Assembly: GCF_001660485.1 (NCBI RefSeq)
Contig: NZ_CP013979.1
Coordinates: 1,116,001-1,180,000, forward strand
Origin: Agromyces aureus
GTDB taxonomy: Bacteria; Actinomycetota; Actinomycetes; Actinomycetales; Microbacteriaceae
DNA: 64,000 nucleotides
Reading direction: 5' to 3'
How positions within the stretch are numbered: the first letter of the stretch is position 1; the number at the start of each line of letters is the position of its first letter. The translations under genes and the position numbers were made by a program. Shown here one piece after another: positions 1 through 64,000 of this stretch. The notes under the pieces are model-generated. The model was given only the letters and a program-made list of their open reading frames with translations. It searched no databases and was not told where the DNA came from.

Positions 1-20
1 TCACCCGACGACGGAGGGAC

Positions 21-644
21 TCACTCGAACAGCGAGAGGGTGACTGTGCCCGTGTAGGACCCGGGAGCGACCGTCGCCGGCGTGCGCAGGAACAGGTCGG
101 CTGTGGCGGTCCACTGACCCTCGGGGGCGACCTCGGCCGAGTCGCCGGCGATCGCGAAGAGCTCCTGGTCGACGAGGCCGACGGCGTCGGCGCCCTGGTC
201 CATCACGGTGCCGACCGGGTCGCCCTCGGCGATCAGCCCGGTGTCGCCGCTGTCGATCAGGCGCGGCGTCCAGCCGAGGTTGCCGGCGCCGATCTCGGGC
301 TGGCCGGCGTTGCCGGTGAAGCCCGATGACGAGCCGAGCACGTACCAGCCGGCACCGTCGGGGATCTCGTCGCCCGTGCGGGTGTCGGTGATCGACACCG
401 TCGGCAGGGTGCCGACGAACTGGCGCACCAGGTCGGTCGAGCCCTGCTCGGTCAGAGCGGTCGAGCCCGCCGCGACGGTCATCGCGAGCACACCGGGTTC
501 GGTGATCTCGGCGATCTCGACGTTGACGTCGACATCTCCGGAGCCGAACTCCGCTTCCTCGGCGAAGGCCGCCCCGGCCACGCCGACCAATGCCAGGGCG
601 CCGACGGATGCCGCGGCGAGCCGCAGGCCAAGCGAACGTCTCAT
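21..644 (-). CDS. secreted WxL-like surface protein
   Basis: The 207-residue protein starts with a signal peptide (RR at 2-3, hydrophobic core about 9-27, AFA-EE cleavage). The mature part is an all-beta domain with a 'GNLGWTP' motif and a C-terminal 'GSYTGTVTLSL' strand. Both resemble WxL-domain proteins that bind peptidoglycan non-covalently. There is no LPxTG motif or second membrane span. It follows the large GH2 gene on the same strand but is separated from it by two strong hairpins, so it is probably transcribed alone. I infer an exported, cell-wall-associated or secreted protein. The WxL assignment is by eye and the biochemical role is unknown. Confidence 0.7.
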   Translation of the reverse strand: MRRSLGLRLAAASVGALALVGVAGAAFAEEAEFGSGDVDVNVEIAEITEPGVLAMTVAAGSTALTEQGSTDLVRQFVGTLPTVSITDTRTGDEIPDGAGWYVLGSSSGFTGNAGQPEIGAGNLGWTPRLIDSGDTGLIAEGDPVGTVMDQGADAVGLVDQELFAIAGDSAEVAPEGQWTATADLFLRTPATVAPGSYTGTVTLSLFE

Positions 645-675
645 GTCATTCCACCTTTCGTTTCGCCCGTGAGTG

Positions 676-698
676 GCACCGGCCAGCGAGGCCGGTGC
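676..698 (-). terminator. second of two tandem hairpins downstream of the GH2 gene
   Basis: A perfect 9-bp stem, GCACCGGCC / GGCCGGTGC, with a 5-nt loop lies between the GH2 stop and the next start. With the adjacent 12-bp hairpin it probably stops readthrough from the 4.9-kb GH2 gene. There is no T-tract, as is usual for high-GC actinobacteria. Confidence 0.6.
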
Positions 699-731
699 GG
701 GGGTGGCGCGCCCGGGCCGCGCGCCACCCCC
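699..731 (-). terminator. first tandem hairpin downstream of the GH2 gene
   Basis: A perfect 12-bp stem, GGGGGTGGCGCG / CGCGCCACCCCC, with a 9-nt loop begins 9 bases after the GH2 stop codon on the minus strand. Confidence 0.7.
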
Positions 732-740
732 GGTTCTGGT

Positions 741-3700
741 TCAGCAGGTGCGTGCGGTGTTGGCTGCGACGAGGTGCACGGTCTGCGTGGTGCCGTCGAT
801 CACCGCGGTCACGGTGATGTCGGTCTGTCCGGCGGGCAGGTCCTTCACCCGGGTCGTGAACGCGTGGAAACCGGTCTTGCCGCCCTGTACCGCGGTCAGC
901 GTCTTCGTTCCGTAGACGCCGTCCAGTCGCACGTCGACCGGGGTGTCGCCGTTGTTCGCGGCGTTGACCTGCAGCACGGCCTTGCCGGCGATGCACCGGC
1001 TGGTCGCGGTGACCGACACGTCGATCGCGGGTGCGGCGGTCACGGTGAGGGTCGCGGTCGCGGTCCCGGTCCAGCCGTCGGCGTCGGTCTCGGTGGCGAC
1101 CGCGTCGGTGTACGTGCCGGCCGTGAACGGTGCTGCTGCGGTGATCGACCAGTCCAGGTCGGCGTCCACGGTGCCCTCGCCCAGGACGGTGCCGTCCGCG
1201 GCGGTCACGACGACGGTGTTGCCCTCGGTCGTGCCGGTACCGGTGATCGCCTCGTCGGGCGCGATCTCCTGGTCCGCGAACCCAGGCTCCGGCGCGGTCG
1301 GAAGCCCCGCCGTACTCGTGTCCGTGAACCGCACCGCCGACGCCCGCAGGAACCCGTCCTTGCCGGTCAGCACCACGGTCGGCTGGTGCGTCGCATCGAA
1401 CCGGTGCTCGCCCAGGTCGACCCACGTGTTGCTCAGGGCGACCTGGTCGACCTTCACCTGAACGTCGCCGTCGGCGGTCTTCACCACGTACGTCGCGTCC
1501 TTCGTGCTGGTGCTGCTCGCGGGCAGGGAGGCTGCCACCCGGTAGGTGACCTCGCCGGTGACCTTCGGCGCCGTCCAGGTGGCCGACGCGTTGGCGGTCT
1601 TCGGGATCTCGGCGTACATCGAAGGGTGGCCGCCGATGCCGGTGATCCCGCTGGCGAGCCAGCCGCTGCTCGTGCTGAACGGCACCGAGCCGTCGGCACG
1701 CGCGGTCTTGTCGGCCGTCGACACGATGATCGGGCACCGCTCGTCGCCGGCGGCCGTCACCGGCGCAGAGGCATCGGACACCGACCGGCCGAGGATCGCG
1801 GCGACCTGGTAGTCGCCGGGGTTCTCGCCGAGCTTGCCGAGTGCGAACTCGGCACCGATCACCGTGCTCGACGTGGTCGCGCCGCACCGCTCGGAGGTGA
1901 CGACGTAGCCGTCGGCGCCCGAGTCGTCCCAGGTGAGGAACGCGTCGTTGCCGCGGTTGACGACCTTCAGTCCGGTGGGCACGGTCGCTTCGCCGGTCGG
2001 GGTCTCGGCGCGGGTGCGCACCGTGCCCGACCACGCTTCGGAGGTGCCGCCGGCGCTTTCGGCCGTGACGGTGACGGCGTACTCGCGCTGCGGTGCGAGC
2101 CCGTCGAGCGGGATCAGGTCGATGCCCGACCGCTCGACGGTGAACGCCTGGTCGACGCCTTCGCCGTCGACCGTGACGTGGTAGCGCTCGGTGCGGTTGG
2201 ACGGAGTCACGACGATGCCGGCCGTGTTCGGGCCGCCGATCAGGCCGCGCACGTCGAGCACGGGGGCGTCGTCTGCCGCGAGGGGCGTGGCCTGCAGGGC
2301 CTCGCTCCACTCCGACTTCGCCGAGCTCGCGTCCTTGTCGGCGACCTCGCGGATGCGCACGTCGACCGCGGTTCCGGCTTCGAGACCCTCGATGCGGGTG
2401 CCGGGGCGGTTCTGCGTCGTGTACGTCTCGAGGTCGGCGTCGGTCGCGGCATCCGTGACCTTCACCTGGAACCAGCCGTCGCGGGTCGGGCTCGAGTAGC
2501 CGAGCACCACGCCGCCTTCGATGGGTTCGAGGTTCAGCACCTTCGGCGGCACGGTCAGCGAGCCGGTGGGCGTCGCCTTCGCGTCGTCGGATGCCCCGGC
2601 GCCGGTCGAGCCGACGGCCGCGACCGTCACCGTGTACTCGGTGCCGTTCGCCAGGCCGCCGAGGTCGGCGAACCGCTCGCGAGTGGTGACCGTTTTGCTC
2701 GTGCCGTCGGGTGCGGTGGCGATGGCGCGGTACTTGCCGATGCCGGCCTCGTCGTCGAACGCGACGCGGATGACGCCGTTGCCGGCGACGACCTCGCGGA
2801 TCGCGGGAGCGGCGGGCTTGGCGGCATCGGTCGTCGAGACCGAGACCTCGTAGCCCGTGGGCGAGAGCAGCGTGGCGCGCACCCGCGTGGCCGCCGACTC
2901 GGCGTTCCACGAGACGGGCACCTCGAACGCGGCGTCGCCGGGCGTGATGTCGGGCAGGTCGACGACGGTGCCGCCGATCGCCTTGCCCGATGCATCGAAC
3001 GCCTGCAGCGTGACCTGGTAGTCGCGCAGGATGTGCGACGGGCCGTCAGCGGGAACCGCGCCCGAGGGCGTGATCGCCACGACGCCGAGTCCGCCGCCGG
3101 GGGCGACTGCGACGTCGGTCAGTGAAAAGGACTTGACCGGCGCGTTGGAGATCTGCGTCTCGTCGTAGGCCGCCTTGAGGCGACCCCAGACGTCGGCATT
3201 GCCCCAGCCGCGGATGAGGTTCTCGCTCGAGCCGCCGTAGTCGCTGCGGTAGTCGTTGTAGGTCCACTGCGACCAGCCGAACACGAAGTCGCGGCTCTTG
3301 AAGTTCGACGCCGTGGTGTCGGCGCCGGTCGAGAAGTCGAGCCATTCACGGTCGATCGGGAAGCTGAACCCGTCGGGGCTGTACTCCGAGATGAACATCG
3401 GCTTGTCGTAGTAGCCGTGCATCTTGTCGGGGCCGGCGCCGTAGTTGCCGTACAGGTTGATGCTGACGAAGTCCATGTAGATGGACCCGTCCTGCTGAGC
3501 GCTGGTGGTCTCGGCCCGCTCGACCTTGTTGTTCGCGTGGGTGACGAACCGGCTCGGGTCGATCTGGTGGGAGTAGTCGGCCATGACCCGCAGGAACTCC
3601 TTGCCGTACGGGTAGTTCGACTCGATCTCGTTGGCGACGGAGTGGGCGAAGATCGAGGCGTGGTTGAAGTCGCGCTCGACCATCTCGCGGAACTCCTGCT

Positions 3701-5663
3701 TGATCTGGGCCTGATCGCCCTTCATCTCCGCGACGCGGGAGGTGCCCCAGACCGGGACCTCGTCGATGAGGAGCATGCCGATTTCGTCGGCGTAGTCGAG
3801 CAGGTCGGGCGACTGGGCGTAGTGCATGATGCGCGTGACGTTCATGCCCGAGGCCTTCATGCGGTCGAGATCGCGACGCACGACCCACGTGGGCTCGACG
3901 TTGCCGTTGATCGGGTCGTCGGAGACGCGGTTGCCGCCGGCGCTCTTGAGCGGCTCGCCGTTCAGGAGCATCTTCGTGCCGTCGATCTTGAACTCGCGGA
4001 TGCCGAACCGGTCGGACTGGGCCGCGTCGTCGGTGTCGGCGGGAGAGTCGAGCGTCAGGTCGAGGCGGTAGAGGTTCGGGTCGTCCATGTTCCAGAGCTC
4101 GTACGAGCCCGCGGCGAGGTCGGTCGAGAGCACGGCCTGCGCGGCACCGTTCGCGGGCACGTCGGCCTGGGCGGTGAGGCCCGAGGCGATCACGGCGCCG
4201 GTCGCGGCATCCGTGATGGTGCCGGTCAGCGCGACCGTGCGGGCGTCGTCGCCGGCGTTCTCGAGGAACACGGTGGAGGCGATGTGCGCGGTGCCGGCCG
4301 TGAGGTCGGGGGTGGCGACGATCTGTTGGCGGTCGACGACGACCTCGCCGGTCTTGACGAGCTCGACCGAGCGGGAGATGCCGCCCCACGACCACCACGC
4401 ACCCTGCTGGAAGGTGTTGTCGGCACGCACGACGAGGGTGTTCTCGCCGTCGATGAGGTGGTCGGTGACGTCGAAGTCGAACGGGGTGTACCCGCCGGTG
4501 TGCTCACCGAGCTTCACGCCGTTCAGCCACACCGTGGCGGTGTTGTAGACGGCGCCGAACTTCAGCCAGGCGCGTTCGCCGGCGGCGGCGCTGAGGTCGC
4601 CGGGCTCGAAGGTGCGGCGGTACCAGCCGTTGCCCTCGTAGCGGCCGTAGGCGTCGTGCACGCTCCAGTTGCCCGGAACCTGCTGCGTGTCCCACGCGGT
4701 GACATCCGTCGCCGGCTTCTGCCACTCCTGCTGAACGCCGTCGACGTCGGGAGCGGCCGGATCGAGGTACTTCGCGTAGTCCTCGGCCTTGAACTTCCAG
4801 TCGCCGTCGAGCGAGATCTTCGACTGGCCGTCGGTGACCTCGTGGCCCGGGCGGTCGGAGGACGTCGCCGCGGCAGGGACCCACTCGCCGTTCCCGGTGA
4901 CCTCACCGGTGCCGGTGCCCGGCTCGGGCTCCTCGGGCGGGTCGACGGGGGCGGTCCACGGGCAGCCGGCGTTGGCGGCCGGGTGGCCGGCGGGCGTCGA
5001 GGTCAGCGGATCGATCGAGATTGCACCGACGCTGATCTTCGTCTTGTAGGAGCCGAGCGCGATCGTGCCGCCGGCGGTGGGAGAGGTGGCCGCGCCGACG
5101 AGGGCGCCGTCGACGTAGACGGCGGTGACGCCGGCCGCGCGCTGCACCCGCAGCTCGACCCAGTCGCCCAGCCTCGCGGGCGAGGCGCCCTGGCAGAGGT
5201 ACTGGCCGGCGATGGGCTTGGAGATCTGGAACTTCACTCTGCCGTCTGCGTCGGCCGTGGTGAACTGCGGGCTGATGCCCGTGCTCTTCCAGTTCGTCGT
5301 GTCGCGCATGTCGAGTCCGACCGTGACGGTGCCCGTCGCGTCGGCCGCGTCGATCTTCACGTGGGTGCGGAGCTCGTAGGCATCGGGGAGGGTCAGCGAC
5401 TGGGTCGGGCGGATGTACCGGCCCGACGTCTGCGACCTGGTGTCGATGCCGACCGTGCCGTCGACGACGGACCATTCCGACGTGGTGGCCGTGATGGCGG
5501 TCCAGCCGGAGAGGTTGGAGGCGAACGGCTCGAGGTAGATCGAGCCGGGGCCGACGGCACCGGGGCCGTCGTTTGCGAATGCCGCGGAACTGACTCCGAG
5601 GCCGGGGATGAGGATCGCTGCGAGCGAGGCCGCAGCAATACGGAGTGTGGTGGTTGGCCGCAC
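741..5663 (-). CDS. secreted multidomain glycoside hydrolase family 2 enzyme
   Basis: This 1640-residue exported enzyme belongs to the GH2 beta-galactosidase/beta-glucuronidase clan. I chose the GTG at 5663 because AAGGAG lies 7 nt upstream and a clean signal peptide follows (about 1-31, ending SSAAFA); an in-frame ATG at 5780 would add a non-signal extension. Domains in order: an N-terminal LamG/jelly-roll-like module (about 40-215), GH2 sugar-binding, sandwich and TIM-barrel domains (about 270-870), FN3-like repeats (about 970-1330), a golvesin/xanthan-lyase-like beta-sandwich (about 1370-1500), and C-terminal Ig-like modules. The acid/base is Glu679 in VANEIES and the nucleophile is Glu760 in FISEYSPDG. 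The length, far above the 600-1000 residues usual for GH2, fits extracellular polysaccharide degradation. Substrate specificity cannot be read from the sequence. Confidence 0.9.
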   Translation of the reverse strand: MRPTTTLRIAAASLAAILIPGLGVSSAAFANDGPGAVGPGSIYLEPFASNLSGWTAITATTSEWSVVDGTVGIDTRSQTSGRYIRPTQSLTLPDAYELRTHVKIDAADATGTVTVGLDMRDTTNWKSTGISPQFTTADADGRVKFQISKPIAGQYLCQGASPARLGDWVELRVQRAAGVTAVYVDGALVGAATSPTAGGTIALGSYKTKISVGAISIDPLTSTPAGHPAANAGCPWTAPVDPPEEPEPGTGTGEVTGNGEWVPAAATSSDRPGHEVTDGQSKISLDGDWKFKAEDYAKYLDPAAPDVDGVQQEWQKPATDVTAWDTQQVPGNWSVHDAYGRYEGNGWYRRTFEPGDLSAAAGERAWLKFGAVYNTATVWLNGVKLGEHTGGYTPFDFDVTDHLIDGENTLVVRADNTFQQGAWWSWGGISRSVELVKTGEVVVDRQQIVATPDLTAGTAHIASTVFLENAGDDARTVALTGTITDAATGAVIASGLTAQADVPANGAAQAVLSTDLAAGSYELWNMDDPNLYRLDLTLDSPADTDDAAQSDRFGIREFKIDGTKMLLNGEPLKSAGGNRVSDDPINGNVEPTWVVRRDLDRMKASGMNVTRIMHYAQSPDLLDYADEIGMLLIDEVPVWGTSRVAEMKGDQAQIKQEFREMVERDFNHASIFAHSVANEIESNYPYGKEFLRVMADYSHQIDPSRFVTHANNKVERAETTSAQQDGSIYMDFVSINLYGNYGAGPDKMHGYYDKPMFISEYSPDGFSFPIDREWLDFSTGADTTASNFKSRDFVFGWSQWTYNDYRSDYGGSSENLIRGWGNADVWGRLKAAYDETQISNAPVKSFSLTDVAVAPGGGLGVVAITPSGAVPADGPSHILRDYQVTLQAFDASGKAIGGTVVDLPDITPGDAAFEVPVSWNAESAATRVRATLLSPTGYEVSVSTTDAAKPAAPAIREVVAGNGVIRVAFDDEAGIGKYRAIATAPDGTSKTVTTRERFADLGGLANGTEYTVTVAAVGSTGAGASDDAKATPTGSLTVPPKVLNLEPIEGGVVLGYSSPTRDGWFQVKVTDAATDADLETYTTQNRPGTRIEGLEAGTAVDVRIREVADKDASSAKSEWSEALQATPLAADDAPVLDVRGLIGGPNTAGIVVTPSNRTERYHVTVDGEGVDQAFTVERSGIDLIPLDGLAPQREYAVTVTAESAGGTSEAWSGTVRTRAETPTGEATVPTGLKVVNRGNDAFLTWDDSGADGYVVTSERCGATTSSTVIGAEFALGKLGENPGDYQVAAILGRSVSDASAPVTAAGDERCPIIVSTADKTARADGSVPFSTSSGWLASGITGIGGHPSMYAEIPKTANASATWTAPKVTGEVTYRVAASLPASSTSTKDATYVVKTADGDVQVKVDQVALSNTWVDLGEHRFDATHQPTVVLTGKDGFLRASAVRFTDTSTAGLPTAPEPGFADQEIAPDEAITGTGTTEGNTVVVTAADGTVLGEGTVDADLDWSITAAAPFTAGTYTDAVATETDADGWTGTATATLTVTAAPAIDVSVTATSRCIAGKAVLQVNAANNGDTPVDVRLDGVYGTKTLTAVQGGKTGFHAFTTRVKDLPAGQTDITVTAVIDGTTQTVHLVAANTARTC

Positions 5664-5694
5664 AGAATTCTCCTTCGAATTGTCAGGCGGCAAG

Positions 5695-5723
5695 AATGTA
5701 TCGCACCTGCTGCATGTCGACAA
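5695..5723 (-). promoter_or_regulatory. probable promoter of the GH2 gene
   Basis: On the minus strand, TTGTCG (5718-5723) and TACATT (5695-5700) are 17 bp apart in an AT-richer island. Transcription would begin near 5688, giving a leader of about 25 nt with AAGGAG before the GTG. The arrangement closely resembles the transporter promoter at 56974-57002. Confidence 0.55.
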
Positions 5724-5834
5724 CAGAAATAGCAAAAGAGTTGCAGTGACGGAATCAAGGTCGACGTGAGGGCATGCCATATGCGCAGATGGAGCACATG
5801 AGCGTGCCTGTACGGGCCGGGCGCCCTCGTGGTC

Positions 5835-6443
5835 TCAGGCGATCTCGCGCCGCGGCGCCACGAGCGGCAAGAACACCTCGTCGACGATCGAGACGAGCTC
5901 CTCGTCGGCGAGTGGCTGCAGCGTCAGGAAGAGCTGCATGCGGAACAGGTCGAACGGCACGGCGGCGATGCGGGGCGTCAGCCGATCGCCGTCGAGCTCA
6001 CCGCGGTCGGCTGCTCGCCGGTACACCGTGCTCAGGGCGGTCGGCCCGGTGCCGATGAAGCGGTCGCGCAGGCTGCCCGGGGTGAGGCCCGCCGCGTCGT
6101 AGTACCCGCCGATCTGCGCGCTCAGCAGCCCGAGGAAGCGCTCGGGCCTGCGGTTGGCCGAGCGGAGCAGGGCGAGCAGGTCTCCACGCAGTTCGCCCGT
6201 GTCGGGAATCGGGAGCCGGTCGTGCGCGCCGCGCCAGGCGAGCGTCGCCTCGAGCAGCTCCTCGCGGCTCGGCCAGCGTCGGTAGAGCACGGGCTTGCTC
6301 GTCTGGGCGCGCTTGGCGATCGCGTCGTACGTGAAGTTCGGGTACCCGGTGAGCAGTTGCTCCCACGCGGCCTCGAGGATCGCGGCCTCGAGTTCTTCTC
6401 CGCGGCGACGGGTGTTGGGCGGAGTCGGCGATTCAAGATCCAC
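5835..6443 (-). CDS. TetR/AcrR-family transcriptional regulator
   Basis: The 202-residue protein has an N-terminal TetR helix-turn-helix (about 15-60). Its recognition region reads FTYDAIAKRAQTSKPVLYRRW, close to the classical 'TSKPTLYRRW' subgroup, and a helical ligand domain with a TetR_C-type end follows. It starts with GTG at 6443 and is divergent from the small membrane protein at 6523. The 79-bp gap contains a perfect 8-6-8 palindrome plus a further half-site. It is likely an autorepressor that also controls the neighbour. The ligand is unknown. Confidence 0.9.
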   Translation of the reverse strand: MDLESPTPPNTRRRGEELEAAILEAAWEQLLTGYPNFTYDAIAKRAQTSKPVLYRRWPSREELLEATLAWRGAHDRLPIPDTGELRGDLLALLRSANRRPERFLGLLSAQIGGYYDAAGLTPGSLRDRFIGTGPTALSTVYRRAADRGELDGDRLTPRIAAVPFDLFRMQLFLTLQPLADEELVSIVDEVFLPLVAPRREIA

Positions 6444-6447
6444 TTGC

Positions 6448-6492
6448 GTATCTTATCAGGCCGACCTATATTAGATACCAGCGCGTATCTAA
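6448..6492. promoter_or_regulatory. probable TetR operator region
   Basis: TTAGATAC (6471-6478) and GTATCTAA (6485-6492) form a perfect 8-bp inverted repeat around 6 bases. A related half-site, GTATCTTA, lies at 6448-6455, immediately upstream of the regulator's GTG. The position between divergent regulator and target fits autoregulation. Confidence 0.6.
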
Positions 6493-6522
6493 AGCGCGAT
6501 TCGCCAACGGAAGAGATCCACC

Positions 6523-7050
6523 ATGCAACCCATCCAACTCGTCCTGCTGCTCGGCATGGTCGTGTACGCCATCGTGCGCCAGACGCGCATCAGCACCGCA
6601 GGCGGGCCGGCGCGCTTCAAGCTCGCGTTCATCTACGCGGGCATCGGCGTCGCGAGCCTCCTGGTGGGCGGGTGGTCGCCGCCCGAGGGGCTCGGATGGC
6701 TGTTCCTGCTCGGCGGCATCGTGCTCAGCGCCGTCGTCGGCGTGCTGCGCGGCCGCCTCACCAAGGTCTGGGTCGCCGACGACGGACAGCTCCTGCGGCA
6801 GGGCACCTGGCTCACCGTGTCGCTGTTCGTGGCCGTCATCGCGGTGAAGGTCGCCCTCGGCGTGATCGCCGGGTTCGCCGGCATCGCCGACGGCTCCAGC
6901 TTCGCCGAGGTGCTCGTCATCGTGGCGATCATGATCGCCGTGCAGGCCGAGATCGTGCACCGTCGCGCACGGCGACTCTCGGCGACCCGCCCGAGCCCGT
7001 CCGTCGGGACGGACATGGCGCTCGCGCCGTCAGCGGCCGCGAGGCCCTGA
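6523..7050 (+). CDS. small multi-pass membrane protein (DUF1453/CcdC-like)
   Basis: This 175-residue protein has four or five hydrophobic segments (about 4-17, 34-48, 58-76, 98-118 and 128-142). The short polar loops carry RGRLTKVW and the C-terminal tail is polar. The layout resembles small DUF1453-like membrane proteins; I do not recognise a catalytic motif. A GGAAGAG element precedes the ATG. It is divergent from the TetR gene and shares its operator region, so it is the likely repressed target. Its last 21 nt overlap the 3' end of the converging adhesin gene. Confidence 0.7.
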   Translation: MQPIQLVLLLGMVVYAIVRQTRISTAGGPARFKLAFIYAGIGVASLLVGGWSPPEGLGWLFLLGGIVLSAVVGVLRGRLTKVWVADDGQLLRQGTWLTVSLFVAVIAVKVALGVIAGFAGIADGSSFAEVLVIVAIMIAVQAEIVHRRARRLSATRPSPSVGTDMALAPSAAARP

Positions 7051-10000
7051 CCTGCGGGCCCGGGCGCACTCGACGGTCGGGCGGCGAGCGACGAGCGTTC
7101 GGCGGGCGACGAGCAGCAGGCCGGCGGCCAGCAGCAGTGCTGCGGCGACACCGCCGGGCGCCGGATCGACCCCGGTCGCCGGCAGCCCGGACGACGCGCC
7201 CGCCGGAGGGCCGGGCGCCCCTGGCGTGCCCGATGCGGGCGGCGGATCCACCGGAGGCTCGACCGGCGGCCCGACCGGCGCCTCGGCCACGACGACGCGC
7301 ACGCTCGCCCTCGCGAGCGTGCCGTTCGTGTCGAGCACGGTGTACGGCACCACCGGGGTGAGCCCCGAGAATCCAGCGGCGGGGACGAAGGCCACCGCCC
7401 CGCTCGTGGCATCGACCGTGAACGTGCCGACCCCGTCGAGCGTCAGGGTGCGACCGTCGGCCGACAGCGCCGCGGGGTCCGATCCGACCGGCAGCTCGAG
7501 GCGCACCGACCCGGCCACGAGCGGCGCGGGCGCGCCGCCGTCGACCTCGTTGCCGCTCACGTCGTTCGCGAGCAGGTCGATGACGAGCGGCTCGCCGAAC
7601 GGCGTCGTGGCGTTGTCGACGCCGGCGACCGGCGTGACGGCCGTGACCGAGATCGCGAGTTCGCCCTCGGCCGAGGTGCCGTTCGCGTCGACCACGGTGT
7701 ACGGCACCCGGGTCGCCTCGCCGACGAAGCTCGCCACGGGGTCGAACGACACGAGTCCGGTGGCCGCATCGACCGCGTATTCGCCCTCTCCCGGCACCAC
7801 GAGCGACCGGCCGTCGGCGCCCAGCACCGTTCCGGCCGGAGCGCCGGGAGGCAGCAGCAGCGCCACGCTCGACGGCGTCAGGGGCACCGCTTCGTCGCCG
7901 GGCACGTCGTTGGCGAGCAGGTCGACCGTGATCGGGGTGGCCTGCGGGGTGGTTGCGGCATCCGGCGTGGTCTCGGGCACGACCGCCGTGACCGAGATCG
8001 AGATGACGGATGCTGAGACGGTCCCGTTCTCGTCGGCGACCGTGTACGGCACGGGGGTCGCCTCCCCGATGAAGGTCGGCAGCGGCGTGAACGCGACGCC
8101 GCCGAGGCCGTCGGGCGCGTAGGCGCCCTCGCCGGCGATGGTCACCACGCCCTCGGGCGAGATCGTCGATCCGGGGGGAGCCCCGGCGGGCAACTGCAGG
8201 GCCAGCGATCCGGGCACGATGGCGATGGCGGCCGTGCCGGGTTCGTCGTTGGTCAGCGGCTCGACGACGATCGTGGCGCCCTGCGCGGTCGTCGCGGCAT
8301 CCGGAACCGCTGCGGGCGTCACGGCGAGCACCGTCACGACGATGGTCGCGGTCGCCGTCAACCCGGCGGAGTCCTGCACCGAGTAGGGTGCGGGCGTCGC
8401 GATCCCGACGAAGGTCGGGTCGGGCGCGAACGTCGCCTCGCCCGTGGCCGGGTCGACGGTGTAGACGCCCTCGCCGCCGATCGTGAGCGTGCGGCCGTCG
8501 GCCGAGACGCTCGATCCGGCGGGTGCGGCCGGTGGCAGGGCGTAGCGGATGGTCTCGGGAAGCAGGGTCTCGGTCGCACTCGACGCCGCGTCGTTCGCGA
8601 GGATGGGGCCCGAGACCGGCACACCCTGCAGGGTCGATGTCTGGTCGATCGTGCCGATCGGCTGGGCCACGGCGCTCACGGTGACGGTGATCTCGGCGTT
8701 GGCGAGCGTGCCGTTCGCGTCGGCGACCGTATAGGGCACCGCGGTCGCCACCCCCGAGAACGCGGGCTCCGGCGTGAACGTCACCCAGAAGTCGTCGCCG
8801 ATCTCGTACGAGCCCTCGCCGGCGATGACGAGCGACTTGCCGTCGGCGGCCAGCGTCGAGCCTGCGGGGGCCCCTGGGGGCAGCTGGAACGCGAACGACG
8901 TGCGATCTATCGGCACGCTCGGATCGCCGGGCACGTCGTTGTCGAGCACCGGATTGCGAACCGGCGCACCCATGGGCGTCGCGAACGGGTCGTCGCCACC
9001 GGCAGGGGTCACGGGCGTCACGGTCGCCGTCGCGCTCGCGCTCCCCGTGCCGCCCCTGGTGTCTGCGACCGTGTACGGCACGGGCGTCGCCTCCCCGGTG
9101 AAGCCTGGCTCGGGGGCGAACGTCGCCGTGCCCGCGACATCGACGGTCCAGACGCCCTCACCCGGCACCGTCAAGCGCTTCGCGTCGGGCGCGAGCACGG
9201 TGCCCGCCGGCGCTCCGCCGGGCAGCTCGAATCTCACGCTGTCGGCAACGAGTGGGAAGTCCTCCGAACCGCCGGCGTCGTTCTCGAGCAGCGGAAGGTC
9301 GACCGCGATGCCCTGCAACGTCGAGACCTCATCGGTTCCGGCGAGCGGTGGAGGCGGGGTATCGAACGGGAAGTCGATCTCCGCGGCATCCGAGTCGACG
9401 AGCGAGAACGTGCGGTCCGGCAGCGGCGCGATGCCGGTAGGCGGAGCCACGGTCGCACGGTACGTGCCGGTCGCGATGAGCGAGGGCAGGCTCCAGGTTC
9501 CGGATGCCGCGGTCACGGCCGTGCCGACGACGGCCCCCGCCTCGTCGAACACCGTGACGGTCGCGCCCGCGAGCGGGGCGTCGTCGAGCGTGACCGTGCC
9601 GCCGGCCGTGAACGTCTTGGCCACGAACCAGGTCTGGTAGATCGGGAATCCGTTGCGCCACTGGTACCGCATGGTCAGCGAGGTCAACGGCACGTTCGGG
9701 GCGAACCACGCGGTACCGCCCTCGGTGTCGGCCGCCGTCGGGTTGCCGAGCAGGAGGCCGGTGCTGCCGTCGTCGGTCCACGACGGACGGTCGTTCAGGT
9801 TGAGGGCGTCGCACGACGGACCGCCTGAACGGTGGCAGGAGTTGTACGACTCCTGGTAGCCGAGGCCCTCGACGGGCACCGGCGCGCCGTCGGCTCCCGT
9901 TGCCGAGAGCGTCACCTGGTCGGCGTCGATGTCGCCGAGCACGAAGGCCCAGCCCGACGCCGGAGTCGGGGAGGCGAAGGTGTACGTCGTGATGGCGGGG

Positions 10001-10350
10001 GATGCCGCGTTGTTGGCCGCCGGTCGCTGGTTCAGGTACGTGCGGTTCAGGCTCGACCCGAACTCGACGCCGACGGGCGTGCTCGCCGCCTGCCACGTCG
10101 AGGCGCCGCTGACCACGGTCGCCGTGCTCGAGGTCGAGGTGAACGTCGTCGCCGGGAAGTTGCCGGGCATCGCCACGGCGCCCGTGTACGGCGCAGCCGA
10201 GAGGCTGAACGTGCCCCAGGTGTCGACCTCTGCCGCGCTCGCCGGAGCGATGCACATGGCGGCGACGAGCGCACCCGCAGCGAGCAGGGCGGCCGCGATC
10301 TCGGCGGCACGACCCCGGATCGTTCGACGCTCGCGTGTATTGGCGGCCAC
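7030..10350 (-). CDS. CshA-type fibril-repeat surface adhesin with LPATG sorting signal
   Basis: This 1106-residue surface protein starts with GTG. It has a signal peptide (1-40, ending APASAA), an N-terminal globular domain (about 41-250, with a Cys172/Cys180 pair), a carboxypeptidase-regulatory/SdrB-like beta module (about 250-335), and six tandem repeats of about 115 residues (about 336-1030). Each repeat shows the CshA fibril pattern: 'DAATTPQGxxIxVxxLxNDxPG', then 'PAGTVLxADGRSLxVxGEGxYxVD', 'FxPxxxFxGxATPVPYTVxDxNGT', and a final beta-strand. A Pro-rich spacer leads to LPATG (1056-1060), a hydrophobic span and an Arg-rich tail of about 24 residues. It should be sortase-anchored to peptidoglycan and act in adhesion. 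No sortase gene lies in this window. Confidence 0.9.
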   Translation of the reverse strand: MAANTRERRTIRGRAAEIAAALLAAGALVAAMCIAPASAAEVDTWGTFSLSAAPYTGAVAMPGNFPATTFTSTSSTATVVSGASTWQAASTPVGVEFGSSLNRTYLNQRPAANNAASPAITTYTFASPTPASGWAFVLGDIDADQVTLSATGADGAPVPVEGLGYQESYNSCHRSGGPSCDALNLNDRPSWTDDGSTGLLLGNPTAADTEGGTAWFAPNVPLTSLTMRYQWRNGFPIYQTWFVAKTFTAGGTVTLDDAPLAGATVTVFDEAGAVVGTAVTAASGTWSLPSLIATGTYRATVAPPTGIAPLPDRTFSLVDSDAAEIDFPFDTPPPPLAGTDEVSTLQGIAVDLPLLENDAGGSEDFPLVADSVRFELPGGAPAGTVLAPDAKRLTVPGEGVWTVDVAGTATFAPEPGFTGEATPVPYTVADTRGGTGSASATATVTPVTPAGGDDPFATPMGAPVRNPVLDNDVPGDPSVPIDRTSFAFQLPPGAPAGSTLAADGKSLVIAGEGSYEIGDDFWVTFTPEPAFSGVATAVPYTVADANGTLANAEITVTVSAVAQPIGTIDQTSTLQGVPVSGPILANDAASSATETLLPETIRYALPPAAPAGSSVSADGRTLTIGGEGVYTVDPATGEATFAPDPTFVGIATPAPYSVQDSAGLTATATIVVTVLAVTPAAVPDAATTAQGATIVVEPLTNDEPGTAAIAIVPGSLALQLPAGAPPGSTISPEGVVTIAGEGAYAPDGLGGVAFTPLPTFIGEATPVPYTVADENGTVSASVISISVTAVVPETTPDAATTPQATPITVDLLANDVPGDEAVPLTPSSVALLLPPGAPAGTVLGADGRSLVVPGEGEYAVDAATGLVSFDPVASFVGEATRVPYTVVDANGTSAEGELAISVTAVTPVAGVDNATTPFGEPLVIDLLANDVSGNEVDGGAPAPLVAGSVRLELPVGSDPAALSADGRTLTLDGVGTFTVDATSGAVAFVPAAGFSGLTPVVPYTVLDTNGTLARASVRVVVAEAPVGPPVEPPVDPPPASGTPGAPGPPAGASSGLPATGVDPAPGGVAAALLLAAGLLLVARRTLVARRPTVECARARRSGPRGR

Positions 10351-10417
10351 TCGTCCCCCGGGTACTCGGCCCTGCGATGCTAGGCGGTGCGTCGTCTCGC
10401 CACAAGCACGGCGTGCG

Positions 10418-10777
10418 TCAGGCGTCGCCGCCGTGCAGCTCGAGGGCGAGCCGCGCGATGTCGCGCACGAGGTCGAGCGGCAACGGCTTGGAATACGGCA
10501 GGTTCACGGTGTCCTTCGCCGCGCGCCACGGCGCGATGCGCTCCTCGAGCTCGCCTTCGGTGTGCGGCACGGGGTAGAGGCCGATGTGCTGCTTCCAACC
10601 GGCGAAGTGGAGCCAGTAGCGACCCCTGATCGAGATGGCCGGGATGTCGTAGCGCAGCTTCTCCTCGCCGTAGGGCAGCACCTCGCGGATCGTCGCCCGA
10701 ACGGCGGCGAGGCGTTCGGCCGCCTCCCCGTCGAAGGTCGCGAGGTACTCGTCGACGGTGGTGGGCTTGGCGTTCAT
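10418..10777 (-). CDS. DUF1801 / YdhG-like protein
   Basis: This 119-residue protein has the YdhG/DUF1801 pattern: N-terminal 'TVDEYLATF', then a central EEKLRYDIPAISIRGRYWLHFAGWKQHIGLYP region (read as separate conserved blocks), and a C-terminal 'PLPLDLVRDIARL'. Members have a frataxin-like fold and have been proposed as intracellular iron chaperones, but most are uncharacterised. Its start overlaps the upstream esterase stop (ATGA, 10774-10777), so translation is coupled. I am confident of the family and not of the function. Confidence 0.8.
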   Translation of the reverse strand: MNAKPTTVDEYLATFDGEAAERLAAVRATIREVLPYGEEKLRYDIPAISIRGRYWLHFAGWKQHIGLYPVPHTEGELEERIAPWRAAKDTVNLPYSKPLPLDLVRDIARLALELHGGDA

Positions 10778-12225
10778 GCGGGCTCCTTCGCTCGGTCGGA
10801 CGGTCGGACGGTCGGTCGGTCGATCGGTCGGTCAGCTGAGATCCTCCACCCGCAGGCCACCCTGCCATCCGGGCCGAGCGGGATGCGCGAGCGCGTGATG
10901 CGGCCGGTGCGGGCGAACTCCGCCCAGGCGGCGCGCAGCGGTGCGCCGGCCTCGACGAGCGTGCTCGCTCCGTCGGGCGCGAGCAGCGCGGCGCGCGACC
11001 ACACCGGCACGTTCGGGAAGAGCAGCGGCAGCTCGATCGCGTGCGCTGCGCCCATCCCGCTGTCGTCGGGGTGCCCGTCGAAGACGCCGACCTGCACCCT
11101 CGCCCCGCCCGACGCGAGCAGTTCGGCGAACCGCCGCCCGTCGCGCGAGTAGACCTTCTTCGTCGTGGCGCCCACGAGCACCCGACGGGCGAGGGCGCCG
11201 AGCAGCGGCACCCGGAACAGTCGCTCGAGCTTCGGCACCGTGCCGAGGTAGAACATCGTCTCCTCGGTGGTCCACGTGACGAGCACGTCGAGGCCGGCGG
11301 CGCGGCGACGCCAGGCTTCGGGGATCTCGGCTTCGGCGGGCAGCGGCGCGCGGCCCGCCTCGGGGCCGAAGCTCATGCCCGAGCGCAGGCCGAAGCCCGA
11401 ACCGGCCTGCTTCGCCACCAGTTGCAGGGCGCCCACGTCGTCGGTCGAGGCATCCGCGGGGATCACGCCGATCGCGTCGCGCATCTTCGCCTGCAACTCG
11501 TCGCGGTCGGTGCGGATGCCGAAGGGGGCGCTCTGCAGCACCACGCGCGTGAGGAGGCCCTCGGTGCCGTCGGCGGCGAGCACGTGCGCGATCGCATCGG
11601 CGCCAGAGGACTGCCCGAACACGGTGACCTGCTCGGGGTCGCCGCCGAAGCCGGCGACGTGCTCGCGCACCCAGCGGAGTGCGGTGATGACGTCGAGCAG
11701 GCCGAGGTTCGCGGGCCGCCGCGGGCCGGCGCCGGGTCCGCTGTCGAGCCCGTCGCCCGCGAACCCGAGCAGCCCGAGCCGGAACGTCGGCGCGACGACG
11801 AGCACGCCGTGCTCGCGCGCGAGCGCCGACGGATCGAAGCCGGGCAGGTCGCCCGCGTTCGACACGTGCGCGCCGCCGTGGATCCAGACCATGACGGGCA
11901 GGGGGCCTGCGGCGGCCGCGGGGCGCGTGATGGTGACGCGCAGGCAGTCCTCGTCGAGGACGGCGCCTTCGAGCGGTTCGCCGAGGATGGCGGCGCTCGG
12001 GCTGGGCGGCTGCGGGCATGCGATGGTCGTGAACTGCAGGTCTGCGGATGACGCGGGGTCGGGGTCCACGGCTTCGGCCGGGGCGAACCGGTCGGCCCGT
12101 GCATACCGGATGTTGCGGATGCGCTGCACCCCGTCGTCCTCGACGGCCACGAACGCACCCCAGGGGGTCTCGACGGTGGCGAAGTCGGGCAGCCGGTCGG
12201 GCGCACGTTCCGAGAGATCGGTCAT
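10774..12225 (-). CDS. type-B carboxylesterase / lipase family hydrolase
   Basis: This 483-residue alpha/beta hydrolase has the oxyanion-hole motif WIHGGAH (114-120), the nucleophile elbow GQSSG (Ser206), the usual 'NLGLLDVITALRWVREHVAGFGGDP' run just before it, and an SEDCLRV-like DEDCLRV. It lacks a signal peptide, so it is probably a cytoplasmic ester hydrolase. A -10-like CAGAAT sits 6 nt before the ATG. The last residues (about RPIDRPTVRPSDR) are encoded by a GGTC/GGAC tandem repeat and look like a recent extension rather than part of the fold. It is coupled by ATGA overlap to the DUF1801 gene. Confidence 0.88.
   Translation of the reverse strand: MTDLSERAPDRLPDFATVETPWGAFVAVEDDGVQRIRNIRYARADRFAPAEAVDPDPASSADLQFTTIACPQPPSPSAAILGEPLEGAVLDEDCLRVTITRPAAAAGPLPVMVWIHGGAHVSNAGDLPGFDPSALAREHGVLVVAPTFRLGLLGFAGDGLDSGPGAGPRRPANLGLLDVITALRWVREHVAGFGGDPEQVTVFGQSSGADAIAHVLAADGTEGLLTRVVLQSAPFGIRTDRDELQAKMRDAIGVIPADASTDDVGALQLVAKQAGSGFGLRSGMSFGPEAGRAPLPAEAEIPEAWRRRAAGLDVLVTWTTEETMFYLGTVPKLERLFRVPLLGALARRVLVGATTKKVYSRDGRRFAELLASGGARVQVGVFDGHPDDSGMGAAHAIELPLLFPNVPVWSRAALLAPDGASTLVEAGAPLRAAWAEFARTGRITRSRIPLGPDGRVACGWRISADRPIDRPTVRPSDRAKEPA
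10794..10838. repeat. tetranucleotide GGTC/GGAC/GATC tandem repeat
   Basis: About eleven consecutive 4-mers of GGTC, GGAC or GATC lie in the 3' end of the esterase gene and encode its DRP/VRP tail. Such tracts are prone to slippage, which would change the frame of the tail and the coupling to the next start. Confidence 0.75.
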
Positions 12226-12349
12226 CGCACGATTCTGCCGCAGCGGGCCGGTCGGCGGCCAGCATCGGGGCGACGGCGATCGGAGCGGCGACGCGGCGAC
12301 GCGGCCTCATTCGGGCGAGCGGATGCCGCGACCGAGCGTCGACCCGTGG

Positions 12350-13108
12350 TCAGGCCACGTGCGGGGTGTCGTCCTCGACGCTGAAGATCGGGGCCGCGTC
12401 GGCCGGGACCTCGACGGACGCCGACGCGGCGGCCGCGACATCCGCATACTCGGTGTCGACGAGGATCGGCAGGTGATCGCTCGAGCCGCGGGGGAGCGTC
12501 TCGACCTTGCGGATGTCGAAGCCCGCCGACGTCGCGAGGTCGAAGTGCCCGCGGAAGAACTTGTAGCGCGTGTAGGTGCGGCTGTCGCTGAGGGTCAGGT
12601 CGTAGCCGGCCTCGCGCACCTTCTCGGCGAGGTTGTCCTTGAAGATCGGGTAGTTGTAGTCGCCGACCATGAGCGTGGGCAGGTTCGGGCCGAGCAGCTG
12701 CAGCTCGCCGAGCGCGGCCTTGATCTGGTGCCGACGCAGCGAGTTCAGCGCCGTGAGCGGCGCGGCATGGAACGACGCGACGATCGCCTCGCGCTCGTGC
12801 ACGCGGTCGAACACGCGGGCGCCGAGCAGTCGTTCGTGCGCGGGCTTCGCGATGCGGTCGTGCAGCGACTTCTTCAGTGCGACCGTGCGCAGGCTGCGCA
12901 CCTCGATGCGGTCGGGCCGGTAATACACCGCGAGGCCGAGGCGATTGCCCACAGTGGAGTGCGCGAGACGCAGGCGCCCGACGTGCTCGGCGAGGTCTTG
13001 CGTGTCGCACTCCTGCAGACAGACGAGGTCGGGCGAGTAGCGCTCATCGAGCGCCGCGAGTTCGGAGATCGCGCGATGCTTGCGGAGGTTGTAGCTGATC
13101 ACCAGCAT
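12350..13108 (-). CDS. endonuclease/exonuclease/phosphatase (EEP) family protein
   Basis: This 252-residue EEP-fold protein starts MLVISYNLRKH at 13108; a TATTCT -10-like hexamer lies 6 nt upstream, so the mRNA may be leaderless. EEP landmarks are 'SYNL' (Asn7), 'DLVCLQECD' (metal-binding Glu33 region), 'FHAAPLTALNSLRRHQI', 'LMVGDYNYPIF' (Asp-Asn pair) and the terminal 'GSSDHLPILVD' (catalytic Asp-His). There is no signal peptide. It could be a Mg-dependent phosphodiesterase or nuclease; the substrate is unknown. Confidence 0.88.
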   Translation of the reverse strand: MLVISYNLRKHRAISELAALDERYSPDLVCLQECDTQDLAEHVGRLRLAHSTVGNRLGLAVYYRPDRIEVRSLRTVALKKSLHDRIAKPAHERLLGARVFDRVHEREAIVASFHAAPLTALNSLRRHQIKAALGELQLLGPNLPTLMVGDYNYPIFKDNLAEKVREAGYDLTLSDSRTYTRYKFFRGHFDLATSAGFDIRKVETLPRGSSDHLPILVDTEYADVAAAASASVEVPADAAPIFSVEDDTPHVA

Positions 13109-13269
13109 CCGATCAGAATAGGCCGACGCGGTGTGATTCGACTGGGGGTTGTGCTGCGAGTTCGCCGAGCGTTCCCGACGAGGGCCTTGAACGCGGATGC
13201 CGCGGGCGGGCGTCGCCGGGCGGGTGGCAGGATGGCAGGCATGCTGTCCCACGACGAAGGGCACGGTTC

Positions 13270-13956
13270 GTGAGCGATCCCGCCGGCGCCCGAGCCGAAC
13301 TCGTCGCCCTCTGCGAACGCGGCGTCACGTGGCACGCCGATTTCCCCCGGTGGGCCGCGGATGCCGCGAGCCGCCGCCCGGCCGCGGTGCTCGTGCTCTT
13401 CGGGGTGCTCGACGACCTGCCCGCCCGGGTCGACGCCCCGGCCGTCGCGCGCGAGCTCGACGTGCTGCTGCTGCGCCGGGCCGCGACGCTCGGCAGCCAC
13501 CCCGGGCAGATCGCGTTCCCCGGTGGGCGGATCGAGGCATCCGACGACGGACCGATCGCGGGCGCGCTGCGCGAGGCCGCCGAGGAGACGGGGGTCGACC
13601 CCGCCGACGTCGAGCCGCTCGGCACCCTCGAGCCGCTCCCGGTGCCGGTGAGCAACCACCTGGTGACCCCGGTGCCCGCATGGTGGACCAGGCCCTCGCA
13701 GGTCGCCGCGGTCGACCACGACGAGTCCGTCGAGGTGTTCCGCGTGCCGGTGGCCGACCTGCTCGACCCGGCGAACCGCGGCAGCACGCGGATGACCTTC
13801 GAGGGCCGGGTCTACCAGGGGCCCGCGTTCACGGTCGGCGGGCGCGTGGTCTGGGGCTTCACGGCGCTCGTGCTCGACCGCATGTTCGACGAGCTCGGCT
13901 GGAGCGAGTCGTGGAACCCCGACCGACTCGTCGAACGCGACGACCTGAACCGCTGA
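13270..13956 (+). CDS. NudL/CoA-pyrophosphatase-like Nudix hydrolase
   Basis: This 228-residue Nudix protein carries the CoA-pyrophosphatase signature 'LGSHPGQIAFPGG' (about 74-86) directly followed by the Nudix box (about 85-109, ending LREAAEETGV). The family hydrolyses CoA or related nucleoside diphosphate derivatives with Mg or Mn. It starts with GTG. It is followed after 25 bp by the NAD(P)-binding gene with an SD-like element, so the two may form an operon. Divergent from the EEP gene. Confidence 0.87.
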   Translation: MSDPAGARAELVALCERGVTWHADFPRWAADAASRRPAAVLVLFGVLDDLPARVDAPAVARELDVLLLRRAATLGSHPGQIAFPGGRIEASDDGPIAGALREAAEETGVDPADVEPLGTLEPLPVPVSNHLVTPVPAWWTRPSQVAAVDHDESVEVFRVPVADLLDPANRGSTRMTFEGRVYQGPAFTVGGRVVWGFTALVLDRMFDELGWSESWNPDRLVERDDLNR

Positions 13957-13981
13957 ACCGGATGCATCGAACGGAGCACGC

Positions 13982-14758
13982 ATGAGGATCGCCGTCGCCG
14001 GCGGAACCGGAACCGTCGGACGCCATGTCGTCGACGCCGCACGCGAACGCGGGCACGAGGTCGTCGTGCTCACCCGGTCGAACGGCATGGACCTGATCGC
14101 GGGCACGGGCGTCGAGGCCGCGCTCGCCGGGGTCGACGCCGTGATCGACGCGTCCAACGCGAACGCGAGGTCGGCCGATGCGGCGACGGAGTTCTTCACG
14201 ACCGCGACGCGCACGCTCCTCGCGGCCGAACAGGCGGCGGGCGTCGGGCACCACGTGACGCTCTCGATCGTCGGCATCGACCGCGCGCCCTACGGCTACT
14301 ACGCGGGCAAGCTCGCCCAGGAACGGGCCGTCGAGGCGGGCGCCGTGCCGTTCACGATCATGCGGGCGTCGCAGTTCCACGAGTTCGCCGAGCAGATGCT
14401 CGGCATGCTCTCGTTCGCCGGCCTCCACCTGGCCCCGAGGCTCGCATCGCAGCCGGTGGCGGCCAGCGAGGTCGGGCAGCGGCTCGTGCACCTCGCCGAA
14501 CATGGCCCCGGCGGGCGCAGCGCCGACTTCGCCGGACCGCGTCGCGAAGACGTGTCCGACATGGTCCGGAGGCTCGCGAGGGCGCGGGGCCTGCGCGGAC
14601 CCGTGCTCGCCGTCTCGCTTCCCGGCAAGCAGTTCGCCGCGATGCGCCGCGGCGACACGTTGCCCGGCCCCGACGCGGTGCTCGCCTCGCAGACGTTCGA
14701 GGCGTGGCTCGGCCTGCAGGTCGCGATCCGGTCGCACCCGGCCCCGCCTCGGCCCTGA
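13982..14758 (+). CDS. NmrA-like / atypical SDR NAD(P)-binding protein
   Basis: This 258-residue Rossmann protein begins MRIAVAGGTGTVGRHVV, with the GGTGxxG dinucleotide motif at residues 7-13. 'VVDAARERGHEVVVLTRS' completes the first beta-alpha-beta unit. A later 'HHVTLSIVGIDRAPYGYYAGKLAQE' carries the YxxxK pair common in atypical SDR/NmrA proteins. Such proteins act as NAD(P)H-dependent reductases or redox sensors. CGGAGC precedes the ATG. The substrate cannot be inferred. Confidence 0.85.
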   Translation: MRIAVAGGTGTVGRHVVDAARERGHEVVVLTRSNGMDLIAGTGVEAALAGVDAVIDASNANARSADAATEFFTTATRTLLAAEQAAGVGHHVTLSIVGIDRAPYGYYAGKLAQERAVEAGAVPFTIMRASQFHEFAEQMLGMLSFAGLHLAPRLASQPVAASEVGQRLVHLAEHGPGGRSADFAGPRREDVSDMVRRLARARGLRGPVLAVSLPGKQFAAMRRGDTLPGPDAVLASQTFEAWLGLQVAIRSHPAPPRP

Positions 14759-14786
14759 TCGACCCGCCGGGCCGTACGGTGGCGCA

Positions 14787-15389
14787 ATGCGCACCTCGAT
14801 GATCGCCGCTGCAGGCGCCCTCGCACTCGGACTGCTGCTCACCGGATGTGCCGGCTCGACGCCCGCGCCGAGCACGAGCCCCACGCCGACGGGCTCGCCG
14901 TCGTCGTCAGCGACTCCGACGCCGACCTCGACCGCCTCGACCGACCCGAACGCCCCCGCCGGCCAGTGCGCCGACGACGCGCTCGAGGTCACCGTGCGCA
15001 TGGCACCCGACGGCGGCAGCGCCGGGCACACGAACTCGCAGGTCGTCTTCACGAACACCGGGTCGAACTCGTGCGAGCTCCGAGGGGCGCCCGGCGTCTC
15101 CGTGCTCGATGCGAGCGGCGCGCAGCTCGGCGCCCCGGCCGACCAGTCCGAGCCCGATTCCCCGCCGACGATCACGATCGCCGCGGGCGGCACGGCGTTG
15201 GCGACGCTCTCCGCCGTGAACATCGGCACCGACGGCGGACCGCTCGCCGACTCGTGCACCGTCGCCGAGGGCACGGCCTACCGGGTCTACCCGCCGCACA
15301 GCTTCACCGCGTTCGACGTGACCGCCACGGTGCCGGCGTGCTCGAACGGCACCGTGTGGATGGACGTGATGGCGGTCGAGGCCGGCTGA
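14787..15389 (+). CDS. DUF4232 lipoprotein
   Basis: This 200-residue protein has a lipoprotein signal (hydrophobic 5-18, lipobox LLTG-C21) and a Ser/Thr/Pro linker (about 24-55) that separates the anchor from a DUF4232-like beta-sandwich. The domain has the conserved 'SQVVFTNTGSNSCELRGAPGVSVL' opening (in blocks), paired cysteines and a C-terminal 'PHSFTAFDVTATVPACSNG'. It should sit on the outer face of the membrane. TACGGT lies exactly 6 nt before the ATG with no SD, suggesting a leaderless transcript. Confidence 0.87.
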   Translation: MRTSMIAAAGALALGLLLTGCAGSTPAPSTSPTPTGSPSSSATPTPTSTASTDPNAPAGQCADDALEVTVRMAPDGGSAGHTNSQVVFTNTGSNSCELRGAPGVSVLDASGAQLGAPADQSEPDSPPTITIAAGGTALATLSAVNIGTDGGPLADSCTVAEGTAYRVYPPHSFTAFDVTATVPACSNGTVWMDVMAVEAG

Positions 15390-15405
15390 GCCGCGCAGGC
15401 CCGCC

Positions 15406-15432
15406 GGTCGAGGAGCGAAGCGTCTCGAGACC
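15406..15432. repeat. interspersed palindromic element, copy 1
   Basis: This 27-bp element opens GGTCGAGGAGCG and closes GTCTCGAGACC, with inverted ends. It lies 16 bp after the lipoprotein stop. A related, reversed copy lies at 27070-27103, also just after a stop codon. I infer a terminator-like extragenic palindrome. Confidence 0.6.
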
Positions 15433-15487
15433 AGCGTCCGACCAACGCCGACCGGCTGAACGCCCGGCCGGCCGGAGTTGCGCGCGA

Positions 15488-15808
15488 CTACGGCGTGATC
15501 TCGTCGACGAAGGCGAGCGCGTCGGCCACGATCGTCGCCCAGTCGTCGGCCCCCGCCCCGTACGGCACCGTCGCCCACTCCCGCATGGGGCTGCCGCGCA
15601 TGACCATGTTGTCCAGTCGCAGCTCCTCGATGCGCGCCTCCGGCAGCTTGACGACCAGCGTGCCGTCGGTCGAGACGAACGCGAAGAGCTTGCTGCGCAC
15701 CGAGTACCCCTCGGAGCCGAACATGCGGCCGACCGCGACATCCGCCCGCGCTCTGGCATCGGCCGTCACCTCGTGGAGTCGTTCGAGGCCGCGCTCGCGA
15801 TCGTGCAT
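15488..15808 (-). CDS. TfoX N-terminal-domain / YjbR-like protein
   Basis: This 106-residue protein matches the TfoX-N layout: 'VAVGRMFGSEGYSVRSKLFAFV', 'GTLVVKLPEARIEEL' and 'MREWATVPYGAGADDW' (conserved Met-Arg-Glu-Trp). Stand-alone TfoX_N domains are common in actinobacteria and usually have no known role. The connection to competence seen in proteobacteria should not be assumed. TAGCGT lies 6 nt before the ATG. Confidence 0.82.
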   Translation of the reverse strand: MHDRERGLERLHEVTADARARADVAVGRMFGSEGYSVRSKLFAFVSTDGTLVVKLPEARIEELRLDNMVMRGSPMREWATVPYGAGADDWATIVADALAFVDEITP

Positions 15809-15817
15809 GGCTCGACG

Positions 15818-16267
15818 CTACGACGACAAGGACGGGTCGGCAACGATCATCGGGTTCGTGCGCAGCATCCAGCGCCCGGGATCTGCGAGCGGCTCGAATT
15901 CGGCCTTCGCGTAGAGGCCGTGCGCGTCGGCGGTCGCGAGCATCGTGCGACGGATGCCGAGCGGGTCGAGGTCGGCGATCACGCCCTCGACGAGGTCGAC
16001 GCCGAGGCCGCCGCCGCGCGCCGCGGGGTCGACGTAGACGTCGCAGAGCCAGGCGAAGGTCGCCCCGTCGGTCACGACCCGGGCGTACGCGACCTGTTCG
16101 CCGGTGGCCTCGTCGTACACCCCGTAGTTGCGCGACCCGTCGATCGCGGCATCCTGCACCTCCCTGGCGCGGCCGAGCGCCCAGTAGGCGTCGGTCGAGA
16201 GCCAGCGGTGCACGCGTTCGCGGTCGAGGTCGGCGCGGTCGGTCGAGAGGCGGTATCCGGGCTGCAT
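15818..16267 (-). CDS. GNAT-family N-acetyltransferase
   Basis: This 149-residue GNAT protein has 'FAWLCDVYVDPAARGGGLGVDLV', which is beta-4 followed by the acetyl-CoA pyrophosphate loop (RGGGLG, about 84-89), and the C-terminal strand 'MLATADAHGLYAKAEFEPL'. The N-terminal 'RLSTDRADLDRERVHRWLS..YWALGR' is typical of a small actinobacterial GNAT subfamily that acts on unknown acceptors. The ATG at 16267 is chosen; GTG at 16285 is a possible alternative. It lies downstream of a strong hairpin separating it from the reductase gene. Confidence 0.87.
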   Translation of the reverse strand: MQPGYRLSTDRADLDRERVHRWLSTDAYWALGRAREVQDAAIDGSRNYGVYDEATGEQVAYARVVTDGATFAWLCDVYVDPAARGGGLGVDLVEGVIADLDPLGIRRTMLATADAHGLYAKAEFEPLADPGRWMLRTNPMIVADPSLSS

Positions 16268-16324
16268 CACCCCATCATCGGGCACGCGCGCATTCCGCCG
16301 TGCGCCGGATGCCGGATGCCCCGC

Positions 16325-16388
16325 AGGAATCCCGTTCGCGCGGCGGAATCCCGCAGCATGGGGATTCCGCCGCGCGAACGGGATTCCT
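16325..16388. repeat. 28-bp perfect inverted repeat with 8-nt loop
   Basis: Arms at 16325-16352 and 16361-16388 are exact reverse complements. Each begins or ends with AGGAATCCCG / CGGGATTCCT. The element sits between the reductase stop (16396) and the GNAT start, so it can act as the terminator of the upstream minus-strand gene. The stem is far longer than a normal terminator needs. Confidence 0.85.
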
Positions 16389-16395
16389 CCACGCG

Positions 16396-17004
16396 CTATT
16401 TCGACATGTCGAAGCCCGTGACCGCGGCACCGTCGGGCTCGTACACCAGCAGCATCGCGCCGGTCGGGAAGGCGCGGGGCGGCTGCGCCAGCCGGAACGC
16501 CTTCGGAACCCCGAAGTCGCCGCCGAAGAGCCGCTTGCCGGAGCCGAGGGCCACGGGGTAGAGGTACAGGTTCAGCCGGTCGACGAGGCCGGCCTCGAGC
16601 AGCGACCGGGCGAGGTCGCCGCTGCCGACCACGTGGATGTCCTCGAAGCGGTCCTTGATCGCCGCGACCTCCGAGACGTCGGCGAGGGCGGTGGTGCCCG
16701 CCCACTCCGGGTCGGCGAGGGTCCGCGAGACCACGAACTTCGGCATCGCGTTGAACTTGACGGCGATCGGCTCGTCGCCCCGATGCGGCCAGAACCCGGC
16801 GAAGATGTCGTAGGTGCGCCGGCCGAGGAGCAGAGCGTCCATGCGATCGATGCCCTCGCCGATCACCGCGCCGTTCTCGTCGTCGAGGTAGTGGCCCTGC
16901 CAGCCGCCGAACTCGAAGCCGTTCGATTCGTCTTCGTCGGGCCCGCCCGGGCCCTGGTAGACCCCGTCGAGCGTGATGAACAGGTCGACCGAGATGGTGC
17001 CCAT
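16396..17004 (-). CDS. dihydrofolate reductase-like (RibD C-terminal) protein
   Basis: This 202-residue protein belongs to the DHFR/RibD-C family: 'VDLFITLDGVYQGPGG' at the N terminus, 'DALLLGRRTYDIFAGFWP' (about 57-73), 'KFVVSRTLADPEW' and 'IHVVGSGDLARSLLEAGLVDRLNLYLYPVALGSGKRLF' (in blocks) forming the NADPH-binding region. Most such stand-alone proteins are NADPH-dependent reductases of unknown substrate and are not folate enzymes. The stop lies 7 bp from a 28-bp hairpin. The final FDMSK codons overlap a 14-bp palindrome (16400-16413). Confidence 0.88.
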   Translation of the reverse strand: MGTISVDLFITLDGVYQGPGGPDEDESNGFEFGGWQGHYLDDENGAVIGEGIDRMDALLLGRRTYDIFAGFWPHRGDEPIAVKFNAMPKFVVSRTLADPEWAGTTALADVSEVAAIKDRFEDIHVVGSGDLARSLLEAGLVDRLNLYLYPVALGSGKRLFGGDFGVPKAFRLAQPPRAFPTGAMLLVYEPDGAAVTGFDMSK

Positions 17005-17181
17005 GATGCTCCCTCGCGTTCCGGTTCGCCGACCCCGAACGGGCCCCGGCGCGACCATCATAGAAAAGCCATCGGCGATCCACAGGGGGTTGCAGGATGC
17101 CCCGGCCACACTGGCCGCAGCACGCACGCGCAGGCGGACCGCCGCCGACCCGCCGCGCCCGCCGCCCCGAAGGAGCACGAC

Positions 17182-18057
17182 ATGACGACCGACCCCCGCT
17201 GGATCGACGAGCACGGCGACCCGATCGACGAGGACCACCGCGGACTCGTCTACGACATCCGCACGCTCGTCGACCGCCGCCGCGCGCTCGGCATCTTCGG
17301 CGGCGTCGGCCTGACCGCGCTGCTCGCGGCGTGCTCGGCCGACCCCGAGCCGACGGCGACCGCCTCGCCGAGCGCGTCGGCCTCGGCATCCGTCACCCCG
17401 ACGCCCAGCGCGACCGCCGCCGCCTCCGGGCCCCTCGCCGAGGTGCCCGACGAGACCGGCGGACCGTACCCCGGCGACGGCTCGAACGGGGTCAACGTGC
17501 TCGACGACTCGGGCATCGTGCGCAGCGACATCCGCTCGTCGTTCGGCTCGTCGACCACGGTCGCGCAGGGCGTGCCGCTCACGATCGCCCTCACCGTGCG
17601 GGATGCCGCGACGGGCAGTGCGCTCGTGGGCGCGGGCGTGTACCTCTGGCACTGCGACCGAGAGGGCGGCTACTCGCTCTACTCGAACGGGCTCGAGAAC
17701 GAGAACTACCTGCGCGGCGTGCAGGCGACCGACGCGAACGGCACCGTGACCTTCACCTCGATCTACCCGGCCTGCTACACGGGGCGCTGGCCGCACATCC
17801 ACTTCGAGGTGTACTCGGATGTCGCGACCGCCGTCGCGAGCGGCCCCATCGTGAAGACCTCGCAGATCGCGCTGCCGCAGGAGACCGACGCCGCCGTCTA
17901 CGCGACCGCGGGCTACGAGCAGAGCGTGCGCAACCTCTCGCAGGTCAGCCTCTCGACCGACAACGTGTTCCGCGACGACGGCGGCATCCACCAGATCGCG
18001 AACATGTCGGGTTCGGCGTCGGCCGGGTACACGGCGGCGCTCACGATCGGGGTGTGA
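17182..18057 (+). CDS. Tat-exported lipoprotein, intradiol ring-cleavage dioxygenase homologue
   Basis: This 291-residue protein starts ATG with AAGGAG 6 nt upstream. A cytoplasmic N-terminal stretch leads to a twin-arginine signal (RRR at 32-34) and a lipobox LLAA-C51, then a Ser/Ala/Thr linker. The catalytic-like domain has 'ETGGPYPGDG', 'VYLWHCDREGGYSLYS' and 'CYTGRWPHIHFEVY'. These carry the Tyr/His set used for non-haem Fe(III) in protocatechuate-type intradiol dioxygenases. It should be a folded, metal-loaded enzyme exported by Tat and tethered outside. The aromatic substrate is unknown, and redox or structural alternatives remain. Confidence 0.87.
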   Translation: MTTDPRWIDEHGDPIDEDHRGLVYDIRTLVDRRRALGIFGGVGLTALLAACSADPEPTATASPSASASASVTPTPSATAAASGPLAEVPDETGGPYPGDGSNGVNVLDDSGIVRSDIRSSFGSSTTVAQGVPLTIALTVRDAATGSALVGAGVYLWHCDREGGYSLYSNGLENENYLRGVQATDANGTVTFTSIYPACYTGRWPHIHFEVYSDVATAVASGPIVKTSQIALPQETDAAVYATAGYEQSVRNLSQVSLSTDNVFRDDGGIHQIANMSGSASAGYTAALTIGV

Positions 18058-18103
18058 CCGGTGCGGGCTTCGCGGGGCGGATGCCGGTGGCGGGCGCCCG
18101 GGG

Positions 18104-18571
18104 TCAGCGGGCGCGGAAGCGGCGCACGGCCTCGGTCGCGACCTCGTGGTCGATGACGTCGGGTTCGCCGGACACCGTGATCGTGCCGACGAGTTCGCCC
18201 TCGACCCGGATCGGCAGCGAGCCGCCATGCGCCCGATACACGTCGTGGTCGACGTCGTCGCGCTGGCCGAACGGCGTTCCCGCCTCCTCGTGACGGCGCC
18301 GCACGAGCAGCGACGGCTCGCCGAAGCGCTCGACGACGGCGGCCTTGCCGGCCAGCCACTCGTCGTTGTCGCGCCCGGTCTCGCGCAGCTTCGCCTGGAA
18401 GACGACGTCGCCCCGGAGCACGATGCGCACCGCGAGGTTGAGACGCCGCTTGCGGATCACCTCGATGGCCGAGACGCCGAGGTCGACCGCGTCGTCGTTG
18501 ACGAAGGAGCCGACGTCGAGCTGCGGCTGGGCTTCGAGATCGGCGACGGTGAAGACGGGAAGGTCGGACAT
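18104..18571 (-). CDS. UPF0303 / HbpS-GlcG-like haem-binding-family protein
   Basis: This 155-residue protein has the UPF0303 layout of the PF03928 (HbpS/GlcG-like) fold: 'FVNDDAVDLGVSAIEVI', 'LAVRIVLRGDVVFQAKL..TGRDNDEWLAGKAAVVERFG', then 'AHGGSLPIRVEGELVGTITVSGEPDVIDHEVATEAVRRF' (conserved blocks). The final 'GG..PI...G...G..GVSG' type loop is characteristic. Relatives bind haem or degrade it, though function in this subgroup is unproven. AGGAG precedes the ATG. Divergent from the ligase. Confidence 0.85.
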   Translation of the reverse strand: MSDLPVFTVADLEAQPQLDVGSFVNDDAVDLGVSAIEVIRKRRLNLAVRIVLRGDVVFQAKLRETGRDNDEWLAGKAAVVERFGEPSLLVRRRHEEAGTPFGQRDDVDHDVYRAHGGSLPIRVEGELVGTITVSGEPDVIDHEVATEAVRRFRAR

Positions 18572-18742
18572 GTGACTCCTCACGGGCGGGTTCGCCAAGA
18601 GTAGTGGTGTGTGCCGCGGCCGGCGAGTCCCGCGTCCGCGGGGCGTGTCGCGGGCGGGCCAGGCCGACGATCGCGTCTCGGGCCGGCTCGGGCCGCTTCG
18701 TCCGCATCGCCCGGTGTCGGACGTCGGTGCAAGACTGACCCC

Positions 18743-20272
18743 GTGCTGCTCGCCGAGCTCGTCACCACCGCCCAGACCGTCACCGCCACGCGCTCGCGGT
18801 TGGCGAAGATCGCCGCGCTCGCCGACCTGCTCGGCCGGCTCGAGCCCGACGAGGTCGAGCCCGCCGTCGGCCTGCTCGTCGGCAAGCCGCGCCAGGGGCG
18901 CCTCGGCGTCGGGTGGCGCGGCGTCGCGTCGGCCACGGCGTCGGTCGAGCCGGCGGCCGAGGCGACGCTGACCGTCGCCGACCTCGACGAGGCGTTCGAA
19001 CGGCTCGCCGCGGCATCCGGCACCGGGTCGAACCTCGACCGCACGCGCGAGCTGCACGACCTGCTCGCGGCGGCGACGGCCCACGAGCAGGAGTTCATCG
19101 CGCGGGCGCTGCTCGGCGAGATGCGCACCGGCGCGCTCGAGGGCGTGCTCGCCGACGCCGTCGCCAAGGCCGCCGACCGCCCGGCCGCGAGCGTGCGGCG
19201 GGCGGCCATGCTGCAGGGCGACCTCGGCGCCACGGCGCTGCTCGCGCTCACGGGCACCGCCGACGAGCTCGAAGCCGTCGGGCTCGTCGTCGGTCGACCG
19301 GTGCAGCCCATGCTCGCCGCGACGGCATCGAGCGCCGCCGCCGCGATCGAGACGACGGGCGAGGCCTCGGTCGAGTACAAGCTCGACGGCGCACGCATCC
19401 AGGTGCACCGCCGGGGCGACGACGTGCGCGTGTTCACCCGCAACCTCGCCGACGTGTCGCATCGGCTGCCCGAGGTCGTCGACGTCGTGCGTGCGCTGCC
19501 CGTGCACGACGTGATCCTCGACGGCGAGACGCTCGCGCTCGACGAAGACGGCGGGCCGCGCCCGTTCCAAGAGACGATGTCGCGCTTCGGTGCAGATGCC
19601 GCGCGCGAGACGCTGCTGCATCCGTGGTTCTTCGACGTGCTGCACGTCGACGGGCGCGACCTGCTCGATGAGCCGCTCTCGACCCGCCTCGCCGAACTGG
19701 CGCGCATCGCGCCAACCCACCGCATCCCCGGCGAGGTCACCGCCGACCCCGAGGTCGCCGAACGCGTGTCGCGCGACGCGCTCGCCGCCGGCCAGGAGGG
19801 CGTGGTCGTCAAGGCGATCGACGCGCCCTACGCGGCCGGGCGCCGCGGCGCGAGCTGGATCAAGGTGAAGCCCGTGCTCACCTACGACCTCGTCGTGCTC
19901 GCGTGCGAATGGGGTTCGGGCCGCCGCACGGGCCTGCTGTCGAACCTGCACCTCGGCGCGCTCGACCCCGAGGGCGAGTTCGGCGAACCCGGTGCGTTCG
20001 TCATGGTCGGCAAGACGTTCAAGGGCCTCACCGACGAACTGCTGCGCTGGCAGACCGCGCGGTTCCCCGAGATCGAGACCCGACGCACCGCGAACACCGT
20101 GTTCGTCGAGCCCGTCACGGTCGTCGAGATCGCGATCGACGGCGTGCAGCGCTCGAGCCGGTACCCGGGCGGCATCGCCCTGCGCTTCGCCCGGGTCAAG
20201 CGGTACCGCGACGACAAGCCGCCCGCCGAGGCCGACACGATCCAGACGCTGCGCGCGCTCCTGCGCGGGTAG
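18743..20272 (+). CDS. ATP-dependent DNA ligase (LigB-like)
   Basis: This 509-residue ATP-dependent ligase resembles mycobacterial LigB. The N-terminal DNA-binding domain (about 1-180) precedes the nucleotidyltransferase domain with motif I KLDGAR (adenylated Lys213), 'RVFTRNLADVSHRLPEV' (III region), 'DGETLAL' (IIIa), 'EGVVVKAID' (IV), 'WIKVKP' (V), and an OB domain ending 'RFARVKRYRDDKPPAEADTI'. It seals nicks with ATP and is usually non-essential beside NAD-dependent LigA. I chose the GTG at 18743, which aligns with family N termini (VLLAELVTTA). AAGACT lies 6 nt upstream. Confidence 0.92.
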   Translation: MLLAELVTTAQTVTATRSRLAKIAALADLLGRLEPDEVEPAVGLLVGKPRQGRLGVGWRGVASATASVEPAAEATLTVADLDEAFERLAAASGTGSNLDRTRELHDLLAAATAHEQEFIARALLGEMRTGALEGVLADAVAKAADRPAASVRRAAMLQGDLGATALLALTGTADELEAVGLVVGRPVQPMLAATASSAAAAIETTGEASVEYKLDGARIQVHRRGDDVRVFTRNLADVSHRLPEVVDVVRALPVHDVILDGETLALDEDGGPRPFQETMSRFGADAARETLLHPWFFDVLHVDGRDLLDEPLSTRLAELARIAPTHRIPGEVTADPEVAERVSRDALAAGQEGVVVKAIDAPYAAGRRGASWIKVKPVLTYDLVVLACEWGSGRRTGLLSNLHLGALDPEGEFGEPGAFVMVGKTFKGLTDELLRWQTARFPEIETRRTANTVFVEPVTVVEIAIDGVQRSSRYPGGIALRFARVKRYRDDKPPAEADTIQTLRALLRG

Positions 20273-20330
20273 CCGCCGACACGCGCCGGTGCGCAGGATC
20301 CGCTCAGCCGCCCGCTCATATGCTGGAACG

Positions 20331-20942
20331 ATGCTCGCCCTCATCCGCCACGGTCAGACCGATTGGAACTTCGCCGGACGACTGCAGGGACGCACCGACA
20401 TCCCGCTGAACGCCGTGGGCCGTGCGCAGGCGAGAGCCGCGGCATCCGCCTACGCCGGAGGGTACTGGGAGGCCGTCGTGAGCTCGCCGCTCGGGCGGGC
20501 GCGCGAGACCGCGGAGATCCTCGCCGACGCGCTCGACCTGCCGTTCACGGGCACCTACGACGAGCTGCTCGAGCAGGAGTACGGCGAGGCCGAGGGCATC
20601 ACCGGGGCCGAGCTCGCGACGCGCTGGCCCGACCGCGTGATCCCGGGCAAGGAGGCCGACGCCGACGTCGCCGCCCGCGGCCGGCGCGCCATGCATCGCA
20701 TCGCCGCCGAGCACGACGGCCAGCACGTGCTCGTGGTCGCGCACGGCGCCTTCCTCCGGCACACGCTGTCGTCCGTCTCCGGGCACGACGCTCGTCACTA
20801 CCCGCGCTTCGACAACCTCTCGTCGTCGGTCGTGCAGTTCGCGAACGGCGCCTGGCACGTGCGCACGATCGGCGACGTGCCCTACCTCGAGGCCGCCGTC
20901 GCCATCGAGCGTCGCGCCGCCGAGGCCGAGCGCGCCGCGTAA
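20331..20942 (+). CDS. histidine phosphatase (phosphoglycerate mutase-like) superfamily
   Basis: This 203-residue protein begins MLALIRHGQTDWN; RHG (6-8) provides the phospho-histidine. The second core motif is 'HVLVVAHGAFLRHTL' with its His, and 'SSPLGRARETAEIL' is the conserved third block. It is a broad-specificity cofactor-independent phosphatase of the PhoE/CobC type. TATGCT lies 6 nt before the ATG with no SD. It follows the ligase by 58 bp. Confidence 0.9.
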   Translation: MLALIRHGQTDWNFAGRLQGRTDIPLNAVGRAQARAAASAYAGGYWEAVVSSPLGRARETAEILADALDLPFTGTYDELLEQEYGEAEGITGAELATRWPDRVIPGKEADADVAARGRRAMHRIAAEHDGQHVLVVAHGAFLRHTLSSVSGHDARHYPRFDNLSSSVVQFANGAWHVRTIGDVPYLEAAVAIERRAAEAERAA

Positions 20943-21040
20943 CCACGCCGCGTAACCGTTCCGCGTCGCGCGGGTTGCGGTTCGGAGTCGGTTCGCGCGC
21001 CGTCGGCGGCCGGACCGAGACGCAGACGTAGACTCCGAAA

Positions 21041-21595
21041 ATGGAGGCACCGGGCAGCACGACCCTGGTCGTGGTCGGCGACGAGGCGTCGCAGGCCATC
21101 CGCTCGATCGAGCGCTTCGCCAACGTGCAGGCCGCGAGCCTGGCCGAGGCGAGCGACGACGAGGTGGCCCGCTGGTCGGCGTCGGCGTCGGCTCCCTACG
21201 TCGTCCACGATCACGATCCGCTCGGCCATGTCGCGGCAGCGTGGGTCGAGTTCTTCGACGACCAGTCGACGTTCGGCGTTCTCGAACTCGAGATCGAACG
21301 CGCGATGGATGCCGCGGGGCGGCGTGAGATCAGCGTGCCCGACTACTACGTGGTGCTGCACCCCGAGGGGCTGCCCGTGACGTGGAAGCACTGGTGGCTT
21401 GGCGTGCTCGCCGCGGAGTCGCCGACCCGGGTCATCCCGTGGCCGTCGGCCGACGCCTCCCTCGCCGCCCTGCTGCGGCGGCTGCCGACGGGGCGGGCGT
21501 GGCCCGAGGTGCAGGCCTGGCTGCCGCGCGTGCCGATGTCGGTGCCCGACCGGGTGGGTCTGCCTTCATCCGACCAGTCGGCCGAAAGCGCCTGA
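21041..21595 (+). CDS. conserved hypothetical protein
   Basis: This 184-residue cytoplasmic protein is one I do not recognise. It has no signal peptide or membrane span. It is rich in Trp and aromatics in the second half (VTWKHWWLGVLAAESPTRVIPWP), with a Pro-rich end. An N-terminal alpha/beta stretch carries 'VVVGDEASQAIRSIERFA'. TAGACT lies 6 nt before the ATG, so a leaderless transcript is likely. Codon usage matches the neighbours, which supports a real gene. Confidence 0.75.
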   Translation: MEAPGSTTLVVVGDEASQAIRSIERFANVQAASLAEASDDEVARWSASASAPYVVHDHDPLGHVAAAWVEFFDDQSTFGVLELEIERAMDAAGRREISVPDYYVVLHPEGLPVTWKHWWLGVLAAESPTRVIPWPSADASLAALLRRLPTGRAWPEVQAWLPRVPMSVPDRVGLPSSDQSAESA

Positions 21596-21619
21596 GCGCA
21601 GGAGCCGCCGGCGACGCGC

Positions 21620-21654
21620 CGATGCCCGCCCCGGCGTGGCCGGTGCGGGCATCG
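21620..21654. terminator. hairpin between convergent genes
   Basis: CGATGCCCGC (21620-21629) pairs with GCGGGCATCG (21645-21654), and an inner CCGG/CCGG pairing extends the stem. It lies 25 bp after one stop and 37 bp before the converging hydrolase stop, and so could serve both directions. Confidence 0.65.
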
Positions 21655-21690
21655 TGTGGTTCGGTGCGAGCGGTGCGACGTGGCATCCGC

Positions 21691-22521
21691 TCACACGGTC
21701 GCGGCGTTGGTGTCGTGCGCCTCGGCCCAGGCGAGGGCGTCTTCGGCGACCTCCTGCCAGCCGTCCTGGCTGACGATGCGGTGCGTGCGACCGGCGTACT
21801 CGCGGTACTCGACGAGCGACGGGCTGCCCGAGTCGCGGTACTTCTTGAGGATCGCCTTGCCGATGGCCGGCGGCACGACGTGGTCGATCTCGCCCGTGAT
21901 GATGAGCAGGGGAGCGCGGTCGGTCTTGCCGTAGTCGACGTGCGTGACGCCGCCCTGCTCGTTGAACGCAGCGGCGACGCCCTCGAAGAACACGCGGTTG
22001 TAGGAGTTCACGGCGTACTGCTCCCACAGGGCGTCGGATGCCTCGCGGCTGAGGTCGTTGCCGAACGTGAAGTGGAAGTGGGCCTTCGAGATCGGCTTGG
22101 CGCCGTTCTTGCCGAACGGGTTGGAAAGGATCGGGAACCCGGTGCGGAGGGTCGACGGCGGCAGCGTCGTGATGCCCGCGGTCTGGCCGGGGGTGACGGC
22201 GACGTAGGCGGAGCCGAGGTCGCGGTCGGCGAGCATCTGGATCAGCACGCCGCCGAACGAGTGGCCCATGATGATCGGCTTCACGGGCAGTTCGCGGATG
22301 ATGCGCTCGTAGTGGTCGGCGATCTCGAAGAGCCCGACGCCCTTGAGCGCTTCGGGGTTCGAGCGGATGTCGGCGACCTCACGGTCGTCGATGCCCGGCC
22401 ATCCCGGGCGGATCACGCGGTGGCCACGGGCCTCGAAGTACTCGGCCCAGGTGTCCCAGCTCTTGGGGGTCATCCAGAGGCCGTGGACGAGGACGATCGG
22501 GGTCTTGTCGGTGGTGGTCAT
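21691..22521 (-). CDS. alpha/beta hydrolase
   Basis: This 276-residue alpha/beta hydrolase has oxyanion motif HGLW (13-16), nucleophile elbow GHSFG (Ser88), acid in 'LIITGEIDHVVPP' and the catalytic His in 'AGRTHRIV'. There is no signal peptide. It is divergent from the TetR gene at 22658. The 136-bp gap holds a 7-8-7 palindrome (22559-22580), making this the likely regulated target. Substrate unknown; the regulator suggests an inducible detoxification or ester-hydrolysis role. Confidence 0.87.
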   Translation of the reverse strand: MTTTDKTPIVLVHGLWMTPKSWDTWAEYFEARGHRVIRPGWPGIDDREVADIRSNPEALKGVGLFEIADHYERIIRELPVKPIIMGHSFGGVLIQMLADRDLGSAYVAVTPGQTAGITTLPPSTLRTGFPILSNPFGKNGAKPISKAHFHFTFGNDLSREASDALWEQYAVNSYNRVFFEGVAAAFNEQGGVTHVDYGKTDRAPLLIITGEIDHVVPPAIGKAILKKYRDSGSPSLVEYREYAGRTHRIVSQDGWQEVAEDALAWAEAHDTNAATV

Positions 22522-22558
22522 GATGCCTGCTCCTGTTGATTCGAACTGCCTGCGGTGT

Positions 22559-22580
22559 AAGTAGAACGAGTGGTCTACTT
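22559..22580. promoter_or_regulatory. probable TetR operator
   Basis: AAGTAGA (22559-22565) and TCTACTT (22574-22580) form a perfect inverted repeat around 8 bp. One more bp on each side nearly pairs. TAGAACGA recurs inverted at 22640-22647. The element lies in the AT-richer gap between hydrolase and TetR. Confidence 0.55.
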
Positions 22581-22657
22581 GCTGATGGATCTCAAGCTAG
22601 ACCCGATTCACAGCCCGTGTCAAGCAAAAAGAGAAAGATCGTTCTATCATTTACAAC

Positions 22658-23239
22658 ATGGCAACACGAACGACCGCTACCGGCACCTCCGTCGCCCGCG
22701 AGAAGCTGCTCGCCACGGCCTCCGAGCTCTTCTACCGCGAGGGCATCCACGCCGTCGGCGTCGACCGCATCATCGGCGAGGCCGGCGTCACGCGCGCCAC
22801 GTTCTACCGGCACTTCCCGAGCAAGGAGGACCTCGTCGAGGCCTACCTCGGCGTCGAGGATGCGACGATCCGCGGGGCGTTCGCCCGTGCCGGCGAGGCG
22901 ACCGACGACCCAGGGCTGCTGCTCGAACTCGTGATCGAGGGCCTCGCCGACGACGTCGCCAGACTGCACACGCGCGGCTGCCCCTTCATCAACGCCGCCG
23001 CCGAGTACCCCGAGGCCGACAGCGGCGTGCGCGTCGCCGTGGGGGAGCACCGCGCCTGGTTCCGCGACACGCTCGAGGCGCTGCTCACCGGCTCCGGAGC
23101 GAGGCACCCCGATCTTGCGGCCGGGCAGCTCGTGCTGCTCCGCGACGCCGCCATGGTCGGCGGCTACCTCGACGGGTGGGAGCGCGTGCGTCCGGCGTTC
23201 GTCGGTGCGGCGCGGCAGGCGGCCGGGCTCTCGGCCTGA
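22658..23239 (+). CDS. TetR/AcrR-family transcriptional regulator
   Basis: This 193-residue regulator has a canonical TetR N-terminal HTH: 'REKLLATASELFYREGIHAVGVDRIIGEAGVTRATFYRHFPSKEDLVEAYL' in conserved blocks (about 13-62). The C-terminal ligand domain contains a Cys near 'HTRGCPFINAAAEYP', typical of the subgroup that controls nearby oxidoreductases or hydrolases. It is divergent from the alpha/beta hydrolase with a palindromic operator between them. Probable autorepressor; ligand unknown. Confidence 0.92.
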   Translation: MATRTTATGTSVAREKLLATASELFYREGIHAVGVDRIIGEAGVTRATFYRHFPSKEDLVEAYLGVEDATIRGAFARAGEATDDPGLLLELVIEGLADDVARLHTRGCPFINAAAEYPEADSGVRVAVGEHRAWFRDTLEALLTGSGARHPDLAAGQLVLLRDAAMVGGYLDGWERVRPAFVGAARQAAGLSA

Positions 23240-23345
23240 ACCCGCTGCGGATCTGTGGCACCCTGTTTCGCGTCGACTTCGCACCGCTCAGGTCGCGGCG
23301 CTATCGTCGAGGCATCCCACCCCTTCGGAAGGACTCCACCGCGCG

Positions 23346-24287
23346 ATGACCGAGACCACCACGAAGGCCTCCCGCGTCGCGGATTGGGTGCGCGAACGAC
23401 GTCGCCTCGTCGGCTGGACCGCGCTGATCTCGGTGATCGCCGTGGTCGTCGTCGTGCTCGTCGCGCGCTGGTTGCGCGGCACGCCGGGCGGCGCCGACTT
23501 CATCGAGACGTATCCGGGCATCGTCGAGCCCCCGGCCGGCACGCCCGTCGGCATCCCGGCCTGGCTCGGCTGGCAGCACTTCCTCAACTCGTTCTTCCTG
23601 CTGCTCATCGTGCGCACGGGGTTCCAGCTGCGCTCGAAGCAGCGCCCGCCCGGGTTCTTCACGCGTGACAACACGCGCTGGCCGCGCACGAAGCGCGCAC
23701 CGCGCCGCCTCGGCATCTTCCTCTGGTTCCACCTCTGGCTCGACGCGCTCTGGGTGCTGAACGGCGTCGTCTACGTCGTGCTGCTCTTCGCGACCGGCCA
23801 GTGGCTGCGCATCGTGCCCACCGACTGGGCGGTCGTGCCGAACGCGATCTCCGCGGCGCTGCAGTACGCGTCGCTCGACTGGCCGACCGAGAACTCCTGG
23901 GTCGTCTACAACTCGCTGCAGCAGCTCGCGTACTTCGCGATCGTGTTCATCGCGTCGCCGCTCGCGATCCTCACGGGCCTGCGGCTCTCGTCGGTCTGGC
24001 CGCCCGAGGGCGCGCTCGTGCGGGCGTTCCCCGAGAAGCTGGCCCGTCGCGTGCACTACCCGACCATGATCTTCTTCCTCGCGTTCGTGTTCGTGCACGT
24101 CGTGCTCGTGCTCACGACGGGTGCGGTACGCAAGCTCAACCAGATGTACACGGCACGCGACACCGACGACTGGCTCGGGTTCGCGGTGTTCGCGGCATCC
24201 GTCGTCGTGATGGCCGTGGCCTGGGTGCTCGCGAAGCCGCCGCTGCTGAAGCGCATCGCCGCCAAGGGCGGAACGGTCCGCGGCTGA
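23346..24287 (+). CDS. cytochrome b561/b6-type membrane protein
   Basis: This 313-residue integral membrane protein has about five or six spans (about 22-40, 77-90, 125-150, 197-215, 245-265 and 278-295). Histidines lie in membrane helices: 'WLGWQHFLNSFFLLLIVRTGFQLRS', 'FLWFHLWLDALWVLNGVVY' and 'VHYPTMIFFLAFVFVHVVLVLT'. This is the arrangement of di-haem cytochrome b561/Ni-hydrogenase b-type subunits. Such proteins usually anchor a periplasmic molybdopterin oxidoreductase, but no such partner follows here. GGAAGGA lies upstream of the ATG. Function: quinone-linked electron transfer, inferred from family. Confidence 0.85.
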   Translation: MTETTTKASRVADWVRERRRLVGWTALISVIAVVVVVLVARWLRGTPGGADFIETYPGIVEPPAGTPVGIPAWLGWQHFLNSFFLLLIVRTGFQLRSKQRPPGFFTRDNTRWPRTKRAPRRLGIFLWFHLWLDALWVLNGVVYVVLLFATGQWLRIVPTDWAVVPNAISAALQYASLDWPTENSWVVYNSLQQLAYFAIVFIASPLAILTGLRLSSVWPPEGALVRAFPEKLARRVHYPTMIFFLAFVFVHVVLVLTTGAVRKLNQMYTARDTDDWLGFAVFAASVVVMAVAWVLAKPPLLKRIAAKGGTVRG

Positions 24288-24349
24288 CGCGTGCGCCGTC
24301 GTCGGCATGCGCGGTGCCGACGTCGGAGCGGGCGGGTATCGTGCCGAAC

Positions 24350-24931
24350 GTGGAGCCCATCAGCAACGACGACCTCGACGACCTCGAACGCGAGCTCATC
24401 GGTCGTGTGCGCGGTCGGGTGCTCGAGATCGGGGCCGGTGACGGCGAGAACTTCGGGGCGTTCCATCCGGAGGTCTCGTGGGCCGGTCTCGAGCCCGACG
24501 CCGGGCGCCGCGCCGAGCTGGCGATCCGCGCGCGCGAGTGGCGGCATGTGTCGGCCCCGCTCGACGCCACGGCCGAGCGCATCCCGCTGCCCGATGCCTC
24601 GGTCGACGCGGTCGTGGGCACCTACGTGCTCTGCTCGGTGACGGATGTCGCGGCCGCCGTCGCCGAGGTGCGGCGCGTGCTCGTGCCGGGCGGGCGGGTC
24701 GTGTTCGTCGATCACGTCGCCGCACCGCGCCGCACCGTCAAGCGGCTCGTGCAGAACGTCGCGACGCCGATCACGACCTGGCTCGACCACGGATGCCACT
24801 GGAACCGCGACCCGGAGCCGGTGCTCGGGTCCGCTGGGTTCACGGGCGTCGACGTGCGCCGACTGCGCGTGCGCTCGATGCCCTTCGGGCCGGTGCCCGT
24901 GCTGCTCTACGAGGGCGTCGCGCCCGACTGA
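24350..24931 (+). CDS. class I SAM-dependent methyltransferase
   Basis: This 193-residue methyltransferase (UbiE/Methyltransf_11 type) has motif I 'VLEIGAGDGENF' (about 26-37), acidic motif 'GLEPDAGRR', 'RIPLPDASVDAVVGTYVLCSV' and the post-motif 'EVRRVLVPGGRVVFVDHV'. The rest, including 'DHGCHWNRDPEPVLGSAGF', is typical of methyltransferases that modify small molecules or quinones. The GTG at 24350 is taken as start, with TATCGT 7 nt upstream. Its last 25 nt overlap the converging EI24 gene. Confidence 0.87.
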   Translation: MEPISNDDLDDLERELIGRVRGRVLEIGAGDGENFGAFHPEVSWAGLEPDAGRRAELAIRAREWRHVSAPLDATAERIPLPDASVDAVVGTYVLCSVTDVAAAVAEVRRVLVPGGRVVFVDHVAAPRRTVKRLVQNVATPITTWLDHGCHWNRDPEPVLGSAGFTGVDVRRLRVRSMPFGPVPVLLYEGVAPD

Positions 24932-25698
24932 ACCGAATCCGTCATGGTCTTCGCCCGCACCGCCCGCTCGTCGAGCACGCCGCGCGCCAGCATCGTCGCG
25001 CCGGCGACCGCGGCGGGCATCGTGAAGATCGCACCGAGCGGCACCATGAAGCAGAGCTGGGTCGCCACGCCGAAGCCGAGCAGTCGCGCGCGGTGCGAGC
25101 GCAGCAGCGCCCGGCGCTCGCCCGACGAGATGCCGCGCGACTCGAACGCGCGCCCCGTGAGCTCCCACGCGAGCAGCCGGCCCGAGAGCACGACGCCGAG
25201 CACGGGTGCCAGCACGCCGCCGATGAGCGGGACGAGCCCGCTCAGGCCCACGCCGATCGACACGAGCACGCCCAGTGCGATGAACGCGACCGCATCGCCC
25301 GCCGAACGCCAGAAGCCGATGCCGGCGCCGTTCTCGGGCGGCTCGCCGCCGAGGTCGTGCTCGACGGCGAGCCAGATGCGTTCGTAGAACGGGTCGCCGA
25401 CGAGGAGCGTGAGTCCGGTGAACGTCACGGCGGCGAGCACGATCGCGCCGCCGAGCATGAGCGCGCCGATGGCCGTTCGCGTGAGCGACGCCCACGGTTC
25501 GACCCACCCTGCGGCGAACGGCGTCGCCCACACCGTGATGCTCGGCAGGCTCACGCCGAGCGCGACGAGTCCGATGAGCACGACCACCCAGACGATCGCG
25601 GCCGGCACGAGTCCGAGCAGCATCGCACCCGGCTGACGTCGCCAGAAGCCGAAGCCGCGCAGCAGCGTGCGCACGCCGAGCAGGAACCGTTGGATCAT
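24907..25698 (-). CDS. EI24/CysZ-like membrane protein
   Basis: This 263-residue membrane protein opens 'RFLLGVRTLLRGFGFWRRQPGAMLLGLVPA', the EI24-family signature (PF07264). About four to six hydrophobic spans follow (about 26-49, 77-103, 135-160, 162-185 and 210-240). An amphipathic loop bears 'DPFYERIWLAVEHDLGGEPP'. CysZ in E. coli is a sulfate permease; actinobacterial members are mostly uncharacterised, so sulfate transport is only possible. TAGGCT lies 8 nt before the ATG. Confidence 0.82.
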   Translation of the reverse strand: MIQRFLLGVRTLLRGFGFWRRQPGAMLLGLVPAAIVWVVVLIGLVALGVSLPSITVWATPFAAGWVEPWASLTRTAIGALMLGGAIVLAAVTFTGLTLLVGDPFYERIWLAVEHDLGGEPPENGAGIGFWRSAGDAVAFIALGVLVSIGVGLSGLVPLIGGVLAPVLGVVLSGRLLAWELTGRAFESRGISSGERRALLRSHRARLLGFGVATQLCFMVPLGAIFTMPAAVAGATMLARGVLDERAVRAKTMTDSVQSGATPS

Positions 25699-25788
25699 GA
25701 TCGATCAGCCTAGGCTGGGGCCGACTTCGAGGTGCGGCCTTGACACCGTCCCTCCTCGCCCTTCGACCCACGCCCCGAGGAGATCCAC

Positions 25789-26664
25789 GTGCTGACGTCG
25801 CTCGATGTCCGGCTTGCCGACGGTCGGCTGCTCCGCGCCTACGACACGGGTCCGGTCGACCCGGCGGGCTCGACCGGGCCTGCGAGTCCCGATGGGCGAG
25901 CGGATGCCGCGGGCGGCCCGGTGCTCATGTGGCACCACGGCTCGCCCCAGACCGGGGCCCCGCTGGCGCCGGTCGTTGCCGCGGCGGCGGCGCGCGGCAT
26001 CCGCGTGATCTCGTATGCCCGGCCGTCGTACGGAGGCTCGTCGCCGCTGCCCGACCGCGACGTCGGCTCGGCGGCCGACGACGCCGTGGCGGTGGCCGAC
26101 GCGTTCGGCGTCGACACGTTCCACGCCATGGGGGCGTCGGGCGGCGGACCCCATGCGCTCGCCGGCGCGGCGCGGCATCCGGACCGCGTGACCGCGGTCG
26201 TCACCCTCGCGGGCCTCGCACCGTTCACCGAACGCTTCGACTGGTTCGCGGGCATGCGCGCGCCGGGCGGGCTGCGCGCCGCGCGCGAGGGCCGCGCCGC
26301 CCGTGCGCGCTACGCCGAGACCGACGAGTTCGACCCCGAGCAGTTCCTGCCGGTCGACTTCGCGGCGCTCGACGGCGCCTGGTCGGATCTCGGGGCGGAT
26401 GTCGGGCGTGCCGCCCGGTGGGGCGACGACGGCCTCATCGACGACGACGTGGCCTTCGCGAAGCCGTGGGGGTTCGAGCTCGGCGAGATCGCCGTGCCGG
26501 TGCTCGTCGTGCAGGGCGAGGGCGATCGCGTCGTGCCGCGCACGCACGCCTCGTGGAACCTCGCGCACCTGCCGGAGGCGACGCTCTGGATGCGCCTCGA
26601 CGACGGGCACGTCTCGGTGCTGGGCGTCGTGCCCGACGCGCTCGACTGGCTGCTCGCGCGCTGA
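25789..26664 (+). CDS. alpha/beta hydrolase
   Basis: This 291-residue alpha/beta hydrolase has an oxyanion loop 'MWHHGSPQTG' (47-56), nucleophile elbow GASGGG (Ser117), acid in 'VLVVQGEGDRVVP' and the catalytic His in 'LDDGHVSVL'. It starts with GTG in AGATCCAC-GTG context. It is followed by the DUF2834 gene after 25 bp. No signal peptide; substrate unknown. The gene contains several of the GGATGYCGCG words discussed in the findings. Confidence 0.88.
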   Translation: MLTSLDVRLADGRLLRAYDTGPVDPAGSTGPASPDGRADAAGGPVLMWHHGSPQTGAPLAPVVAAAAARGIRVISYARPSYGGSSPLPDRDVGSAADDAVAVADAFGVDTFHAMGASGGGPHALAGAARHPDRVTAVVTLAGLAPFTERFDWFAGMRAPGGLRAAREGRAARARYAETDEFDPEQFLPVDFAALDGAWSDLGADVGRAARWGDDGLIDDDVAFAKPWGFELGEIAVPVLVVQGEGDRVVPRTHASWNLAHLPEATLWMRLDDGHVSVLGVVPDALDWLLAR

Positions 26665-26689
26665 CCGGCACGGCACCAGACTGGGTGGC

Positions 26690-27043
26690 ATGAGACGCGC
26701 CTGGACTCCGCTCGCGATCACCTACCTCGTCATCAGCGTGGCCGGCCTGGTCGGCGCGATGGCGTTCAACGTGCTCGCCGCCGTGCAGATGGTCGACTTC
26801 CTCGCCGCCTGGTTCGCGAACGGGCCGGCGGTCTCGTCGCTCACGGTCGACCTGTTGGGCGTCGCGGTGGCCGGCAGCATCCTCATCGTCGTCGAGGCGC
26901 GCCGGCTCGGCATGCGGTTCAGCTGGCTCTACGTCGTGGGCTCGCTCGTGACGGCGTTCACCTTCACCTTCCCGCTGTTCCTCGCCATGCGGGAGCGGCA
27001 CCTCGCGACGGTCGCCGGCGAAGGGGCGACGGTTGAAGGCTGA
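26690..27043 (+). CDS. DUF2834 membrane protein
   Basis: This 117-residue protein has three hydrophobic spans (about 9-30, 54-70 and 78-100). The conserved 'VDLLGVAVAGSILIVVEARRLGMRFSWLYVV' and 'FTFPLFLAMRERHL' identify the DUF2834 family of unknown function. CAGACT lies 7 nt before the ATG, with no SD. It ends just before an interspersed palindromic element that separates it from the converging PLP enzyme. Confidence 0.82.
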   Translation: MRRAWTPLAITYLVISVAGLVGAMAFNVLAAVQMVDFLAAWFANGPAVSSLTVDLLGVAVAGSILIVVEARRLGMRFSWLYVVGSLVTAFTFTFPLFLAMRERHLATVAGEGATVEG

Positions 27044-27069
27044 GGCGGGGCGGGGCGTTTTCGCGGCCG

Positions 27070-27103
27070 GGTCTCGAGACGGCGCTGGCGCGCCTCCTCG
27101 ACC
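27070..27103. repeat. interspersed palindromic element, copy 2
   Basis: The 34-bp element opens GGTCTCGAGACG and closes CTCCTCGACC. It is a diverged reverse-complement copy of the element at 15406-15432, with a longer centre. It lies 26 bp after the DUF2834 stop and 10 bp before the converging gene's stop, the position of a bidirectional terminator. Confidence 0.6.
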
Positions 27104-27112
27104 GGCGGTCGG

Positions 27113-28198
27113 CTACGCGTCGAGCGCGTCGAGCGCCTGCACGAGGTCGCGGTGCAGGTCGTCGACGTGCTCGAGGCCGACCGAGAGGCGCACGAGGCCG
27201 TCGGGGATCGTCGGCTGTTCGAGCTGCCAGCGGCGGCGGCGCTCGAAGGTCGACTCGACGCCGCCGAGGCTCGTCGCGTGCACCCACAGGGCCGTGCCCT
27301 GCACGAGCCGGTCGGCGGGCTCCTTGCCTCCGCGGAGGACGATCGAGATGATGGCGCCGAAGCACGGGTAGCGCACCTCCTCGAGCGCGGGGTGGTCGTG
27401 CAGGCGCGCGGCGAGCTCGGCGGCCGTGGCCTGCGCGCGCTCGAGGCGCACGGGCAGGGTGCGCAGCCCGCGCAACGCGAGGTAGGTCTCGAACGGGCCG
27501 GGGATCGCGCCGAACAGCGAACGGTACGCCGTGATCTTCTCGACGAGTTCGTCGGATGCCGCGACCACGGCGCCCATGAGCACGTCGCTGTGGCCCGAGA
27601 TGTACTTCGTGGCCGAGTGCACGACGAGGTCGGCGCCCGACTCGAGCGGACGCTGCAGCAGCGGCGTCGCGAACGTGTTGTCGACTGCGACCAGGGCGCC
27701 GCGCTCGTGGGCCGCGGCGACGAGCGCGGGGATCTCGGCGAGCTCGAGCGCGGGGTTCGTGGGTGACTCGATCCAGACGAGTGCCGCTCCGTCGAGCGTC
27801 GCGGTGACGGCCGCCGTGTCGCTGATGTCGACGTAGACGACGGCGAGGCGACCGTTCACGGCGAGCTGGTCGAGTTGCGCGACCGTGCCCGTGTACGAGT
27901 GGCGGGGGGCGACGACGATTCCGCCGACCGGCACCAGGTCGAGCACCGCCGTGATCGCGGCCATGCCGGAGGCGAAGGCGACGGCGCGGCCGCCCTCGAG
28001 TCCGCCGAGCGCCTCCTCGAACGCGGTCCACGACGGGTTTCCGTATCGCGCGTACTCGAGGTCGCCGCCCGCGACGTAGGTCGACGTGAGGTGCACGGGC
28101 ACGTTCATCGGCTGGTCTGGCACGTGCGGCGGACGCCCGGCGATGATGAGCCGCGTCTCGGGGTGCAGCGCGGGCGTCGCGGTCGTCGAATCGTGCAC
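27113..28198 (-). CDS. cystathionine gamma-synthase-type PLP enzyme
   Basis: This 361-residue Cys/Met-metabolism PLP enzyme has 'STYVAGGDLEYARYGNPSWTAFE', 'FASGMAA' (phosphate binding), 'VDNTFATPLLQRPLESGAD' (Asp173 to the PLP ring nitrogen) and the Schiff-base Lys198 in 'HSATKYISGHSD'. Members perform gamma-replacement or beta/gamma-elimination of cysteine, homocysteine or acylhomoserine adducts. I placed the start at GTG 28198, with GGAGG 6 nt upstream; a longer reading from 28345 has no support. The Ser-Leu-Gly-Gly-Val-Glu-Ser motif near the C terminus is conserved. Exact reaction undetermined. Confidence 0.9.
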   Translation of the reverse strand: MHDSTTATPALHPETRLIIAGRPPHVPDQPMNVPVHLTSTYVAGGDLEYARYGNPSWTAFEEALGGLEGGRAVAFASGMAAITAVLDLVPVGGIVVAPRHSYTGTVAQLDQLAVNGRLAVVYVDISDTAAVTATLDGAALVWIESPTNPALELAEIPALVAAAHERGALVAVDNTFATPLLQRPLESGADLVVHSATKYISGHSDVLMGAVVAASDELVEKITAYRSLFGAIPGPFETYLALRGLRTLPVRLERAQATAAELAARLHDHPALEEVRYPCFGAIISIVLRGGKEPADRLVQGTALWVHATSLGGVESTFERRRRWQLEQPTIPDGLVRLSVGLEHVDDLHRDLVQALDALDA

Positions 28199-28373
28199 GG
28201 TGGCCTCCGGAATGCGCAGGGGTGGGATGCCGCGGCAACGACGTGCGCGGCTCCGCCAGCGTAACCCGGCCCCGAGTCCGCCGTGACGTCGATGGCGGGG
28301 AACGCACGTCGCGATGGACACGGCTCGGACGCAAGGGGGTGACACGCCCGACTCGTGCCCCTAGCGTCGGAGC

Positions 28374-28781
28374 ATGAGCTCAGACGTACGCACCTCGACG
28401 GTTCCTCGCAGCATCGCCCGCTGGCTCCTGGCCGGCGGCCTCGTCTTCGCGGGGGTGAGCCACCTGTTCTGGGCTCGCAAGGAGTTCCGCGCACAGGTGC
28501 CGACCTGGGTGCCGATGGACCCCGACGGCGTGGTCGTCGCCTCCGGCGTGGTCGAGGTCGCGCTCGGCAAGGCGCTCATCGTGCTGCCCAAGGAGCGGCG
28601 TCGCATCGGCTGGATCGTCGCGGCGTTCTTCGTCGCGGTCTTCCCGGGCAACCTCGCGCAGTGGCGCGAGCGCCGCGATGCGTTCGGCCTCACGACCGAT
28701 CGTTCGCGGTTCGTGCGCCTGTTCTTCCAGCCGCTGCTCGTCGCGCTCGCGCTGTGGTCGACGTCGCCCCGCAAGCACTGA
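28374..28781 (+). CDS. DoxX-like small membrane protein
   Basis: This 135-residue protein has four hydrophobic segments (about 14-28, 50-68, 79-95 and 110-127). The pattern 'LLAGGLVFAGVSHLFWARKEFRAQVP', then 'VVASGVVEVALGKALIVLP', is DoxX/DUF4267-like. The role is unknown in this subgroup. TAGCGT lies 6 nt before the ATG. It converges with a very small membrane gene. Confidence 0.78.
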   Translation: MSSDVRTSTVPRSIARWLLAGGLVFAGVSHLFWARKEFRAQVPTWVPMDPDGVVVASGVVEVALGKALIVLPKERRRIGWIVAAFFVAVFPGNLAQWRERRDAFGLTTDRSRFVRLFFQPLLVALALWSTSPRKH

Positions 28782-28804
28782 ACCTGCTGGCGAGCGAGCC
28801 GCGC

Positions 28805-28909
28805 TCAGCGCGGCGCGCGGATCAGCGCGAGGAGCGAGGCGAGCAGTCCGATGCCGCCCACGGTGGCGATGACGGCGAACACCGACCAGATCACGGCTTC
28901 AGTCGACAT
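28805..28909 (-). CDS. 34-residue single-span membrane microprotein
   Basis: MSTEAVIWSVFAV opens a 34-residue protein that is almost one transmembrane helix (about 5-30), ending LIRAPR. A good SD, AAGGAG, lies 6 nt before the ATG at 28909, and the short polar tail is Arg-terminated. A longer in-frame reading from 28999 lacks an SD and has no signal. The combination of SD, composition and a TM helix supports a real small gene; no function can be assigned. It is divergent from the DUF1540 gene, and an iron-box-like site lies between them. Confidence 0.6.
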   Translation of the reverse strand: MSTEAVIWSVFAVIATVGGIGLLASLLALIRAPR

Positions 28910-29003
28910 GGCGCACTCCTTCGAGATCGTGCTCCCATTCTGGCGCTCCCGGCCGCCCGGGTAAAGGCCCGACGAGCGGGATCCGGCCGCCCGCGGCATC
29001 CGG

Positions 29004-29022
29004 ATAGGTGAGGCTCGCCTAA
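29004..29022. promoter_or_regulatory. DtxR/IdeR-type iron box
   Basis: The 19-bp site ATAGGTGAGGCTCGCCTAA matches 15 of 19 positions of the known DtxR/IdeR consensus (TTAGGTTAGGCTAACCTAA). It lies in an AT-rich stretch (CTAAAAAGAAAACC) between the divergent small membrane gene and the DUF1540 gene, 106 bp from the latter's ATG. Such sites are bound by the Fe(II)-loaded repressor. Confidence 0.55.
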
Positions 29023-29128
29023 AAAGAAAACCGAGCTTGATCTGGGGAAAAGCGGCTCTACTTCATGGCGGATGCGCGGTGCGCGGGCGTAGCATCTCGA
29101 TACCCAGCCGAGCAACGTGGAGGCCACC

Positions 29129-29437
29129 ATGAGCATGACCCTCGATGAACTGCCCGCCGTCTCCGAGTGTTCGGTGAGCGGCTGTTCGTACAACGACCAC
29201 TCCCACTGCCACGCCGCGGCCGTCACGATCGCCGGAGCCGTCGGCGACGCCGAGTGCGCCACGTTCATCCCGCTCGGCACCCGCGGAGGCCTCGACAAGG
29301 TCATCACCCACGTCGGCGCCTGCCAGCGCTCCGAGTGCGTGCACAACAGCTCGCTCGAGTGCACCGCGCCGTCGGTGCGCATCGGCGCGGGTTCGTCCGA
29401 CGACGCCGACTGCCTGACCTACTCGGTGTCCTCCTGA
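29129..29437 (+). CDS. double DUF1540 cysteine-rich protein
   Basis: This 102-residue protein contains two DUF1540-like units: 'CSVSGCSYNDHSHCHAAAVTI..ECATF' (about 14-48) and 'CQRSECVHNSSLECTAPSVRI..DCLTY' (about 65-98). Each has four cysteines with the CxxxxC...C spacing of a small metal-binding module. GGAGG lies 5 nt before the ATG. It is the gene downstream of an IdeR-like box, so iron-dependent expression is plausible. It could bind zinc or iron; no function is established for the family. Confidence 0.85.
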   Translation: MSMTLDELPAVSECSVSGCSYNDHSHCHAAAVTIAGAVGDAECATFIPLGTRGGLDKVITHVGACQRSECVHNSSLECTAPSVRIGAGSSDDADCLTYSVSS

Positions 29438-29511
29438 CCGACACGTCACTCGACTTCGGGCCCGGCGCGCTTCGGCACGCCGGGCTCCGTCGTGTCCGGC
29501 CGCGGTCGTGC

Positions 29512-30345
29512 TCAGCCGTGCTCGCGCAGGTACGCCAGCTGGGCGCGAACGGATGCCTCGGCGGCCGGCCTGACCGCGGCATCCGTCTCGGCGTAGACCG
29601 TGTCGACCACGCGCGCGACCGTGGCCGGGTCTGCGACCTCGAGACCCAGCGCGGCCAGCACCGAACGCACCTGGGCGAGGCGCTCGGCGCGATGCGCGAG
29701 GTACTCGTCGCAGATTTCGGCGAGGTCGCGCAGCACCGGCCCGTGACCCGGCAGCACGGCCACCCGGCCACCCGAAGCACGGCCGATGGCGCGCAGCCGC
29801 TCGAGTGAGGCGAGGTAGGGGCCGAGCGCTCCATCGGGATCGGCGATGATCGTCGTGCCGCGCCCCAGGATGGTGTCGCCGGTCAGCACCGAGCCGTGCG
29901 GCGAATCGTCGGCGAGCACGAAGCACGCCGAGTCCGCCGTGTGACCGGGAGTCAGCAGCACGTCGATCGCGAGCCCTGCGGCCTCGATGCGTTCACCGTC
30001 GGCGAGCGGCTCGGCGCCGATGCAGTACCTCGGGTCCACCGCCCGCGCCGGGGCGCCGACGAGTTCGGCGAAGCGGGCGAGACCGTCACGGTGGTCGGCA
30101 TGGTGGTGCGTGAGCAGCACCAGTTCGATCGGGCCGAGAGCGGCGAGGCGCTCGAGGTGCCCGTCATCGAGCGGGCCCGGGTCCACGACCACGGCGCCGC
30201 TCGCACCCGGCGCCCGCAGCACGTAGGAGTTCGTGCCGTCGAGCGTCATGGGTCCGGGGTTCGGCGCGAGCAGCACCGAGGCCAGCCCCGAGACCGGCGT
30301 GGGGCGGATGCCGCGGCGAACGCGGTGGGGCAGGGGGTCGGCCAT
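29512..30345 (-). CDS. metallo-beta-lactamase-fold hydrolase
   Basis: This 277-residue MBL-fold enzyme has motif HxHxDH at 80-85 (THHHADH), 'LLTPGHTADSACFVL', 'VLTGDTILGRGTT' and 'VAVLPGHGPVL', the full binuclear zinc set. The C-terminal helices 'EYLAHRAERLAQVRSVLAALG' match the LACTB2/RNase-like subgroup that hydrolyses thioesters or nucleic acids. TACACT lies 6 nt before the ATG. It is divergent from a Nudix gene. Substrate unknown. Confidence 0.9.
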   Translation of the reverse strand: MADPLPHRVRRGIRPTPVSGLASVLLAPNPGPMTLDGTNSYVLRAPGASGAVVVDPGPLDDGHLERLAALGPIELVLLTHHHADHRDGLARFAELVGAPARAVDPRYCIGAEPLADGERIEAAGLAIDVLLTPGHTADSACFVLADDSPHGSVLTGDTILGRGTTIIADPDGALGPYLASLERLRAIGRASGGRVAVLPGHGPVLRDLAEICDEYLAHRAERLAQVRSVLAALGLEVADPATVARVVDTVYAETDAAVRPAAEASVRAQLAYLREHG

Positions 30346-30468
30346 GCCCGAAGTGTACGCGCGGCCCGGTGGGGCCGCGCTCGACGGGCGCATGGTCGAC
30401 GGCATGATGCGGCCTCGACGACGGCTCGACGGATGCGGTTTCGCGCGCGCGGTCCTACGCTGGAGGGC

Positions 30469-31203
30469 ATGTCCGGCGAGCTCGACGCACTCATGCGCGA
30501 CACGGTCGACGGCTCGGCCGCGACCGTCGTCCTCCTGCGAGACGGCGAACGGGGGGTCGAGGTGCTCCTCGCGGAGCGTCCGCACCGAGGATCGTTCGCC
30601 GATGCCTGGGTGTTCCCCGGCGGCGCCGTCGACGAGGCGGATGCGGCGGGCGGCTCGCTCGACGACGAGGCCGCCGCACGTCGGGCCGCCGTGCGCGAGA
30701 CGCTCGAGGAGGTCGGCCTCGTGCTCGCCCCGAACGAGCTCGTGCCGTTCGCGCACTGGACCCCGCCCGCCGGATCCCCGAAGCGCCTGCGCACCTGGTT
30801 CTTCGCCGCGCGCGTGCCGGAGGGCGAGCTCCGGCTCGCACCCGACGAGGTCGTCAGGGCCGAGTGGCTGCGCCCGATCGACGTGCTCGAACGGCATGCC
30901 GTCGGCGCGATGACCCTGTGGCCGCCGACCTGGGTGACGGTGCACGGGCTGACTGACGCGGCATCCGTCGACGAGGCCCTCGCCGAACTCGGCAGCGGCG
31001 AGATCACGCCCTACATCTCGCGGTACAACGACGATCGCACGGCCGTGATCTGGCAGGAGGACGAGGCGTTCGACTCCGACGCCGAGCACGCGGGCGTGCA
31101 CGCCGTGCCCGACGAGGGTCCCGATGCGCACGGAAACCAGCATCGGCTGATCATGGACCGCCTGCCCTGGATCTACACGAACACGCTCGGCGCCGGGTTC
31201 TGA
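30469..31203 (+). CDS. Nudix hydrolase (NUDT19/RNPP-like)
   Basis: This 244-residue protein has 'GSFADAWVFPGGAVDEADAAG' then 'AARRAAVRETLEEVGLVL', an extended Nudix box in which an insertion separates the Gly-Gly from REtlEEvGL. 'FAHWTPPAGSPKRLRTWFFAA' is typical of the mammalian NUDT19-like CoA-diphosphatase group. The C terminus 'GNQHRLIMDRLPWIYTNTLG' is conserved in actinobacterial homologues. It has both GGAGG and TACGCT 7 nt before the ATG. Substrate not determined. Confidence 0.87.
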   Translation: MSGELDALMRDTVDGSAATVVLLRDGERGVEVLLAERPHRGSFADAWVFPGGAVDEADAAGGSLDDEAAARRAAVRETLEEVGLVLAPNELVPFAHWTPPAGSPKRLRTWFFAARVPEGELRLAPDEVVRAEWLRPIDVLERHAVGAMTLWPPTWVTVHGLTDAASVDEALAELGSGEITPYISRYNDDRTAVIWQEDEAFDSDAEHAGVHAVPDEGPDAHGNQHRLIMDRLPWIYTNTLGAGF

Positions 31204-31236
31204 GCGGCCGACGCGCCGATCCACGAGATCGACGAA

Positions 31237-31283
31237 CCTCGGGGACCGGCGCGAACGGTTGATTCGCGCGCACGACCCCGAGG
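31237..31283. terminator. nested hairpin between convergent genes
   Basis: CCTCGGGG (31237-31244) pairs with CCCCGAGG (31276-31283). Inside, GCGCGAA (31249-31255) pairs with TTCGCGC (31263-31269). The element abuts the MFS stop at 31284 and lies 34 bp after the Nudix stop. Confidence 0.7.
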
Positions 31284-32735
31284 TCACGCCTCCGACGGCG
31301 CTGCGCTGACCTCGTCGGGACGGTGCTCGACGTCGTCGACGCCGACGCGCGGCATCGCGACGGCGCCCGCGACGGTCGCCACGGTCGCGATGACGACCCC
31401 GATGAACACCGTCGTCGTCGCCGCCTGGATCGCGGCCCCGGACTGCGCGCCGAGTCCCGACCGGTCGATGACGCCGTTCGCGACCGCGCCGAACACGGCG
31501 ACGCCGACGGCGCTGCCCATCGAGCGCAGGAACATGTTCGCGCCCGTGACCACGCCGCGATCCGACCAGGCCACCGACGACTGCGCGGCGATGAGCGTGG
31601 GGGAGGCGACCAGGCCGAGGCCCAGGCCGACGATGAAGCACGCGAGCGCGCTCGTGACCGGGTTCGGCACGAGGCTCGCCGCGACGAGGCCGACCGTGCC
31701 GACGAGGGCGATGCCGAGCCCGATGAACGCCGTGTTGCGGAACCCGATGCGGAGGAACAGCTTGCCGGACTGCGAGGCCGAGATCGGCCACCCGAGCGTC
31801 AGCGCGGCGACCGAGAGTCCCGATACGAGCGGCGAGGCGCCCGCCGACAGCTCGAGGAACGTCGGCACGTAGGAGGTCAGCCCGATGAGCACCGCGCCGA
31901 CGCCGAACGAGATGAGCGAGGTCGTGAGCAGCAGGCGTCTCGAGAACAGCCAGAGCGGCAGCACGGGCTCGGCCGCTCGCCGCTCGATGAGCACGAACAC
32001 GGCGAGCAGCACGGCCGCGAGCGCGAACGCGCCGATGCTCTGCCAGGAGTTCCACGCCCACGCCTGGCCGCCCTCGAGCACCGCGAGGATGAGCAGCGTG
32101 AGCCCGACGGTGAGCACGAGGGCGCCCCCGATGTCGATGCGGTGCCGCTGGCGCTCGACCTTCTCGTGGTAGTTGCGGATCAGCATCCAGGCCGCGATGA
32201 GGCACAGCGGGATGTTGACGAAGAAGATCCACCGCCACGACGCGTACTCGGCGAACAGCCCGCCGAGCGACGGACCGATGACGGATGACGCGGCCCAGAC
32301 GCTCGCGATGTAGCCCTGCACGCGGGCTCGCTCGCGCACCGAGTAGAGGTCGCCCGTGATGGTGATCGACACGGGGAGCACGGCGCCGGCGCCGAGGCCC
32401 TGGATCGCGCGGAACACGATGAGCGAGGTCATGTCCCACGCGAAGCCCGCGAGGATCGAGCCCACGAGGAACGTGCCGATGCCCACGAGCATGATCGGCT
32501 TGCGGCCCACCGTGTCGGCCAGCTTCGCGTAGACGGGTACCGAGACGGCCTGCGCGAGCAGGAAGATCGAGAACAGCCACGGGAACTGCGCGAACCCGCC
32601 GAGGTCGGCGACGATCGAGGGCACCGCGGTGGCGAGGATCGTCGACTCGATCGCGACGAGCGCGGTCGAGAGCATGAGGGCGATGAGCACCGGGCCCCGC
32701 TCGGAGCGGAACCCAACGGCTGCCTGGTCGGTCAC
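31284..32735 (-). CDS. DHA2-type MFS drug/proton antiporter
   Basis: This 483-residue transporter has about 14 transmembrane segments. Motif A reads 'KLADTVGRKPIML', motif C-like 'VIGPSLGGLFAEYASWRWIFFVNIPLC' and motif B 'RAIQGLGAGAVLPV'. These are diagnostic for 14-TMS DHA2 multidrug exporters. It starts with GTG preceded by AGGAGG. A short palindrome at 32911-32929 in the divergent intergenic region may be its operator. Substrates unknown. Confidence 0.88.
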   Translation of the reverse strand: MTDQAAVGFRSERGPVLIALMLSTALVAIESTILATAVPSIVADLGGFAQFPWLFSIFLLAQAVSVPVYAKLADTVGRKPIMLVGIGTFLVGSILAGFAWDMTSLIVFRAIQGLGAGAVLPVSITITGDLYSVRERARVQGYIASVWAASSVIGPSLGGLFAEYASWRWIFFVNIPLCLIAAWMLIRNYHEKVERQRHRIDIGGALVLTVGLTLLILAVLEGGQAWAWNSWQSIGAFALAAVLLAVFVLIERRAAEPVLPLWLFSRRLLLTTSLISFGVGAVLIGLTSYVPTFLELSAGASPLVSGLSVAALTLGWPISASQSGKLFLRIGFRNTAFIGLGIALVGTVGLVAASLVPNPVTSALACFIVGLGLGLVASPTLIAAQSSVAWSDRGVVTGANMFLRSMGSAVGVAVFGAVANGVIDRSGLGAQSGAAIQAATTTVFIGVVIATVATVAGAVAMPRVGVDDVEHRPDEVSAAPSEA

Positions 32736-32910
32736 GTTCCTCCTCGCGTGCGGGCGCGGTTCAGCCGGCACATCAGAGGGCAACGCGTCGGCCCGGGATT
32801 CATTCCCGGTTCGGTGCAGCCGACCTCGGGGCCGGGCGAGGGTTCCGGCCCGATCGCGGTGGAGCTCCGGCCTGATCGCGTTGGGGAGGAACCGGATGAT
32901 ACCACCAGAG

Positions 32911-32929
32911 TCGCTAACCAAGTTAGTGA
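32911..32929. promoter_or_regulatory. probable operator near the efflux gene
   Basis: TCGCTAAC and GTTAGTGA form an 8-3-8 inverted repeat with one mismatch (inner CTAAC/GTTAG exact) between the divergent MFS and AI-2E genes. No regulator gene adjoins it. Spacing resembles MarR- or TetR-type sites. The 252-bp gap also holds a direct repeat of CCGGCCYGATCGCG with period 21 (about 32849-32883). Confidence 0.4.
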
Positions 32930-32987
32930 GATGGCTTTCGGCGCGGCACCCTTTCCTGAGGCCGCGCCGACGCGTAGCGTCGCTCTC

Positions 32988-34109
32988 ATGTGGAGACGAG
33001 CACGGCCGCGCCAGCTTCCGCCGGCAGCCCAGATCACGACCGACAGCACGTCGACTGCGCCCGAGGTGAAGATCCGGTCGTTCCGCATCGGCTTCGTCGG
33101 TGCGCTCGGCGTCCTGCTCGCCATCCTGCTCGGCGGCATCGTCTCGGAGCTCGGCACCGTCCTCCTCTACGTCGCGCTCGCGCTCTTCCTCGCGCTCGGC
33201 CTCGATCCCGTGGTCAGTTGGCTGCAGCGGCGCAAGCTGCCGCGGTGGGCCGCGATCCTCATCGTGTTCGCCGCGGTCATCGGCATCTTCGTGGGGCTCA
33301 TCGCGACGATCGTGCCCATCGTGGTCTCGCAGACGAAGATCATCGTCGAGAACTGGGACGACATCCGCGACAACGTGCTGAACAGCGACTTCGTGGCGTG
33401 GCTGAACCAGCTCGGCGGCGGCGACCACGCGATCGACGACGCGATCGCCTCGGCCGGCGACTGGCTCGCCGACCCCGCGAACCTCGGCGCGCTCGGCGGC
33501 GGCATCCTCGCGGTCGGCGTCGGCATCGCGGGCGGGTTCACCGGCGCGACGATCGTGCTGATCCTCACCCTGTACTTCCTCGCCTCGCTCGACTCGATGA
33601 AGCGCTATTCGACCAAGTTCGTTCCGGCCAGCTCGCGTGGCAAGTACCGCGAGGTGACCGAGGAGATCACCGGTTCGGTCGGTCGCTACGTGATCGGGCA
33701 ATTCAGCCTCGGCGCCGTCAACGGCGTGCTGAGCCTCATCTACCTGACGATCATCGGCGCGCCGGCACCCATCCTGCTCGCCTTCATCGCGTTCCTGCTC
33801 TCGCTCGTGCCGCTCGTCGGAACGCTCACGGGCGCCGTGATCATCTCGCTCGTGTGTCTCGCCGCATCGCCGGTGACCGCGCTCGCGGCGATCATCTACT
33901 ACCTGATCTACATGCAGGTCGAGGCGTACGTGCTGAGCCCGCGCATCATGAACCGCGCGGTGGCCGTGCCCGGCGCGCTCGTGGTCATCGCGGCCGTCGC
34001 CGGCGGAACCCTCGGCGGCGTGCTCGGCGCCCTCGTCGCGATCCCCGTGGCCGCCTCGCTCATCATCATCGTCGAGAAGGTGATCTTCCCGAGGCAGGAT
34101 GCCCACTGA
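32988..34109 (+). CDS. AI-2E family transporter / permease
   Basis: This 373-residue protein has eight or so hydrophobic segments and the AI-2E-permease motifs: 'ALALFLALGLDPVVSWLQRRKLPRWAAILIVF', 'GQFSLGAVNGVLSLIYLTIIGAPAPILLAFIAFLLSLVPLVG' and 'EAYVLSPRIMNRAVAVPGALVVIA'. Family members export autoinducer-2 or act as Na+/H+ antiporters; the substrate is not predictable. TAGCGT lies 7 nt before the ATG. The 3' end overlaps the SulP gene by 11 nt, so the two are probably cotranscribed. Confidence 0.88.
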   Translation: MWRRARPRQLPPAAQITTDSTSTAPEVKIRSFRIGFVGALGVLLAILLGGIVSELGTVLLYVALALFLALGLDPVVSWLQRRKLPRWAAILIVFAAVIGIFVGLIATIVPIVVSQTKIIVENWDDIRDNVLNSDFVAWLNQLGGGDHAIDDAIASAGDWLADPANLGALGGGILAVGVGIAGGFTGATIVLILTLYFLASLDSMKRYSTKFVPASSRGKYREVTEEITGSVGRYVIGQFSLGAVNGVLSLIYLTIIGAPAPILLAFIAFLLSLVPLVGTLTGAVIISLVCLAASPVTALAAIIYYLIYMQVEAYVLSPRIMNRAVAVPGALVVIAAVAGGTLGGVLGALVAIPVAASLIIIVEKVIFPRQDAH

Positions 34110-35868
34110 CGACCCGATCCCGGATGACCCCGGGCAGGCGGGCGAGTCCCGCAGCGGCGGTTCCGGATTCCGGAGCCGCTTTGGGCGTGCGATTCGTCCG
34201 GTGCGGGTGCTGTTCGACCGGCGGACGCTGAAGGCGGACGTCTCGTCGGGCGTCGTGCTCGGCCTCGAAGCCGTGCCCGACGGACTGGCCGCGGGGCTGC
34301 TGGCGGGCGTCAACCCGCTCGCGGGCCTCTACGCCTACCTGTTCGGCATGGTCGGGGCCGCATTCGCGACCGGGAGCATGTTCATGGCCGTGCAGGCCAC
34401 CGGCGCGATGTCGCTCATCGTCGCCGACAGCGGCCTCGAGACCCGGGCCGACCCCGACCGGGCGCTCTCGACCCTCGCCCTGATGACGGGCGTCGTGATG
34501 ATCATCGCCGGATTGCTGAACGGCGGACGCCTGCTGCGATTCGTGCCCACGGCCGTCATGACCGGCTTCATCACCGCGGTCGGGGTCAACATCATCCTCG
34601 GCCAGCTCGCCAACTTCACCGGGTACGCCGCCGAGGGCGCGAATCGGGTCACGCGCACCTTCGACCTGCTCCTGCACCTCTGGCGCATCGACCTGCCAAC
34701 CACGCTCGTCGGGTTCGTGACCGTGGCGCTCATCATCGTGCTGCAGCGCACGAGGCTGCGGGCACTCGGACTCGTCGTCGCCATCGTGCTCGGATCGGCG
34801 CTCGCGGCAGCGTTCGACACCTGGTTCGGCGCCTCCGTCGCGGTGCTCGACGACCTCGTCGACGTGCCGGGCGGGCTGCCCGCCCCCGTCGCGCCGTCGT
34901 TCGACGACGTGCTCTTCCTGCTCGTGCCGGCCGTGTCGCTGGCATTCGTCGGGCTCGTGCAGGGCGCCGCGGTCGCCGCCGCGTTCCCGAACCCCGACGG
35001 ACGCCCCGTTCCGCCCTCGCGCAACTTCCTCGGCCAGGGAGCGGGCAACCTCGTCGCCGGGGTCTTCCAGGGCATGCCGGTCGGCGGCTCGATGTCGGGC
35101 ACCGGGCTCATCGTCGCCGGCGGAGCGAAGACGCGGCTCGCGCTGTTCGTCGCGGGCACCGTCATGGCGTTGACCCTGCTGCTCTTCTCCGGACTCGTCG
35201 GCTACGTCGCGATGCCCGCCCTCGCGGCGCTGCTCATCGTCGTCGGGTTCGGCGCGATCAAGCCGGCACGGGTCAACTCGGTCGCCAGGTCGGGCATCTT
35301 CCCGCTCACGATCATGGCCGTCACCTTCGTGCTGACGCTGCTCATCCCGCTGCAGTTCGCGGTGCTCGTCGGCGTCGCCCTCGGCATCGTGCTCTTCGTC
35401 GCCGACCAGTCGAACGCGGTGCGTGTGCGCCAGCTCGAGCTCGTCGAGGACGGTCGCATGCGCGAGGTCGACCCGGTCGACCACATCGGCGTGCACCAGG
35501 TCGTCGTGCTGCAGCCGTACGGCAGCCTCTTCTTCGCGAGCGCACCGCACTTCGAGTCGCAGCTGCCGACGGTCGACGAACGCACCGCGCGATCGGTCGT
35601 CGCGCTGCGACTGCGCGGCGTCGACCAGCTCGGGTTCTCATCGATCGAGGTGCTGAAACGCTACGCACGCGACCTCGAGGCCCGCGGATCGCGGCTCATG
35701 CTCGTCGTCTCGAACGACCGCGTCATGGATCAGCTCGAACTCACCGGCCTGGCCGCCGAACTCGGTGACGGCGGCATCGTGCGCGGCACCGAGTGGATCG
35801 GCGCCGGCGTTCGTCAGGCCGTGCACGACGCCCGTGCCTGGGTGCACGCGGATTCGGATCGCGGCTGA
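34099..35868 (+). CDS. SulP/SLC26-family anion transporter with STAS domain
   Basis: This 589-residue transporter has about 12 hydrophobic segments beginning 'DVSSGVVLGLEAVPDGLAAGLLAGVNPLAGLYAYLFGMVGA', the SulP signature region, and a C-terminal STAS domain (about 465-575; 'VDERTARSVVALRLRGVDQLGFSSIEVLKRYARDLEARGSRLMLV'). The family moves sulfate, bicarbonate or dicarboxylates. It overlaps the AI-2E gene by 11 nt and follows it in an operon. Substrate unassigned. Confidence 0.9.
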   Translation: MPTDDPIPDDPGQAGESRSGGSGFRSRFGRAIRPVRVLFDRRTLKADVSSGVVLGLEAVPDGLAAGLLAGVNPLAGLYAYLFGMVGAAFATGSMFMAVQATGAMSLIVADSGLETRADPDRALSTLALMTGVVMIIAGLLNGGRLLRFVPTAVMTGFITAVGVNIILGQLANFTGYAAEGANRVTRTFDLLLHLWRIDLPTTLVGFVTVALIIVLQRTRLRALGLVVAIVLGSALAAAFDTWFGASVAVLDDLVDVPGGLPAPVAPSFDDVLFLLVPAVSLAFVGLVQGAAVAAAFPNPDGRPVPPSRNFLGQGAGNLVAGVFQGMPVGGSMSGTGLIVAGGAKTRLALFVAGTVMALTLLLFSGLVGYVAMPALAALLIVVGFGAIKPARVNSVARSGIFPLTIMAVTFVLTLLIPLQFAVLVGVALGIVLFVADQSNAVRVRQLELVEDGRMREVDPVDHIGVHQVVVLQPYGSLFFASAPHFESQLPTVDERTARSVVALRLRGVDQLGFSSIEVLKRYARDLEARGSRLMLVVSNDRVMDQLELTGLAAELGDGGIVRGTEWIGAGVRQAVHDARAWVHADSDRG

Positions 35869-35892
35869 CGATCGACGCGTGCCGGAGCCCGC

Positions 35893-37260
35893 TCAGAACC
35901 AGATGCTGAGGTGCGGCGTGCGCGGTGCGGCGAAGAGTCGGTCGGCGAGGGCGAGCGACCCGGGCGACAGCTCCTCGATGCGTCCGGCCCTGGCCAGCAC
36001 CGACGGTCGAACACCGCCCAGGTAGATCGCACCGAGCTCGCGCACGTCGAGCCGGAGGCCGTGCGCCGTCTGCCCGCGCGAACGGCGGCCGGAACGCGAG
36101 CCGGCGGCCACGGCATCCGCTCGCCCCTCGGCATCGTCGGTGCGGCGCACCTCGGCGTGCCCGTCGCCCGAGGCGTCGAGCACGTAGGTGCCGGCCGCGT
36201 GCCCGAGCGGGTCGGCGACCTCGAGCGTGAGGGTGCCCGATGCGCCGTACTCGCGCGCCGTGAGCGCCACGATCGGGTCGAGCACGCGCAGCCAGAGGTG
36301 GTCGACGACGTCGTGCATGCTCGTGGCGCGCGGGTCTTCGAGCAGCCATGGAAGCGGCTCGTCGACGCTGCGCAGGCGCGCGCGGATCTCGGTGACGAAG
36401 TCCAGCTCGACGAGGAAGTGCCAGAGTGCGCGTTCGGCCTCGTCGGTCGCGGCGACGAACACGTCGCACTCGACGACGCCCGGCTGGTTCGGCTCTCGCC
36501 CGACCGTGTACGCGATGAACCCCTGCGCCTGGCCGGACCGGTCGTCGTACCTGGCCACGCGCAGGGCCCGCGATGCTGCACTGTCGGGGTCGACCAGCCC
36601 GAGGTGGCGTTCGAGCAGCCCCGGCCAGCGGTCGATCTCGCCGGGCGTGCGCGCGACGGCGCGGCGCGCGATGGCGGGCGCCTTGGCGATGAGGTCGGCG
36701 GGTTCGACGAACTGCACGCGGCCGGGTGCGTCAGGGCCGATCCAGTGCACGCGACGCCGGTCGACCTTGATCGTCGCCGCGGATGCCGCGGGGCCGAACC
36801 CGTAGCGCCCGTAGATGGTGGCCTCGGTGAGCGTGAGCATCGCGAGGGCGGCGCCCGCCTCGCTGGCGTAGCGCAGTTGCGCCTCGAGCAGTGCGCGGGC
36901 GATGCCTCGGCGGCGGTGCGTGGGGGAGACGGTGACGGCGCTCACGGCCCAGGCGTCGACGCTGCGACCGCCGGGCACGCTGAGGCCCGACGGCCAGCCG
37001 TCGACGGTCGCGACGGGCACTGCGGCATCGTGCGCGGTCGAGTCGTAGACCCCGCGCACGCTGCGCTGCTTGGCGATGCGGAGTTCTCGGCTGAGTTCGG
37101 CCGGTTCGGGTCTGGCGTGGTGGAACCCGCGGGTCTCGGCCTGCACCCAGGCCTGCATGGCGGCCTCGTCGGCCGCGTCGACCTGGCGGTATTCGAGCCC
37201 GCGGCTTCGGAGGGCCTCGATCGTCGAGTGATCGGCCGGGATGCTGCGAGGATCGAACAT
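35893..37260 (-). CDS. Eis-like GNAT acetyltransferase with C-terminal SCP domain
   Basis: This 455-residue enzyme resembles Eis/Rv2416c. An N-terminal GNAT domain with 'VSAVTVSPTHRRRGIARALLEAQLRYASEAG' carries the acetyl-CoA P-loop RRRGIA, followed by 'ATIYGRYGFGPAA'. A second GNAT-like domain and a C-terminal sterol-carrier-protein-like domain ('GALTLEVADPLG...', ending 'PHLSIWF') follow. The C-terminal carboxylate of Phe455 is a catalytic feature in Eis. Acceptors could be amines or aminoglycosides. TACGCT lies 6 nt before the ATG, in a 45-bp gap shared with the divergent ABC gene. Confidence 0.88.
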   Translation of the reverse strand: MFDPRSIPADHSTIEALRSRGLEYRQVDAADEAAMQAWVQAETRGFHHARPEPAELSRELRIAKQRSVRGVYDSTAHDAAVPVATVDGWPSGLSVPGGRSVDAWAVSAVTVSPTHRRRGIARALLEAQLRYASEAGAALAMLTLTEATIYGRYGFGPAASAATIKVDRRRVHWIGPDAPGRVQFVEPADLIAKAPAIARRAVARTPGEIDRWPGLLERHLGLVDPDSAASRALRVARYDDRSGQAQGFIAYTVGREPNQPGVVECDVFVAATDEAERALWHFLVELDFVTEIRARLRSVDEPLPWLLEDPRATSMHDVVDHLWLRVLDPIVALTAREYGASGTLTLEVADPLGHAAGTYVLDASGDGHAEVRRTDDAEGRADAVAAGSRSGRRSRGQTAHGLRLDVRELGAIYLGGVRPSVLARAGRIEELSPGSLALADRLFAAPRTPHLSIWF

Positions 37261-37305
37261 CGTCCCAGCGTACCCATGGGCGCGCATTCGGGGCAGAATG
37301 GGTGC

Positions 37306-39120
37306 ATGACTGGGCAAGCGCTTTCCCGAATTGAGCACGCGATCGACGGACGGCATCCGGCGCGCTCGATCCTCCGCCTGCTCGACCTGCACCGGGGCAA
37401 GGTGCTCGCGGCCGTCGCGTTCTTCACCGTCAAGGACACGCCGCTCTGGCTGCTGCCCGTCATCACCGCCGCCATCATCGACGTGGTCGTCGCCGGCGGG
37501 CCCGTCTCGACGCTCTGGATCTGGGCCGGCGTCGCGGTCGTCGCGCTCGCCCAGAACTACCCGAACCACGTGCAGTACACGCGCCTGTTCATGGGCGCCG
37601 TGCGCGAGATCGGCGCCGACCTGCGCAACGCGCTCGCCGCCAGGCTGCAGGCGCTCTCGATCGGCTTCCACTCGCGCGCGAACTCCGCCGTCGTGCAGAC
37701 CAAGGTCGTGCGCGACGTCGAGAACGTCGAGGTGATGCTCCAACAGGCCGCGCATCCGCTGCTCTCGGCGACCATGGTGCTCATCGGCGCCGTCGTGATG
37801 ACCGCGATCAACGTGCCGGCCTTCCTGCCCGTCTACGCGCTCGCGATTCCGCTCGCGGTGCTGCTCCGCGCCATCCTCAACCGCCGCAGCGCGATGCGCA
37901 ACGCGTCGTTCCGCCGCGAGGTCGAGCAGTTCTCGGCGCGCGTCGGCGAGATGGCGACCCTCCTGCCCATCACGCGCGCGCACGGCCTCGAGCAGACCGC
38001 CGTCACCCGGGTCGCGCACGGCGCCGAGGGCGTTCGGGCCGCCGGGTTCCAGCTCGACCTGCTCAACGGGCGCTTCGCATCGCTGTCATGGGTCAGCCTG
38101 CAACTGCTCGGCGTCGGATGCCTCGTGCTCGCCGCCTGGGTCTCGATCACCGGCCTCATCCCGATCACGCCAGGCCAGGTCGTGCTGCTGAGCTCCTACT
38201 TCGCCCTGCTCACGGGCGCCGCGACGAACCTGCTCATGCTGCTGCCGATCATCGCGCGCGGCACCGAGTCGATCCGCTCGATCGGCGAGGTCATGCAGGA
38301 CCCCGACCTCGAGCGCAACGAGGGCAAGCGCCCCGTCACCGACGTGCGCGGCGACCTCGCGCTCGAGGGGGTCGGGTACCGGTACGACGACGGGCGATCG
38401 GATGCCGCGGGCGGGCGCGGCGACACGGGCGCGCGCCCGATCCGGCCCGCGCTCTCGGGCCTCGACCTCGACATCCGCGCCGGCGAGACGATCGCGTTCG
38501 TCGGGTCGTCCGGATCAGGCAAGTCGACGCTGCTGAACCTCGTGCTCGGGTTCCTGCGACCCACGAGCGGACGCGTGCTGCTCGACGGCGTCGACATGGC
38601 GGAGCTCGACCTGCGCACGTTCCGCAGCTTCGTGTCGGTCGTGCCGCAGGAGTCGGTGCTCTTCGAGGGCAGCATCCGCGAGAACATCGTCTACGGCCTC
38701 GGCGACGTCGACGACGACCGCGTGCTCGACGCGCTGCGCGACGCCAACGCGCTCGAGGTCGTCGACGCCCAGCCCGACGGCTGGCACACGGTCGTCGGCG
38801 AACGCGGGGCCAGGCTCTCGGGGGGGCAGCGGCAGCGGCTCTCGATCGCGCGTGCGCTCGTGCGCGACCCCCGAGTGCTGCTGCTCGACGAGGCGACGAG
38901 CGCCCTCGACCCCGAGTCGGAGGCGAAGATCAAGGTCGCGCTCGAGCACCTCATGCGCGGGCGCACGACCCTCGTCGTCGCGCACCGGCTCTCGACGATC
39001 CGCTCGGCCGACCGCATCGTCGTGCTCGAGCAGGGCCGCATCGTCGAGATCGGCTCGCACGCCGAGCTCATCGCCGCCGGCGGGCGATACGCCGAGCTCG
39101 ACCGAGTGCAGTCGGCCTAG
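37306..39120 (+). CDS. ABC half-transporter (exporter type)
   Basis: This 604-residue protein fuses six transmembrane segments (about 30-320) with a nucleotide-binding domain: Walker A GSSGSGKST (Lys406), signature LSGGQ (504-508), Walker B LLLDEAT with catalytic Glu529, and 'VVAHRLSTI' H-loop. It works as a homo- or heterodimeric exporter of unknown substrate; no second half lies nearby. A LacI-type operator sits inside its first codons (37311-37329), and CAGAAT lies 6 nt before the ATG. The NBD contains an insertion, RSDAAGGRGDTGARPIR, that overlaps a GGATGCCGCG word. Confidence 0.92.
   Translation: MTGQALSRIEHAIDGRHPARSILRLLDLHRGKVLAAVAFFTVKDTPLWLLPVITAAIIDVVVAGGPVSTLWIWAGVAVVALAQNYPNHVQYTRLFMGAVREIGADLRNALAARLQALSIGFHSRANSAVVQTKVVRDVENVEVMLQQAAHPLLSATMVLIGAVVMTAINVPAFLPVYALAIPLAVLLRAILNRRSAMRNASFRREVEQFSARVGEMATLLPITRAHGLEQTAVTRVAHGAEGVRAAGFQLDLLNGRFASLSWVSLQLLGVGCLVLAAWVSITGLIPITPGQVVLLSSYFALLTGAATNLLMLLPIIARGTESIRSIGEVMQDPDLERNEGKRPVTDVRGDLALEGVGYRYDDGRSDAAGGRGDTGARPIRPALSGLDLDIRAGETIAFVGSSGSGKSTLLNLVLGFLRPTSGRVLLDGVDMAELDLRTFRSFVSVVPQESVLFEGSIRENIVYGLGDVDDDRVLDALRDANALEVVDAQPDGWHTVVGERGARLSGGQRQRLSIARALVRDPRVLLLDEATSALDPESEAKIKVALEHLMRGRTTLVVAHRLSTIRSADRIVVLEQGRIVEIGSHAELIAAGGRYAELDRVQSA
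37311..37329. promoter_or_regulatory. LacI-type operator overlapping the ABC start region
   Basis: TGGGCAAGCGCTTTCCCGA matches the operator upstream of the sugar importer over 17 of 18 bases. It lies in codons 3-8 of the ABC gene and would block early elongation or transcription initiation. Confidence 0.5.
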
Positions 39121-39139
39121 TGGACCGAGGCGCACGAGC

Positions 39140-39168
39140 CGGCCGCCTGCCGGGATGGCAGGCGGCCG
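39140..39168. terminator. bidirectional terminator hairpin
   Basis: A 12-bp perfect stem, CGGCCGCCTGCC / GGCAGGCGGCCG, with a GGGAT loop lies between the convergent ABC exporter and the isomerase gene. Confidence 0.8.
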
Positions 39169-39182
39169 ACGGGTGAGGCGGG

Positions 39183-40061
39183 CTACGCGGGAACCGACGC
39201 CCGCAGGTGCGGCGCGACGGCCGCCTCGAACGCGCGGGCGGTGCGGGCGACCACGTCGGGCCACGCGGCATCCCAGATCTCCTGGTTGAAGATCTCGACC
39301 TCGATGTCGCGGTCGTAGCCGGTCGCCTCGACGGCGGCCGTGAGGCTCGCGAAGTCGATCACGCCGTCGCCGGGCTCGTGGCGCGAGAGCAGCGGGTCGG
39401 CCGCGATCGGCGTGTTCCAGTCGCACACCTGGTAGGTCGCGATGCGACCGGTGGCCCCGGCGCGGGCGATCTGCGGCAGCACCTCCGGGTCCCACCAGAC
39501 GTGGAACGTGTCGATCGTGACGCCGACCACCGCAGGGTCGAACCGCTCGGCGAGGTCCAGTGCCTGTCCGAGCGTGGAGACCACCGCGCGGTCCGACGCG
39601 TACATCGGGTGCAGCGGTTCGATGGCGAGCGTGACGCCGGCGGATGCCGCGTGCGGCGCGAGTTCGGCGAGGGCGTCGGCCACGCGCGAGCGGGCGCCGA
39701 CGAGATCGGTGGATCCCTCGGGCAGGCCGCCCGCGACGAGCACGAACACGGGCGTGCTGCCGGCCGCGCCTGCCGCCGCGAGGGTCGCGGTCTCGTCGAT
39801 GCCGCGACGGTTGTCGTCGATGGATGCCCGCCGGGCCTGGCCTTCGGGCATCGTGAAGAAGCCGCCGCGGCAGTACGTCGACAGGCGCAGGCCCGAGTCC
39901 GCGAAGCGGCGCGCGGCCTCGTCGAGTCCGACGGCCTGCACGGGCTCGCGCCAGAGCCCGATCGACTCGTACCCGCCCTCGGCGGTCACCCGCAGCGCGT
40001 CGTCGAGCGGCGCGTACTTGATCGTGGCCTGGTTCATCGACAGGCGGGGGTGCGCGCTCAT
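39183..40061 (-). CDS. sugar phosphate isomerase/epimerase-like TIM-barrel protein
   Basis: This 292-residue protein has the xylose-isomerase-like TIM-barrel pattern (AP_endonuc_2): 'EGGYESIGLWREPVQAVGLDEAARRFADSGLRLSTYCRGGFF', 'LAIEPLHPMYASDRAVV' (metal-ligand Glu), 'VGVTIDTFHVWWDPEVL' (Asp and His ligands), 'YQVCDWNTPI' and 'DIEVEIFNQEIW' (final Glu). It should carry one divalent metal and isomerise or epimerise a sugar, or break a 3-keto-sugar derivative. It is third in a tight operon with the Gfo/Idh/MocA and DUF993 genes (ATGA-type overlap with DUF993, 40058-40061). Confidence 0.87.
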   Translation of the reverse strand: MSAHPRLSMNQATIKYAPLDDALRVTAEGGYESIGLWREPVQAVGLDEAARRFADSGLRLSTYCRGGFFTMPEGQARRASIDDNRRGIDETATLAAAGAAGSTPVFVLVAGGLPEGSTDLVGARSRVADALAELAPHAASAGVTLAIEPLHPMYASDRAVVSTLGQALDLAERFDPAVVGVTIDTFHVWWDPEVLPQIARAGATGRIATYQVCDWNTPIAADPLLSRHEPGDGVIDFASLTAAVEATGYDRDIEVEIFNQEIWDAAWPDVVARTARAFEAAVAPHLRASVPA

Positions 40062-41347
40062 GCGAGCACCTCCTCGTCGACGGGTGCCGCGTCGACGGCC
40101 CCCGCCGACTCGGCGTCATCGGCGACCGGGCCGGCTGCGGCATCCGTCGTCGAGGTCTCGGCGGGAGAGGTCGGACCCGCGGCCGACACGACGTCGACCC
40201 CGTTCAGCGTCAGCAGCGAGTGCCAGCGCGCCGCCGCGAGCTCCGGCCGCTCGAGGGCGCCCGAGCCGTTCGCGAGCTCGACGATGCGCGAGAGGTGGGG
40301 CAGGCTGCGGGCGGCATGGAGGCCGCCCACCATCTGGAACGCCGCCTGGTGGCCGTTGAGCCACGCCAGGAACGCGACGCCCGTCTTGTAGTAGTAGGTG
40401 GGCGCGGCGAAGACCTGCTGCGAGAGCGGCTCGGTCGGGGCGAGGATCGCGCGGTATGCATCGACGTCGCCGCGATCGAGCGCCTGGATCGCGGCCGACG
40501 CGTTCGGCGCGAGGCACGAGAACGCCCCGAGCAGCGCATCGGAGTGCCCCTGCTCGTCGCCCTCGATGAGGCCCACGTAGTGGAAGTCGTCGCCCGTGAA
40601 CATGCGCGCCGACTCGGGCAGGCGTCGCCGCACGGCGATCTCGGCCTCGGCGTCGAGCAGGCTCATCTTCACGCCCTGCACCTTGTCGCGGTTGTACTCG
40701 ATGACCTGCAGCAGCGTCTCGGCCGCGGCATCCGTGTCGTCGGAGCCGAAGTACCCGGCCAGCGCCGGATCGAAGGCTGTGCCGAGCCAGTGCAGCACGA
40801 CCGGCGCACCCGCCGCGGCGAGCACCTCTCGGTACACGCGGCGGTAGTCGTCGGCGTTGCGGGCCGCGCGCGCGAGGTGGCGGCTCGCCATCAGCACGAC
40901 GCCGGCGCCCGCGTCCTCGGTGAGGTGCAGCTGCTGCTTGTAGGCGTCGATCACCTCGTCGAGCGTCAGCTGCTCGTCGTCGACGTGGTCGGTGTTGACG
41001 CCCACGACGAGCCTGCCGCCGACGGAGGCCGCCTCGGCCGCACTGCGCGAGATCAACTCGCGCGTGGCCGCCGCGTCGAGCCCCATGTTGCGCTGCGCCG
41101 TGTCCATCGCATCGGCCACGCCGAGACCCCATGACCACACGTGGTGCCGGAACGCGAGCGTCGCGTCCCAGTCGATCTCGGCCGGCTGCCCCGGGGTGTT
41201 GTCGGCGTGCGCCTTCGGCACGACGTGCGCGGCCGCGTACGCGACCCGGCTCGTGAGCGGATGCCGCGGGCGGGCGAACGTGGGCGCCTCGACGAGGTCG
41301 GCGGCGCGCAGTCCGCCGTCGGGGTCGAGCAGGGTGAGCGTGGTCAT
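40058..41347 (-). CDS. DUF993 TIM-barrel protein (DHDPS-like aldolase relative)
   Basis: This 429-residue protein belongs to DUF993 (PF06187), a family structurally close to the DHDPS/NAL aldolases. Landmarks are 'VVPKAHADNTPGQPAEIDWDATLAFRHHVWSWGLGVADAMDTAQRN', 'RLVVGVNTDHVDDEQ', 'VVLMASRHLARAARNADDYRRVY', 'VLHWLGTAFDPALAGYFGS' and 'QGVKMSLLDAEAE'. The Lys in 'QGVKMSL' falls where the Schiff-base Lys is expected. The last 42 residues are an Ala/Ser/Asp/Glu-rich tail of low complexity. Cotranscribed between dehydrogenase and isomerase, so an aldolase or eliminase acting on an oxidised sugar is a reasonable inference, not shown. Confidence 0.87.
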   Translation of the reverse strand: MTTLTLLDPDGGLRAADLVEAPTFARPRHPLTSRVAYAAAHVVPKAHADNTPGQPAEIDWDATLAFRHHVWSWGLGVADAMDTAQRNMGLDAAATRELISRSAAEAASVGGRLVVGVNTDHVDDEQLTLDEVIDAYKQQLHLTEDAGAGVVLMASRHLARAARNADDYRRVYREVLAAAGAPVVLHWLGTAFDPALAGYFGSDDTDAAAETLLQVIEYNRDKVQGVKMSLLDAEAEIAVRRRLPESARMFTGDDFHYVGLIEGDEQGHSDALLGAFSCLAPNASAAIQALDRGDVDAYRAILAPTEPLSQQVFAAPTYYYKTGVAFLAWLNGHQAAFQMVGGLHAARSLPHLSRIVELANGSGALERPELAAARWHSLLTLNGVDVVSAAGPTSPAETSTTDAAAGPVADDAESAGAVDAAPVDEEVLA

Positions 41348-41349
41348 GG

Positions 41350-42633
41350 TCAGCGGGCCCCGGCGAACGCGGGAGCCTCAGTCGTCGCGACGTCGGCTGC
41401 GACATCCGCGGTGCTCAGGTCCGAGCCGAGCGTGACGACCGGGAGCTCGATGCGGCGACCCTCGCGGCTGGAGGCGAGGCCCTGCTCGGCGAGCAGCACG
41501 CCGCGCGCGCCCGCGAGGAAGTCGAACTCGTTCGGGGCGTCTTCGACGACGTGGCGGATGAACTCCTCCCACTGCGTCTTGAATCCGTTCTCGAACTCGC
41601 GGTTGCCGGGGCTCTCGATCCAGTCGCCGGCGTAGTCGTGGTCGTCGGCGAGGTCGGGGTTCCACACGGGCTTGGGGGTCGCGTTGCGCGGCTGGATCTT
41701 GCAGCCGAACAGGCCGACGACGGCCGAGCCGTGCGTGCCGTCGACCTGGAACTCGACGAGCTCGTCGCGGTTGACGCGCGTGGTCCAGCTGGAGTTGAGC
41801 TGGGCGACCACGCCGCCTTCGAGCTCGAAGATCGCGTAGGCGGCGTCGTCGGCCGTGGCCGGGTAGGCCTCGCCGCGCTCGTCGACGCGCTCGGGGATCT
41901 CGGTCACGGCCTTCGCGTAGACCGACTCGACGCGGCCGAACAGGTTCTCGAGCACGTAGTTCCAGTGCGGGAACATGTCGACGATGATGCCGCCGCCGTC
42001 CTCGGAGCGGTAGTTCCAGCTCGGGCGCTGGGCGGGCTGCCAGTCGCCCTCGAAGACCCAGTAGCCGAACTCGCCGCGCACGCTCAGGATGCGGCCGAAG
42101 AAGCCGGAGTCGATGAGGCGCTTGAGCTTCTGCAGGCCCGGGAGGTAGAGCTTGTCGTGCACGACGCCGTTCTTGATGCCGGCCTCGTCGGCGAGGCGCG
42201 CGAGCTCGAGCGCCTCCTCGAACGACTCGGCGGTCGGCTTCTCGGTGTAGATCGCCTTGCCGGCCGCGATGGCCTTCTTGATCGCGACTGCACGCGCCTT
42301 CGTCACGAGGAAGTCGGCGTAGATCTGCCAGCGGTCGTCGGCCAGTGCCTCATCGAGGTCGGTCGTGTAGTGCTCGATGCCGTGCTTGGCGGCGAGGTCG
42401 GCGAGCTTCTTCTCGCTGCGACCCACGAGGATCGGCTCGACCTGCACGCGGGTCTCGCCGTCGGCGAGGAGCACGCCGCCCTGCTCGCGGATCGCGAGGA
42501 TCGAGCGCACGAGGTGCTGGCGGTAGCCCATGCGGCCCGAGACGCCGTTCATGATGATGCCGATGCTTTGGGGCGCGGCGGCTGAGGCGGGTGCGGAGGC
42601 TTCGGTGCCTGCGGGGGCTGCGGTGTCTGCCAC
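41350..42633 (-). CDS. Gfo/Idh/MocA-family oxidoreductase
   Basis: This 427-residue dehydrogenase has a Rossmann N terminus ('IGIIMNGVSGRMGYRQHLVRSI'), the canonical 'KAIYTEKPTAESFEEAL' (EKP catalytic Lys), and a C-terminal alpha/beta sheet with 'PSWNYRSEDGGGIIVDMFPHWNYVLE', typical of glucose-fructose oxidoreductase relatives that use NAD(P). An Ala/Ser-rich extension of about 22 residues precedes the domain. GTG start with AGGA upstream. A LacI-type operator lies 50 bp before the start (42683-42700). First gene of the operon with DUF993 and isomerase. Substrate likely a sugar or glycoside. Confidence 0.9.
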   Translation of the reverse strand: MADTAAPAGTEASAPASAAAPQSIGIIMNGVSGRMGYRQHLVRSILAIREQGGVLLADGETRVQVEPILVGRSEKKLADLAAKHGIEHYTTDLDEALADDRWQIYADFLVTKARAVAIKKAIAAGKAIYTEKPTAESFEEALELARLADEAGIKNGVVHDKLYLPGLQKLKRLIDSGFFGRILSVRGEFGYWVFEGDWQPAQRPSWNYRSEDGGGIIVDMFPHWNYVLENLFGRVESVYAKAVTEIPERVDERGEAYPATADDAAYAIFELEGGVVAQLNSSWTTRVNRDELVEFQVDGTHGSAVVGLFGCKIQPRNATPKPVWNPDLADDHDYAGDWIESPGNREFENGFKTQWEEFIRHVVEDAPNEFDFLAGARGVLLAEQGLASSREGRRIELPVVTLGSDLSTADVAADVATTEAPAFAGAR

Positions 42634-42682
42634 GGTGATTCCTGTTCGACGGGGCAGGAGGCGGACGAGCCGCTCCCTGCAC

Positions 42683-42700
42683 TGGGAAAGCGTTTACCCG
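42683..42700. promoter_or_regulatory. LacI-type operator
   Basis: TGGGAAAGCGTTTACCCG matches the family of operators found upstream of the importer, the PmoA operon and the uronate operon. It lies 50 bp upstream of the Gfo/Idh/MocA GTG. Confidence 0.65.
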
Positions 42701-42801
42701 AGTGTGCCATACGAGGTTCGCATCGCGCAAGGGCCGGTCTGTTCCGGCCGATCGACGGGCCGTTCGTCGCGTATCGGCAGTTGGGACGGTCGACACGCAT
42801 C

Positions 42802-42824
42802 CCCGATTCGCAGGACGAATCGGG
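42802..42824. terminator. hairpin, 9-bp stem
   Basis: CCCGATTCG / CGAATCGGG with a CAGGA loop, followed directly by the GC tandem array. It may terminate transcription of the LacI gene, whose stop is at 43043 on the same strand. Confidence 0.5.
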
Positions 42825-42825
42825 C

Positions 42826-42889
42826 GCCGCGCCGACGCCGCGCGGCGCCGCGCCGACGCCGCGCCGACGCCGCGCCGACGCCGCGCGGC
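42826..42889. repeat. 11-bp GCCGCGCCGAC tandem repeat
   Basis: Four units of GCCGCGCCGAC are interleaved with two 10-bp variants, GCCGCGCGGC. The array is almost 100% G+C and non-coding. Confidence 0.85.
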
Positions 42890-43042
42890 GCCGCCCGGCG
42901 TGGCGACTCGATCGTCCGGCAACCAGGCGAAACGGCGCGGCGGGGCGGAATGGGTAAGTCGGCGGGCCAGGGCGCGGCGGGGGAGAGTGGGCGCGGAGGC
43001 ATCCGCACAGGGAGGTGAGGAGCCGGTGAGCCGGCCGGGCGG

Positions 43043-44110
43043 CTAGGCCCCGAGGCGCGGCGTGCTTTCGCGGATGACGACCTCGGTCGAGACATCCGCT
43101 GAGGCGGCACGAGCGGATGCGGCATCCGCTTCGTCGTCGAGCGCCAGGCGCAGCGCCTGCTCGCCGATGCGCTCGAGCGGCATGCGCACGCTCGTGAGGC
43201 GTGGCGTCACGTCGCGCACGGTCGGGATGTCGTCGAAGCCGGCGACGGCGAGGTCGCGGCCGGGTTCGAGCCCCGCGTCGCGGATCGCGGACATCGCGCC
43301 CATGGCCATGACGTCGTTGAGGGCGAAGACGACCTGGGTGTCGCCGATGCCGGCCTCGAGGAGCCGGCGCATGCCGTCGTAGCCGCCGTCGCGGGTGAAC
43401 GCGCTGCGCACGAGCCGGTCGTCGGGCAGGAGCCCGCCCGAAGCGGCGAGGCCCTCGGAGAACCCGGCGATGCGGTCGTGCGCGGTGCGCAGCGACTCGG
43501 GACCGGTCAGTGCGGCGAAGCGGCGGTAGCCGAGGGACTGCAGCTCGACGGCGAGGTCGCGTGCGCCGGCCCGGTTCGCGAGCGGCAGGGTGCGGAACGG
43601 CAGGTCGCTCTCGCTGATGAAGACGGCGCGACCGCCGGTCTGCTCGTAGGCGGTGAGCTCGGCCTCGAGTGCCACGGCGTTCGGGTCGCCGATGATGCGC
43701 GACCCCGAGAGGATCATGACGCGGGGGCGCTGTCCGCGCATCGCGCGCACGAGTTCGAGCTCGCGTTCGGCGTCGCGCTTCGTCTCGGCCATGGTGACGA
43801 TGAGCCGGTCGTCGCCCGCCGCGCCGACGACGCCGGCGGCGATCGACGAGAAGTACGGGTCGGCGATGTCGGCGACGAGGAGGGCCACCGTGGTCGAGGT
43901 ACCGCGGGCGACGGCCTGCGCGGAGAGGTTCGGCGTGTAGGCGAGCTTCGCGGCCGCGGCGAGGACGCGGTCGCGGTACTCCTCGTTGACCTTGCGGGCG
44001 CTTCCGTTCAGCGACCGGGACGCCGTGGCGAGCGAGACGCCTGCCTCGCGGGCGACGTCGTGCAGGGTGGCCGGCGTCGATCGCCGGCTCTGGGGGCCGC
44101 CATCAGCCAT
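43043..44110 (-). CDS. LacI-family transcriptional regulator
   Basis: This 355-residue repressor has an N-terminal LacI HTH ('TPATLHDVAREAGVSLATASRSLNGSARKVNEEYRDRVLAAAAKLAYTPN', in blocks) and a periplasmic-binding-like effector domain with 'TTVALLVADIADPYFSSIAAGV', 'ALNDVMAMGAMSAIRDAG', 'VAGFDDIPTVRDVTPRLTSVRMPL'. The start at 44110 has AGGAGG 4 nt upstream. The motifs S..ATASR are the recognition helix. It lies upstream of the DUF993 operon and divergent from a Gfo/Idh/MocA gene; operators flank both. The effector is likely a sugar. Confidence 0.92.
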   Translation of the reverse strand: MADGGPQSRRSTPATLHDVAREAGVSLATASRSLNGSARKVNEEYRDRVLAAAAKLAYTPNLSAQAVARGTSTTVALLVADIADPYFSSIAAGVVGAAGDDRLIVTMAETKRDAERELELVRAMRGQRPRVMILSGSRIIGDPNAVALEAELTAYEQTGGRAVFISESDLPFRTLPLANRAGARDLAVELQSLGYRRFAALTGPESLRTAHDRIAGFSEGLAASGGLLPDDRLVRSAFTRDGGYDGMRRLLEAGIGDTQVVFALNDVMAMGAMSAIRDAGLEPGRDLAVAGFDDIPTVRDVTPRLTSVRMPLERIGEQALRLALDDEADAASARAASADVSTEVVIRESTPRLGA

Positions 44111-44250
44111 GGGTCCTCCTGGTCGCAGGTCGGCCGTACCGCGTGGGTTCGTCGCGTCGTCTCGGCCGAGCGCCTCGACTCTATCGCGCGGTTCACTGCG
44201 CCGCCGTTTGGCATCGCCATGTGTTGCTGGTAGAAATGTAGCACGCACGA

Positions 44251-44265
44251 GATAGCGCTTTCCCG
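44251..44265. promoter_or_regulatory. LacI-type operator half/whole site
   Basis: GATAGCGCTTTCCCG shares the AGCGCTTTCCC core. It lies between the divergent LacI and Gfo/Idh/MocA genes, where control of both is expected. Confidence 0.5.
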
Positions 44266-44304
44266 CCGATTTCGTGCCGATCGAGGCGCAGAACGGATGC
44301 CGCT

Positions 44305-44321
44305 GAGCAAGCGGTTTCTGC
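44305..44321. promoter_or_regulatory. LacI-type operator near the Gfo/Idh/MocA start
   Basis: GAGCAAGCGGTTTCTGC is a weaker member of the same family, 42 bp before the ATG. It makes a pair with the site at 44251. Confidence 0.45.
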
Positions 44322-44362
44322 ACCGGCGCCGCCCACCCACCAACGACGCGACGGAGCACAGG

Positions 44363-45706
44363 ATGGCGCAGCACGAACGGTACGCACTCATCGGCACGGG
44401 CAGCCGCGCCGGCATGTACATCGCCGCGATGTCCGGAACCGCGTTCGGCGCCGAGCATGTCGCCGAGGTCGCCGACCTCGTCGCCTGGTGCGACGTGAAC
44501 CCGGGCCGGCTCGACGTCTACGAGCGCGAGGTCGTCGCGACGGGACATCCGGCGCCCGTGCGCTATGCCGTCGACGACCTCGAGCGCATGATCATCGACG
44601 AGCGCATCGACCGGGTCGTGATCACCACGCCCGACTTCACGCACGCCGAGTACGTCGTGCGGGCCCTGCGTGCGGGTGCCGACGTGGTCGTCGAGAAGCC
44701 GCTGACGATCGACGCCGAGAGCGTGCGCCGCATCGGCGAGGCCATCGCCGAGACCGGCCGCGAGGTCATCACGACCTTCAACTACCGCTACAGCCCGCGC
44801 AACTCGACGCTGCGGCAGGTCATCGCAGGCGGACGCATCGGCCGGGTCACGAGCGTGCACTTCGAGTGGGCGCTCGACACGGTGCACGGGGCCGACTACT
44901 TCCGCCGCTGGCACCGTCAGAAGGCGAACTCCGGCGGCCTGTTCATCCACAAGGCCTCGCACCACTTCGATCTCGTCAACTGGTGGATCGACGCGGCCCC
45001 GGTGCGCGTCTTCGCCAGCGGCGGCCTGCGCTTCTACGGCGCCGAGAACGCCGAGGCACGCGGGCTCGGCGAGCGTCCGTCGCGCGGCACCGGCACGAGC
45101 GGCGACCCGTTCGCCCTCGACCTCGCCGGCGACGCCCGAATGAAGGAGCTCTACCTCGACCAGGAGCACCACGACGGCTACCTGCGCGACCGCGACGTCT
45201 TCGATGCCGGCATCACGATCGAGGACAACCTCGCCGCCCTCGTCGACTACGACTCCGGCGCGACGCTCAGCTACTCGCTGAATGCCCACGCCCCCTGGGA
45301 GGGCTACCGCGTGACCGTGAACGGCACCGAAGGCCGGGCCGAGCTCGAGGTCGTCGAGCGCGGCGCCGTGCTCATCGGCGACGACGGCCGCGTGGTCGTC
45401 GACCCATCGATGCATCCCGATGCCTCGGCCGTCGACGACGTGCGCCCGCACTCCGAGCGCCTCGTGGTGCAGCGACACTGGGAGGGCGCCGAGGTCGTGC
45501 CCATTCCCGAGGGCATCGGGAGCCACGGCGGCGGCGACGCCTTCCTGCTCGACCACCTCTTCCGGCGCGTGACGGATGACGCGCCGCTCGGCCGCGTGGC
45601 CGGCTACGCCGACGGCGTGCGCGCCGTGTCGGTGGGCATCGCCGGCAACCTCTCGCTCGAGACCGGCCGGCCGGTGCTCGTCAGCGAGCTCGAGCTCGGG
45701 GTCTGA
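44363..45706 (+). CDS. Gfo/Idh/MocA-family oxidoreductase
   Basis: This 447-residue dehydrogenase begins MAQHERYALIGTGSRAGMYIAAM, with the GTGSRA nucleotide loop. It has 'ADVVVEKPLTIDAE' (EKP) and a C-terminal domain with 'FNYRYSPRNSTLRQVIAGGRIG', 'GGLFIHKASHHFDLVNWWIDAAPVRV' and 'HAPWEGYRVTVNGTEGRAELEV'. The N-terminal ATG at 44297 is rejected because it would place the operator inside the protein; GGAG precedes the ATG at 44363. Longer than the usual 340-380 residues because of loops such as residues about 225-275. NAD(P)-dependent oxidation of a sugar or sugar glycoside is inferred. Confidence 0.9.
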   Translation: MAQHERYALIGTGSRAGMYIAAMSGTAFGAEHVAEVADLVAWCDVNPGRLDVYEREVVATGHPAPVRYAVDDLERMIIDERIDRVVITTPDFTHAEYVVRALRAGADVVVEKPLTIDAESVRRIGEAIAETGREVITTFNYRYSPRNSTLRQVIAGGRIGRVTSVHFEWALDTVHGADYFRRWHRQKANSGGLFIHKASHHFDLVNWWIDAAPVRVFASGGLRFYGAENAEARGLGERPSRGTGTSGDPFALDLAGDARMKELYLDQEHHDGYLRDRDVFDAGITIEDNLAALVDYDSGATLSYSLNAHAPWEGYRVTVNGTEGRAELEVVERGAVLIGDDGRVVVDPSMHPDASAVDDVRPHSERLVVQRHWEGAEVVPIPEGIGSHGGGDAFLLDHLFRRVTDDAPLGRVAGYADGVRAVSVGIAGNLSLETGRPVLVSELELGV

Positions 45707-45733
45707 GCGGCGCGCGGGCTCACCGGGGGCCCG

Positions 45734-45763
45734 CGTCCCCCCGCGCACGCTCGCGGGGGGACG
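45734..45763. terminator. bidirectional terminator hairpin
   Basis: A perfect 12-bp stem, CGTCCCCCCGCG / CGCGGGGGGACG, with a 6-nt loop lies between the convergent Gfo/Idh/MocA and aldehyde dehydrogenase genes. Confidence 0.8.
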
Positions 45764-45796
45764 CTCGTGGTTGCCCGGTGCATGGACGCGCGCGTC

Positions 45797-45851
45797 GTTC
45801 GGACGCGAATGGTCGCTTCGCATCGTGCATTCCGACCATTCGCGTCCGAAC
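45797..45851. repeat. 19-bp perfect inverted repeat, 17-nt loop
   Basis: Arms at 45797-45815 and 45833-45851 are exact reverse complements (start GTTCGGACGC, end GCGTCCGAAC). The element sits just downstream of the dehydrogenase gene (stop at 45870) and so may act as its terminator. Its size resembles the 16325-16388 element, but the sequences are unrelated. Confidence 0.8.
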
Positions 45852-45869
45852 CGCGGGCGGGAGCGCGGC

Positions 45870-47411
45870 TCAGGGCAGCGTCAGCACGCCGTCGAGGCGG
45901 CGGGGGATGCCGAGCGGGTTCGCCTCGCGCAGTTCGGGCGGCAGCGCGGCATCCGGAGCCTCCTGGTAGGCGACCGGCCGGAGGAACCGGCGCATCGCGC
46001 TGACGCCGACCGACGTGTGGATGGTCGTCGTCGAGGGCCACGGGCCGCCGTGCTGCTGCGCCCAGCTCACCGCGACGCCGGTCGGCCATCCGGTGAAGAG
46101 CACGCGCCCGGCGATCTCGGTGAGCACGGCGAGGATGTCGGAGAGGTCCTCGTCGGGCTCGGCGTGCACCGTGGCCGTGAGGCTGCCTCCGACGGCCCGG
46201 ATCGCCGCGAGCGCCTCGTCGATCGAGGCGTACTCCACGACGAGCGTCGACGGCCCGAAGCACTCGGCGAAGAGCGCCTGCGGGTCGGCGACGACCGCGG
46301 CGGCGGTGGTGGCGAGCACGACCGGCGAGCCGGTTCCGGTGGCGGATGCCGCGGCCGGGGCGTTGCCCGACCCGTCCACGTCGTCCGGCCCGCTCACCAC
46401 GCCCGCGACGACCCGTACGTCGGCATGGGCGGCGAGTGCGGCGACCCCGTCGGCGAACGCGGCGGCGATGCCGTCGGTGAGCATCGGCACCGCGGCATCC
46501 GCATCGCCCGACCCGACCGCCTGCGCGGCGACGAGGTCGGCGAAGCCGGAGCCCGCGGGCACGAAGACGACGCCCGGGTTCGTGCAGAACTGGCCGGCGC
46601 CGAGCGTGAACGACGCGGCGAGGCCGGCGGCGAGCTCGGTCGCGCGCGCCTCGACGGCGGCCGGCGTGATGAGCACCGGGTTGACGGCGCTGAGCTCGCC
46701 GTAGAACGGGATGGGGTCGGGACGCGACGACGCGAGGTCGAACAGCGCGCGCCCGCCGTGCAGCGAGCCGGTGAACCCGACCGCCCGGATCTCGGGGTGC
46801 TGCACCAGGGCGACGCCGGCCGCGCGTCCCTCGACGTGTCCGAAGGTGCCAGCGGGGGCGCCCGCGGCGGAGAGGGCGGCGCCGACGATCGCGGCGGTGC
46901 GTCGCGACAGGCGGGGGTGCGCGGAGTGGCCCTTGACCACGACGGGGCATCCGGTGGCGAGCGCCGACGCGGTGTCGCCGCCCGCGACCGAGAACGCAAA
47001 CGGGAAGTTCGACGCCCCGAACACGGCGACGGGTCCGAGCGGCCGCAGCATCCGCCGCAGGTCGGGCGTCGGCGGGATCGTCGTCGCATCCGGGTGGTCG
47101 ATCGTCGCCTCGAGGTAGGAGCCCTCGACGACCGCGCGGGCGAAGAGCCGCAACTGTGAGGTCGTGCGGGCGAGCTCGCCGGTGAGGCGAACGGGGCCGA
47201 GGTGCGACTCCTCGTCGGCGAGTGGCACGAGCTCGTCGCGCGCGGCGTCGAGCGCGTCGGCGACGGCGGCGAGCCAGGAGGCGCGCTCGGCGGCGGTCGA
47301 CGCGACGGTCGTGGCGAAGGCCCGGCGGGCCGCGGCGGCGGCCTCGTCGACGGATGTCGAGCTCGCGGCATCCGTCGACGGTGCGGCGAGGGCTGAGCGG
47401 TCGGTGGTCAT
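45870..47411 (-). CDS. alpha-ketoglutaric semialdehyde dehydrogenase (KGSADH-type ALDH)
   Basis: This 513-residue aldehyde dehydrogenase resembles 2,5-dioxovalerate dehydrogenases: 'RPLGPVAVFGASNFPFAFSVAGGDTASALATGCPVVVKGHSAHP', 'AVGFTGSLHGGRALFD', the catalytic Cys276 in 'LGAGQFCTNPG', and 'FAECFGPSTLVVEY'. KGSADH oxidises alpha-ketoglutarate semialdehyde to alpha-ketoglutarate with NAD(P). GGAGG precedes the ATG at 47411. It follows the enolase-superfamily gene by 71 bp and is last in the uronate operon, exactly the enzyme needed after KdgD. Confidence 0.9.
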   Translation of the reverse strand: MTTDRSALAAPSTDAASSTSVDEAAAAARRAFATTVASTAAERASWLAAVADALDAARDELVPLADEESHLGPVRLTGELARTTSQLRLFARAVVEGSYLEATIDHPDATTIPPTPDLRRMLRPLGPVAVFGASNFPFAFSVAGGDTASALATGCPVVVKGHSAHPRLSRRTAAIVGAALSAAGAPAGTFGHVEGRAAGVALVQHPEIRAVGFTGSLHGGRALFDLASSRPDPIPFYGELSAVNPVLITPAAVEARATELAAGLAASFTLGAGQFCTNPGVVFVPAGSGFADLVAAQAVGSGDADAAVPMLTDGIAAAFADGVAALAAHADVRVVAGVVSGPDDVDGSGNAPAAASATGTGSPVVLATTAAAVVADPQALFAECFGPSTLVVEYASIDEALAAIRAVGGSLTATVHAEPDEDLSDILAVLTEIAGRVLFTGWPTGVAVSWAQQHGGPWPSTTTIHTSVGVSAMRRFLRPVAYQEAPDAALPPELREANPLGIPRRLDGVLTLP

Positions 47412-47482
47412 GCGTCCTCCAGAGGGGTCGAGCGAGTCGAGCGGGGTCTGGCGGATGCCGCGGCATCCGCAGTTCGAAGCGA

Positions 47483-48547
47483 TCAGGCGAACCGCAGGCC
47501 GAGGCCGAGCTGCCCGGTGGTGCGCGCGAGGCTCGCGTCGAGCTCGATCGGAGACGGCGAGGCGAGCGCGCCGAGCGACTCGAACGAGGCGTCCTCGACG
47601 GCCTCGACGAGGTGGTCGCCCGGCAGGGCGAGCGCGAGCTGCGCCGAGAGTTCGAGCAGCAGGTGCGGGGCGAGGTCGACGCCGCGCGAGGTCGCCAGCG
47701 CGGCGATCTCGAGGAACGGCGTGATGCCGCCGACGCGCACGATGTTCGGCTGCACGAGATCCACTGCGCCGGCGTCGATGAACTCGGCGACCCGGTAGCG
47801 CGTGTGCACGTTCTCGCCGAGGGCGATCGGCACGTCGATGCGTGTGTGCAGGGCGACGTGCCCGGCGAGGTCGTCGGCCCGAAGGGGTTCCTCGATCCAG
47901 CCGAGGTCGAACGCCGACAGCTCGCCGATGGCGCGCTCGGCCTGCTCGAGGTTCCAGCGCTGGTTCGCGTCGATCATGAGCCCGCGGTCGGGTCCGAGCA
48001 CGTCGCGCACCGCGCGGATGCGGGCCACGTCGTCGGCGAGGTCGGGACTGCCGACCTTGACCTTCACGGCCTCGAAGCCCGCCTCGACCCAGCGTTCGGC
48101 CTGTGCGACGAGCTCGGGCAGCGGGTAGTGCAGGTTGACGCCGCTGCCGTAGACGGTCGCGGTGTCGTGCCGCCGGCCGAGGTGGTCGGTGATGCCGAGC
48201 CCGGCGCGGCGGGCCGCGAGATCCCAGAGGGCGAGGTCGAGGCCGGCCATCGCGATCGTGGTGATGCCGCCGCTGCCGCCCTCGTGCAGGTGCGCCCAGA
48301 GCGGATGCCACAGGGCCGCCGCATCGGCGTCGCGTCCGAGTGCGAACGCGGCGATGTCGTTCGCGAGGTGGGCCTCGACGGCGGCCGCGCCGATCGACGG
48401 GGTCCACGAGAAGCCGCGCCCCTGCGCGCCGTCGGAATCCTCGACGACGACCTCGACGAGCGAGAGGTCGCGCACGTCCGGCCCCCATGGGCGGCTGAGG
48501 GGAACGCGGATGCGCCGGGTCGCGAGGCTCCGGATCGCCGCGGTCAC
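47483..48547 (-). CDS. enolase-superfamily sugar acid enzyme (MR/MLE; cycloisomerase or dehydratase)
   Basis: This 354-residue enzyme has MLE/MR motifs: the KxK pair Lys162/Lys164 ('VKVKVG'), metal ligands Asp193 ('MIDANQRW'), Glu219 ('WIEEPL') and Glu245 ('LGENV'), and His295 ('LAPH'). It overlaps the kdgD gene by ATGA (48544-48547). Given uronate dehydrogenase plus KdgD beside it, the closest functional guess is a galactarolactone/glucarolactone cycloisomerase (Agrobacterium Gci-like) or an aldarate dehydratase. The N-terminal capping domain is shorter than in Gci, so specificity is open. Confidence 0.88.
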   Translation of the reverse strand: MTAAIRSLATRRIRVPLSRPWGPDVRDLSLVEVVVEDSDGAQGRGFSWTPSIGAAAVEAHLANDIAAFALGRDADAAALWHPLWAHLHEGGSGGITTIAMAGLDLALWDLAARRAGLGITDHLGRRHDTATVYGSGVNLHYPLPELVAQAERWVEAGFEAVKVKVGSPDLADDVARIRAVRDVLGPDRGLMIDANQRWNLEQAERAIGELSAFDLGWIEEPLRADDLAGHVALHTRIDVPIALGENVHTRYRVAEFIDAGAVDLVQPNIVRVGGITPFLEIAALATSRGVDLAPHLLLELSAQLALALPGDHLVEAVEDASFESLGALASPSPIELDASLARTTGQLGLGLRFA

Positions 48548-49620
48548 CGGGCCGGCACCGCCTCGGCGGATGCGCTCGCCTCGGCGCTCGCGCTCGCCGC
48601 GGGGGTCGCCTCGGCGCTCGAAACGTCGTCGGCGCTCGCGCCGGAGGCATCCGCTCGCCCGTGGTGGCTCTGCGGAGCCGAACCGCCGCCGAGCCGCTCG
48701 GCGAGCTCCAGCCCGCGCTCGAGGATCGCGCCGAGCCGAGCCTCCTGGTCGGGCGTCGGGTCGACGAGTGGCGGGCGCACCGAGCCGACGGGCAGGCCGC
48801 GCAGGCGCAGGCCCGCCTTGATGAGCGAGACGCCGAAGCCGGGCGTTTCATCGCGCAGGCTCACGAGGGGCCGGTAGAACTCGGCGAGCAGGGTCAGGCG
48901 GGTCGCCTCGTCGCCGTCGGTGTAGGCGCGGTAGTGCAGGGCGGCCAGTTCGGGGATCATCGCGAACGCCGCCGACGAGTACAGCGGGATGCCGATGCCG
49001 CGGTACGCGCCCTGGCTGAGCTCGGCTGTGAGCAGGCCGTTGAAGAACGCGAAGTCGCGGCCCGTGGCCTCGGCGGCGAGCACGATCTCCTGCGCGAGGC
49101 CGATGTCGCCCGTGCCGTCCTTGAAGCCGACGACCTTCGGGTTCGCGGCGAGGCGGGTGATGGCGTCGGCCGTGTAGCGCGCCGTGCCGCGGTGGTACAC
49201 GATCACGGGCAGGTCGGATGCCGCGGCGACCGCCTCGACCCACGCGACGAGTCCGGCGGTCGTGCCCGAGACGAGGTACGGCGGCAGCAGCAGCAGGCCG
49301 TCGGCGCCCGCGGCCTCGGCGCCGCGCGCGAGCTCGATCGCGTGGCCGAGCGGGCCGCCCGCGCCCGCGATGACGGGCACGCGCCCGTCGACGGTCCGCA
49401 CCGTGGTGCGCACGACGTCGATCGCCTCGCCCGCCGAGAGCGCGTGGAATTCGCCGGTACCGCACGCCGGGAACACGCCGCCGGGGCCGAACGGCAGCCG
49501 CGAGTCGACGTGCTCGGCGAGCAGGGCGTGGTCGGGCGCGCCGTCCGCGCCGAACGGCGTGACCGGGAAGAACAGCACGCCGTCGAACGAGGGTGCCTGC
49601 AGGGGGGTGGTCGTGGTCAT
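48544..49620 (-). CDS. kdgD: 5-dehydro-4-deoxyglucarate dehydratase
   Basis: This 358-residue DHDPS-superfamily enzyme has 'FFPVTPFGADGAPD', 'FPACGTGEFHALS', Tyr142 in 'VIVYHRGTARY', and the Schiff-base Lys167 in 'VVGFKDGTGDIGLA', which is the KdgD-specific 'GFKDGxGD' form. It dehydrates and decarboxylates 5-keto-4-deoxyglucarate to alpha-ketoglutarate semialdehyde. The core of about 305 residues is normal; the last 50 form an Ala/Ser/Glu low-complexity tail. ATGA overlaps both neighbours (uronate dehydrogenase upstream, MR/MLE downstream), giving tight coupling. Confidence 0.9.
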   Translation of the reverse strand: MTTTTPLQAPSFDGVLFFPVTPFGADGAPDHALLAEHVDSRLPFGPGGVFPACGTGEFHALSAGEAIDVVRTTVRTVDGRVPVIAGAGGPLGHAIELARGAEAAGADGLLLLPPYLVSGTTAGLVAWVEAVAAASDLPVIVYHRGTARYTADAITRLAANPKVVGFKDGTGDIGLAQEIVLAAEATGRDFAFFNGLLTAELSQGAYRGIGIPLYSSAAFAMIPELAALHYRAYTDGDEATRLTLLAEFYRPLVSLRDETPGFGVSLIKAGLRLRGLPVGSVRPPLVDPTPDQEARLGAILERGLELAERLGGGSAPQSHHGRADASGASADDVSSAEATPAASASAEASASAEAVPAR

Positions 49621-50654
49621 CTGGCCCTCGTTTCGAGTCGGTCTGCGTGTCGGGTACGGCCCGCGTCGGCGCGGTCGGATGGGGCGCGGTCGTCGTCGCG
49701 GTCGGATGCCCCGCGGTCGGAGGCCGAGCGCTCGGCCGCCGAAGGGCGGTCTGACGCCCCGAGCACCCGCTCGAGCGCCGCCGGCTCGAGTTCGGAGCGC
49801 CACGTGCGTTCGGGCCGCCAGCCGAGCAGTCGCTCGGCCTTGTCGATCGCGAACACGGGGCGGCCGTGGCCGAGCGCGTCGGCCGCCTCGCCGAGGGCGG
49901 GGGCGAAGTCGCGCCAGAGATCGGCCACATGGTGCACGGCGAGCGCGTCGGCGGCGCCCACGAAGAAGCCCTCGCCGTCGACGAGCTCGGCGGGCGCGTC
50001 GAGCCAGGCTCCGACGAAGTCGGCGGCGTCGCGCGCGTCGAGGTAGTTGAACAGGCTGACGGCCGCGAGCGCGGGATCGGCGAGGCGCTGCTCGAGCGTG
50101 TGGCCCTGCTGCGTGGGGGCGCCGGCCCACTCCTCGGGGGAGATGACGTAGCAGGGGCGGAAGAACCCGAACGCGCCGGGCGAGGTGCGCGCGAACATCT
50201 GCACCGTCTGCTCGATCACGAGCTTCGAGAGCGCGTAGGCGTTGGCCGGCTCGGGCGTGGTGGCCTCGTCGAGCGGCAGCCGATCGGCGTGCCAGGTCGG
50301 CGCGCTGTAGCCGAGCACGGTCGGGCTGCTCGCGGCGAGCACGCGCTCGACGCCGGCCTCGACGGCGGCGGCCAGCACGGTGTGCACGAGCGCGGTGTTC
50401 GTCATGAGGATGCGGCGCTCGGGGGCGCTGAACGGCACGGCGATGCCCGCGAGGTGCACGACGGCGTCGGGGCGCACCTCGTCGAAGAGTCGCTGGGTGG
50501 CCAACGCGTCGATCAGGTCGACCCTGCGCTCGTCGACCCCGGCGAGGTCGGCGGTCGTGCGATCGACCCCGACGACCTGATGGCCGGATGCCGCGAGGCC
50601 GGCGGCGACGCTGCGCCCGAGCCTGCCCGCAGAACCGGTGACGATGACCCGCAT
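49617..50654 (-). CDS. NAD-dependent epimerase/dehydratase-family uronate dehydrogenase-like protein
   Basis: This 345-residue extended-SDR enzyme has GxxGxxG at 7-13 (GSAGRLG), Asp31 for NAD preference, 'VVHLAGIAVPF' and YxxxK at Tyr140/Lys144. The operon with KdgD, an enolase-superfamily enzyme and KGSADH makes uronate dehydrogenase (aldohexuronate to aldarolactone) the most likely role; UDP-sugar or rhamnose metabolism are alternatives. The C-terminal 60 residues are Asp/Arg/Ser-rich and low complexity. AAGGAG precedes the ATG. Its start is 49 bp from a LacI-type operator. Confidence 0.8.
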   Translation of the reverse strand: MRVIVTGSAGRLGRSVAAGLAASGHQVVGVDRTTADLAGVDERRVDLIDALATQRLFDEVRPDAVVHLAGIAVPFSAPERRILMTNTALVHTVLAAAVEAGVERVLAASSPTVLGYSAPTWHADRLPLDEATTPEPANAYALSKLVIEQTVQMFARTSPGAFGFFRPCYVISPEEWAGAPTQQGHTLEQRLADPALAAVSLFNYLDARDAADFVGAWLDAPAELVDGEGFFVGAADALAVHHVADLWRDFAPALGEAADALGHGRPVFAIDKAERLLGWRPERTWRSELEPAALERVLGASDRPSAAERSASDRGASDRDDDRAPSDRADAGRTRHADRLETRAR

Positions 50655-50703
50655 GTCGCTCCTTCGCTGAGCCGGTGAGGCCCGGGATGGTCTTCGGATG
50701 CGG

Positions 50704-50721
50704 TTGGGAAACCGCTTTCTG
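50704..50721. promoter_or_regulatory. LacI-type operator
   Basis: TTGGGAAACCGCTTTCTG, 50 bp upstream of the uronate dehydrogenase start, in the divergent gap with a LacI gene. Confidence 0.6.
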
Positions 50722-50772
50722 GTCGCTACCATAGGTCACGACTGAGGCCGCCGACAACTCCGGGATCGTTTC

Positions 50773-50789
50773 GGGGAATCGGTTTCTCG
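50773..50789. promoter_or_regulatory. LacI-type operator
   Basis: GGGGAATCGGTTTCTCG, 63 bp before the LacI ATG. Together with the site at 50704 (centres about 68 bp apart) it could support repression of both genes by looping. Confidence 0.5.
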
Positions 50790-50851
50790 CGTCGCCCTCG
50801 CGCAGCCGGGCGACGCCGTGAGGCGGGTCGCGAACGAACGGGAGGATCCAC

Positions 50852-51874
50852 ATGGGCCAGCGCAGCAGGGCGACCACGATCGCCGACGTCGCCGCGCACG
50901 CGGGCGTCTCGCAGGCATCCGTCTCCCGCGTGCTGAACGGGCGCTCGAGCGTCGATCCCGAGATCGTGCGGCGCGTGCAGGCCTCCATCGCCGAGCTCGA
51001 GTACCGCCCGAGCCCCACGGCCCGCAGCCTCGTGAACGGACGCAACAACACCGTGGCGATGGTCGTGCCCGACCTCGAGAACCCGCTCTTCCAGGGCATC
51101 CTCAAGGGGCTGAGCCTCGCCGCGGCCCGCGACGGCTATCGCGTGCTCGTCGCCGACACCGCCGAGAACGTCGACGATGAAGAGGAGATCGCCGTCGAGG
51201 CCAGGCAGCGCTGCGACGCGCTCGTGCTCTGCGCGCCGCGCATGCCGGAGGCGAAGCTCCGCGCCCTCGTCGATGCGGTCTCGCCCGTCGTCGTCGTGAA
51301 CCGGCCGCTCCCGGGCGCCGACGTGCCCGTCGTCGGGGTCGACTACGTGCGCGGCATCCGCGACCTCGTCGACCACCTGCACGACCTCGGCCACCGCCGC
51401 ATCGCCTATGCCAGCGGCCCGCCGACCAGCGCGTCCAACGCCGAGCGCCGGCGCGGGGTCGCCGAGGCGCTCGCCGCCCACCCCGACGTGCGCATCGACG
51501 AGGTGCCCGGCGGCTCGCGGCTCGACGACGGCTACGCCGCATCCGACGCCGTGCTCGCCGCCCACCGCGACGGCTGCACCGCGGTCATCGCCTTCAACGA
51601 CCTCGTCGCCCTCGGCCTCATGACGCGCCTGCACGAGCTCGGCGTCGAGGTGCCGCGCGACCTCTCGATCGCCGGATTCGACGACGTTCCCATGGCCGGC
51701 TTCGCGACGCCCCGGCTCACGAGCATGTCGGTGCCGCGCGGCGAGATCGGCGGTCAGGTGTGGCTGCGGCTGCGCACCCTCATCGAGGGCGGGCCGGTCG
51801 AGCACTCGGTGCTCTACAGCCCTCGGCTCGAGGCGCGCGGCAGCACCGCGGCGGTTGCCGAGGGCGTCGCATGA
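50852..51874 (+). CDS. LacI-family transcriptional regulator
   Basis: This 340-residue repressor has an N-terminal HTH ('ATTIADVAAHAGVSQASVSRVLNGRSSVDPEIVRRVQASIAELEYRPS', in blocks; recognition helix Q-A-S-V-S-R) and effector domain with 'TVAMVVPDLENPLFQGILKGLSLAAARDGYRVLV' and 'IAGFDDVPMAGFATPRLTSMSVPRGEIG'. GGAGG lies just upstream of the ATG. The HTH hinge is closer to typical sugar repressors than that of the first LacI gene. Divergent from the uronate operon and translationally coupled to the M24-like gene. Confidence 0.92.
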   Translation: MGQRSRATTIADVAAHAGVSQASVSRVLNGRSSVDPEIVRRVQASIAELEYRPSPTARSLVNGRNNTVAMVVPDLENPLFQGILKGLSLAAARDGYRVLVADTAENVDDEEEIAVEARQRCDALVLCAPRMPEAKLRALVDAVSPVVVVNRPLPGADVPVVGVDYVRGIRDLVDHLHDLGHRRIAYASGPPTSASNAERRRGVAEALAAHPDVRIDEVPGGSRLDDGYAASDAVLAAHRDGCTAVIAFNDLVALGLMTRLHELGVEVPRDLSIAGFDDVPMAGFATPRLTSMSVPRGEIGGQVWLRLRTLIEGGPVEHSVLYSPRLEARGSTAAVAEGVA

Positions 51875-53013
51875 TCGCGGATGTCGCGACGGATGCCGCG
51901 GGCACGCCGGCGTCGGCGAGGCCCGCGCCCGAGACGACTGCGCCCGAAGCGTCCGTGTTCGAGACAGCCGTCGCCGACCGGGCCGTCAAGCGCGCCCGCG
52001 TGCTCGACCTGCTCGACCGCCGGGGCGCGGCGTCGATCGTGCTGCGATCGCACACGGCCGTGTCGTGGTACCTCGACGGCGCGCGCACGCATGTCTCGCT
52101 CGCGGGCGACCCGGTGGCCGCGGTGGTCGTTCGACGGGACGGCGATGAGCTGCGGGTGTTCGCGAACGAGGCCGACCGCCTGCTCGGCGAGGAACTCGTC
52201 TCGGCAGACCGCCTCGACATCGTGCGGGTGCCCTGGCACGAGACCCTCGCAGGACCCGGCGTGGCCGAGCTCGACGAGGCCGACGCCGCCGCCGAGCTGC
52301 GCGCCGCCCGCGCGAGCCTGCTGCCGGGGGAGCTCGACCGGTACCGACGACTCTGCCGCGAGGTCGCCGAGGTGCTGACGGATGTCGCGTCCGCCGCGGA
52401 TCCCGTCGCGACCGAGCGGCGGCTCGCCGCCCGCCTCGCCGGCGAGCTCGCCGCGCGCGGCATCGACCCGCTCGTGACGCTCGTGGCCGGGCGCTCGAGG
52501 CTCGCGCACCGGCATCCGCTGGCCACCGAAGCGCCGATCGGCGACCGTGCGATGCTCGTCGTCTGCGGTCGGCGGCACGGCCTCATCGCGAACGCGACGA
52601 GATGGCTGCGGTTCGGGCCGGCCGCGCATGGCGAGCAGGACGCGATGCGGCGGATCCTCGACGTCGAGGCCGACGTCTTCGCGGCGACCCGGTCCGGCGC
52701 GACCCTGGGCGAGGTGTTCGACGCCGGCGTCGCCGCGTACGCGCGACACGGCTTCGACGCCGACGAATGGCGGCACCACCACCAGGGCGGGGCGGCCGGA
52801 TACGCCGGGCGAGATCCGCGTGCGGTACCGGGCATCGCCGACGTCGTGCGCGAGGGCCAGGCGTTCGCGTGGAACCCGACGGCCGCCGGCGCGAAGGTCG
52901 AGGACACCGTGCTCGCGGGTTCCGGTCGAATCGACGTGCTGACGGCCGACCCGCGCTGGCCGACGGTGTCGATCGCGGGCGTCGAACGGCCGCTCGAGCT
53001 CGACCTGGGCTGA
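51871..53013 (+). CDS. M24 peptidase-family (creatinase/aminopeptidase-P-like) protein lacking metal ligands
   Basis: This 380-residue protein has a creatinase-N-like domain (about 35-145) and a pita-bread M24 domain (about 150-350). The usual metal-binding Asp pair is absent ('GLIANATRWLRFG' in place of the D...D segment), and the second-Glu region reads 'AFAWNPTAAGAKVEDTVL' where a Glu-Pro is normal. The His segment is 'WRHHHQGGAAGYAGRDPRAVPG'. A metal aminopeptidase seems unlikely; creatinase-type, metal-free hydrolysis of a C-N bond is possible. It starts inside the LacI stop (ATGA), so it is coupled to the regulator. Confidence 0.8.
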   Translation: MIADVATDAAGTPASARPAPETTAPEASVFETAVADRAVKRARVLDLLDRRGAASIVLRSHTAVSWYLDGARTHVSLAGDPVAAVVVRRDGDELRVFANEADRLLGEELVSADRLDIVRVPWHETLAGPGVAELDEADAAAELRAARASLLPGELDRYRRLCREVAEVLTDVASAADPVATERRLAARLAGELAARGIDPLVTLVAGRSRLAHRHPLATEAPIGDRAMLVVCGRRHGLIANATRWLRFGPAAHGEQDAMRRILDVEADVFAATRSGATLGEVFDAGVAAYARHGFDADEWRHHHQGGAAGYAGRDPRAVPGIADVVREGQAFAWNPTAAGAKVEDTVLAGSGRIDVLTADPRWPTVSIAGVERPLELDLG

Positions 53014-53119
53014 GACATCCGGCCGAGGAGCGCGCGCGCAGCGTGAGCAGGAGCCGGCGTCATCGCGAACTCGGAAGTGGTGGCGGCGACGCGGCTGAGC
53101 CCGGTCACGGGTGGAGACG

Positions 53120-53167
53120 CGAGCGGGCCCGGCGGCATACGGAGTCTCGTACACCGCCGGGCTCGCG
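53120..53167. terminator. imperfect long hairpin
   Basis: CGAGC...CCGGCGG (53120-53136) pairs with CCGCCGGGCTCG (53154-53165) with a GGG bulge. It follows the M24 gene on the plus strand and the gene remnant on the minus strand. Confidence 0.5.
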
Positions 53168-53177
53168 AACCAGGTTC

Positions 53178-53197
53178 GTCACCGTGCGTGCGGTGAC
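53178..53197. terminator. short hairpin
   Basis: GTCACCG / CGGTGAC, exact 7-bp stem with a 6-nt loop, 13 bp from the remnant stop. Confidence 0.45.
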
Positions 53198-53210
53198 GCG
53201 CCGGCAGGGG

Positions 53211-53285
53211 TCAGCTGCCGGGCCACTCCGTCGCATCGAGGTCGGGCAGGGTGCCCTGACGCAGGTTCTCGGTGTTCTTCGGTCG
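53211..53285 (-). pseudogene. 3' fragment of an unidentified gene
   Basis: On the minus strand, codons ending PKNTENLRQGTLPDLDATEW then PGS-stop (stop at 53211-53213) show strong G/C third positions and host-like codon use. Upstream of about 53285 the frame stays open but composition becomes unlike coding DNA. I interpret this as the C terminus of a lost gene. I do not recognise the family. Confidence 0.3.
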
Positions 53286-53406
53286 AATCCGGGATCTCGC
53301 GGCTACTCGGCAACCTGTGGGGCTGGTCAGGACTGATCGACAATCCAGGCGAGATTGGTCGACAACCGTTCCAGGGGATGGCCGGATGCCGGCCGGGCCG
53401 GTACGC

Positions 53407-53424
53407 TTGGATAACGCTTTCCCA
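53407..53424. promoter_or_regulatory. LacI-type operator
   Basis: TTGGATAACGCTTTCCCA matches the operator family and lies 46 bp before the PmoA ATG. A -10-like TACGCT overlaps its left edge (53402-53407). Confidence 0.6.
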
Positions 53425-53470
53425 CTGGAGCGCGCACCAGACCCGGATCGACGACGACCGAAGGAGACCG

Positions 53471-54412
53471 ATGCCCGACATCCGCATCGACGAGGCCGAC
53501 GACCGCCTGCTGATCCGCGGTGGCGAGGCGGTGCTCGCCGAGTACGTGTTCCGGCCGACCGACGTGCGCCTCGAGTCGCCGCGTCCGTACTTCAGCCCGA
53601 TCCGCACGCTCGGCGGCGAGGTCGTGTCGCTCTTCCGCCCGCACGATCACGTGTGGCACAAGGGCATCGCCTGGTCGCTGCCCGTCGTCGGCGACGAGAA
53701 CTTCTGGGGCGGCCCGACGTTCGTGCGCGGCGAGGGCTACGTGCAACTGCCGAACAACGGCGAGCAGCGGCACCTCGGGTTCGACGCGGCATCCGACACC
53801 GAATCGAGCCGAGCGGATGTCGCGGCATCCGCTCGTCGGACCGAGCGCCTCGACTGGGTGACCGAGGCCGGGGGGCACGTCTTCGTGGAGGAGCGCACGA
53901 TCGCCGCGACGACGCTCGCCGACGACGCGTGGCTGCTCGGCTTCGGGACGCGGCTGCGCAACGTGGGCGACCGCGCGATCCCGATCGGATCGCCCACGAC
54001 CCGCGGGCGCGAGAACGCCGGCTACGGCGGCCTGTTCTGGCGGGGCCCGCGTTCGTTCACGAACGGCACCGTGCTGGCGCCGGGCGTCGCGGGCGGCGAC
54101 GAGCTGCGCGGCATCCGCTCGCCGTGGATGGGCTTCAGCGGGCGCCACGACGGCACCGGCACGGCCTCGACCGTCGTCATGGTCGACCATGCGGCGAACG
54201 TGCAGCACCCGCCGCAGTGGTTCGCCCGCGCCGAGGAGTTCGCCTGCCTTTGCCCGGCGCCGTTCTTCAGCGAGGAGCACGTCGTGGAGCCGGGGCAGGT
54301 GCTCGCCCTGCGGTACGGCGTCGTGATCGCCGACGGCGCGAGCGACCCTGAGCGGGCCGAGCGGCTCGCGATAGCCGGCGCGGCGGCGCTCGACGGGGTG
54401 CTCGACGCATGA
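53471..54412 (+). CDS. PmoA-like (DUF6807) family protein
   Basis: This 313-residue protein has the PmoA/DUF6807 pattern: 'RPYFSPIRTLGG', 'FRPHDHVWHKGIAWSLPVVGDENFWGGP', 'SPTTRGRENAGYGGLFWRGPRSF' and 'FFSEEHVVEPGQVLALRYGVVI'. The family, a beta-sandwich near galactose mutarotases, occurs in sugar clusters with Gfo/Idh/MocA oxidoreductases and has no firm function. AAGGAG lies 4 nt before the ATG. A surface loop (about 115-128, DTESSRADVAASARR) is encoded by a palindromic GGATGTCGCGGCATCC word. First of a four-gene operon. Confidence 0.85.
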   Translation: MPDIRIDEADDRLLIRGGEAVLAEYVFRPTDVRLESPRPYFSPIRTLGGEVVSLFRPHDHVWHKGIAWSLPVVGDENFWGGPTFVRGEGYVQLPNNGEQRHLGFDAASDTESSRADVAASARRTERLDWVTEAGGHVFVEERTIAATTLADDAWLLGFGTRLRNVGDRAIPIGSPTTRGRENAGYGGLFWRGPRSFTNGTVLAPGVAGGDELRGIRSPWMGFSGRHDGTGTASTVVMVDHAANVQHPPQWFARAEEFACLCPAPFFSEEHVVEPGQVLALRYGVVIADGASDPERAERLAIAGAAALDGVLDA

Positions 54413-55209
54413 GCCGCCAGCCGCGATTCCCGGGCGCCACCTCGATCAGCCGGCTCGAGGCCTACTCCGATGCCGCGCCCGACGGCCTCGCCGGCGGCAC
54501 GCCGCACCTGCACACCGTGTCGAGCGAGGCATACCTCGTCGTCGCCGGGGCGGGCACGCTGCAGACGGTCGACGCATCGGGGTTCGCCGAGCACTCGCTG
54601 GAGCCGGGTGCGCTCGTCTGGTTCGAGCCCGGCGTCATCCACCGGGCGGTGAACCACGGCGGCCTCGACGTGCGCGTGATCATGGCCAACGCCGGGCTTC
54701 CCGAGGCCGGCGACGCGGTGATGACCTTTCCCGACGACGTGCTCGCCGATGCCGAGGCGTACCGGGCGGCCGCGACCCTGCCGGGTGCAGACGGGCCGGC
54801 CGACGAACGACGGGCCGCTGCGGCGACGCGACGCGACCTCGCCGTGCGGGGATTCCTCGACCTCTTCGACGACGGAGTGCTCGACGATGCGCACCTGAAC
54901 CAGGACCGGCTCGCACGCCTGCACGCCCACGCAGTCGCCCTCGTCGCGGCCAGGGCGCCCGACTGGCGCACCCTGTGGCAGCACGGCGCACAGGCCGAGG
55001 CGAACGCGACCGGCGCACGCCTCGACGCGCTGGAGGCCGGGCGCGACCCCGGACTCGCCGCCGCGCGCGTGAGCACGGCCCGCCCCGAGCCCGCGAGCCT
55101 CGGCATGTGCGGGGTGCTCGACCGCTACGACCTCGCCGGCCCCGACCACGCCGGCCGCGACCGACTCGACCCCGCCCGCGACCCCCGCCACTCGGAAGGA
55201 CCCCGATGA
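54409..55209 (+). CDS. cupin-domain protein
   Basis: This 266-residue protein has an N-terminal cupin (about 10-110): motif 1 with His33, His35, Glu40 ('PHLHTVSSEAYLVVAGAGT') and motif 2 with His78 ('WFEPGVIHRAVN'), a complete metal site. A helical C-terminal region (about 120-250) is rich in Ala and Arg and contains several His. It may be a sugar isomerase-, epimerase- or mutarotase-like accessory. ATGA overlaps link it to PmoA upstream (54409-54412) and the Gfo/Idh/MocA gene downstream (55206-55209). Confidence 0.82.
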   Translation: MSRQPRFPGATSISRLEAYSDAAPDGLAGGTPHLHTVSSEAYLVVAGAGTLQTVDASGFAEHSLEPGALVWFEPGVIHRAVNHGGLDVRVIMANAGLPEAGDAVMTFPDDVLADAEAYRAAATLPGADGPADERRAAAATRRDLAVRGFLDLFDDGVLDDAHLNQDRLARLHAHAVALVAARAPDWRTLWQHGAQAEANATGARLDALEAGRDPGLAAARVSTARPEPASLGMCGVLDRYDLAGPDHAGRDRLDPARDPRHSEGPR

Positions 55210-56306
55210 CCGAGACCGCCTCCGCCCCCCTCCGCGCCGCCCTCGTCGGCACGGGCGCGATCGCCGACGCGCATGCCGCCGCGCTCGCTGCGACGCCCGA
55301 CGCCGAGCTCGTGGCGGTGACCGACCGCGACCCCGAGCACGCCCGGCGCTTCGCCGACCGCTGGAACATCCCTCGCGTCGACGATTCGCTCGCCGAGCTG
55401 CTCGAGCGCGGCGGCATCGACCTGCTGCACGTGCTGACCCCGCCCGGTGTGCACGCCGAGCAGGCGATCGCCGCGCTCGATGCGGGGCTGCACGTCGTCT
55501 GCGAGAAGCCGGCGGCCCTCAGCCTCGACGAGCTCGACGCGATGACGGATGCCGCAGCTCGCAGCGACCGTCGCCTCGCGGTCGTGTTCCAGCAGCGCAC
55601 CGGCACGGCGCCGGCGCACGTGCGCGACCTGCTGCACTCGGGGGCGCTCGGACGCCCGCTCGTGGCGATGTGCAACACCCTCTGGTACCGCGACCCGGCG
55701 TACTTCGCGGTGCCCTGGCGCGGCAAGTGGGCCACCGAGGGCGGCGGGCCGACGCTCGGCCTCGGCATCCACCAGATCGACCTGCTCGCCTGGCTGCTCG
55801 GCGACTGGACCAGCGTGCAGGGCCAGCTCTGGCGCCTCGATCGCGAGACGCAGATGGAGGACGTCTCGACGGCCGTCGTGACGTTCGAGGGGGGCGTCGT
55901 GGCATCCGTCGTCACGAGCGCGCTCTCGCCAAGGCAGACGAGCTCGGTGCGCATCGACACCGAGCTCGCGACGATCACCGTCGACCACCTCTACGGGCAC
56001 GCGCACGAGCACTGGCGCATCACGCCCGCACCGGATGTCGCGGCCGAGGTGCAGGCGGCCTGGGAGCTGCCCGAGGTCGAGGAGGGCAGCGGCCACGACC
56101 CGCTCGTGCGCGACATCTACGCCGCGCTCCGCTCGGGCGGCCCGCTCCCGTCGACCGCGACCGAGATCGCGCGCTCGTTCGAGATCGTCACGGCCATCTA
56201 CTCGTCGGCCACGAGCGGGCAGGTCGTGACCCCCGAGACCCTGCGAGCGGATGCCGCGCACCGCCGCAGCCTCGAGAGCCCAGTGGTCGACCTGCGCCGG
56301 GCGTGA
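55206..56306 (+). CDS. Gfo/Idh/MocA-family oxidoreductase
   Basis: This 366-residue dehydrogenase has 'AALVGTGAIADAHAAALAATPDAELVAVTDRD' (nucleotide loop), 'GLHVVCEKPAALSLDELD' (EKP) and 'WATEGGGPTLGLGIHQIDLLAWLLG' (GGG..L..gIH motif). These are typical for sugar or inositol dehydrogenases. Third gene of the PmoA operon (ATGA overlap). Third Gfo/Idh/MocA member in 17 kb, distinct in length and sequence from the others. Substrate unknown. Confidence 0.9.
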   Translation: MTETASAPLRAALVGTGAIADAHAAALAATPDAELVAVTDRDPEHARRFADRWNIPRVDDSLAELLERGGIDLLHVLTPPGVHAEQAIAALDAGLHVVCEKPAALSLDELDAMTDAAARSDRRLAVVFQQRTGTAPAHVRDLLHSGALGRPLVAMCNTLWYRDPAYFAVPWRGKWATEGGGPTLGLGIHQIDLLAWLLGDWTSVQGQLWRLDRETQMEDVSTAVVTFEGGVVASVVTSALSPRQTSSVRIDTELATITVDHLYGHAHEHWRITPAPDVAAEVQAAWELPEVEEGSGHDPLVRDIYAALRSGGPLPSTATEIARSFEIVTAIYSSATSGQVVTPETLRADAAHRRSLESPVVDLRRA

Positions 56307-56850
56307 CGAACGCGATGGCCCACGCCGAGCGCCGGCCAGCGGCATCCGGTGCCGACGGTGACGCGCCCGACGACGCGATCTTCCACGATCCCGTGCACGA
56401 CGGCGCGACCGATCCGACCGTGATCCGCCACCGCGGCACGGGGGAGTGGTGGATGTTCTTCACCCAGCGCCGCGCGACGGTCGACGAACCCGGCGTGGCG
56501 TGGGTGCACGGCAGCCGCATCGGCATCGCGCGCTCGTCCGACGGACTCGACTGGCGATACGTCGGCACGGTCGACGGACTCGAGGCGGATGCCGCAGCAT
56601 CCGCCACCGACCGCGACCGACCGCGGGAGACGCACTGGGCGCCCGAGGTCATCGCGGCGACGTCGTCGTCGACGGCGATCGCGGGGTGCTGTTCTCCTTC
56701 ACCCATCCGCACTGGGACGGCAGCGAGTTGGGCTCCGGCGATGCGCCGGCCGCACGAGTGAGCGCGGTCTTCGCGGCGGAGCTCCGCGTCGAGCATGGCA
56801 GGCTGGTCTGCGACCGCGACGCGCCGGTCTCGGCCCTGCCCGAGGCCTGA
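56303..56850 (+). pseudogene. broken five-bladed propeller glycoside hydrolase (GH43/GH130-like)
   Basis: A GTG at 56303 overlaps the preceding stop. The frame encodes 'FHDPVHDGATDPTVIRHRGTGEWWMFFTQRR', 'VAWVHGSRIGIARSSDGLDWRYVG' and 'RETHWAPEVI', the N-terminal blades of a GH43-like enzyme. At about 56655 the homology shifts to another frame: 'GDVVVDGDRGVLFSFTHPHWDGSE' and 'VFAAELRVEHGRLVCDRDAPV', the C-terminal blade, to a stop at 56850. The middle of about 170 codons is missing. A deletion plus frame change has inactivated the gene; total coding left is about 180 residues versus the usual 320-350. Confidence 0.75.
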
Positions 56851-56973
56851 GCGAAATCCCATCACGACCTGACCCGATGGCTCAGATCATCCGCTGATCA
56901 GGGATTCTCATGCGCAGGCGCGTGCCGCGACATCCGATGATGATCACGAATTGAAACGATTTTGCGATTTCGG

Positions 56974-57002
56974 TTGACCGCCCGCCGTCGCTCGGTTACA
57001 TT
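56974..57002 (+). promoter_or_regulatory. promoter of the ABC sugar importer operon
   Basis: TTGACC (56974-56979) and TACATT (56997-57002) are 17 bp apart, an excellent sigma-70-type promoter. The LacI operator begins at the next base. Confidence 0.75.
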
Positions 57003-57020
57003 TGGGCAAGCGCTTTCCCA
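57003..57020. promoter_or_regulatory. LacI-type operator over the transcription start
   Basis: TGGGCAAGCGCTTTCCCA, nearly perfect palindrome, directly follows the -10. Binding would block open-complex formation or escape. The importer operon is the clearest LacI target. Confidence 0.75.
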
Positions 57021-57079
57021 CAGGCAGAGGCAAGCGCAGCAGGCACCAGGCAGACACTGACGTTTCCGGGAGGACAACG

Positions 57080-58393
57080 ATGTTCAACATTCGCACGCGA
57101 CGCACGGCGCTGGCCGCGGCGGCACTGACCGCGAGCGCGGCGCTCGTGCTCACGGGGTGCTCCGGTGGCGGAGCCGAGACGGCCGCCACCTACGACCCCG
57201 ACGAGAAGGTCACCCTCGACCTCGCGTTCTGGGGCAACGACGTCCGCGCCGAGCTCTACGACACGGCCATCGCCTCCTTCAACGAGGAGTACCCGAACAT
57301 CACGGTGAACACCTCGTTCCTCGGGTTCCCCGAGTTCTGGGAGAAGCGCCAGACCGAGGCGGCCGGCGGCGGCCTCCCCGACGTCATGCAGTTCGACTAC
57401 TCGTACCTGCGCCAGTACTCCGAGAACGGCCTCCTGCTCGACCTGACGCCGTACCTCGGCAACGTCATCGACACCGAGCCGCTCGCGCAGAACATCCTCG
57501 ACATCGGCGTCGTCGGCGACGAGACCACCGGCATCCCGACCTCGACGAACGCGTGGGGGCTGTACACCAACCCCCAGCTGCTCGAGTCGGTCGGCGTCGA
57601 GGAGTTCGCCGGTGGCGACTGGGAGGACTACGACGCCTGGATGAAGGAGGTCACCGACGCGGCGACCGCAGCGGGCGTCGAGCTGTGGGGCGGCACCGAC
57701 TGGACCGGCCGCATCCAGAACTTCGAGGTGCAGCAGCGTGCCAAGGGTGAGGACCTCTTCACCGAAGACGGCGAGCCGAACTTCACCGAAGACGATCTCA
57801 AGGCCTTCTGGGAGCAGGGCGACGCGATCCGCACCGATGGCACGGTCATCGGGCAGCAGCGCCTCGAGGAGATCTACCCGCTCTCGGGCTTCGACTCGGC
57901 GCTCACCGCGAGCGAGCTGACCTGGGACAACTTCGGTGCCGGTTACCTCGGCAACCTCGGCGAGTCGTTCACCGAGCTCGGCCTGGTCCAGCCCCCGATC
58001 ACCGAGGAGGGCGCGAAGGACCTCTACCTCAAGCCCTCGATGCTGCACTCGATCTCGGCCAAGACCGAGCACCCCGAAGCCGCGGCGACGCTCGTGAACT
58101 TCCTCGTCAACAGCCCCGAGTCGGGTGCCGCCTTCGGCACCAACCGCGGCCTGCCGGCCTCGACGACCGCGCTCGAGGGCGCCGACCTCGACCCGCTGAG
58201 CCAGCAGATCGCCGACTACGAGGCCTCGATCGCCGACCGCCTCGGCGACGCCCCGCCCGTGCCGATCGTCGGCTACGGCACCCTCGAGGAGAAGTTCCGC
58301 CAGATCGGCCAGGAGCTCGGCTACGGCACCCTCACGGTCGATGACGCGGTCTCGCAGTTCTTCAGCGAGATGGACGTCGTCCTGAACCAGTAG
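57080..58393 (+). CDS. ABC sugar-binding lipoprotein
   Basis: This 437-residue solute-binding protein (MalE/UgpB type, SBP_bac_1) has a lipoprotein signal with LTG-C27, then a bilobed domain: 'LDLAFWGNDVRAELYDTAIASFNEEYPNITVNTSFLGFPEFWEKRQTEAAGGGLPDVMQFDYSYLRQY' (in blocks), 'GIPTSTNAWGLYTNPQLLES' and 'MLHSISAKTEHPEAAATLVNFLVNSPE'. GGGAGGA precedes the ATG. It captures an oligosaccharide or glycoside outside the membrane and passes it to the two permeases downstream. A hairpin after the stop (58411-58444) would favour its higher expression. Confidence 0.93.
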   Translation: MFNIRTRRTALAAAALTASAALVLTGCSGGGAETAATYDPDEKVTLDLAFWGNDVRAELYDTAIASFNEEYPNITVNTSFLGFPEFWEKRQTEAAGGGLPDVMQFDYSYLRQYSENGLLLDLTPYLGNVIDTEPLAQNILDIGVVGDETTGIPTSTNAWGLYTNPQLLESVGVEEFAGGDWEDYDAWMKEVTDAATAAGVELWGGTDWTGRIQNFEVQQRAKGEDLFTEDGEPNFTEDDLKAFWEQGDAIRTDGTVIGQQRLEEIYPLSGFDSALTASELTWDNFGAGYLGNLGESFTELGLVQPPITEEGAKDLYLKPSMLHSISAKTEHPEAAATLVNFLVNSPESGAAFGTNRGLPASTTALEGADLDPLSQQIADYEASIADRLGDAPPVPIVGYGTLEEKFRQIGQELGYGTLTVDDAVSQFFSEMDVVLNQ

Positions 58394-58410
58394 TCGGCGC
58401 TCGCGCCGCA

Positions 58411-58444
58411 ACTCCGGGCGGGGAAGGCAGACCCCGCCCGGAGT
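58411..58444 (+). terminator. intra-operon hairpin after the binding-protein gene
   Basis: A perfect 13-bp stem, ACTCCGGGCGGGG / CCCCGCCCGGAGT, with an 8-nt loop. Such hairpins commonly reduce expression of permeases relative to the binding protein. Confidence 0.8.
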
Positions 58445-58471
58445 CCCATTCGGGAGAGATCGGAGTTCCAC

Positions 58472-59470
58472 GTGACCACCACCCAGTCCATCGTGACGGC
58501 GGGAGCCGACGCGAAGGCCATGCGCCGCGAGCTGCGCCGCGCCGAACGCGGCGGACCCTCGATGAGTCCAGGCCGACGCCGTGCCGCGAGGCGCGAGTCG
58601 GTCGCCGGGTACGGGTTCCTCGTCCCGTGGCTCATCGGATTTCTCGGGCTCACGCTCGGGCCGATGCTCTACTCCCTCTACCTCGCGTTCACGAAGTACA
58701 ACCTGTTCAAGGACCCCGAGTGGGTCGGGTTCGACAACTTCGTGCGCATGTTCACCGACGACCCGCAGTACCTGCAGTCGGTGCAGATCACCCTGATCTA
58801 CGTGCTCGTCGGAACGCCCATCAAACTCGCCGCGGCGCTCGGCATCGCGATGCTGCTGAACTACCGCAACAAGGGATCGGGCTTCTTCCGCTCCTCGTTC
58901 TACGCGCCGTCCCTCATCGGCGCCTCGGTCTCCGTCGCGATCGTCTGGCGGGCCATGTTCTCGACCGACGGCCCCGTCGACAACAGCCTGAGCCTCTTCG
59001 GCATCGAGCTCGGCGGTTGGGTGGGCAACGTCGCCCTCGTCGTGCCGATGATGATCCTGCTGGCCGTCTGGCAGTTCGGCGCCCCGATGGTGATCTTCCT
59101 CGCCGGGCTCAAGCAGATCCCGCAGGAGCTCTACGAGGCCGCCGAGGTCGACGGCGCCGGGCCGGTGCGCAAGTTCCGGTCGGTCACGATCCCGATGCTC
59201 TCGAGCGTGATCTTCTTCAACCTGCTGCTGGAGCTCATCAACGCGTTCCAGATCTTCGCCTCGGCGTACATCATCTCGAACGGCTCCGGCGGCCCCGCCG
59301 GCATGACCAACTACTACACCGTGTACCTCTACAAGCGCGGCTTCGCCGACCTGCAGATGGGGTACGCCTCGGCGATGGCCTGGGTGCTGGTGATCGTGGT
59401 CGCGATCATCGCCTTCATCCTCTTCAAGACGTCGACACGCTGGGTGCACTACGCAGGAGAGAACCGATGA
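58472..59470 (+). CDS. ABC sugar permease (MalF/UgpA type)
   Basis: This 332-residue membrane protein has six TMs after a charged N terminus, with 'YGFLVPWLIGFLGLTLGPMLYSLYLAF' and the EAA loop 'QEL(Y)EAAEVDGAGPVRKFRSVTIPMLS' (EAA---G). It pairs with the next gene's product to form the transmembrane channel. It starts with GTG preceded by GGAG; overlaps the next gene by ATGA (59467-59470). Confidence 0.93.
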   Translation: MTTTQSIVTAGADAKAMRRELRRAERGGPSMSPGRRRAARRESVAGYGFLVPWLIGFLGLTLGPMLYSLYLAFTKYNLFKDPEWVGFDNFVRMFTDDPQYLQSVQITLIYVLVGTPIKLAAALGIAMLLNYRNKGSGFFRSSFYAPSLIGASVSVAIVWRAMFSTDGPVDNSLSLFGIELGGWVGNVALVVPMMILLAVWQFGAPMVIFLAGLKQIPQELYEAAEVDGAGPVRKFRSVTIPMLSSVIFFNLLLELINAFQIFASAYIISNGSGGPAGMTNYYTVYLYKRGFADLQMGYASAMAWVLVIVVAIIAFILFKTSTRWVHYAGENR

Positions 59471-60381
59471 GCACGATCGAAGTCCCCAGCGCGGAGTTCC
59501 TCGAGATCTCCACCGAGCCGGCCCCGCAACGCCGTCGTCGCATCAAGCGCAAGACCGTCAATACGATCATCTGGATGATCGTGCTGCTCGCGCTCACCGC
59601 GATCGTGCTCTACCCGCTCGTGTGGATGCTGTTCGCCACCTTCAAGCCGTCGAGCGAGTTCGGCCAGAACCCCGGCCTGATGCCCGACAACCCGACGGTC
59701 GACAACTACGTCAAGGTCGTCGAGGGCATCGCTGGCACCCCGCTGTGGCGGTTCTTCGCGAACTCGCTGTTCATCGCGGTGATGGCCGTGATCGGAACCC
59801 TGTTCTCGTCGGCGCTCGCGGCGTACGCGTTCGCCCGCATCAAGTTCCGCGGCGTCGGGCTGCTGTTCGCGGCGATGATCGGAACGCTGCTCCTGCCGTT
59901 CCACGTCATCATCATCCCGCAGTACATCATGTTCAATAAGTTGGAACTGGTCGACACGTACTGGCCGCTGATCCTGCCGAAGTTCCTCGCGACCGAGGCG
60001 TTCTTCGTGTTCCTTATCGTGCAGTTCATCCGCAACATCCCGCGCGACATGGACGAGGCGGCCCGCATCGACGGCGCCGGACACATCCGCATCTTCTTCT
60101 CGATCATCCTCCCGCTCATCAAGCCGGCCCTGATCACCTCGGCGATCTTCACGTTCATCTGGACGTGGAACGACTTCCTCGGCCCACTGCTCTACATCAA
60201 CACGCCCGAGGAGTACCCGTTGCCGATCGCGCTGAAGCTCTACAACGACCAGACCTCGACGTCCGACTACGGGGCGACCATGGCCGTGTCGTTCCTGGCG
60301 CTGCTGCCGATCCTGATCTTCTTCATCGTCTTCCAGCGCTTCCTCGTCGACGGCGTCGCCACCCAGGGACTGAAGGGCTAG
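59467..60381 (+). CDS. ABC sugar permease (MalG/UgpE type)
   Basis: This 304-residue membrane protein has six TMs and the EAA loop 'RDMDEAARIDGAGHIRIFFSIILPLIKPAL'; 'IPQYIMFNKLELVDTYWPLILPKFLATEAFFVFLIVQFIRNIP' is typical of CUT1 MalG-like permeases. It completes the membrane part of the importer. No ATPase is encoded nearby, so a shared MsmK-type ATPase is likely. Confidence 0.93.
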   Translation: MSTIEVPSAEFLEISTEPAPQRRRRIKRKTVNTIIWMIVLLALTAIVLYPLVWMLFATFKPSSEFGQNPGLMPDNPTVDNYVKVVEGIAGTPLWRFFANSLFIAVMAVIGTLFSSALAAYAFARIKFRGVGLLFAAMIGTLLLPFHVIIIPQYIMFNKLELVDTYWPLILPKFLATEAFFVFLIVQFIRNIPRDMDEAARIDGAGHIRIFFSIILPLIKPALITSAIFTFIWTWNDFLGPLLYINTPEEYPLPIALKLYNDQTSTSDYGATMAVSFLALLPILIFFIVFQRFLVDGVATQGLKG

Positions 60382-60388
60382 GTTCCGG

Positions 60389-61096
60389 ATGTCTGGAGCA
60401 GCCGAACGCGCCGCCCGCCACGCCGCGGCGACGGGCAGCGGTCCGACGCGCGACGACGCGGCGGGGCAGGTCAGGTTCCCGGGCGCGAAGAGCGCGTTCT
60501 GGCTGCTCGGCGAGGTGCTCGTCATCGGCGTGCTCATCGCGATCGTGTCGCTGCCGATCATCACGCTGCCCGCGGCGCTCGCCGCCGGCGTGCGTCATCT
60601 CCGCCGGTTCCTGATGGCCGAGGACTCCGGGCTCGGGTGGTTCTGGCGCGACGTGCGCTCGGCGCTGCTCGGCGGCACGGCCGTGGGCGCGGCATCCGCG
60701 GTGCTCGCGCTGATCCTGGTGCTCGACCTCGATCTGGCAGGGTCGGGTGCGCTGCCCGGCGGGCAGCTCATCGCGGTCGTCGGGTGGGTCGGACTCGCCG
60801 GCCTGGTGCTCGCCCTGTTCGCGGCATCCGGTCGCTGGGCGCCCGAGACCGGCTGGCTCGCTGCCCTGAGGTCGGTGCCGGGCGTGCTGCGCGGCGACCT
60901 CGCCGGAGCGGCGTACCTGTTGGCGACCGCGGTGTTCGCCGGGGTCGTCACGTGGCAGCTGTTCCCGCTCGTCATCCCTGCGCTCGGCTGCATCGCCCTC
61001 GCGATCGTGGCCGTGCCAGAGCGCCCGCGTCGCCGACGCGACGACCTCGGTGACGGCCGCGAGGGTCGCGACGGCGGCGGCGGCCGCGACGCATGA
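60389..61096 (+). CDS. DUF624-like membrane protein
   Basis: This 235-residue membrane protein has about four or five spans (about 36-65, 92-112, 122-142, 166-190 and 192-205). The N-terminal region 'KSAFWLLGEVLVIGVLIAIVSLPIITLPAALAAGVRHLRRFL' resembles DUF624/YesL proteins found in sugar ABC operons. The C-terminal tail is Arg/Gly/Asp-rich. It sits between the permease and GH29 genes; ATGA overlap with the latter (61093-61096). Function unknown. Confidence 0.78.
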   Translation: MSGAAERAARHAAATGSGPTRDDAAGQVRFPGAKSAFWLLGEVLVIGVLIAIVSLPIITLPAALAAGVRHLRRFLMAEDSGLGWFWRDVRSALLGGTAVGAASAVLALILVLDLDLAGSGALPGGQLIAVVGWVGLAGLVLALFAASGRWAPETGWLAALRSVPGVLRGDLAGAAYLLATAVFAGVVTWQLFPLVIPALGCIALAIVAVPERPRRRRDDLGDGREGRDGGGGRDA

Positions 61097-62295
61097 CCGC
61101 CGCACGGCCGCTGCCCGACTGGGCGCGCGAGGCGAGCCTCGGCTTCTTCGTGCACTGGGGCGCCTACTCGGTGCCGGCCTGGGCCGAGCCGTCGGGCGCG
61201 CTCGGCACCGTGCCCGACGACGAGTGGTTCGCGCACAACGCCTACGCCGAGTGGTACGCCAACACGATCCGCATCGAGGGTTCGCCGGCCGCCGAGCACC
61301 ACGCGCGCGAGTTCGGGGGCGCGCCGTACGACGCGCTCCTCGATGCGTGGCGGGCGGAGTCGTACGACCCCGCCGATTGGGCACGGCTGTTCCGCTCGGT
61401 CGGCGCCGACTACGTCGTGCCCACCACGAAGCACCACGACGGCATCGCCCTCTGGGACGCTCCGGGCTCCGGTGACCTCACGACCGTCGCCCGCGGGCCC
61501 CGTCGCGACCTCATCGGCCCGCTCGCCGAGGCCGTGCGCGCCGAGGGCATCCGGTTCGGCGTCTACTACTCGGGCGGCCTCGACTGGGCGTTCACCGGTG
61601 GCCCGCCGCACCGCTCGAGCGCGGACATCGAGCTCCAGCGCCCGAAGGACGCCGACTACAACGACTACGCGTTCGCGCACGTCGTCGACCTCATCGAGCG
61701 GTACGCGCCCGACCTGATCTGGAACGACATCGACTGGCCCGATGCGGGCAAGCGGCCGGGGCCCCGCTCGATCGAGGCACTGCTCGCCCGGTATCGCGAG
61801 GCCGTGCCCCACGGCGTCGTCGACGACCGCTGGGGCGCCCCCGTCGGCGACTACGCCACGAGCGAGTACGCGCACGACACCGACCACGAGACCGGCACCG
61901 GGTGGGAGCACTGCCGCGGCCTCGGCTTCTCGTTCGGCTACAACCGCGTCGAAGACGAGTCCCTCACGCTGAGCCCGCGGGAGCTCGCCCGCCTCTACGC
62001 CGACGTCGTCTCGCGCGGCGGGCGCCTGATGCTCAACGTCGGACCGACGGCCGCGGGCGAGATCCCGGCCGTCCAGCGGCGCACGCTCGAGGGCGTCGCA
62101 CCGTGGATGACCGCGATCAAGCCGCACACGCTCGGCCGCCGCATGCTCCGCGCCGACGAGGTCGAGGTGACGGATGCCGCGTGGTGGCGCGCCTGGGCCA
62201 CGCCCGACGGCATCGTGGTCGTCGTCGACGCGCCCGCGGCATCCGTTCGCAGCGTCGACGGGCGCCCGATCATCCGCATCGTGCTGCCCGACTGA
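61093..62295 (+). CDS. GH29 alpha-L-fucosidase-family glycosidase
   Basis: This 400-residue glycosidase has GH29 landmarks: 'REASLGFFVHWGAYSVPAWAE', 'AWRAESYDPADWARLFRSVGADYVVPTTKHHDGIALWD', the nucleophile Asp212 in 'DLIWNDIDWP', 'GTGWEHCRGLGFSFGYNR' (conserved W-E-x-C) and 'RGGRLMLNVGPTAAGEIP'. No signal peptide, so it cleaves imported alpha-L-fucosyl (or related) glycosides inside the cell. Being in the importer operon, it points to fucose-containing oligosaccharides, though GH29 members can act on other 6-deoxy-L-sugars. Confidence 0.9.
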   Translation: MTAARPLPDWAREASLGFFVHWGAYSVPAWAEPSGALGTVPDDEWFAHNAYAEWYANTIRIEGSPAAEHHAREFGGAPYDALLDAWRAESYDPADWARLFRSVGADYVVPTTKHHDGIALWDAPGSGDLTTVARGPRRDLIGPLAEAVRAEGIRFGVYYSGGLDWAFTGGPPHRSSADIELQRPKDADYNDYAFAHVVDLIERYAPDLIWNDIDWPDAGKRPGPRSIEALLARYREAVPHGVVDDRWGAPVGDYATSEYAHDTDHETGTGWEHCRGLGFSFGYNRVEDESLTLSPRELARLYADVVSRGGRLMLNVGPTAAGEIPAVQRRTLEGVAPWMTAIKPHTLGRRMLRADEVEVTDAAWWRAWATPDGIVVVVDAPAASVRSVDGRPIIRIVLPD

Positions 62296-62357
62296 GTCGA
62301 CCGGCTCGTGGACGGTGCCCGCCGCGCCATGCCCGCGATCTGGGGTGCCCGCGGTCA

Positions 62358-62386
62358 TTGACCGTGCCGCCCGCCGCGGATACGGT
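62358..62386 (+). promoter_or_regulatory. promoter of the thioredoxin-reductase-like gene
   Basis: TTGACC (62358-62363) and TACGGT (62381-62386) are 17 bp apart. No LacI operator follows, so this gene is probably outside the sugar regulon. Confidence 0.65.
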
Positions 62387-62451
62387 CGCATGGTGCGAGT
62401 GACGGGCGGGGCCAGGACGCGGTTCGGATCGACGACGCAGCGGGTTCGCGC

Positions 62452-64000
62452 ATGATCACGACCGACGTGCTGCGCACGATCCCGATCTTCGCGCCCCTGC
62501 CCGATGCGACGCTCGACTACCTGGCCGGAGTGGTCGAGGACATCCAACTCGTGGCGGGGGAGTACTTCGCGCACGAGGGCGACGAGCGGGCGCTGTTCGT
62601 CGTCGTCGAGGGCGGCGCCGAGATCACGAAGGTCGTGAACGGCGACGAGCGCGTCATCGGCACGCGCAGGCCGGGCCAGTTCTTCGGCGAGGTGCCGATG
62701 ACGCTGAGCACGCCGTTCCCGGCGAGCGGACGCGCGGCGGCGGGCGGGTCGACGGGCGCGGGTGGCCCGACCGGTGCGACCTCGCGCATCATCAAGCTCG
62801 ACGTGACCGCGTTCTACACGCTCGCGGCCATGGCGCCATCGGTTCCCGCACGCGTGGCCGCGCTCGCCCGCCGCTACCTGGACTCGCTCCAGGTGATCGC
62901 CGCCGAGGTGCCCGAGACCGACATCCGCCTCATCGGACCGCGCAACGAGGCCAGGACGCACGCGATCGCGCGCTTCCTCACGCGCAACCAGGTCGCATTC
63001 GATCGGGTCACGACCGAGGCGGTGGGCGGCCCGGCGGTGGGCAGTCAGGGCGGGGCGGATGCCGCGGCATCCGCATCGCCGGTGCTCGAGGCGGCCGGCG
63101 GGGTCAGGCTCGTCGACCCGGGCATGCGCGAGGTCGCCGTCGCCGTGGGGCTCGACGTCGAGCCGTCGGCCGACGAGTACGACGTGGTGATCCTCGGAGC
63201 CGGGCCCGCCGGCCTCACCGCGGCCGTGAACGGGGCGGCCGAGGGCCTGCGCACGGTCATCATCGAGTCGCTGGCCCCGGGCGGCCAGGCCGGCACGTCG
63301 ACGCGCATCGAGAATTACACGGGGTTCCCGTTCGGCATCTCGGGCGACGACCTCGCGAGCCGGGCGCTGAAGCAGGCCAAGCGCCTCGGTGCCGAGATCG
63401 TGGTGACGCGCACGGTCGAGGCGATCCGGCCCGCGGCGGGCGGCGGGGCGTCCGGTCACGTCATCGTGCTCGACGGCGGCGACACGCTCCGCGCTGCGGT
63501 CGTGATCGTCGCCACCGGCGTCGAGTGGCGCGACCTACCGGTGACCGGGGTCGAGCGGTTCCTCGGCAACGGCGTCTACTACGGCGCGGCCCGCAGCGAC
63601 GCCGCCGTCGCCAAGGGAGCCGACGTGTGCATCATCGGCGCGGGCAACTCGGCCGGGCAGGCGGCGCTGTTCTTCTCGCGGCATGCGCGCTCGGTGACGA
63701 TGCTCGTGCGGGGCGAATCGCTCGAGGCGAGCATGTCGCGCTACCTCATCGACCAGATCGGGTCGCACGGCGGCATCGGCGTCGAGACGCGCAGCGAGGT
63801 CGTCGGGCTGCACGGCGCCGAGGCGCTCGAGGGGGTCGACGTCGTCGACCGGGCGACCGGCGTGACGACCCGGCGCGACGTCACGGTCGTGTTCGTGATG
63901 ATCGGCGCCGATGCGGTCACCGGCTGGCTGCCGCCGGAGGTGGCCCGCGACGAGCGCGGCTACGTCCTCACGGGGGCGGATGCCGCGGCGAGCGGTTCCT
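62452..64000 (+). CDS. cyclic-nucleotide-domain / thioredoxin-reductase-like FAD protein (3' truncated by window)
   Basis: At least 516 residues are visible. A cNMP-binding-like domain (about 1-145, 'FFGEVPMTLSTPFP') is followed by a thioredoxin/glutaredoxin-like region (about 155-220) and a FAD/NAD(P) oxidoreductase domain with GxGxxG at 249-254 and a second GAGNSAG (396-402). Where TrxR has CxxC ('CATC') this protein has 'GVYYGAARSD' (374-383), so no redox disulfide. Regions 195-215 (GADAAASASP) are an insertion encoded by a palindromic GGATGCCGCGGCATCC word. Function uncertain: FAD-dependent reductase or sensor. Confidence 0.85.
   Translation, partial: MITTDVLRTIPIFAPLPDATLDYLAGVVEDIQLVAGEYFAHEGDERALFVVVEGGAEITKVVNGDERVIGTRRPGQFFGEVPMTLSTPFPASGRAAAGGSTGAGGPTGATSRIIKLDVTAFYTLAAMAPSVPARVAALARRYLDSLQVIAAEVPETDIRLIGPRNEARTHAIARFLTRNQVAFDRVTTEAVGGPAVGSQGGADAAASASPVLEAAGGVRLVDPGMREVAVAVGLDVEPSADEYDVVILGAGPAGLTAAVNGAAEGLRTVIIESLAPGGQAGTSTRIENYTGFPFGISGDDLASRALKQAKRLGAEIVVTRTVEAIRPAAGGGASGHVIVLDGGDTLRAAVVIVATGVEWRDLPVTGVERFLGNGVYYGAARSDAAVAKGADVCIIGAGNSAGQAALFFSRHARSVTMLVRGESLEASMSRYLIDQIGSHGGIGVETRSEVVGLHGAEALEGVDVVDRATGVTTRRDVTVVFVMIGADAVTGWLPPEVARDERGYVLTGADAAASGS

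Follow-up and report, generated by a model that had tools for sequence, protein, structure and literature searches.

A three-gene DUF993 cluster of Agromyces aureus looks like an undescribed pathway that oxidises, rearranges and cuts a sugar-like compound

Gfo/Idh/MocA dehydrogenases are paired with AP_endonuc_2 proteins in the inositol (iol), levoglucosan (lgd) and 3-keto-glycoside systems, and we know of no DUF993 protein in any of the three. We analyzed a window of 64,000 nt from A. aureus (GCF_001660485.1, NZ_CP013979.1, 1,116,001 to 1,180,000 of the forward strand; positions below are those of the window), in which a Gfo/Idh/MocA-type dehydrogenase (DH1), a DUF993 protein and an AP_endonuc_2 (xylose isomerase-like) protein (ISO) are encoded side by side, with a second dehydrogenase (DH2) nearby; no functional study of DUF993 or of this trio was found in the literature searched. 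Unlike members of the known systems, DH1, DH2 and ISO had no match above a curated cut-off: DH1 and DH2 scored 60.6 and 98.7 bits against IolG (TIGR04380, cut-off 355) and 61.6 and 59 bits against levoglucosan dehydrogenase (NF052479, cut-off 650), DH2 scored 32.8 bits against glycoside 3-dehydrogenase BT_2158 (cut-off 750), and ISO scored 34.4 bits against QuiC (NF042435, cut-off 1200). The inositol, levoglucosan, 3-ketoglycoside and quinate equivalogs were rejected because all scores were far under these cut-offs, and the glucoside and inositol substrates guessed at in the sequence-only reading likewise found no model that passes its cut-off.

The trio lies on the reverse strand and consists of DH1 (41350..42633, GTG start at 42633; GFO_IDH_MocA_C3, 93.9 bits), the DUF993 protein (40058..41347; PF06187, 565.9 bits, Pfam gathering cut-off 24 bits) and ISO (39183..40061; AP_endonuc_2, 121.4 bits). 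DH1 and DUF993 are 2 bp apart, and DUF993 and ISO overlap by 4 bp (ATGA). Beside them are a LacI-family regulator with a Peripla_BP_3 domain (43043..44110, reverse strand) and the divergent DH2 (44363..45706, forward strand; Pfam GFO_IDH_MocA), whose frame is open from ATG 44297 and whose ATG 44363 agrees better with relatives. Predicted LacI-type operators matching GGGAAAGCGCTTTCCC are located before DH1 (42684..42699) and between LacI and DH2 (44249..44264), and a weak one with three mismatches precedes a neighbouring aldarate-type run (50706..50721). The window contains six sites with up to three mismatches, whereas 0.23 are expected from 100 shuffles, none of which gave more than 2. Moreover, in 75 of 78 related loci the best site in the roughly 250 bp before DH1 shared at least 12 of 16 bases with this sequence (at most 11/16 when the same 78 stretches were given one mononucleotide shuffle each), and a LacI orthologue occurred in 60 of the 80 close loci (best 80 of at least 514 confirmed stretches). 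Coordinates, Pfam matches and the operator count above shuffles thus bore out the sequence-only reading in its tightly coupled dehydrogenase, DUF993 and metal TIM-barrel-type isomerase genes and in the LacI gene, operators and second Gfo/Idh/MocA gene beside them.

Judged by sequence, DH1 and ISO retain the residues expected of a dehydrogenase and a metal enzyme, respectively. The closest solved relative of DH1 was 3oqb (E 5.3e-154), and its K114, D201 and H205 (numbering from 42579), which we take to be the catalytic Lys, Asp and His, were kept in 44/44 relatives. ISO carries the ligand-type residues E148, D184, Q211 and E256, predicted from the family to bind the metal; E148, D184 and E256 were found in 50/50 proteins and position 211 was Gln in 32 and His in 18. 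Structure comparison showed that DUF993 has the barrel fold of the DHDPS/NAL superfamily (PF00701: DapA, KDG aldolase, KdgD), with the archaeal KD(P)G aldolase 2r91 among the matches and 4dnh, SMc04132 of Sinorhizobium meliloti, as a solved DUF993 protein with no function given. The lysine of its QGVK motif, K227, lies on strand 6 (strand 223-229), as in that superfamily, and was invariant in 45/45. The equally invariant H186 on strand 5 (strand 183-188) sits where DHDPS/NAL proteins have the catalytic tyrosine. However, DUF993 is longer than these proteins, with N- and C-terminal extensions; the places of DapA Thr44 and Tyr133 are not kept, the latter being His, and the GTTGE of DapA reads DTAQR. 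No match to PF00701 was found, PF06187 being the only Pfam profile hit at E 0.001. The register against DapA was obtained by aligning the profile of 24 DUF993 proteins to that of five from the DHDPS family; K227 aligned there to the DapA lysine, with a score too weak to count alone (probability 1.1%, E 0.049); the fold claim rests on the structure comparison.

DUF993 is a large family, with at least 7996 of 8000 scored candidates matching it, and the trio is kept together in actinobacteria and proteobacteria. Because the three genes stand side by side again in other classes and phyla, at protein identities near 50%, their adjacency is beyond chance. The phylum-level set comprised 20 of 24 matching genomes; left out were the genome under study, G004, G321 (partial) and G387 (weak). 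The earlier interpretation stands in part: DUF993 does co-occur with DH1 and ISO across genomes and does offer an invariant lysine in a barrel, so that two of the three outcomes named as refuting it did not arise, and its substrates, order of steps and aldol cleavage remain proposals. DH1 and ISO occurred without DUF993 in 3/100 genomes, and inspection by eye of four 20-kb stretches with both (Pfam for four genes) revealed no clear stand-in. Plasmid loci (25, picked for variety from 147 records with a match) included the carbohydrate cluster of pAO1 from Paenarthrobacter nicotinovorans, reportedly read as D-xylose catabolism, where DH1, DUF993 and glycerate kinase form an uninterrupted row, a linkage like that found here; CUT2 transporter, GMC and AldH genes precede DH1, the ALDH scores over the AldH cut-off, and the annotation shows no ISO.

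Genes in unannotated loci were taken from a base-composition caller, with approximate starts and some genes missed, and 11 of the best 80 of at least 514 stretches had fewer than 12 called genes and were left out; among the remaining 69 close loci, glycerate kinase was near 30 and absent near 39, DH2 near 16 only, and an enolase-type gene, no part of the trio, near 13. In A. aureus the glycerate kinase lies just outside the window, overlapped by a GH42 gene, so that the linkage of this kinase to a putative aldolase gene, a feature of non-phosphorylated Entner-Doudoroff type routes, is present; it is a regional linkage, and strict genome-wide coupling with DUF993 was not seen. DH2 accompanies the trio repeatedly, and a homologue with 39% identity lies behind the trio of S. 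meliloti, whose locus differs in also carrying TetR and ABC genes and one additional enolase-type gene. The aldarate-type run is on the reverse strand and comprises an aldehyde dehydrogenase family protein (45870..47411), an enolase-superfamily protein (47483..48547; nearest NCBIfam model L-talarate/galactarate dehydratase, under its cut-off), a KdgD-like DHDPS-family protein (48544..49620; NF002958, 384.5 bits, cut-off 278), the single member of the run to exceed a curated cut-off with the models listed, and an NAD-dependent epimerase-family protein (49617..50654), possibly a uronate dehydrogenase by context. By family, these genes form a set of the uronate dehydrogenase, aldarate dehydratase, KdgD and 2-oxoglutarate semialdehyde dehydrogenase pathway, as partners of the trio and not the trio itself. 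The earlier framing of the locus had included neither this run (45870-50654) nor the glycerate kinase beyond the window edge.

Tentatively, and with a little less than even confidence, we read the trio as a catabolic module under LacI control whose substrate, a sugar or sugar acid, is not phosphorylated before it is cut, with DH1, ISO and a retro-aldol step by DUF993 leading to D-glycerate. The steps that we infer are as follows: DH1 would oxidise one hydroxyl with a nicotinamide cofactor, ISO, as a divalent-metal enzyme, would move or epimerise the new carbonyl to give a 2-oxo acid, and DUF993 would form a Schiff base through K227 and split the acid into C3 pieces, for example glyceraldehyde and hydroxypyruvate (or pyruvate), which would become D-glycerate and be phosphorylated by the neighbouring glycerate kinase. 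The output of the trio thus probably feeds glycerate into central metabolism. In A. aureus, the module stands beside DH2 and the aldarate-type operon, and this operon would break down a uronic acid derived from the same source. Counting against this module are CoA-type loci in which DUF993 and ISO are retained and DH1 is not, plasmid loci of Streptomyces next to polyketide synthase genes with neither partner of DUF993 annotated, the 3/100 genomes with DH1 and ISO alone, glycerate kinase in 10/16 same-genus genomes without DUF993 and its absence near 39 of the 69 close loci, the loss of the Thr44 and Tyr133 places of DapA, and the weak alignment behind the DapA register. A sharper form, which we hold to be on the unlikely side, makes DUF993 a separate Schiff-base lyase branch in which a His-Trp pair replaces the catalytic tyrosine; it would act on a 2-oxo sugar acid that has kept all its hydroxyls, yielding hydroxypyruvate plus an aldehyde, and form, with DH1 and ISO, an undescribed non-phosphorylating pathway via D-glycerate in actinobacteria and proteobacteria.

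DUF993 might instead be a 2-keto-3-deoxy-sugar-acid aldolase of the non-phosphorylated Entner-Doudoroff/De Ley-Doudoroff type, with DH1 giving an aldonate, a dehydratase giving the 3-deoxy-2-keto acid, DUF993 releasing pyruvate and glyceraldehyde (the latter going to glycerate) and ISO as an auxiliary epimerase or dehydratase. The match to 2r91, the pAO1 order of GMC, ALDH, DH1, DUF993 and glycerate kinase with its accepted ALDH, GMC and ALDH homologues before the trio in another locus (L140), the GH42 overlap, and enolase-type genes in four annotated alphaproteobacterial trio loci are consistent with such an aldolase. It is nevertheless rather unlikely, as 56 of the 69 close loci had no called enolase gene nearby, the alphaproteobacterial enolase-type proteins had no or only weak NCBIfam matches, and to our knowledge no AP_endonuc_2 enzyme dehydrates an aldonate. 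Further, a galactokinase domain is encoded elsewhere in the genome; therefore galactose would not need the trio route, and galactose as an obligatory substrate was ruled out.

We consider a cyclitol or cyclohexane-polyol acid quite improbable as the substrate; DH1 and ISO would then act like inositol dehydrogenase and ketoinositol/dehydroshikimate dehydratase, and DUF993 would open or dehydrate the ring by Schiff-base chemistry. The weak IolG and QuiC similarities, shikimate-dehydrogenase-like genes in the related loci L114, which has DUF993, and L162, which lacks it, and branched-chain and tricarboxylate carriers that could import such acids point that way, but the scores are far under 355 and 1200, no iolD-like or protocatechuate gene was noticed in passing next to the trio, and we know of no place for glycerate kinase in inositol or quinate routes. 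Distinctly improbable is a 3-keto-glycoside system, in which a glycoside or glucuronide would be oxidised at C3 by DH2 and DH1, the aglycone removed in an elimination by an AP_endonuc_2 protein, and the remaining keto sugar handled by DUF993. In its favour, the best solved relative of DH2 is 8tdi (E 2.5e-19), named glucuronide-3-dehydrogenase and reportedly from a glycan-breakdown study, L142 and L143 each have DH2 homologues, trio and aldarate-type genes together in a single run on one strand, and GH4 and UxaC genes (L135) or GMC and gluconate_2-dh3 genes (Pseudoroseomonas) lie near other trios. Against it, DH2 is near only 16 of the 69 close loci, its L142 homologue has other best solved relatives (8w9s), and DH1 and DH2 reach 61.6 of 650 and 32.8 of 750 bits.

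DUF993 is a large family with a solved structure and no described function in the literature searched. Through the trio it gains DH1 and ISO as constant partners, a regulator whose operator can be recognised and a probable end product, which makes the orphan DUF993 testable as a pathway, both in S. meliloti and in soil bacteria that are easy to grow. An assigned role could displace the automatic name 'dihydrodipicolinate synthase family protein' on many records.

On the minus strand, the gene of a Gfo/Idh/MocA dehydrogenase (DH1, 42633..41350) lies 2 bp before that of DUF993 (PF06187, a DHDPS-fold barrel, 41347..40058), the middle gene of the trio, which in turn overlaps by 4 bp the gene of an AP_endonuc_2 protein (ISO, 40061..39183). 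A LacI gene (44110..43043) is located upstream of the trio, and a second Gfo/Idh/MocA gene with two candidate starts (DH2, 44363 or 44297 to 45706) runs in the opposite direction. The families assigned to all of these genes in the sequence-only reading were borne out by Pfam profile matches. The source genome is one contig of 4.37 Mb, and among the matches listed the nearest named DUF993 relatives are from Agromyces. Past DH2, a second tight minus-strand run at 45870-50654 (aldarate-type run) encodes an aldehyde dehydrogenase, an enolase-superfamily protein, a KdgD-like protein and an epimerase-family protein; among the models shown, NF002958 alone passed a curated cut-off there (384.5 vs 278 bits), and the KdgD equivalog model was under its own (276.2 vs 373.95). 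An MFS transporter gene (about 380 residues) separates the aldehyde dehydrogenase gene from DH2 in four relatives (loci L032, L034, L042 and L096) and is missing in the window (45706-45870). A further carbohydrate run at 50852-62295 contains genes for LacI, an M24-peptidase-like protein, DUF6807, a cupin, a third Gfo/Idh/MocA protein, CUT1-type ABC sugar transport and alpha-L-fucosidase.

Among the best 80 of at least 514 genome stretches with DUF993, DH1 immediately precedes it in 79 and ISO immediately follows it in 76; the single locus lacking DH1 there lies at a contig end, as do L036, L079 and L081 among the four lacking ISO; the fourth, L085, does not. DUF993 was present in 53 of 100 relatives, DH1 in 56 (E <= 1e-90) and ISO in 55 (E <= 1e-50). 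All 53 genomes with DUF993 had DH1 and 52 had ISO, the exception being a draft of 1060 contigs (G091), and three further genomes had DH1 and ISO without DUF993. In an even draw across the phylum, DUF993 was matched in 24 of 296 genomes, and in the 20 loci fetched DH1 always adjoins it and ISO always adjoins it or sits one gene beyond. The trio genes also occur together on plasmids of Paroceanicella, Qingshengfaniella, Chelatococcus, Pseudoroseomonas, Nitratireductor and Palleronia; in S. meliloti an enolase-type gene separates DUF993 from ISO, and the Erwinia genes have a different order and are interrupted by an MFS gene. A tree was built from 45 DUF993 proteins picked for variety; rooted at its midpoint, it has the trio arrangement in both halves.

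The DUF993 match of relative G065 (C1:379764-380957) is in three pieces and the gene looks broken. L079, a contig deposited under Stenotrophomonas maltophilia, has a DUF993 gene whose product shares 74% identity with that of Agromyces aureus and is probably contamination from an actinobacterium, and MT835659.1 (7104-8327, 62% identical), named Bacteriophage sp. from human faeces, seems likely to be a mislabelled bacterial contig.

Gfo/Idh/MocA sugar dehydrogenases use a Lys, an Asp and a His, all conserved in 44/44 DH1 proteins. ISO residues E148, D184 and E256 were conserved in 50/50, position 211 being Gln in 32 and His in 18. DH2 matches DH1 at 22% over 99 residues and, judged by sequence, is no copy of it. 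DH2 homologues were found near 16 of 69 close loci (the best 80 less 11 with fewer than 12 called genes), and a 39% homologue follows the S. meliloti trio. At least three of the four aldarate-type genes were near the trio in 9/69, and Palleronia has ALDH, kdgD and a mandelate-racemase-family gene within 5 kb beyond ISO. Two loci of the same phylum and a different class (L142, L143) join CUT1, a DH2 homologue, the trio, epimerase-family, KdgD, enolase, ALDH and glycerate kinase genes in one same-strand run.

A LacI-type palindrome with at most 3 mismatches was found at six sites in the window vs 0.23 expected: one ahead of the trio, one in the LacI-DH2 interval, and the rest at 37312, 50706, 53408 and 57004, those at 53408 and 57004 lying within the 50852-62295 run. 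Another operator-like site (window coordinates 64197-64212) is 20 bp ahead of a GH42 gene that lies beyond the window and overlaps a glycerate kinase gene. Close relatives have such a site ahead of DH1 in 75/78 loci, the others being L103, L104 and L105; in L103 and L105 the trio is within a run headed by a branched-chain-type ABC transporter. The shared sites suggest one regulon and fall short of proof of it, since the consensus was derived from the window itself and such palindromes are used by many LacI proteins. The site at 37312-37327, a good LacI-type operator (1 mismatch), is immediately ahead of an ABC exporter-type gene (37402-39120) with no obvious sugar role.

DUF993 also occurs in other settings. 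CoA-type loci have a CoA-transferase gene, accompanied in most of them by genes for acyl-CoA dehydrogenase, enoyl-CoA hydratase and ETF. They contain DUF993 and mostly ISO, and most have an SDR gene at the DH1 place. On two Streptomyces plasmids (L118, L127) DUF993 directly adjoins a type I polyketide synthase, with neither DH1 nor ISO annotated beside it and with K227 (candidate Schiff-base Lys) and H186 (in place of the DapA catalytic Tyr) conserved. Both kinds are nested within the tree, and a second S. meliloti DUF993 gene is divergent from a LacI, CoA-transferase and ALDH run; DUF993 may not be limited to a single role. Locus L162 has a DH1-ISO pair without DUF993, beside CoA-transferase, enoyl-CoA hydratase, shikimate-dehydrogenase-like, amidohydrolase and branched-chain-type transporter genes.

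The uptake genes near the trio vary in type between loci, with CUT1 in 28/69 close loci and CUT2, branched-chain type, TRAP, tripartite tricarboxylate carriers and MFS in others. Such carriers, the KdgD neighbours and a gluconate-dehydrogenase-type subunit gene argue for an acid, and neighbouring GH42, GH51 and GH4 genes for a plant glycan as source; we infer a sugar acid derived from plant polysaccharide as substrate. Plain galactose is weakened by a galactokinase domain encoded elsewhere in the Agromyces aureus genome. One study reported less of the S. meliloti proteins SMc04132 and SMc04133 in a phbC phaR mutant than in a phbC mutant (log2 -1.69 and -3.65; PMC12542648), a drop that points to no particular substrate.

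Glycerate kinase (PF02595) was called near 30/69 close loci. Agromyces aureus has two such genes: the first (window coordinates 66329-67450) is 54-73% identical to each of 31 trio-near kinases, and the second, in a separate gene run, 40-46%. The first kind (E <= 1e-100; tabulated by hand) was present in 41/44 same-genus genomes with DUF993, with a copy on the DUF993 contig in 34 and at most 50 kb away in 33 of these; it was also present in 10/16 without DUF993, which counts against this association. Genes annotated as glycerate kinase near DUF993 in the proteobacteria Paracoccus, Sinorhizobium, Erwinia and Qingshengfaniella exceed the actinobacterial kind in length and probably belong to a different family. 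With 2-hydroxyacid dehydrogenases near 9/69 and a second AP_endonuc_2 gene near 8/69 close loci, the recurrence of the kinase points to D-glycerate as an outlet of the pathway.

A search of open-licence literature by family names, locus tags, structures and pathway words found no description of the trio or of a DUF993 module, and within that literature we therefore call the module undescribed. The chemistry proposed for it (oxidation, rearrangement, then aldol-type cleavage by DUF993) is plausible and unproven, and the trio itself is a real, conserved catabolic module.
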